NCBI GenBank assembly: GCA_947377705.1
Contig: CANCGU010000012.1
Coordinates: 1 to 21,937 of the forward strand
Direction of reading: 5' to 3'
Length of the DNA: 21,937 bases
Origin: Comamonadaceae bacterium
GTDB lineage: Bacteria; Pseudomonadota; Gammaproteobacteria; Burkholderiales; Burkholderiaceae
Part shown: positions 1 through 21,937 of the stretch, one piece after another
Numbering within the stretch: position 1 is the stretch's first letter
How the letters are laid out: each line of letters opens with the position of its first letter
Notes under the pieces: model-generated
Seen by the model: the letters and a program-made list of their open reading frames with translations, nothing else
The model's database searches: none
What the model was told of the DNA's origin: nothing
Program-made: the position numbers and the translations under genes

Positions 1-156
1 GTAATTCGCCTCATGCGTGCCGAGCTCAACCACAGCTCATTTCGGCTCTGGCGCATGCGCATGAAGGGCCGGACCACCAAGCACCGCGCGCTGCGAAGCC
101 CTGACATGAAGTTTGATGACCAGGCCATTGCCGACCACCGTCGCGCCAACTGTTAA
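1..156 (+). CDS. C-terminal end of an unidentified protein (partial, 5' end outside window)
   Basis: The frame is open from the first base of the window and ends at TAA 154-156, giving the last 51 residues of a protein that begins upstream. The tail is very basic, with many Arg, His and Met residues, and ends in RRANC. I recognise no family motif. It lies 16 bp ahead of the cysteine-rich small gene on the same strand, so the two may be co-transcribed. That it is coding is supported by the uninterrupted frame and the immediately following same-strand genes, but it could be a chance open frame. Confidence 0.5.
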   Translation, partial: VIRLMRAELNHSSFRLWRMRMKGRTTKHRALRSPDMKFDDQAIADHRRANC

Positions 157-172
157 ACCCTGAAAGCCCTCT

Positions 173-370
173 ATGAGTGAAGACCCCAGGTGCTGCGGCA
201 CCGGAACCTGCATCATCAACGCTGAAGGCGAGTGCTGGTGCGGCCAGCGCTGGGATGGCGAAAAAATGTGTTTTCTTAAGTTGGATTCTGCTGTGGCTGT
301 GAATGCCACCGAGCCACAAGCGCATCCCGCCCAAGAGGCGATCAGTGCCTTAGCCGATCTCAAGGCTTGA
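173..370 (+). CDS. Small cysteine-rich protein, unknown function (65 aa)
   Basis: A 65-residue protein with no signal peptide or membrane segment. Its N-terminal half has six cysteines (7, 8, 13, 21, 23, 33) in the pattern CC-x4-C-x7-C-x-C-x9-C, with conserved-looking Gly and Trp between them (CWCGQRWDG). The rest is an Ala-rich, probably disordered tail. The spacing suggests a metal-binding or disulfide-bonded knuckle; this is inference. A GAAAG run at 162-166 could act as ribosome binding site for ATG 173. It is followed directly by the DUF2236 gene, whose possible TTG start overlaps its stop codon, so the two are probably translated together. I have an impression that such short proteins recur in Burkholderiales but know no assigned function. 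Confidence 0.7.
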   Translation: MSEDPRCCGTGTCIINAEGECWCGQRWDGEKMCFLKLDSAVAVNATEPQAHPAQEAISALADLKA

Positions 371-390
371 GCCGCCACCCACTGCCCACC

Positions 391-1296
391 ATGTCTCTTG
401 CCCACACACTCAAAACCTTGGCGCTCAACGCCATAGGAGAACGTGTGCGTGCCATCACAGGTTCGACGGCTTCGCTGGCCGACTTTGCCACACCGCAGGG
501 CGATGCAGGTTTGTTTGGTCCCGAGTCTGTGGTGTGGCAGGTGCATGCCAATTTCACCGCCATGATGGTGGGCGGCTTGTCGTCGCTCATCGTGCAGTCT
601 TTGCATCCGCGTGCCTTGGCTGCGGTGTGGGACCACTCGGACTTTCGCCACAAGCTCAAAGAGCGCTTAGGGCGCACAGCTTACTTTGTAGCGGCCACCA
701 CCTATGGCAGCGAGACCTTGGCGCTCAATGTCATTCGCCGCGTCAACACCATCCATGCCAATATCCGTGGCACCGACTTGCAAGGCCAACCCTATGTGGC
801 CAATGAGCCCGAGCTGATTCGGTGGGTGCACTTGGTCGAGGTCACGTCGTTTTTGGCGGCTTACCAACACTTGGCCAAACAGCCCTTGTCGCCACAAGCC
901 TGCGACCAGTACATCGCAGAGATGGCCCGCATCGGGCACTTATTGGGCGCGGTTGATTTGCCATTGACCTATGCCGCCACCCAAGCCGAGTTGCTGGGCT
1001 TTGCCGATGTGCTGAGGTTTGATGCGCGAGCGCAAGACATTTTGCAAGTCATTCAAGCCTATCCTGTGGACGTGTGGGACAAACCTTGGATGGCGCTGAT
1101 TTTGCAAAGCGCTTTTGATGTCATGCCACCGTGGGTGCTGGCGCTGTTGCGTCAGCCGTCTGCATGTGATGTGCAAAAAAAAGCCACGCGCTTGGCGGTG
1201 CAGCTGTCGGCCGAGCCCGTGCAGTGGATGCTCAACCAACAAGGTGTGTCCGCCATTGCACGCCAACGTGTGCGGGGAGGTGCGAGCCATGCTTGA
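391..1296 (+). CDS. DUF2236 / oxygenase MpaB family protein
   Basis: 301 residues from ATG 391; the frame also opens at TTG 367, which overlaps the previous stop, and neither start has a clear Shine-Dalgarno. The motif block TAMMVGGLSSL..QSLHPRALAAVWDHSDF (about residues 50-80 from ATG 391) is the hallmark of DUF2236, the family that includes the fungal oxygenase MpaB and the heme-dependent latex-clearing protein Lcp. The conserved His of LHPRA and the His of DHS are candidate heme or metal ligands by family analogy. Length is usual for bacterial members and the protein looks cytosolic or peripheral. It overlaps the next gene by 8 bp. The substrate cannot be told from sequence; the family call is firm, the reaction is not. 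Confidence 0.85.
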   Translation: MSLAHTLKTLALNAIGERVRAITGSTASLADFATPQGDAGLFGPESVVWQVHANFTAMMVGGLSSLIVQSLHPRALAAVWDHSDFRHKLKERLGRTAYFVAATTYGSETLALNVIRRVNTIHANIRGTDLQGQPYVANEPELIRWVHLVEVTSFLAAYQHLAKQPLSPQACDQYIAEMARIGHLLGAVDLPLTYAATQAELLGFADVLRFDARAQDILQVIQAYPVDVWDKPWMALILQSAFDVMPPWVLALLRQPSACDVQKKATRLAVQLSAEPVQWMLNQQGVSAIARQRVRGGASHA

Positions 1297-2059
1297 AGTT
1301 GCGCTCTTTGTGCAAGACGACGTGCTGGCGCATCAGCTGTGCCACACACTCGACGGCATGGGTGCGAGGGTGGCGCGCTACGACGTGTTGTCGAACGATG
1401 CAACGCTCTGGCGTTTGCGCCGCTTGGACCTGATGGTCGTCCATCTCACCCCTGCGGTGATGAACTTGACCAGCAGCTTCATGCTTGAAACATGTGCAGC
1501 GCAGCGTGTGACAAGCCTCGCGCTTGTGCCAGATCACTACATGGCGTTTGCTCCCGATTTATTGGACGCAGGTTTTGACCGCTGCCTCCCTGTGTCATGG
1601 GAGGGGGCGATTTTTTGTGCGGAAGTTCGCGCATTGACGCGCCGTCGCCAAGGCATGACCGCGTCGGTGTGCCATTACGGCGCGTTGAGTTTCAACCACG
1701 CGACGCAGCAAGCGTGCGTCGCGGGTGTGGCCTTGGATTTAACGCCGCGTGAGGCGCAGGTGTTGGACATCTTGCTTAAGCGCGTGGGGCAAATCATTCC
1801 CAAAGAGCGCCTCCTCCAAGACATCGCGCCGAACAACATGGCCTTGAACACCACGGCGGCGGAGGTCTACGTCCACCGGCTGCGCAAAAAAATCAGCCAC
1901 GACTTGCTGCCCGTTCGCAACATCAAGCGCTGTGGTTACTTTTTGCCGCGCTACGAGGACCTCAGCGACGGCACCTTGCGCCAAGCTGCCCTGGCCAAAT
2001 CTGTGGCCCCTTCAGTTTGGCCTCGGTATGAGCTTGTAGGCCAGTATCTTGCCGTTTGA
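1289..2059 (+). CDS. OmpR-type winged-helix regulator with degenerate receiver domain
   Basis: 256 residues from ATG 1289, preceded by a strong GGGGAGG ribosome binding site at 1274-1280; the open frame extends further upstream but only inside the DUF2236 gene. Residues 1-120 match a response-regulator receiver in layout. Acidic D10-D11 is present, but the phospho-acceptor Asp is replaced by His52 (DLMVVHLTP where DLVLLDLMLP is typical) and the conserved Lys of TKPF reads LPVSW. Residues about 128-222 are an OmpR/PhoB winged-helix DNA-binding domain (LTPREAQVLDILL, then VYVHRLRKKI and GYFL). No histidine kinase is adjacent. It is therefore probably a phosphorylation-independent transcription factor; its targets are unknown. 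Its 3' end overlaps the convergent phosphatase gene by 48 bp. Confidence 0.85.
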   Translation: MLEVALFVQDDVLAHQLCHTLDGMGARVARYDVLSNDATLWRLRRLDLMVVHLTPAVMNLTSSFMLETCAAQRVTSLALVPDHYMAFAPDLLDAGFDRCLPVSWEGAIFCAEVRALTRRRQGMTASVCHYGALSFNHATQQACVAGVALDLTPREAQVLDILLKRVGQIIPKERLLQDIAPNNMALNTTAAEVYVHRLRKKISHDLLPVRNIKRCGYFLPRYEDLSDGTLRQAALAKSVAPSVWPRYELVGQYLAV

Positions 2060-2680
2060 GTCAACCTTGGCGAGCACCATGTCGCCCGAGGCAATGTTCT
2101 CGCCCATGAACTCGTAAATGTTCACATGGTGGGTCACCAAAACCAGCGCTTGCTTGCCTTTGGTTTTAAGTTGGCTGGCTATGAATTTTTCCAGTTGTTG
2201 GTTTTGGGTTTTGGCTTGCGCTATGTCATCAAAAAATGAAGCCAAAGCAGGTTCAACCGTCACAGGACCCAACTTCAACAGCTCTGCCGTGTCTTTGCAT
2301 CGGCACCAGGCACTTGTGTGCACGTTGGCGGTTTGCACGCCTTGTTTTTTGAGCCAGTTACCTACTGCCACCGCTTGTTTGCGGCCCTCGTCGCTGAGGT
2401 TGCGTTGGGTTTTGCAGTCATCCAAGGTGTAGTTGGGAGGGTCACCAATTCCGGGTGCCCGGGTGTGGCGCATCAGCAAAACGTACTCAGGGGATTGCAG
2501 TTTGTCTGACAGATCGCTGGCCTGCGCTGTTGTGCTCGTGATCGTGGATGCCATGATGCTGGCCAAGACGCTAGCCTTCAAGAGATGCTTGAAGTAAGCG
2601 ATTGAGTTAGCCACCAAACGAGGCACAATTTTTTGAAAGCCCACGGTGTCAATCCCTCTTCTTGAAGGACAGAGTGACAT
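2012..2680 (-). CDS. Exported histidine phosphatase family protein
   Basis: A histidine-acid (phosphoglycerate-mutase-like) phosphatase. It has the catalytic motif LLMRHTRAPG (RHT in place of the usual RHG), the second Arg region SAWCRCKDTAELL, and the second catalytic His in VTHHVNIYEF. The segment before AQASDL is hydrophobic and resembles a Sec signal peptide, so the protein is probably periplasmic. The first ATG (2680) leaves an unusually long N-terminus that overlaps the DUF3833 gene by 32 bp. GTG at 2614 would give a more normal signal peptide and may be the true start. It is the last gene of the minus-strand run that begins with arsR. The substrate is unknown; phosphate scavenging is a contextual guess. 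Confidence 0.82.
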   Translation of the reverse strand: MSLCPSRRGIDTVGFQKIVPRLVANSIAYFKHLLKASVLASIMASTITSTTAQASDLSDKLQSPEYVLLMRHTRAPGIGDPPNYTLDDCKTQRNLSDEGRKQAVAVGNWLKKQGVQTANVHTSAWCRCKDTAELLKLGPVTVEPALASFFDDIAQAKTQNQQLEKFIASQLKTKGKQALVLVTHHVNIYEFMGENIASGDMVLAKVDSNGKILAYKLIPRPN

Positions 2681-3194
2681 CGCCCAGGTGAATGCCCAGT
2701 TTGGTCATGCGTGCTTTGTTGAGCATGACGCGGTCGTTCATCAAATACATCCAGTCGTCCATTTGCACATTCAGCACCGTGCCATCCACGGGCAAGGCCA
2801 GGGTGTAGCGCCAGTTAAAAGCGTTGCCTTTGGTTTGGCCTTCGGCCACGCCCACCACATCGCCAGCGGTGCCCACATAAGCGCCATTGCCTTTGTCGGT
2901 GAGTTTCCAAATGCGTTTTTCTTTGGTGCCGTCTGAGTAGACAAAGTCTTCGTCCAAAATGCCTTGGTCGTTGTGCCATTCGCATTTCATTTCAACTGTG
3001 AAACGCTTGATGACTTTGCCGTTGCGGTCGGTGAAGATGCCCCACGCGTCCACCATGCCATTGAAGTAGGTGCGCAGATCGAGCAATGGTTTTTGGCTGG
3101 CGTAATCGTCCACCGTGGGGCTGGCGCAGCCACTGAGGCCGGCGAGGGCCGTGGTGGTCATGCCACTGAGCAAAAGCGTGCGACGGTTCATCAT
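2649..3194 (-). CDS. DUF3833 family lipoprotein
   Basis: 181 residues from ATG 3194, which sits in an ATGA overlap with the stop of the DUF2878 gene; AAAGG upstream supplies a ribosome binding site. The N-terminus (MMNRRTLLLSG...) is a lipoprotein signal ending in the lipobox LSGC at about residue 22. The mature part, with the phrases YFNGMVDAWGIF, DRNGKVIKRF and KGNAFNWRYTL, is typical of DUF3833, a lipocalin-like beta-barrel family of unknown function. In many Proteobacteria DUF3833 and DUF2878 genes occur side by side with lipid-modifying genes, so a role at the membrane is likely but unproven. Overlap with the previous gene suggests translational coupling. Confidence 0.86.
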   Translation of the reverse strand: MMNRRTLLLSGMTTTALAGLSGCASPTVDDYASQKPLLDLRTYFNGMVDAWGIFTDRNGKVIKRFTVEMKCEWHNDQGILDEDFVYSDGTKEKRIWKLTDKGNGAYVGTAGDVVGVAEGQTKGNAFNWRYTLALPVDGTVLNVQMDDWMYLMNDRVMLNKARMTKLGIHLGDVTLSFKKRD

Positions 3195-3715
3195 GAGAGA
3201 CCTTTGGGGTGTGTGAAAAAGTGCTTGGCCGCATAGACCAAAACGGGAAGCGCGATGGCCCAAATAAGGGCCAACGTTACCAAGTGAAAGGGTGTGCTGT
3301 CAAACGACGCGGCACCCAGTTGTGCCCCCGCATAGTAGGTGAGTGGGCCAAATAACAAGCCTGCCAGCGCAGACAGCCACAGGGTGTGTGTTTGCAAAAA
3401 TGCCAAGGAGGTGTTCAAGGTCATGGCAAACAAAACCCACAAAAGCCACAACCAAAACGGGCTCAAGGGCCCAAGTGCCCAGCCGTAAAAACGGATCACC
3501 GATGCCATCTGCAACAAGGTGTCAGCGGCCATGCCAACAACCAGTGCAAGCGCGGCAAGCTTGGCCTCTTGTCGTGGCTGTTGTGCAAAGCGCAGGTGCA
3601 GACCCGCCAGCACCAAGCCATACAGCAAGGCCGGTATTTCAAACCCGCGACCGACGCCTGCAATGCAAGCCCACCAAGCGGTTTGAAAACCCAGAATATT
3701 CAAAAACAAACGCAT
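3191..3715 (-). CDS. DUF2878 family membrane protein
   Basis: A small integral membrane protein of 174 residues with about five or six hydrophobic helices (for example LLFGPLTYYAGAQLGAA and LVTLALIWAIALPVLVYAA). The pattern and the start MRLFLNILGFQTAWW match the DUF2878 family. ATG 3715 is preferred because family members begin near that motif; an ATG at 3760, directly after the acr3 stop (TGAATG), would add 15 residues lacking family character. It overlaps the DUF3833 gene in an ATGA. Its function is unknown; its position behind acr3 may be operon extension rather than an arsenic role. Confidence 0.8.
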   Translation of the reverse strand: MRLFLNILGFQTAWWACIAGVGRGFEIPALLYGLVLAGLHLRFAQQPRQEAKLAALALVVGMAADTLLQMASVIRFYGWALGPLSPFWLWLLWVLFAMTLNTSLAFLQTHTLWLSALAGLLFGPLTYYAGAQLGAASFDSTPFHLVTLALIWAIALPVLVYAAKHFFTHPKGLS

Positions 3716-3760
3716 GCCACATTCTAGAAATTCAAACCGACCTTGGGGCCGCGGGGGCAT

Positions 3761-4783
3761 TCAAGGGGTCCGTTCGTACCAGCCTTTGCTGCGGTTGACC
3801 ACATGCACCACCAGCAACATCACGGGCACTTCAATCAAAACACCGACGACCGTGGCCAGTGCAGCGCCTGATTCAAATCCAAACAAGCTGATGGCAGCAG
3901 CCACCGCCAGCTCGAAAAAGTTAGAGGCCCCAATCAAGGCCGAAGGGCAGGCCACGTTGTGCGATTCACCCACCGCGCGGTTCAGAAAATAGGCCAATGC
4001 GGAGTTGAACAACACCTGAATCAAGATGGGCACGGCCAGCAAGGCAATGACCAGCGGCTGCTTCAAAATCGCTTCACCCTGAAATGCAAACAACAGCACC
4101 AGCGTGGCCAACAATGCCGCGATCGACCATGGGCCGATGCGGGCCATGGTGGCGTCAAACTGCTCGGGACCTCGCATCAACAGCGCTTTGCGAATCAGCT
4201 GCGCCAACACCACCGGAATGACGATGTACAGCACGACTGAGGTGATGAGCGTGTCCCACGGCACGAGGATGGCTGACAGCCCCAGCAAGAACGCGACCAA
4301 CGGGGCAAACGCCACCACCATGATGGCGTCGTTCAATGCCACTTGCGACAAGGTGAACAACGGGTGCCCGTTTGTCAGTCGGCTCCACACAAACACCATG
4401 GCCGTGCAGGGCGCAGCAGCCAACAAAATGAGGCCTGCGATGTAGCTGTCAATTTGGTCGGCAGGCAACAGCGGTGCAAACAAATAGCGAATGAAAAACC
4501 AGCCCAGCAGCGCCATCGAAAACGGCTTGACCAACCAGTTGACAAACAGCGTCACGCCAATGCCTTTGATGTGCTGACGCACTTCGTGCAAGGCGCCAAA
4601 GTCCACCTTCACGAGCATGGGGATGATCATGACCCAAATCAGCAAACCGACAGGCAAGTTGACTTGCGCGTATTCAAGTTGGCCAATGGCCTGAAACAGT
4701 TCAGGCTGCCACTGACCTAGCGCAATGCCCACGACGATGCACAAGGCCACCCAAGCGGTGAGATAGCGTTCAAAAAAATTCAT
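3761..4783 (-). CDS. arsB: ACR3-family arsenite efflux transporter
   Basis: 340 residues and about ten transmembrane helices, the usual size for ACR3, which exports arsenite (and sometimes antimonite) from the cytoplasm using the proton gradient. The block AAAPCTAMVFVWS holds the conserved essential Cys (Cys126), and SALIGASNFFELAVA near the C-terminus holds the conserved Glu of the transport site. It belongs to the ACR3 (BART superfamily) type, not the unrelated ArsB (IT superfamily) type; databases use the symbol arsB for both. The start overlaps the arsC stop in an ATGA, so arsC and acr3 are translationally coupled. It is the export arm of the arsR-led operon. Confidence 0.95.
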   Translation of the reverse strand: MNFFERYLTAWVALCIVVGIALGQWQPELFQAIGQLEYAQVNLPVGLLIWVMIIPMLVKVDFGALHEVRQHIKGIGVTLFVNWLVKPFSMALLGWFFIRYLFAPLLPADQIDSYIAGLILLAAAPCTAMVFVWSRLTNGHPLFTLSQVALNDAIMVVAFAPLVAFLLGLSAILVPWDTLITSVVLYIVIPVVLAQLIRKALLMRGPEQFDATMARIGPWSIAALLATLVLLFAFQGEAILKQPLVIALLAVPILIQVLFNSALAYFLNRAVGESHNVACPSALIGASNFFELAVAAAISLFGFESGAALATVVGVLIEVPVMLLVVHVVNRSKGWYERTP

Positions 4784-5295
4784 GCGTGATCACCTTGGCT
4801 GAGTTCTAGTGCCGTGTGTTGCAGCATGGTTTTTTGCAGCTTTTCAGCGGGTAAGTCGACCAACAGTTGCAAACGCTTTTGAATCATGTACAGCGTGTTG
4901 CGAAAGGCCACCAAGCGGTCTTCGTCTGTGCCTTCGATGGCGGATGGATCGGCGTAGCCCCAGTGCGCGGTGGCGGGTTGGCCTGGCCAATAGGGGCACA
5001 CCTCGCCCGCAGCGTTGTCGCACACGGTGATGACCAAATCCATGTGCGGTGCATCGGGCTTGGCAAACTCGTCCCAGCTTTTGCTGCTGAGGTAAGAGGT
5101 GTCAATGCCGGCCGACTTCAACACTTGAATGCCCAGTGGGTTGGGCTGTTGATTCTCGCGCGGGCTGCTGCCCGCTGAATAGGATTTGAAGCGCGTGCCA
5201 CTGGCACCCGTGGCCATGTGATTGAGTAAGGCTTCGGCCAAGATGCTGCGAGCGGCGTTGTGTGTGCACAAAAAGAGAACGTTCAGTGTGGTCAT
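4780..5295 (-). CDS. arsC: Arsenate reductase ArsC (low-molecular-weight phosphatase fold)
   Basis: 171 residues. It reduces arsenate to arsenite so that ACR3 can export it. The P-loop CX5R signature is present as CTHNAARS (Cys10, Arg16), and the pair Cys92 and Cys100 (TVCDNAAGEVCPYWPG) fits the redox relay of thioredoxin-coupled enzymes; which thiol donor is used is inferred. The open frame extends upstream to 5373, but family members begin right before NVLFLCTHNAARS, so ATG 5295 is chosen; there is no strong Shine-Dalgarno. It overlaps acr3 by 4 bp and lies 47 bp after the DUF6428 gene. Confidence 0.94.
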   Translation of the reverse strand: MTTLNVLFLCTHNAARSILAEALLNHMATGASGTRFKSYSAGSSPRENQQPNPLGIQVLKSAGIDTSYLSSKSWDEFAKPDAPHMDLVITVCDNAAGEVCPYWPGQPATAHWGYADPSAIEGTDEDRLVAFRNTLYMIQKRLQLLVDLPAEKLQKTMLQHTALELSQGDHA

Positions 5296-5342
5296 GATGT
5301 GAGAGGGGATTGAGTGGGATAAAGTTCGATGCAAATCAAGAA

Positions 5343-5588
5343 TCAGCAGCAGCCACCCGCGGGTGCGCAGCACACATCCATGGCCAAGCAGGCGGTGTGT
5401 TTGAGCCCTGTGGTCAACGTCAAGGTGTGACTATTGCTGCTGCCAGCGGTGATGGTGTATTGCGACACCACGCCCGCTTCATGCTCAATCTCAACAGGCA
5501 AGTCGAGTGAGGGCAGTACATCTCCCGCGATGCGCAAGGCTTGGTGTGGATGGGCTTCTAAGAGGCCTAAAAATTGTGCAACGTTCAT
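5343..5588 (-). CDS. Short DUF6428-like protein of the ars operon
   Basis: 81 residues. The start, MNVAQFLGLLEAHPHQALRI, and the remainder, with LPVEIEHEAGVVSQY and a cysteine-rich tail (Cys67, 73, 74, 80, 81), resemble the two ends of DUF6428 proteins that accompany ars genes in many bacteria. As I remember the family, members have a longer middle part (HITEVG...DCGGT...) that is absent here, so the gene appears internally shortened in frame. The terminal CC/CC clusters could bind As(III) or another soft metal, which is inference. It sits 18 bp after arsR and before arsC. The family assignment is moderate. Confidence 0.62.
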   Translation of the reverse strand: MNVAQFLGLLEAHPHQALRIAGDVLPSLDLPVEIEHEAGVVSQYTITAGSSNSHTLTLTTGLKHTACLAMDVCCAPAGGCC

Positions 5589-5606
5589 GGCTTTTACTTT
5601 GGCAAA

Positions 5607-5948
5607 TCAGCAACAAGTTTTCGATGTCTCAGGCACCACGGCGCAAGATTGGCCTTGGCAGCAGTCTTGGGTCAAGTAGGTCAGCAAGTCGTTCATGCGC
5701 GCAAACTCGGCGCGGTAAATCAAATTTCGACCACTGGCCTCGACGCTGACCAAGCCCGCGTGACTCAAGGCTTTGAGGTGAAACGACAAAGCGCTAGGGG
5801 CAAGTTGCAGCAGGGCGGCGAGGGCACTCGGTGTCAATCCTTCATTGCCAGCGACCACCAAGGCGCGAAACGCACGCAAACGCTGACCTTGCGCCAAAGC
5901 GGCCAAGGCTTCGACTACTTGTGTTTCTGGAATTGGTTGTTTTTTCAT
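5607..5948 (-). CDS. arsR: ArsR-family arsenic-responsive repressor
   Basis: 113 residues with the winged helix-turn-helix of ArsR/SmtB repressors (LTPSALAALLQLAPSALSFHLKALSHAGLV, residues about 38-67). The classical CVC metal site in the recognition helix is missing. Instead Cys96, Cys97 and Cys102 lie in DCCQGQSC near the C-terminus, much like the As(III) site described for Acidithiobacillus ferrooxidans ArsR, with a further CC at the end. It should repress its own operon until As(III) binds. No Shine-Dalgarno precedes ATG 5948, and a promoter placed immediately upstream would start transcription at or near this codon, so the transcript may be leaderless. Confidence 0.93.
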   Translation of the reverse strand: MKKQPIPETQVVEALAALAQGQRLRAFRALVVAGNEGLTPSALAALLQLAPSALSFHLKALSHAGLVSVEASGRNLIYRAEFARMNDLLTYLTQDCCQGQSCAVVPETSKTCC

Positions 5949-5953
5949 GTTTA

Positions 5954-5982
5954 AATAATACTTGAATTATTGAAATGATCAA
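5954..5982 (-). promoter_or_regulatory. Candidate ars promoter with overlapping ArsR operator
   Basis: Reading the minus strand there is TTGATC (5982-5977), a 16-nt spacer and TATTAT (5960-5955), a good sigma-70-like pair that would start transcription close to the arsR ATG at 5948. Overlapping the -10 is an inverted repeat, AATAAT-ACTTGA-ATTATT (5954-5971, 6-bp perfect arms). ArsR proteins bind such AT-rich dyads across their own promoters. The arms are short and AT-rich, so the operator is a hypothesis. Confidence 0.5.
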
Positions 5983-5991
5983 GCGTCATAT

Positions 5992-6025
5992 GTGTCACAG
6001 TTTCGTCACAATGGATAGCTAAAGT
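5992..6025 (+). promoter_or_regulatory. Pho box and -10 of the pst-pho operon
   Basis: GTGTCAC-AGTT-TCGTCAC at 5992-6009 is a tandem pair of PhoB half-sites 11 bp apart, the standard Pho-box geometry. Ten nt later comes TAAAGT (6020-6025), a -10-like hexamer at the same spacing as in E. coli phoA. A further GTCAT at 5985 is 9 bp upstream and out of register. The site precedes pstS, the expected PhoB target. PhoB is encoded in the same operon, so autoregulation is likely. Confidence 0.75.
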
Positions 6026-6056
6026 CACGGCTGTTCTAACCAAATGAAGGAATCAC

Positions 6057-7088
6057 ATGAACTCGAAGCGCAATTTCATTAAATCTATAGCCGCTGCTGC
6101 AATGGCAACTTTGGCTATGGGTTCTGCCTTCGCGGCCGACATCACAGGCGCGGGCGCGACTTTCCCTTTCCCTGTTTATGCCAAGTGGGCTGAAGGCTAC
6201 AAGGCCGCCACGGGCAATGGCCTGAATTACCAATCCATTGGCTCTTCGGGTGGGATTCGTCAAATCAAAGCGAAGACCGTGACATTTGGTGCAACCGATG
6301 CGCCTTTGTCTGGTGAGGAGTTGGATAAAGAAGGCCTGGTTCAGTTCCCCGCCATCATCGGCGGCACAGTGCCCGTTGTGAACTTGGAAGGCTTCAAGCC
6401 TGGTGAATTGCGTGTCACGGGTGCAGTTTTGGCCGACGTATTTTTGGGCAAGATTGCCAATTGGAATGACCCCAAAATTGCCGCTCTGAACCCCGGCAAA
6501 AAACTGCCTGATCAAGCGATCACCATCGTTCACCGCGCAGATGGCTCTGGGACGACCTTTAACTTCACTGACTATTTGAGCGCAGTCAGCAAAGATTGGT
6601 CTGACACAGTGGGCAAGGGGCCTGCTGTCAAGTGGCCTGCTGCGTCCTCGGTGGGCGGCAAGGGCAATGAAGGCGTGGCCGCAAACGTGAACCGCGTCAA
6701 AGGCGCTGTGGGTTATGTGGAATATGCCTATGTGAAAAAGAACAACATGACATTCATGCAGCTTCAAAACGCCGATGGCAAATATGTGGCACCGGATGAT
6801 TTGACATTCGCCTCTGCCGCCGCTGGTGCTGACTGGATGAAAGTGCCAGGCATGGGTGTCTCGATGGTCAACGCCAAGGGCGCAGCCAGCTGGCCAATCA
6901 GCACGGCTTCATTCATCTTGATGTACAAGCAACCCGCGGACAAGGTTGCGGCTGCTGAAGCGATCAAATTCTTTGACTGGGCTTTCATCAACGGTAAAAA
7001 GATGGCACAAGACCTCGACTACGTGGCGTTGCCTGACAGTCTCACCACGCAAATTCGCGCCAAGGTGTGGACGCAAATTCAGAAGTAA
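6057..7088 (+). CDS. pstS: Phosphate ABC transporter substrate-binding protein PstS
   Basis: 343 residues with a Sec signal peptide ending at about ...GSAFA-AD (residue 26), so it is periplasmic. It captures inorganic phosphate and delivers it to PstCA. Family motifs are clear: ITGAGATFPFPVYAKW at the mature N-terminus, QSIGSSGGIRQI, FGATDAPLS, and the phosphate-loop segment HRADGSGTTFNFTDYL. ATG 6057 follows the ribosome binding site GAAGGAA (6046-6052). It is the first gene of the pst-pho operon behind a Pho box, and is separated from pstC by a hairpin that may give excess PstS over the membrane subunits. Confidence 0.98.
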   Translation: MNSKRNFIKSIAAAAMATLAMGSAFAADITGAGATFPFPVYAKWAEGYKAATGNGLNYQSIGSSGGIRQIKAKTVTFGATDAPLSGEELDKEGLVQFPAIIGGTVPVVNLEGFKPGELRVTGAVLADVFLGKIANWNDPKIAALNPGKKLPDQAITIVHRADGSGTTFNFTDYLSAVSKDWSDTVGKGPAVKWPAASSVGGKGNEGVAANVNRVKGAVGYVEYAYVKKNNMTFMQLQNADGKYVAPDDLTFASAAAGADWMKVPGMGVSMVNAKGAASWPISTASFILMYKQPADKVAAAEAIKFFDWAFINGKKMAQDLDYVALPDSLTTQIRAKVWTQIQK

Positions 7089-7108
7089 TCTGAATTGAGT
7101 GAATGATC

Positions 7109-7142
7109 TCCGTCGGCTCTGTCAAAGTGTCGGCGGATTTTT
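7109..7142 (+). terminator. Intercistronic hairpin with T-tract between pstS and pstC
   Basis: TCCGTCGGC (7109-7117) pairs with GTCGGCGGA (7129-7137) over nine base pairs including two G-T wobbles, with an 11-nt loop, followed by TTTTT (7138-7142). It looks like a partial intrinsic terminator or a 3'-end stabiliser just after pstS. In other bacteria such elements make the binding protein more abundant than the permease; that role is inferred here. Confidence 0.6.
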
Positions 7143-7166
7143 AGTTTTAAAAAGCAGGGTGTTTCA

Positions 7167-8177
7167 ATGAGTCTAGGGTCTGTCATGAGCTCACACAATC
7201 TATCGCAACAAGAGCGTAGCCAAGTTGTCACGACTGACATGATTGCTATTGCTAAGAAGCAGCGCCTGCAAGACTTCTTATTTCACCGTGTCACTCAGGC
7301 GTTTTCTTTGCTGGTGTTGGTGGCCTTGTTGGGCATCATCTTGTCATTGTTTGTCAATGCATGGCCGACGTTTGAAAAGTTTGGTTTTCATTTTTTATGG
7401 CATGTCGAGTGGGACATTATTAACAACGACTTTGGCGCCGCCATTGCCGTCGTAGGCACAGTCGCGAGCGCCAGTATTGCGTTGTTGATTGCTGTGCCAT
7501 TGGCGTTTGGCGTTGCTGTATTTCTGACGGAGACCTGCCCAGTGTGGTTGCGTCGTCCATTGGGAACATCTATTGAATTGTTGGCGGCCGTGCCATCCAT
7601 CATTTATGGCATGTTTGGCTTGTTTGTGTTCGCCCCTTTGTTTGCCGATCACTTGCAAGTGCCATTGCAAAAAGTCTTGGGCGGTATGCCCTTGGTAGGT
7701 TTCTTGTTTGGTGGTGCCACCAACGGCATGGGCATCTTGGCCGCTGGCATTGTGTTGGCTTTTATGGTGCTGCCATTTGTGGCTGCGGTGATGCGTGATG
7801 TATTTGAGATCACGCCGCCGATTTTGCGTGAGTCTGCTTATGGTCTGGGGTGCACCACATGGGAAGTGGTGCGCCAAGTGGTGCTGCCTTACACACACAA
7901 AGGCGTCATTGGCGGCATCATGTTGGGCTTGGGTCGTGCTTTGGGTGAAACCATGGCTGTGACTTTTGTGATTGGCAATGCCAACCGCATGCCCACGTCT
8001 TTGTTCTCACCCGGAACCTCGATTGCCTCCGTCTTAGCCAATGAATTTGGTGAAGCTGAGGCCTTGCATTTTTCTACATTGTTCGCGCTTGGCTTCTTGT
8101 TGTTTGTCATCACTTTTGTGGTGTTGGCGATGGCCAAGATGATGATCATGCGTGCCGAAAAAGCCAAAGGCAACTAA
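7167..8177 (+). CDS. pstC: Phosphate ABC transporter permease PstC
   Basis: 336 residues with six predicted transmembrane helices. It is one of the two inner-membrane permease subunits of the high-affinity phosphate importer. Recognisable parts are LLAAVPSIIYGMFGLFVFAP in the middle and the cytoplasmic EAA loop that contacts PstB (ESAYGLGCTTWEVVRQVVLP), followed by GLGRALGETMAVTFVIGN. ATG 7167 has an AGGG ribosome binding site about 8 nt upstream; an in-frame ATG at 7185 is a weaker alternative. It is followed by pstA after 10 bp. Confidence 0.97.
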   Translation: MSLGSVMSSHNLSQQERSQVVTTDMIAIAKKQRLQDFLFHRVTQAFSLLVLVALLGIILSLFVNAWPTFEKFGFHFLWHVEWDIINNDFGAAIAVVGTVASASIALLIAVPLAFGVAVFLTETCPVWLRRPLGTSIELLAAVPSIIYGMFGLFVFAPLFADHLQVPLQKVLGGMPLVGFLFGGATNGMGILAAGIVLAFMVLPFVAAVMRDVFEITPPILRESAYGLGCTTWEVVRQVVLPYTHKGVIGGIMLGLGRALGETMAVTFVIGNANRMPTSLFSPGTSIASVLANEFGEAEALHFSTLFALGFLLFVITFVVLAMAKMMIMRAEKAKGN

Positions 8178-8187
8178 GAGATTTTCT

Positions 8188-9042
8188 ATGGAAATGAATA
8201 AACAACTTTATATGAAACGCCGGATCACCAGCATGCTGGGCTTGGCGTTTTCCATGGCCGCGATGGCCGCGGGTTTGGCCGTTTTGCTTTGGATCTTGTA
8301 TGTGTTGTTTGCCAATGGTTTGTCTGCATTAGATGGTAATTTGCTCACCAGCGACACACCCGCACCCGGCACCGAAGGCGGTGGCTTACGCAACGCAATT
8401 GTGGGCAGTTTGATGATCGTGGGCTTGACGGTGGGCGTGTCTACACCCGTAGGTATCTTGGCAGGCATCTACTTGACCGAATATGGTGATGAAAGCAAAA
8501 CCGCAGAGCTGACCCGTTTTGTCACTGACATCATGTTGTCGGCACCATCCATTGTGTTGGGCTTATTTGTGTATGCCATTGCCGTGGCGACCGTGGGTAA
8601 CTTTTCAGGTTACGCAGGTAGCTTGGCGTTGTCGCTGATTGCAGTACCTGTCATCATGCGCACGACAGAAAACATGTTGCGCTTGGTGCCTGGCAGTTTG
8701 CGTGAAGCAGCATTCGCATTAGGGGCCCCGCGTTGGAAGGTGTCTACTTTCATCACTTTGCGTGCCGCACGCAGCGGTGTGATGACCGGTTTGTTGCTCG
8801 CCGTGGCCCGCATCAGTGGCGAAACAGCACCGTTGTTGTTTACTGCATTGAACAACCAATTCTTCAGCACCGACATGGGCGCTCCGATGGCCAATTTGCC
8901 GGTGGTGATTTTTCAATTTGCGATGAGCCCTTACGAAAACTGGGTGCGTTTGGCTTGGGCCGGTGCGCTATTGATTACTTTGACGGTGCTGGTTCTCAAC
9001 GTGTTGGCGCGTGTTTTCTTCCGCGAAAAAGTCAGCTCTTAA
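8188..9042 (+). CDS. pstA: Phosphate ABC transporter permease PstA
   Basis: 284 residues with six hydrophobic helices. It is the partner permease to PstC. Typical segments are GGLRNAIVGSLMIVGLTV, the PSIVLGLFVYAI block and the EAA loop EAAFALGAPRWKVSTFITL, then ARISGETAPLLFTA. The open frame begins at GTG 8152 inside pstC, but ATG 8188, preceded by AAGAG at 8176-8180, gives the natural N-terminus; ATG 8194 is also possible. It lies 10 bp after pstC and 18 bp before pstB. Confidence 0.96.
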   Translation: MEMNKQLYMKRRITSMLGLAFSMAAMAAGLAVLLWILYVLFANGLSALDGNLLTSDTPAPGTEGGGLRNAIVGSLMIVGLTVGVSTPVGILAGIYLTEYGDESKTAELTRFVTDIMLSAPSIVLGLFVYAIAVATVGNFSGYAGSLALSLIAVPVIMRTTENMLRLVPGSLREAAFALGAPRWKVSTFITLRAARSGVMTGLLLAVARISGETAPLLFTALNNQFFSTDMGAPMANLPVVIFQFAMSPYENWVRLAWAGALLITLTVLVLNVLARVFFREKVSS

Positions 9043-9060
9043 TTTCAATTGGATGAACAA

Positions 9061-9837
9061 ATGTCTGAAATCAAAACAGCTACAAAAAATGCCATCGAAG
9101 TTCGAGATCTGAACTTCTACTACGGCAAGTTCCACGGTTTGCGCAATGTCACCATGGACATTGCTGAGCGAAAAGTCACGGCGTTCATCGGACCCTCTGG
9201 TTGCGGTAAGTCCACTTTGTTGCGCACCTTGAACCGCATGTACAGCTTGTACCCGGGCCAGCGCGCGGAAGGTCAAATCAATTTTTACGGCCAAAATATT
9301 TTGGATCCCAAGCAAGACTTGAACTTGCTACGCGCCCGCATTGGCATGGTGTTTCAAAAACCCACACCATTCCCCATGACCATCTACGACAACATCGCTT
9401 TTGGCGTGCGTCTGTATGAAAACCTCAGCCGTACTGAAATGGACGAACGCGTGGAATGGGCTTTGACCAAAGCCGCCTTGTGGAATGAGGTCAAAGATAA
9501 GCTTGGCCAAAACGGTTTATCGCTCTCTGGCGGCCAACAGCAGCGTTTGTGCATTGCACGCAGCGTCGCGGTGAAACCTTCGGTCTTGTTGTTGGACGAG
9601 CCTACCTCGGCGCTTGACCCTATTTCGACTGGCAAGGTTGAAGAACTGGTGCATGAGCTGAAGGCCGACTACACCATCGCCATCGTCACGCACAACATGC
9701 AGCAAGCCGCGCGTTGCAGCGATTACACCGCGTATATGTATTTGGGTGAGTTGGTGGAGTTTGGCGAGACAGAGCAAATCTTCTTCAAGCCCAATAAAAC
9801 TGCTACCGAAGATTACATTACCGGCCGCTTTGGCTAA
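9061..9837 (+). CDS. pstB: Phosphate ABC transporter ATP-binding protein PstB
   Basis: 258 residues, the full length of the cytoplasmic ATPase that powers PstCA. It has Walker [10 protein letters not shown] (44-52), Q-loop Gln99 (VFQKPTPFP), ABC signature LSGGQQQR (155-162), Walker B LLLDE (176-180) followed by PTSALDP, and the switch His in IVTHNMQQA. The frame extends to TTG 9049, but ATG 9061, with GGA at 9051-9053, gives the usual N-terminus. phoU follows after 12 bp, completing the importer and its regulator. Confidence 0.98.
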
Positions 9838-9849
9838 TAGGAGATAACC

Positions 9850-10551
9850 ATGCCAGAAAAACACCTGTCCTCACAGTTTGATTCCGACCTTAACCACATC
9901 TCCTCGCATGTGATGGAGTTGGGTGGTTTGGTGGAGTCACAAATCCGTCAAGCGGTTTATGCCTTGTCTCAGTTCAGTCCAGAAGCGGCTGAAGATGTGT
10001 TGGTGACAGAGCACAAGGTCAACAGCATGGAAGTCGAAATCGACCGAGAAATTGCCTCTGTGATTGGACGCCGCCAGCCCACTGCACGCGATTTGCGTTT
10101 GTTAATGGCAATGTCTAAAACAACAGCCAATCTAGAGCGCGTCGGTGATGAAGCGGCCAAGATCGCTCGCATGGTCAAGTCCATCATTGAAAGCTCTGCG
10201 CCCCGTTCATTGCCTTCTAGCGATTTGCGCGTCTCGGCTGAATTGGCGTCGGGTTTGTTGCGAAAAGCCTTGGACGCCTTTGCGCGCTTAGATGTACCGA
10301 TGGCTGTGACGATCTTGCGCGAAGACAACGAAATTGATCAAGAGTTCGATGGTTTTGTTCGCAAACTCATCACCTACATGATGGAAGACCCACGCACCAT
10401 TTCTGCCAGCCTCGATTTGTTGTTCATCGCCAAAGCCATTGAGCGCATCGGGGATCACGCCAAAAACATTGCGGAATTCATCATCTACATCGTCAGGGGT
10501 GAAGATGTGCGACACACGCCTTTGGCCGATGTCGAATCCTCAATGAGCTAA
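9850..10551 (+). CDS. phoU: Phosphate signalling regulator PhoU
   Basis: 233 residues forming two PhoU three-helix bundles. Each carries the acidic metal-binding signature: E..(I)DREI with TTANLERVGDEAAKIA in the first repeat and DNEIDQEF with AIERIGDHAKNIAEFIIY in the second. PhoU links the Pst importer to the PhoR kinase and keeps the Pho regulon off when phosphate is plentiful. AGGAGA just upstream of ATG 9850 is a strong ribosome binding site. The position between pstB and phoB is the usual betaproteobacterial arrangement. Confidence 0.97.
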   Translation: MPEKHLSSQFDSDLNHISSHVMELGGLVESQIRQAVYALSQFSPEAAEDVLVTEHKVNSMEVEIDREIASVIGRRQPTARDLRLLMAMSKTTANLERVGDEAAKIARMVKSIIESSAPRSLPSSDLRVSAELASGLLRKALDAFARLDVPMAVTILREDNEIDQEFDGFVRKLITYMMEDPRTISASLDLLFIAKAIERIGDHAKNIAEFIIYIVRGEDVRHTPLADVESSMS

Positions 10552-10568
10552 TCGGAAGTTTTGAAGAC

Positions 10569-11255
10569 ATGAAAATTGCACGCGTTTTGGTGGTCGAGGA
10601 TGAGTCAGCAATTGCTGAACTCATTTCGATCAATTTGCGGCATAACGGTATGTTGCCTTTGCTGGCCGCAGATGGTGTGGCAGCACAAAAGCACATCGAT
10701 GAGGTATTGCCGGATGTGATTTTGTTGGACTGGATGTTGCCCGGGCAAAGCGGTTTGGAGTTAGCCCGTCGCTGGCGTGCGGACCCCCGTACCAAAACCA
10801 CGCCTATTTTGATGCTCACGGCCCGTGGCGACGAACCTGACAAAATTGCCGGCCTTGATGCGGGGGCTGATGACTACATCACCAAGCCTTTTTCGACGCA
10901 AGAACTTCTGGCTCGCATTCGTGCGGTGCTACGTCGCCGTGCCCCAGAGCAGGCCAGTGATGTGGTGCGTATTGGTGGGTTGCAGTTGGATGGTTCGACG
11001 CACCGAGTGAGCTTCAATGACCAAGCTATCAAACTTGGGCCTACAGAGTTCAAGTTGCTGAACTATTTGATGCACCATGCCGAACGTGTGCACAGTCGCA
11101 GCCAATTGCTAGACCGCGTGTGGGGTGACCATGTGTTCATTGAAGAGCGTACGGTCGATGTACATGTCAAACGCTTGCGAGAAGCTTTGGGCAATGCAGG
11201 TGGCATGGTCGAGACAGTGCGTGGCGTAGGATACAGAATCACCCATCAGTTCTAA
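10569..11255 (+). CDS. phoB: Phosphate regulon response regulator PhoB
   Basis: 228 residues. The receiver has the acidic pair E10-D11, phospho-acceptor Asp54 (ILLDWMLPGQSG), Thr84 and Lys106 (TKPFSTQELL). The C-terminal winged-helix domain contains GPTEFKLLNYLMHH, the recognition region ERTVDVHVKRLREAL and the wing GVGYRI. Phosphorylated by PhoR, it should bind Pho boxes and contact sigma-70. Candidate targets in this window are pstS, dgkA, tatT, the PlsC-like gene and olsB. It lies 17 bp after phoU and 18 bp before phoR. Confidence 0.97.
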   Translation: MKIARVLVVEDESAIAELISINLRHNGMLPLLAADGVAAQKHIDEVLPDVILLDWMLPGQSGLELARRWRADPRTKTTPILMLTARGDEPDKIAGLDAGADDYITKPFSTQELLARIRAVLRRRAPEQASDVVRIGGLQLDGSTHRVSFNDQAIKLGPTEFKLLNYLMHHAERVHSRSQLLDRVWGDHVFIEERTVDVHVKRLREALGNAGGMVETVRGVGYRITHQF

Positions 11256-11273
11256 ACCCGATGCAAGGTTCAT

Positions 11274-12623
11274 GTGATCAGTCGATTTCTCTCGTTTCTC
11301 TCCCTGCTAGCTTTTGGTGCCGCGATCGGTTACTCGTGGGCCGTGATGGGGGGCAAACAACCGCAGTCAATTTATTTGTTGATTGGTGCCTTGTTGGCAG
11401 GTCTTTTTTGGGTCTTGGTTGATGCCTGGCGCGGCTATCGCGTACGTTCTTGGTTGCGCCAAGGTGACTTGGCTATGGCGCCGCAGATGTCGGGCTGGTG
11501 GGGGGTCGTTTTAGACCGGGCTCGCAAGCTCTTACGCGAACGCGAACGCAGCATCGACGCTGGTGAACAGCGCCTCAAAGATTTTCTGTCTGCTATTCAG
11601 GCCTCACCCAACGGCGTGGTCATGCTCGATGCCAATGCGCAGATTGAGTGGTGTAACCAAACGGCAGCTACCCATTTAGGCATCCATCCCGATCGCGACG
11701 TCATGCAACGCGTGGGCAACTTGCTACGCGACCCTGTGTTCACGGCCTACATGTCGGTCGATCAACCGGTCGAACCTGTGGTGATGGCCGGTTACAGGAA
11801 CCGCCTGGAGCGCCCTGTGCGCATATCGGTGCAGCGCCACCGTTATGGAGAAGGTAAGCAATTGTTGTTGACCCGTGATGTCACGATGCTGGAACAGGCT
11901 GAAGCGATGCGCCGTGACTTTGTGGCCAACGTGTCGCACGAAATTCGCACACCGCTCACGGTCATGTCTGGTTTTGTAGAAACGCTGCAAACCCTGAACT
12001 TGAATGCTGACGAACAAAAACGCTATTTGGGGTTGATGGCCATTCAGGCCGTGCGCATGCAAGGGCTGGTGGAAGACTTACTCACTCTCTCGCGCTTGGA
12101 AGGCAGTCCTGTTCCTAACTTTGCAAACAGCCTGCCTTTGGTGGGGTTGTTGACTGTATGTGAGTCAGAAGCGCGTGGCTTGTCAGACACCATTTCTCGT
12201 GGTGCAGAGCCTCAGGTCATTCAATTTAATATCAACCCTTTGATTGCTAACGCGCTATTGCTGGGTGAGGTACGTGAATTGCAAAGTGCGATGTCTAACT
12301 TGGTGAGCAATGCGGTGCGTTACACCCCAGCAGGGGGAAGCATCCATGTGGCTGTTGAACCAGGCACTGATGGCAGTTTGTTGATTTCAGTTCGCGACAC
12401 AGGCCCAGGCATCGCGGCTGAACACTTGCCACGATTGACGGAGCGTTTTTATCGTGTTGACCGCAGTCGATCGCGTGAGTCGGGTGGCACAGGACTTGGT
12501 TTGGCTATTGTGAAGCATGTGATGCAACGCCATGGAGGCAGCTTGGCCATCACAAGTGAAGTTGGTCAAGGCTCTTGCTTCAAATTGACTTTTCCAGCGA
12601 ATCGCTGGAGGCTGGAAAGTTAA
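11274..12623 (+). CDS. phoR: Phosphate regulon sensor histidine kinase PhoR
   Basis: 449 residues starting at GTG 11274; the ATG two bases earlier is out of frame and hits a stop at once. Two N-terminal membrane helices (about 5-25 and 32-50) with almost no periplasmic loop fit the PhoR type that senses through Pst/PhoU. A PAS domain follows (about 100-200), then the HisKA motif NVSHEIRTPLT with phospho-acceptor His222. The catalytic domain has the N box (LVSNAVRYTP), G1 (VRDTGPGI), F (ERFYRVD) and G2 (GGTGLGLAIVKH). It ends only 14 bp from the convergent corA-like gene, with no terminator hairpin seen. Confidence 0.96.
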   Translation: MISRFLSFLSLLAFGAAIGYSWAVMGGKQPQSIYLLIGALLAGLFWVLVDAWRGYRVRSWLRQGDLAMAPQMSGWWGVVLDRARKLLRERERSIDAGEQRLKDFLSAIQASPNGVVMLDANAQIEWCNQTAATHLGIHPDRDVMQRVGNLLRDPVFTAYMSVDQPVEPVVMAGYRNRLERPVRISVQRHRYGEGKQLLLTRDVTMLEQAEAMRRDFVANVSHEIRTPLTVMSGFVETLQTLNLNADEQKRYLGLMAIQAVRMQGLVEDLLTLSRLEGSPVPNFANSLPLVGLLTVCESEARGLSDTISRGAEPQVIQFNINPLIANALLLGEVRELQSAMSNLVSNAVRYTPAGGSIHVAVEPGTDGSLLISVRDTGPGIAAEHLPRLTERFYRVDRSRSRESGGTGLGLAIVKHVMQRHGGSLAITSEVGQGSCFKLTFPANRWRLES

Positions 12624-12637
12624 GTTGCTAGGTAGAT

Positions 12638-13936
12638 TTATTTTTTAAGGCGGCGTTTTTCGAAATGCTTGAGTAAAACGTAAGTGATCAGACCAATGAA
12701 TGCTGACCCAATTAAAAAGCTGCCGTAGGCAACTGGCCATGGTGTGCCTTCGGTCATCATTGAGAACTCAGACATGCCACCGATGCCTGCCAAAATGTTA
12801 ATGGGCATGAAGACAACGCTAAATACCGTCAGCTGATTCACACGTTTGTTTTGGTTGATGTTAATGAAGCCAATGGTTGCATCCATCAAAAAATTAATCT
12901 TGTCGAATAAAAAAGCCGTGTGACTATTCAACGAATCAATATTGCGAAGAATTTGTTTGGCATCAGAAATTTGTTCAGGCATCAGTAAACGCCCTCGCAT
13001 CAGAAAACTCAAGGCGCGTTGTGTATCCAAAATATTGCTACGGATACGACCGTTTTGATCTTCTTCTTCGGCAATGTCAGCCAAAATTCCTGCAGCCTGT
13101 TGGTCGGTGATGGCCTCACTCAAGACATGGCGTCCAACCACACCCAGTTTTGCATAAATGTTTTCAAGCGAGTCGGCAGATACTTCGACATCTGCACCGT
13201 AAAGGTCGAGCAATAAGTCGATGCAGTCGGTCACATACCCAGGTTGCGTGAGTGCTCGCCGACGCTGCAGGCGAAATACCGAAAGTTCTTCGTTACGCAG
13301 TGAAAACAAAATACCACCATGCAAGATGAATGCGACAGGTACGCTTTTAGAGTGGTCGTCTCGGTCAACCAAAAAGTTGGAGTGCAAATGGATGTCGTCG
13401 TTTTCCTCTACATGAAACCGTGCACTCACCTCTAAATCTGTGGCTTCAATCGGGTCTGGCAATTCGACGCCAAAGTGTGAACCCACGAAGACACGTTCAG
13501 CTTTGCTGGAATTGATCAAATCAACCCAAATGGGTTTGGCGCCTTCAAGATCTTTGCGTCCCGTGATGGGGATATTCTTGAGTCGACCGTCTATCAATTC
13601 ATAAACGTTGATTTTGCTATCTTCAAAATCGGGTTGTCTGTCGCCCGCAATGGCCATGCGGCGTTCATCTGAAATTTCCCAAAGCACATCGTTTTCTCGC
13701 GCAGATGGCACCTTTGACCATAACTTTTGGGCGTCTTCTAACGGCAATGCATCGAGGTACCCGCCCAACTCTGTTGAGCTTTGTTTTGTGATGAAGTTAT
13801 GCAACTCTGCGTCATGTTGTTTTTGAAGCAATGACTCAACAAATTCCTGCTTATGCTTATGTATTTGCTGGCTGTGGACCATGCCATCGACGAGTTTTTG
13901 TTTGTTCAACATTTCGATTAAATTTTTAAGTGACAT
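12638..13936 (-). CDS. CorA-family divalent cation transporter with MgtE-N-like extension and GMS motif
   Basis: 432 residues. Residues about 25-100 form a helical region (ITKQSSTELGGYLDALPLED..KLWSKVPSARENDVL) resembling the N-terminal cytoplasmic domain of MgtE magnesium channels. Residues about 110-430 are a CorA-type cytoplasmic domain ending in two membrane helices. The signature loop after the first helix, normally YGMNF, reads GGMSEF (Gly387-Met388-Ser389), so the invariant Asn of the selectivity filter is Ser. The family is clear, but the transported ion (Mg, Co, Zn or other) cannot be assumed. It lies 65 bp after the shortened dgkA on the same strand and may share its Pho-box promoter. 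Confidence 0.85.
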   Translation of the reverse strand: MSLKNLIEMLNKQKLVDGMVHSQQIHKHKQEFVESLLQKQHDAELHNFITKQSSTELGGYLDALPLEDAQKLWSKVPSARENDVLWEISDERRMAIAGDRQPDFEDSKINVYELIDGRLKNIPITGRKDLEGAKPIWVDLINSSKAERVFVGSHFGVELPDPIEATDLEVSARFHVEENDDIHLHSNFLVDRDDHSKSVPVAFILHGGILFSLRNEELSVFRLQRRRALTQPGYVTDCIDLLLDLYGADVEVSADSLENIYAKLGVVGRHVLSEAITDQQAAGILADIAEEEDQNGRIRSNILDTQRALSFLMRGRLLMPEQISDAKQILRNIDSLNSHTAFLFDKINFLMDATIGFININQNKRVNQLTVFSVVFMPINILAGIGGMSEFSMMTEGTPWPVAYGSFLIGSAFIGLITYVLLKHFEKRRLKK

Positions 13937-14001
13937 GGATTAGCCAAGCGATCGACGCTAATTAAATTTAAATGTCACGCGCGTCTGATGTGTGCACTGC
14001 G

Positions 14002-14295
14002 TCAGAAATACTGTGAAAATTTTAAAAACAAAGCACTGAGCCAAATGCCCATGCAAAATAGGATGCTCAGCAATACAGCGGCGCTTCCTAAATCCTTGCA
14101 ACGTTTAGAAAGATCATGCCATTGCGGACCCACACGATCGATGGCGGGAATTAATACAAAAGCAAGGATATTCTCTTGTCTGAATGCAGGCTCATGCATA
14201 CCAGCTTGCACGCCCTGCAAAGAGTAGCCAAGGGCATAAATGACTCGGTTTAGGCCGCGTCTTTTTTTGTGTGGATTTTCATGAATGGCGTTCAT
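14002..14295 (-). CDS. dgkA: Internally shortened diacylglycerol kinase (DgkA-like, probably inactive)
   Basis: 97 residues, against about 120-125 for DgkA. The N-terminal part (VIYALGYSLQGVQAGMHEPAFRQE) and the C-terminal part (DRVGPQWHDLSKRCKDLGSAAVLL, including the conserved Lys-Asp) match DgkA well. Between Ala51 and Ile52 about 34 residues are missing relative to E. coli DgkA: the end of helix 1, helix 2 and the block VEILNSAIEAVVD with catalytic Glu69, Asn72 and Glu76. The frame is intact. DgkA phosphorylates membrane diacylglycerol to phosphatidate; this version should not be able to. A good candidate Pho box lies directly upstream. A real deletion or an assembly error are both possible. 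Confidence 0.85.
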   Translation of the reverse strand: MNAIHENPHKKRRGLNRVIYALGYSLQGVQAGMHEPAFRQENILAFVLIPAIDRVGPQWHDLSKRCKDLGSAAVLLSILFCMGIWLSALFLKFSQYF

Positions 14296-14303
14296 TACAA
14301 GTA

Positions 14304-14337
14304 AATTTACAAAAAATATGTGACTGTGGTGTGACGA
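14304..14337 (-). promoter_or_regulatory. Candidate Pho box and -10 upstream of dgkA/corA-like genes
   Basis: On the minus strand TCGTCAC-ACCA-CAGTCAC (14337-14320) is a near-ideal PhoB repeat with 11-bp period. After exactly 10 nt comes TAAATT (14309-14304), a -10-like hexamer, 9 bp before the dgkA ATG. The layout matches the pstS site in this window and the known phoA promoter of E. coli. Transcription would start essentially at the ATG, so the message may be nearly leaderless. Confidence 0.62.
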
Positions 14338-14353
14338 AGATGTTTTGTCGTCG

Positions 14354-15235
14354 TTAATAAATTTCAGGAATCACCATATCGTCGGGTACAGGTTGACGGA
14401 GGTAGTCGGGGTTTCGCACGCGCGCTGGCAACTGCACCTCTGGGTGCTCGATTTCGTGATATTTGAAATGGTCTAGTAAATGGTGAATGCAGTTCAGTCG
14501 CGCACTTTTTTTATCGACTGCTTGAACGACCCACCAAGGTGCTTCTGGTATGTGTGTGCGTTCAATCATGGTTTCTTTGGCCACGGTGTAGTCTTCCCAG
14601 CGGCGACGACTTTCTAGATCCATGGGGCTGAGCTTCCATTGTTTCAAGGGATCATGGATGCGACCTAAGAAACGTGCATGCTGCTCATCGTCAGTGATTG
14701 AAAACCAATACTTGATAAGCGTGATGCCACTGCGAGCCAACATTTTTTCAAACTCAGGCACGGTCCTGAAAAATTCTTCGTATTCATCGTCATTGCAAAA
14801 GCCCATGACGCGCTCGACACCTGCACGGTTGTACCAACTTCGGTCAAACAACACAATTTCGCCTGCTGCAGGTAGGTGTGCCACATAGCGCTGAAAGTAC
14901 CACTGTGTGCGTTCTCGGTCGTTGGGGGCGGGAAGGGCAGCTACGCGACAGACGCGTGGATTCAGGCGTTGCGTGATGCGTTTGATGACGCCCCCTTTGC
15001 CTGCCGCGTCTCGGCCTTCAAACAGGATCACGACCTTTTGCTTGGTAGCGACGACCCAATCTTGCAGTTTTACCAGTTCGCCTTGTAGGCGAAGAAGTTC
15101 ACGAAAGTATTTGGCGCGGTCTGTGTTGCTGCCATCTTCGTCGATGGACATTTCGAGCTCTTCATCCAGTGTGTCCAAGATGTCATCGCGCAGGCGTTGA
15201 ATTTGTTCTTCATCAAGTGGGTGTTTGTCGCGCAT
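14354..15235 (-). CDS. ppk2: Polyphosphate kinase 2 (PPK2)
   Basis: 293 residues from ATG 15235, with AAAGGAA about 7 nt upstream; the frame stays open to GTG 15295 but that N-terminus lacks family character. PPK2 transfers phosphate between polyphosphate and nucleotides, often making GTP or ATP from polyphosphate. Motifs: Walker A GRDAAGKGG (74-82), FDRSWYNRAGVERVMGF (Walker B region, 130-146) and the lid-like segment RIHDPLKQWKLSP. Single-domain length fits class I PPK2. It is divergent from the TRAP operon and upstream of dgkA on the same strand. The neighbourhood with the Pst/Pho operon fits phosphate storage or mobilisation. Confidence 0.94.
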   Translation of the reverse strand: MRDKHPLDEEQIQRLRDDILDTLDEELEMSIDEDGSNTDRAKYFRELLRLQGELVKLQDWVVATKQKVVILFEGRDAAGKGGVIKRITQRLNPRVCRVAALPAPNDRERTQWYFQRYVAHLPAAGEIVLFDRSWYNRAGVERVMGFCNDDEYEEFFRTVPEFEKMLARSGITLIKYWFSITDDEQHARFLGRIHDPLKQWKLSPMDLESRRRWEDYTVAKETMIERTHIPEAPWWVVQAVDKKSARLNCIHHLLDHFKYHEIEHPEVQLPARVRNPDYLRQPVPDDMVIPEIY

Positions 15236-15288
15236 GGTCATTTCCTTTGACCACATCATGGACAAAGACTGTTGCAGCTTGATGACGG

Positions 15289-15322
15289 TTGTCACTGAAT
15301 ATTCACACGGCAGATTTACATT
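15289..15322 (+). promoter_or_regulatory. Candidate Pho box and -10 of the TRAP-T operon
   Basis: TTGTCAC-TGAA-TATTCAC (15289-15306) has the two TCAC cores 11 bp apart, the second half-site being weaker. Ten nt later is TACATT (15317-15322). The position, 41 bp before the proposed tatT start, is suitable for activation by PhoB. The box is less perfect than those of pstS and dgkA. Confidence 0.5.
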
Positions 15323-15333
15323 TTTTAAATCTG
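15311..15333. repeat. Perfect inverted repeat between ppk2 and tatT
   Basis: CAGATTTA (15311-15318) and TAAATCTG (15326-15333) are perfect 8-bp arms around the 7-nt spacer CATTTTT. The repeat overlaps the predicted -10 and start-point region of the tatT promoter, so it could be an operator for a second regulator or a hairpin in the 5' leader. No T-run follows it, so it is not an obvious terminator. Confidence 0.55.
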
Positions 15334-15362
15334 TTCCCTGCTAACTACGAAGAGGTGTCCTT

Positions 15363-16241
15363 ATTTCTTACTGTCGCATCGTTTCCATTTTTGTTTTAGT
15401 TCTACTTTTTTCAGGGTGTGCTGTTCGTCCCTTTGTGGTTGATCAAGCAGCACAGGCCCTATCTGCACAACCGGTTTCGAGTGAAGATGATTTGCAGCTC
15501 GCACGAGAAGCCAGTGCTTTTTATCTGAAGTTCTCTGAATCGGTGCTCAAAGAAACCCCCGGTCATTTGAAATTGGCTGAGTCAGTGTCAGCGGGATTTA
15601 CACAATACGCTTATGCGTTTGTGGTGTTGGATGCCGAAAAGCTGGATGCCAAAAATTCGAAAGCGGCAGCAGAGATGCGAGTACGTGCGGCACGCCTCTA
15701 CGCACGTGCGCATCGCCATGCCATGACAGCGCTTGAGCGCAACCACGTGGGTTTTTCTGCCGCGCTCAGGCAGTCAGATCCGAAGAAACTGCCGCGTCTT
15801 ACCCAAGCCCAAGTGCCTTTGGCGTATTGGGCTGCGGCCTCTTTAGGTGGCTGGATTTCAATGTCTAAAGACGACCCAGATTTGGTGGCCGACTTGCCGC
15901 TGTCCATGCGCTTGGCAGAGATGGCTTGGCAAATCGACCCCGCGTATGGGCAAGGCGCATTGGCCAGTTTGATGGGTACCTTAGAAGCGGCCAAGGTGGG
16001 TGGTTCGCGTCAAAAAGCACAGACTTACTTTGACCAAGCAATTGCTATGGGGCAAGGTCATGAAGCTGGGCCGTTGGTTGCCAAAGCGGAAGGCATTGCC
16101 TTACCTGCTGAAGACCGAATGCAGTTTGAACAATTGCTACAGCAGGCGCTTGACATTAGCAAGCAGCACCATAGCTTGTCAAACGAAGTGATGCGCGAGC
16201 GTGCGCAATGGTTGCTCTCATCCGTGGATGATCTTTTTTGA
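15363..16241 (+). CDS. tatT: TRAP transporter TatT-component lipoprotein (probable AUU start)
   Basis: 292 residues if translation starts at ATT 15363. The first ordinary start, GTG 15435, would drop a perfectly good lipoprotein signal that is in frame: CRIVSIFVLVLLFSGC with lipobox FSGC (Cys19). Between the upstream in-frame stop (15342) and 15435 there is no ATG, GTG or TTG, but AGAGG (15351-15355) lies 7 nt before ATT 15363. The mature protein is alpha-helical with TPR-like repeats (YAYAFVVLDAEKL..., YWAAASLGGWISM, AEMAWQIDPAYGQGAL) and matches TatT, the partner of a special class of TRAP transporters known from Treponema pallidum Tp0956. It would sit on a membrane facing the periplasm beside the binding protein encoded 9 bp downstream. 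Confidence 0.82.
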   Translation: MSYCRIVSIFVLVLLFSGCAVRPFVVDQAAQALSAQPVSSEDDLQLAREASAFYLKFSESVLKETPGHLKLAESVSAGFTQYAYAFVVLDAEKLDAKNSKAAAEMRVRAARLYARAHRHAMTALERNHVGFSAALRQSDPKKLPRLTQAQVPLAYWAAASLGGWISMSKDDPDLVADLPLSMRLAEMAWQIDPAYGQGALASLMGTLEAAKVGGSRQKAQTYFDQAIAMGQGHEAGPLVAKAEGIALPAEDRMQFEQLLQQALDISKQHHSLSNEVMRERAQWLLSSVDDLF

Positions 16242-16250
16242 AAGCAGTGA

Positions 16251-17276
16251 ATGTCTCAATTTATCAAATCGTGTTTACAAACCTGCGTGGTTGTGAGTTT
16301 GTTGTGCAGCCTGTCGGTATCGTGGGCGGCCCCTGATAAGCAGTTGCGATTAGGCACCTTAGCGCCAAAAAACTCGCTCTACCACCGCCAACTGATGGAT
16401 ATCGGAGAGGCATGGCGTGCAGCCCAAGGTGGCAATGCCAAGTTTGTGGTGTACCCCGATGGCAGCCAAGGGGGTGAAACAGAACTCGCCCGCCGCATGC
16501 GCATTGGCCAGCTACAAGGTGCCTTGCTGTCTGTGGTGGGTTTACGTGAGATCGAGCCATCGATTGCGGCTTTGCAATCGATGCCCTTGTTGTTCAAAAC
16601 ATGGGACGAGGTGGACTACGTGCGCGAAAAAATGCGGCCTGCCATGGAGAAAAAATTCCTAGACAAAGGTTTTGTCGTGTTGGCTTGGGGGGATGCAGGC
16701 TGGGTGCGCTTTTTCTCGAAAGACCCTGCCTTCAAACCTGAGGACTATCAAAAGATGAAGTTCTTTGCATGGGGCGGCGAGGCTGATCAGCAAGAAATCA
16801 TGAAGAGCATGGGCTACACGCCTGTGCCGCTAGAGACCAGCGACATCTTGCCTTCGGTGCAAACCGGCATGATCAACGTGGTGCCTTCGACGCCGTACTT
16901 TGCGCTGGCCAGTCAGGTCTACACCATGACACCAAACATGCTGGAAATTAATTGGGCGCCCATCGTGGGGGCTTTGGTCGTGACCAAAAAATCTTGGGAC
17001 GACATGACGCCTGAAACGCAAGCCGCTGTGCGCCTGGCCAGCGACAAAGCAGGAGCGCAAATACGAATCAAGGCGCGTCAAGAGGTGGAAGAAGCGGTGG
17101 ACGCCATGAAAAAACGTGGCTTGGTGGTCAACAAACCCAATGCTGAGCAAATGCGTGCGTGGAATGAGTTGGCTGAAAAACTTTACCCTCGCATTCGTGG
17201 CACCTTGGTGCCTAGCGAAACTTTTGACGAGGTGTTTCGCCACTTGAAAGCGTATCGCGCAGGAAAAACCAAATGA
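16251..17276 (+). CDS. dctP: TRAP transporter substrate-binding protein (TatP/DctP family)
   Basis: 341 residues with a Sec signal peptide (cleavage about ...SVSWA-AP, residue 26-27), so periplasmic. Fold motifs of DctP proteins are seen: LRLGTLAPKNSLYHRQ, YPDGSQGGETEL, MPLLFKTWDE and PSVQTGMINVVPSTP. At the place where most family members have the Arg that clamps an organic-acid carboxylate, this protein has KMKFFAWGG (168-176) with Phe instead. That resembles the TatT-associated binding proteins (for example Tp0957), thought to bind hydrophobic ligands. The ligand is unknown. Its stop overlaps the permease start in an ATGA. Confidence 0.88.
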   Translation: MSQFIKSCLQTCVVVSLLCSLSVSWAAPDKQLRLGTLAPKNSLYHRQLMDIGEAWRAAQGGNAKFVVYPDGSQGGETELARRMRIGQLQGALLSVVGLREIEPSIAALQSMPLLFKTWDEVDYVREKMRPAMEKKFLDKGFVVLAWGDAGWVRFFSKDPAFKPEDYQKMKFFAWGGEADQQEIMKSMGYTPVPLETSDILPSVQTGMINVVPSTPYFALASQVYTMTPNMLEINWAPIVGALVVTKKSWDDMTPETQAAVRLASDKAGAQIRIKARQEVEEAVDAMKKRGLVVNKPNAEQMRAWNELAEKLYPRIRGTLVPSETFDEVFRHLKAYRAGKTK

Positions 17277-19078
17277 TGGGGCGACTTCTACGCGGCCTGA
17301 CACAGGTCGATGCCCTGCTGGCTGCGTTGGCTTTGGCCTTGATGGCATTGATTCCTTTGATCGAAATTTTGTCTAGGCCATTGATGGGCAAGGGCATCGA
17401 TAACGCCCCGGTGGTGGTGCAGCACTTGGGCTTGTTCATGGCCATGTGCGGTGCGATTGCAGCGGAGCGATTTGGTCACCTCACGAGTCTTGGCGTGATG
17501 GTGCCGCGCATGTATGTGGTGGGGCAGTTTGGTGCTGCGGTTGTGTGCGGTGTGCTTGCGTGGGCAAGTGGTCAATTGGTGAGCAGTGAAATGACTGCGG
17601 CTCAGATGCTGGCCTATGGCATCCCGGTGTGGTGGTTTCAAGCGAGCATGCCTTTGGGCTTTGCACTTTTGGGTTTGAAGTTGGGGGCGCGGTGTAGTCA
17701 GCACGTTGGCGTGAAGTTTCTGTGTGCGCTGAGTGCGGTTTTTCTTGGTGTGTTTTTTGCCCACAGCTTTGATGGTGCAGCCTTGCCTTTGTGGCCCTGG
17801 GTGATTGGTTTGGTGTTGATGCTGTCATTTGGGGCGCCCATTTTTGCGGTGTTGGGTGGCTTGGCATTGGCGCTGTTTTGGCAAGATGGCTTGCCACTGG
17901 CGTCTATTGCGTTGTCGCATTACCAAATCACGGTGAACCCTTCGTTGCCTGCGTTGCCGTTGTTTACATTGGCTGGTTTGATCTTTGCAAGCACGGGCGC
18001 TGCGCAGCGTTTAGGTGCTGTTTTTGTGGCGCTGTTCGGTGGCGGCAAAGCAGGCACTGTGATTGCTGCCACTGTTTTGTGTTCTTGCTTCACCGCCTTC
18101 ACAGGTGGCAGTGGGGTGACCATTTTGGCTTTGGGGGGCTTGCTATTACCGCTGTTGCAGGGGGTCGGGTATCCAGACCGCAAAGGCATTAGCCTGATTA
18201 CAAGTGCCAGTGCCCTCGGCGTTTTGTTGGCACCGTCGGTGCCGCTCATCATGTACGCCATCATTGCGCGTGTCCCCATCAACACCATGTTCTTAGCCGG
18301 TATCGTGCCTGCGGTGGTGATGGTGGTGTGCTTGCTGATTTTTGGTGGTTATCTGCGCCAAGACGTGGTTCGTACGGTGCAAACCGAGATACCTGTATTT
18401 AGCGTTGCCTTGTTGCGTCACGTGACTTGGCAGGCCAAGTGGGAGTTGTTGGCACCCGTAGCCGCCATTGGTTCTTTGGCCAGTGGCTTTGCAACGCCGA
18501 CAGAGAGTGCTGCGCTCACGGCCATTTATGCCGTGCTTACACAAGCTTGGGCGCATCGTGAATTGGATGTCAAGAAACTTGGCGCATGTTTGTCGCAATG
18601 CACCCAGATCATTGGTGGGGTGATGTTGATTTTGGGTATGGCTTTGGGCTTGACCAATTATTTGATCGATGCAGGCATTCCTGACTTGGCGACTGAATGG
18701 GTGCAAAGCGTCACACAAAACAAATGGGTGTTTTTGTTGGCTCTGAACGTTTTCTTGTTTGCCGCGGGTGCCTTAATGGAAATCTATGCTGCGATTGTGG
18801 TGTTGGTGCCATTGTTGCTGCCATTGGCGACCAGTTATGGCATTGACCCCGTTCACTTTGGCATCATCTTTTTAGCCAATATGGAAATGGGGTTCTTGTG
18901 TCCACCCGCAGGCATGAACATTTACTTTGCCTCTGCCGTGTTCAAGCAACCGATTCGCACGGTGGCTGCCTCGGTGGCGCCTGCGTTGTTGGCGATCTTT
19001 GTCGGAACGCTGATGATTTCTTGGCTACCACTTCTCGCCACAGGTTTGCCAAGTTTTGTGATGTCACTTACGCGTTGA
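17273..19078 (+). CDS. Fused TRAP transporter permease (DctQ-DctM)
   Basis: 601 residues, a natural fusion. Residues about 1-170 are a four-helix DctQ-like small subunit (LALMALIPLIEILSRPLM, QHLGLFMAMCGAIAAERFGH). Residues about 175-600 are the DctM large subunit with many helices and family landmarks such as PALPLFTLAGLIFASTGAAQRL, FTAFTGGSGVTILALGGLL, GFATPTESAALTAIYAV and EMGFLCPPAGMNIYFASAVF. It would carry the solute across the inner membrane driven by a sodium or proton gradient. It overlaps the binding-protein gene by 4 bp. Its last 11 bp overlap the convergent PlsC-like gene. Confidence 0.93.
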   Translation: MMGRLLRGLTQVDALLAALALALMALIPLIEILSRPLMGKGIDNAPVVVQHLGLFMAMCGAIAAERFGHLTSLGVMVPRMYVVGQFGAAVVCGVLAWASGQLVSSEMTAAQMLAYGIPVWWFQASMPLGFALLGLKLGARCSQHVGVKFLCALSAVFLGVFFAHSFDGAALPLWPWVIGLVLMLSFGAPIFAVLGGLALALFWQDGLPLASIALSHYQITVNPSLPALPLFTLAGLIFASTGAAQRLGAVFVALFGGGKAGTVIAATVLCSCFTAFTGGSGVTILALGGLLLPLLQGVGYPDRKGISLITSASALGVLLAPSVPLIMYAIIARVPINTMFLAGIVPAVVMVVCLLIFGGYLRQDVVRTVQTEIPVFSVALLRHVTWQAKWELLAPVAAIGSLASGFATPTESAALTAIYAVLTQAWAHRELDVKKLGACLSQCTQIIGGVMLILGMALGLTNYLIDAGIPDLATEWVQSVTQNKWVFLLALNVFLFAAGALMEIYAAIVVLVPLLLPLATSYGIDPVHFGIIFLANMEMGFLCPPAGMNIYFASAVFKQPIRTVAASVAPALLAIFVGTLMISWLPLLATGLPSFVMSLTR

Positions 19079-19811
19079 GCAATTCAAGTTGGTTGCTAAC
19101 GCTGCGATGTGACAAGTGTGCCAAAGTTCTGCGCGAGTGCCCTTGCGGTGAAAGCAACGCACCCGCGTGAACCTTGGCATGGATGCCTGTAGACGTCATC
19201 ACTTGGTGCAGCGATTGAACAAAACCGATGTCTCCAATGAATGCTGCCTTCAAACACAGTGCACCCGTGTTTGGGTTTGTATAACGGATGGCCAAGGGCT
19301 GGACTTGAATGTGGTGATGGATGGCCGCTTCAAATAAGTTGGCGTGAAAAAGGCTGACCGTGCTGCCTTCGCTGCTGGTGCCCTCGGGGAAACCAGCTAC
19401 ACAGTAGCCGTGGTGCAGCGCACTGGACACATCGTCCACCATGCGGCGCGCTGAGCTTGGCGACCCGCGATCGACAAAAACAACGCCGCATGCCGTTGCA
19501 ATGCTTCCCACGATGGGCCAATGTTTGACTTCTGACTTGGCGACAAAAATACTAGGTTGAATGGATTGAATGATGAGTGCATCTACCCAAGACACATGGT
19601 TGGCGACGAACATGAGTGGGGCCGCTGATTGCTCAATCTGTGCGAGCGACGTTTCATGAAGAACTCGAATACCAAGAATCTCTAACGTGTGTTGAGACCA
19701 AATTTTGATTTCTTCAAGTTTTCTATCCCGATTCAATCGGGGGAATTTGATCCACAAAATCCAGAAGGCGCGGCCAAAGGCGTGTATGAGTCTTAAATAT
19801 TTAATCAGCAT
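19068..19811 (-). CDS. plsC: Lysophospholipid/lyso-ornithine-lipid acyltransferase, PlsC/OlsA-like
   Basis: 247 residues from ATG 19811. The frame also has ATG 19841, but homologues begin close to MLIKYLRLIHAFGRAFW, and the predicted promoter would place the transcript start between the two codons. The acyltransferase signature is NHVSWVD (His72, Asp77), with FPEGTSSEG (141-149) as the acceptor-phosphate motif and an N-terminal membrane-associated helix. The enzyme moves an acyl chain from acyl-ACP or acyl-CoA onto a lyso-lipid. Divergence from an OlsB-like gene suggests the OlsA step of ornithine-lipid synthesis, but ordinary PlsC activity (phosphatidate) is the main alternative. Confidence 0.86.
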   Translation of the reverse strand: MLIKYLRLIHAFGRAFWILWIKFPRLNRDRKLEEIKIWSQHTLEILGIRVLHETSLAQIEQSAAPLMFVANHVSWVDALIIQSIQPSIFVAKSEVKHWPIVGSIATACGVVFVDRGSPSSARRMVDDVSSALHHGYCVAGFPEGTSSEGSTVSLFHANLFEAAIHHHIQVQPLAIRYTNPNTGALCLKAAFIGDIGFVQSLHQVMTSTGIHAKVHAGALLSPQGHSRRTLAHLSHRSVSNQLELLNA

Positions 19812-19823
19812 GGTTGATTGATA

Positions 19824-19857
19824 AGCATAGGTTCGATGCATGACAAATTGATGAATG
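19824..19857 (-). promoter_or_regulatory. Candidate Pho box and -10 of the PlsC-like gene
   Basis: On the minus strand CATTCAT-CAAT-TTGTCAT (19857-19840) has the cores 11 bp apart; 10 nt later comes TATGCT (19829-19824), four of six matches to TATAAT. Transcription would begin near 19817, just ahead of ATG 19811. The first half-site is weak, so this is tentative. Confidence 0.45.
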
Positions 19858-19875
19858 ATTTGTTGAAATTTGTCA
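19841..19875. repeat. Perfect inverted repeat in the PlsC-like/olsB intergenic region
   Basis: TGACAAATT (19841-19849) and AATTTGTCA (19867-19875) are perfect 9-bp arms with a 17-nt spacer. Each arm carries the strongest half-site of the two outward-facing candidate Pho boxes, so the symmetry may be one PhoB-controlled divergent promoter rather than a separate operator. Confidence 0.6.
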
Positions 19876-19906
19876 CGAATATTTCATGCAATCTTCGCGG
19901 TTAATT
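19870..19906 (+). promoter_or_regulatory. Candidate Pho box upstream of olsB-plcP-agt
   Basis: TTGTCAC-GAAT-ATTTCAT (19870-19887) has cores 11 bp apart. A -10-like TTAATT lies at 19901-19906, 13 nt after the box, which is 3 nt longer than in the other sites. It is 67 bp ahead of ATG 19955. The second half-site is degenerate. Confidence 0.45.
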
Positions 19907-19954
19907 CACATGCGCTGACAAGAATTAACGACATTGATTTACCAAGGAGCCACC

Positions 19955-20803
19955 ATGAAAGAACTGCCAAACCCAACCATGCCGCTGTCGTTCATCGATG
20001 TGCCCCGGGGGTCACTTCATCGAAACGATCTTGACGCTGAAAAAGTTTCTGTCTCCGCTCAAAAAACTCAAACCCGCCCAAGTTTGATTATCGAATGGGC
20101 CCAGCACCAAGACGAAGTGCGTGAGGCACAACGCCTGCGTTATGACGTGTTCGCCACAGAAATGGGCGCACGTTTGAAAGACAGTATTCCAGGACATGAC
20201 ATCGACTTGTTCGATGACTTTTGCGAGCATCTCATCATTCGTGACGACGTGACTGAGCAAGTGATCGGAACTTATCGTGTATTAACGCCTGCACAAGCCA
20301 AGCGCATTGGCAGCACGTATTCAGATTTAGAGTTCGATCTCACGCGTTTGCGTCAATACCGCGATCGCATGGTGGAATTGGGTCGAAGCTGCGTGCACCC
20401 CGATCACCGACATGGTGGCGTCATCATGGCGTTGTGGGGCGCATTGGCTGAGTTCATGGTGCGCAACAAACTCGATGTAATGATCGGTTGTGCCAGCATT
20501 CCCATGTTGCACCAAGGCGTAGTGAGTGGTGAAGTGGCGGCCAGCATTTGGCACCAACTCAAGGCCACGCATCTGGCAGATGTTGAAAACCAAGTGACAC
20601 CACGCTTGGCGCTCCCAGTGGAACAGTGGGACGTCAACCCTGCATTTGAGCCACCTGCGCTGATCAAAGGCTACTTGCGCTTAGGTGCCAAAGTTTTAGG
20701 TGCACCTGCATGGGACCCAGATTTCAACACCGCCGACTTGCCCATGTTGATGAAGATCAATGACATGCATCCGCGCTATCGCAAACATTTTTTAGGCGCT
20801 TGA
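19955..20803 (+). CDS. olsB: OlsB-like GNAT N-acyltransferase (ornithine lipid synthesis)
   Basis: 282 residues from ATG 19955 with ribosome binding site AAGGAG at 19944-19949; a TTG at 19934 is in frame but less likely. The protein belongs to the hemolysin-like/OlsB acyltransferase group: REAQRLRYDVFATEMG, DIDLFDDFCEHLIIRD, IGTYRVLTP, FDLTRL, MVELGRSCVHPDHR and MIGCASIPM are characteristic. OlsB transfers a 3-hydroxyacyl group from acyl-ACP to the alpha-amino group of ornithine, forming lyso-ornithine lipid, which OlsA then acylates. The stop codon overlaps the plcP start by one base (TGATG). The family is firm; the ornithine specificity is inferred from family and neighbours. Confidence 0.85.
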   Translation: MKELPNPTMPLSFIDVPRGSLHRNDLDAEKVSVSAQKTQTRPSLIIEWAQHQDEVREAQRLRYDVFATEMGARLKDSIPGHDIDLFDDFCEHLIIRDDVTEQVIGTYRVLTPAQAKRIGSTYSDLEFDLTRLRQYRDRMVELGRSCVHPDHRHGGVIMALWGALAEFMVRNKLDVMIGCASIPMLHQGVVSGEVAASIWHQLKATHLADVENQVTPRLALPVEQWDVNPAFEPPALIKGYLRLGAKVLGAPAWDPDFNTADLPMLMKINDMHPRYRKHFLGA

Positions 20804-21573
20804 TGCATTACAGAGCGATTTTCATCTCCGATTTGCATTTGGGCACACCTGGCTGTCAAGCAGATGCGCTGTTGGATTTCTTGAAAGAAAACACCAGCGA
20901 CTACTTGTACCTCGTGGGAGACATCATTGATGGTTGGCAATTACGCCGTCGTTGGTATTGGCCACAAGCACACAACGATGTGATTCAAAAGCTCCTGCGC
21001 AAAGCGCGCAAAGGTTGCCGTGTAATTTATGTGCCGGGTAACCACGATGAATTTGCCCGACATTTTTTAGACCACCATTTTGGTGGCATTGAAGTGGTTG
21101 ATGAGGCGGTTCACAAAACAGCCGATGGTCGTCAGCTGTGGGTGATTCACGGGGACTACTTTGATGCTGTCGTGCAGCAAGCCAAGTGGCTCGCTTATGT
21201 AGGCGACTATTTGTATGAATTCACGCTCAAGTTGAACCGTTACTTGAACAACATGCGTGGTCGATTAGGCCTGCCGTATTGGTCGCTGTCGGCCTACCTC
21301 AAGCACAAGGTGAAGAAGGCGCTCAACTACGTCACTGACTTTGAAAATGCTGTGGCGCATGAAGCAGCCAAACATGGCTATCAAGGCGTGGTGTGTGGTC
21401 ATATTCACCGAGCTGAAATTCGCGATGTGAACGGTGTGTTGTATTGCAACGATGGCGATTGGGTAGAAAGCCGCAGTGCCTTGGTAGAGAACGAACGTGG
21501 CGAGTTGTCGTTGCTCTATTGGCAAACAGAACCGACTGTTTTAGAAAAACCTGAACTGGCTAAAGCAGCATGA
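20803..21573 (+). CDS. plcP: PlcP-like metallophosphoesterase (phospholipase C type)
   Basis: 256 residues from ATG 20803 (TTG 20800 is also in frame). Calcineurin-like metal ligands are complete: SDLHLG (Asp10, His12), VGDIIDGW (Asp40), PGNHDE (Asn80, His81), VIHGDYFD (His116) and CGHIHRAEI (His200, His202). The stretches GWQLRRRWYWPQAHNDV and YWSLSAYLKHKVKKA are as I recall them in Sinorhizobium meliloti PlcP, which cleaves phosphatidylcholine and related phospholipids to diacylglycerol and phospho-headgroup in phosphate starvation. Generic annotation would be UDP-2,3-diacylglucosamine diphosphatase family. It is translationally coupled to olsB (TGATG) and to the glycosyltransferase (ATGA), which supports the PlcP reading over LpxH. 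Confidence 0.85.
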   Translation: MHYRAIFISDLHLGTPGCQADALLDFLKENTSDYLYLVGDIIDGWQLRRRWYWPQAHNDVIQKLLRKARKGCRVIYVPGNHDEFARHFLDHHFGGIEVVDEAVHKTADGRQLWVIHGDYFDAVVQQAKWLAYVGDYLYEFTLKLNRYLNNMRGRLGLPYWSLSAYLKHKVKKALNYVTDFENAVAHEAAKHGYQGVVCGHIHRAEIRDVNGVLYCNDGDWVESRSALVENERGELSLLYWQTEPTVLEKPELAKAA

Positions 21574-21937
21574 AAATCGCGCTCATCACAGATGCATGGC
21601 GTCCCCAAATTAATGGTGTTGTCACTACCTTGGTGGAGTTAGTGGATCAACTCAGTGCCAAGGGGCATGTGGTGGAAGTGATTCATCCCGATCTATTCAA
21701 GACGCGTCCATGTCCAGGTTACGCTGGCATTGATTTAGCGGTCAAACCATATGCACAGTTGGCACTGCAGCTGGATGCGTTTGCGCCTGATGTGATTCAT
21801 ATTGCCACAGAAGGGCCGCTAGGTTGGGCTGCTCGTAAGTATTGCTTGAAGCACAATTTTCCATTCACGACGGCATTTCACACCCGTTTCCCTGAGGTCT
21901 TGAAAGCTGCATTGCGTATTCCGCTTTGGATTGGCTA
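21570..21937 (+). CDS. agt: Agt-like GT4 glycosyltransferase (partial, 3' end outside window)
   Basis: The first 122 residues of a family-4 glycosyltransferase with the GT-B fold. MKIALITDAWRPQINGVVTT is the N-terminal nucleotide-fold motif, and GHVVEVIHPD, PDVIHIATEGPLGWAAR and TTAFHTRFPEV follow, as in SQD2-like and Agt-like lipid glycosyltransferases. ATG 21570 overlaps the plcP stop (ATGA). Directly after plcP this is the order of the plcP-agt operon of marine and rhizobial bacteria, where Agt adds a sugar to the diacylglycerol that PlcP releases. Sugar donor and product are unknown; mannosyltransferases of the same family are the alternative. Confidence 0.83.
   Translation, partial: MKIALITDAWRPQINGVVTTLVELVDQLSAKGHVVEVIHPDLFKTRPCPGYAGIDLAVKPYAQLALQLDAFAPDVIHIATEGPLGWAARKYCLKHNFPFTTAFHTRFPEVLKAALRIPLWIG

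Follow-up and report, generated by a model that had tools for sequence, protein, structure and literature searches.

A predicted PhoB-controlled lipid-economy island beside the pst-phoBR genes of a Limnohabitans relative

The locus described here raises the question of whether a run of lipid genes lying downstream of the pst-pho genes serves the response to phosphate limitation. A PhoB-controlled lipid-economy island is, in our judgement, the best explanation (probability about 0.8). On our best reading, the enzymes are of known kinds and it is their arrangement in one island that is new.

Gene order and the two acyltransferases

The stretch of DNA that was analysed (the window, 21,937 nucleotides) comes from a relative of Limnohabitans. 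The pstSCAB-phoU-phoB-phoR genes occupied positions 6057–12623 of the forward strand, and each of PstS, PstC, PstA, PstB, PhoU, PhoB and PhoR scored above its curated NCBIfam cut-off. The olsB-like gene lay 7.3 kb downstream of the end of phoR (12623), within the 8 kb from phoBR given by an earlier reading of the letters alone (the sequence-only reading). An ORF check of the window found all four lipid genes where that reading had placed them, each in an open frame. The OlsA-like (19068–19841, reverse strand) and OlsB-like (19955–20803, forward strand) genes were divergent, and plcP (20803–21573) and agt (21570–21937, interrupted by the window end) followed olsB on the forward strand. The one-base and four-base overlaps were also borne out: the TGA stop of olsB and the ATG of plcP share base 20803 (TGATG), and plcP and agt overlap through ATGA at 21570–21573. 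Profile matches and gene order together place OlsBA-type and PlcP-Agt-type genes side by side. The earlier observation is confirmed, whereas its interpretation was supported only in part.

The ORF tool started olsB at TTG 19934; the ATG at 19955 is preceded by AAGGAG. The product contains a GNAT domain (Pfam Acetyltransf_5), and its best matches were two NCBIfam OlsB models (168 and 151 bits, versus 45 for OlsF and 26 for GlsB), whose names suggest an origin in Rhodobacter capsulatus and Brucella. The curated equivalog cut-offs of 350 and 320 bits were not reached, so we call the protein OlsB-like. As query in a PDB sequence search it gave no match, and its AlphaFold model was discarded for structure search as too poor (mean pLDDT 40.8). 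The other acyltransferase was matched best by NCBIfam OlsA models (121 and 100 bits), versus 78 bits for the acylglycerophosphate acyltransferase model TIGR00530 (cut-off 103) and 30 bits for PRK15018; its 121 bits fall below the curated equivalog cut-off of 300, hence OlsA-like.

Together, OlsB and OlsA would make an aminolipid that contains no phosphorus, ornithine lipid being the likeliest product. A different product could arise under the same PhoB control if the N-acyltransferase acylated another amino acid; related GNAT enzymes are reported to make glutamine and glycine lipids (PMC6298996, PMC11631085), and the protein does score below the OlsB cut-offs. We regard this as improbable, since both OlsB models scored at least 125 bits above the glycine-lipid GlsB model (a glutamine-lipid model was not among the matches compared) and the OlsA-like gene is adjacent.

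Conservation, Pho-box-like sites and the neighbouring genes

Among the 21 nearest loci, plcP followed olsB in all 21 and agt was also present in 18. The divergent olsA with olsB-plcP-agt recurred in 15, some of the other six ending at contig edges, which argues that the layout is not due to chance. The sequence-only reading had called the olsB-plcP pairing unusual. Near relatives contradict this, plcP directly following olsB in 56 of 80 related loci, whereas in a sample of 90 Burkholderiales genomes the pairing was indeed a minority arrangement: the genes lay within 10 kb of each other in nine of the 34 genomes with both, and within 400 bp only in G001 (the centre) and G015. Short contigs are perhaps responsible for some of the 25 genomes in which they were not within 10 kb. 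The full olsB-plcP-agt order, proposed earlier for a conservation check across Burkholderiales, was kept in 36 of the 80 related loci. dgkA lay within 10 kb of plcP in 8/34 genomes with both, and of olsB in 11/51. Elsewhere, ppk2-olsA diverged from plcP-agt-dgkA-olsB (L093, L096), plcP and olsB-olsA adjoined phoRB (L092), and olsB-plcP adjoined pst (L095). A chance neighbourhood was rejected on this conserved order in relatives and on the clustering of the same genes in other orders elsewhere. pst or pho genes were found in the available flank of 26 of the 80 loci; the phoBR-adjacent island is therefore one of several arrangements, a correction to the earlier reading. Pho-box-like sites were present 5′ of olsB, olsA, dgkA and the TRAP operon.

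The top match of a 34-bp pho-promoter model was the reference site, the pstS promoter with its Pho box and −10 (5992–6025, forward strand; 31.5 bits, 0 expected in 300 shuffles). The model also fitted predicted Pho promoters of dgkA (14304–14337, reverse strand; 20.3 bits) and of the TRAP operon (15289–15322, forward strand; 19.2 bits), each with 0.003 expected per shuffled window, and 11-bp-repeat Pho boxes are strong 5′ of all three. For olsB and olsA we used an 18-bp Pho-box matrix built from pstS promoters of other loci (19 training picks, of which two poor ones, L051 and L079, were retained and differ from the 34-bp model picks). The olsB site at 19870–19887 scored 13.1, second in the window, and belongs to Pho-box-like repeats at 19870–19910 (forward strand), further 11-bp-spaced copies being visible by eye in the alignment of loci L001–L021. 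A Pho-box-like site with a possible −10 of olsA (19824–19857, reverse strand) scored 9.7, the 98th percentile of background; an alternative olsA start at 19811 would fit this promoter better. The stricter 34-bp model did not fit the olsA site (−1.3), and no olsB-promoter position was among its top 12 in the window scan; the single olsB stretch that it scored gave −41.7, possibly out of register.

By itself the olsB site is not rare, as 0.72 equally good 18-bp sites are expected per shuffled window, and the case for it rests on conservation: 68 of 81 olsB upstream regions reached at least the 95th background percentile. plcP was adjacent in all 13 that fell below, and every one of the 24 loci without adjacent plcP passed, so the site tracks olsB and not the olsB-plcP pairing. 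It might be argued that the locus is an inherited synteny of unrelated envelope genes with Pho-box-like sites arising by chance; much of the window is common to close relatives by descent, and the shuffled expectation points the same way. The differing gene orders in other genomes, an olsB block that stays constant while its flanks change (by eye, in the related loci) and the frequency of passing upstream regions make this very unlikely. We favour PhoB binding at the predicted sites, where it would induce the genes behind them.

The island was larger than first described, also holding dgkA, ppk2 and a TatT-type TRAP operon; the small dgkA and the Pho-promoter-like sites 5′ of dgkA and of the TRAP operon had been missed. 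The dgkA-like gene of the diacylglycerol kinase family (14002–14295, reverse strand; Pfam DAGK_prokar, 45 bits in two stretches) encodes 97 residues and, by alignment, lacks 34 internal residues found in relatives. In the Limnohabitans isolate Jir61, dgkA gave two matches. Its promoter half-sites, judged by eye, were present in four of seven aligned relatives (L002, L006, L007, L010), partial in L009 and absent from L003 and L005. The polyphosphate kinase 2 gene, ppk2 (14354–15295, reverse strand), scored 375 bits with TIGR03707 (cut-off 302).

The TRAP genes (15435–19078, forward strand) encode a TatT-like T component (15435–16241, Pfam TAtT), DctP (16251–17276, Pfam DctP) and a DctQM fusion (17273–19078, Pfam DctQ and DctM), which together match the make-up of a TPAT transporter. 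The T component and binding protein have direct sequence similarity to Treponema pallidum TatT (3u64, E = 1.4e-23) and TatP(T) (3u65, E = 1.6e-17); the Treponema TPAT differs from the set described here, which has a predicted Pho promoter upstream and lipid-remodelling genes adjacent. The TRAP genes adjoin olsA in 14 of 21 near loci. Their predicted Pho site occurs in 13/13 near loci with TatT and is absent from the six more distant TatT loci scored (a seventh, L088, was left out). Structural work points to hydrophobic ligands for TPAT (PMC5812351). On this pattern, the predicted promoter, the olsA adjacency and those ligands, we tentatively raise the possibility, itself rather unlikely, that in the Limnohabitans lineage the transporter was recruited to the Pho regulon and imports lipids, lysolipids or fatty acids, whose acyl chains would be recycled into the phosphorus-free lipids attributed to the adjacent olsB-plcP-agt genes. 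Head-group uptake is an alternative role, as in Phaeobacter an ethanolamine TRAP protein is reported among those that increase when phosphorus is depleted (PMC10132767). Recruitment, if true, would provide TPAT transporters with a role in physiology.

The phosphoesterase and the glycosyltransferase

The PlcP-like protein carries the calcineurin-like metallophosphoesterase motifs SDLHL, GDIIDGW, GNHDEF, HGDYFD and GHIHRA. It reached neither LpxH cut-off (TIGR01854, 43 bits versus 190; a second LpxH model, 48.5 versus 134). In relatives, as distinct from the source bacterium's own genome, a separate LpxH above the model cut-off was encoded elsewhere in seven of eight genomes; the eighth (G002) has LpxH in two pieces, each below cut-off, and in all eight the match lay on a contig other than that of OlsB. 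A tree with six LpxH sequences (of seven collected, G003 escaped the motif filter; G002, with its split LpxH, was not among the seven) resolved the two groups as separate clades with support 100/100, and GNHDE was found in 17/17 PlcP-like proteins and GNRDF in 6/6 LpxH. The protein is thus PlcP-like and distinct from LpxH; the name PlcP follows from the exclusion of LpxH and the neighbouring agt rather than from comparison with a characterised PlcP. The sequence-only reading had itself raised an LpxH-type enzyme acting on lipid A precursors. For such an enzyme, set among ordinary envelope genes, speak the shared superfamily, the four PDB sequence matches (all LpxH) and many close homologues named LpxH in one source; we rejected it as very improbable on the low model scores, the separate LpxH of relatives, and the distinct clade and motif.

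Directly 3′ of plcP, the GT4 glycosyltransferase gene (Glyco_transf_4 profile) has 122 codons inside the window; its full-length relative in L002 has 355 residues. Lipid-glycosyltransferase models scored far below cut-off (82 versus 480 and 58 versus 400 bits). Agt may use diacylglycerol (DAG) and UDP-glucose or UDP-glucuronate. In L002, agt is followed by ugd and lplT, while in L004 and L009 lplT lies directly 3′ of plcP, with no agt in the stretch examined.

A proposed lipid economy under phosphate limitation

In the favoured reading, a lipid-economy island controlled by PhoB, low phosphate would act through PhoR-PhoB to switch on pst, the divergent olsA/olsB promoters, and the dgkA and TRAP promoters. 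PlcP would remove the phosphorylated head groups of glycerophospholipids to leave DAG, to which Agt would add a sugar, with UDP-glucuronate from ugd, a neighbour in relatives. Aminolipid synthesis by OlsB and OlsA would run alongside. DgkA would turn surplus DAG back to phosphatidate, a return that may be missing here because dgkA is internally deleted.

PlcP-Agt renovation in Phaeobacter, SAR11, Methylosinus and Pseudomonas aeruginosa (PA3219-PA3218) likewise has plcP beside a glycosyltransferase gene, and a Pho box is reported upstream of these genes in P. aeruginosa (PMC4796936, PMC8528852, PMC9239053); here, in contrast, the apparent operon begins with olsB. Of the six types of plcP neighbourhood described in section 13 of PMC4796936, none is said in the text to include olsB. 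The OlsBA pathway of Sinorhizobium and Burkholderia has the same two kinds of acyltransferase, whereas in the window the two genes point away from each other and plcP-agt continues from olsB. In Burkholderia s.l., Pho boxes were predicted 5′ of olsB, and P. xenovorans is said to swap phospholipids for ornithine lipids in low phosphate, with data not shown (PMC7814305). Nearly the same functions are reported as PHO-dependent in P. putida BIRD-1, where a PHO mutant starved of phosphate lacked PlcP, OlsAB and TuaD, and DagK is counted among the PHO-dependent proteins (PMC5082522). There, judging by locus tags, olsA-olsB (0974-0975) is far from plcP (1390), whereas here one island beside pst-phoBR also has ppk2 and a TRAP transporter. 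Among the open-licence papers listed by our searches (titles and abstract starts), we found no published olsB-plcP operon or Limnohabitans lipid remodelling, nor an account of these enzymes in one island with a lipid-type transporter.

If coupled as proposed, the island would link the sensing of phosphate to the stripping of phospholipids, the synthesis of glycolipids and aminolipids, the recycling of DAG and the use of polyphosphate. It also hints at what TatT-type TRAP transporters may do. Phosphorus is often the limiting nutrient in lakes, where Limnohabitans-like bacteria are common, and such an island would explain how these bacteria lower their need for it.

Lipid genes of the window and their products

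The sequence-only reading had described four reading frames and two overlaps, and these were present as stated: an olsA-like gene at 19068-19841(-) diverges from olsB-like (19955-20803(+)), plcP-like (20803-21573(+)) and agt-like (21570-21937(+)) genes. The 282-aa protein encoded at 19955 matched two OlsB models with 168 and 151 bits, short of their cut-offs of 350 and 320; the same protein scored 45 bits for OlsF, 30 for the PEP-CTERM acyltransferase and 26 for the glycine-lipid enzyme GlsB. The acyltransferase at 19068 matched two OlsA models with 121 and 100 bits, not reaching the cut-off of 300, and scored 78 bits for TIGR00530 and 30 for PRK15018. The agt-like glycosyltransferase is truncated by the window end. 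Its counterpart in locus L002, a close relative, is 355 aa long, carries both a GT4 and a GT1 domain, and matched no curated model above cut-off.

An LpxH identity for the phosphoesterase, the alternative to the original PlcP call, was rejected. The protein scored 43 bits against the LpxH model (cut-off 190). LpxH was found above cut-off in 7/8 relatives' genomes (the eighth held two LpxH pieces, both under cut-off), and in 8/8 the LpxH match and OlsB lay on different contigs. A tree of 17 PlcP-like and 6 LpxH proteins split the two groups with support 100/100, and the third motif read GNHDE in 17/17 PlcP-like proteins and GNRDF in 6/6 LpxH. Judged by sequence, the phosphoesterase is PlcP-like and not LpxH, a name set by contrast with LpxH and by the agt neighbour.

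The OlsB-like protein shared 94-96% identity with those of the ten nearest loci, among them Limnohabitans sp. Jir61 and metagenome-assembled genomes, and the window resembles a Limnohabitans-like Comamonadaceae. Curated models bore out pst-phoU-phoBR at 6057-12623. Beside the phosphate transporter, an SBF-family transporter and a low-molecular-weight phosphatase-like protein (3761-5373(-)) are possibly an Acr3/arsenate reductase pair.

Gene order among relatives

Conservation of the olsB-plcP-agt order, proposed earlier as a check, was examined in the best 80 of 487 sequence stretches in which a relative of OlsB is encoded, a sample that favours near kin. The plcP gene followed olsB within 400 bp in 56/80 loci, with agt next in 36/80; in the 21 closest loci, whose OlsB is at least 84% identical, plcP followed in 21/21 and agt too in 18/21. 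No agt was found in three near loci: L018 stops 768 bases past olsB, and L004 and L009 have lplT right after plcP, with no agt in the available stretch; the glycolipid branch may be absent from the latter two. Genes for pst or pho (50% identity or more) occurred in the available flank of 26/80 loci, or 20/48 with full 10-kb flanks.

Among the nearest loci, ugd was present in 7/21 and lplT in 8/21; L002 has the order agt, 127-aa ORF, ugd, lplT. The Ugd product would be UDP-glucuronate, the donor for glucuronosyl-diacylglycerol (DAG). The 127-aa protein (L002:12680-13063(+)) had no Pfam or NCBIfam match. Farther downstream, L002:17225-20457 encodes a protein with a weak Mpo1-like match, followed in our listing by two others, one resembling class III aminotransferases and one resembling phosphatidylserine decarboxylase. 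Both of these have relatives near plcP in L097, and the aminotransferase-like protein also has relatives in L091 and L094.

Across 90 Burkholderiales genomes we found PlcP in 42, OlsB in 60, TatT in 8 and DgkA in 66. Genes lay within 10 kb of each other in 9/34 (plcP-olsB), 8/34 (dgkA-plcP) and 11/51 (dgkA-olsB) genomes with both, and a linked pair occurred in 22/63 genomes with two or more of the three; every linkage count includes the centre genome, G001. Only G001 and G015 had plcP and olsB within 400 bp. Elsewhere, ppk2-olsA diverges from plcP-agt-dgkA-olsB (L093 and L096), plcP and olsB-olsA adjoin phoRB (L092), olsB-plcP adjoins pst (L095), and L090 has olsB-plcP-agt. Since the same members recur in different orders, the comparison argues for a working module rather than an inherited neighbourhood.

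Pho-box-like sites, dgkA and TRAP genes

The pstS promoters of 19 other loci were used to build an 18-bp matrix, and both strands of the window were ranked together with it. The window's pstS promoter came first (17.8), followed by the olsB site (13.1) and then by 14320(-), which precedes dgkA (12.5); the TRAP site took seventh place with 10.2, and the olsA site, at 9.7, was ninth and tied with a site within phoR. The olsB site is unremarkable by itself, because 0.72 equally good sites are expected per shuffled window. Among olsB upstream regions of the window and 80 loci, 68/81 were at or above the 95th percentile of background windows, 9 of them at the 99th; the 13 under the 95th all had an adjacent plcP, and loci lacking one passed in 24/24 cases. 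By eye, alignment showed 11-bp-spaced half-sites before olsB kept in L001-L021 with drifting flanks, yet L011 scores low (4.3). On the opposite (olsA) strand, 18/22 regions reached at least the 95th percentile, and 17/18 with a divergent olsA match present; L009 fell just under, and the top site of L003 was out of register.

A stricter 34-bp model (Pho site, spacer and -10) gave strong window matches at pstS (31.5; 0 expected per shuffled window), dgkA (20.3; 0.003) and TRAP (19.2; 0.003), the next match scoring 8.8 (0.38). The ols genes are probably controlled by PhoB, but this is less secure than for dgkA and TRAP, because the model did not fit olsA (-1.3) and no olsB site was in its top 12 over the window.

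The DgkA-family protein behind its strong predicted Pho promoter (14002-14295(-)) has 97 aa, against 128-131 aa in 8/8 near loci with dgkA in the equivalent place (L001-L003, L005-L007, L009, L010). Compared with these it misses a 34-residue block including the conserved VELLNTGLES segment, a part of DgkA with catalytic residues. The gap is either genuine or an assembly fault; Jir61 carries a second dgkA elsewhere in its genome.

At 15289-19078(+), TatT-type TRAP genes with a Pho-like site adjoin the lipid genes. Their TatT and DctP products are similar in sequence to TatT and TatP(T), respectively, of Treponema pallidum. The site was found in the window and 13/13 near loci with TatT (ten from alignment; L001, L012 and L014 from the scan), although another position outscored it in L005, L009 and L010. 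No such site was found in six more distant TatT loci (best score 4.1); among the loci scored the conserved site is limited to Limnohabitans-like ones. A passage in PMC5812351 gives hydrophobic molecules as the presumed cargo of TatT-associated TRAP transporter (TPAT) systems.

A proposed phosphate-stress island

From the protein families, we infer that low phosphate would lead PhoB to switch on the island. PlcP would convert phospholipids to DAG, onto which Agt would place a sugar cap, OlsB and OlsA would contribute an aminolipid, and DgkA would convert DAG to phosphatidate. In the literature searched (open-licence papers), we found no description of this arrangement. The functions are already known as a regulon, because PlcP, OlsAB and TuaD are missing from a phosphate-starved PHO mutant of P. 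putida BIRD-1, according to an excerpt of PMC5082522, and a table in PMC10132767 lists PPK2 among the Phaeobacter proteins that respond to phosphate, as we interpret its columns. What seems new is the condensation of these known regulon functions into a single locus with a TPAT transporter.
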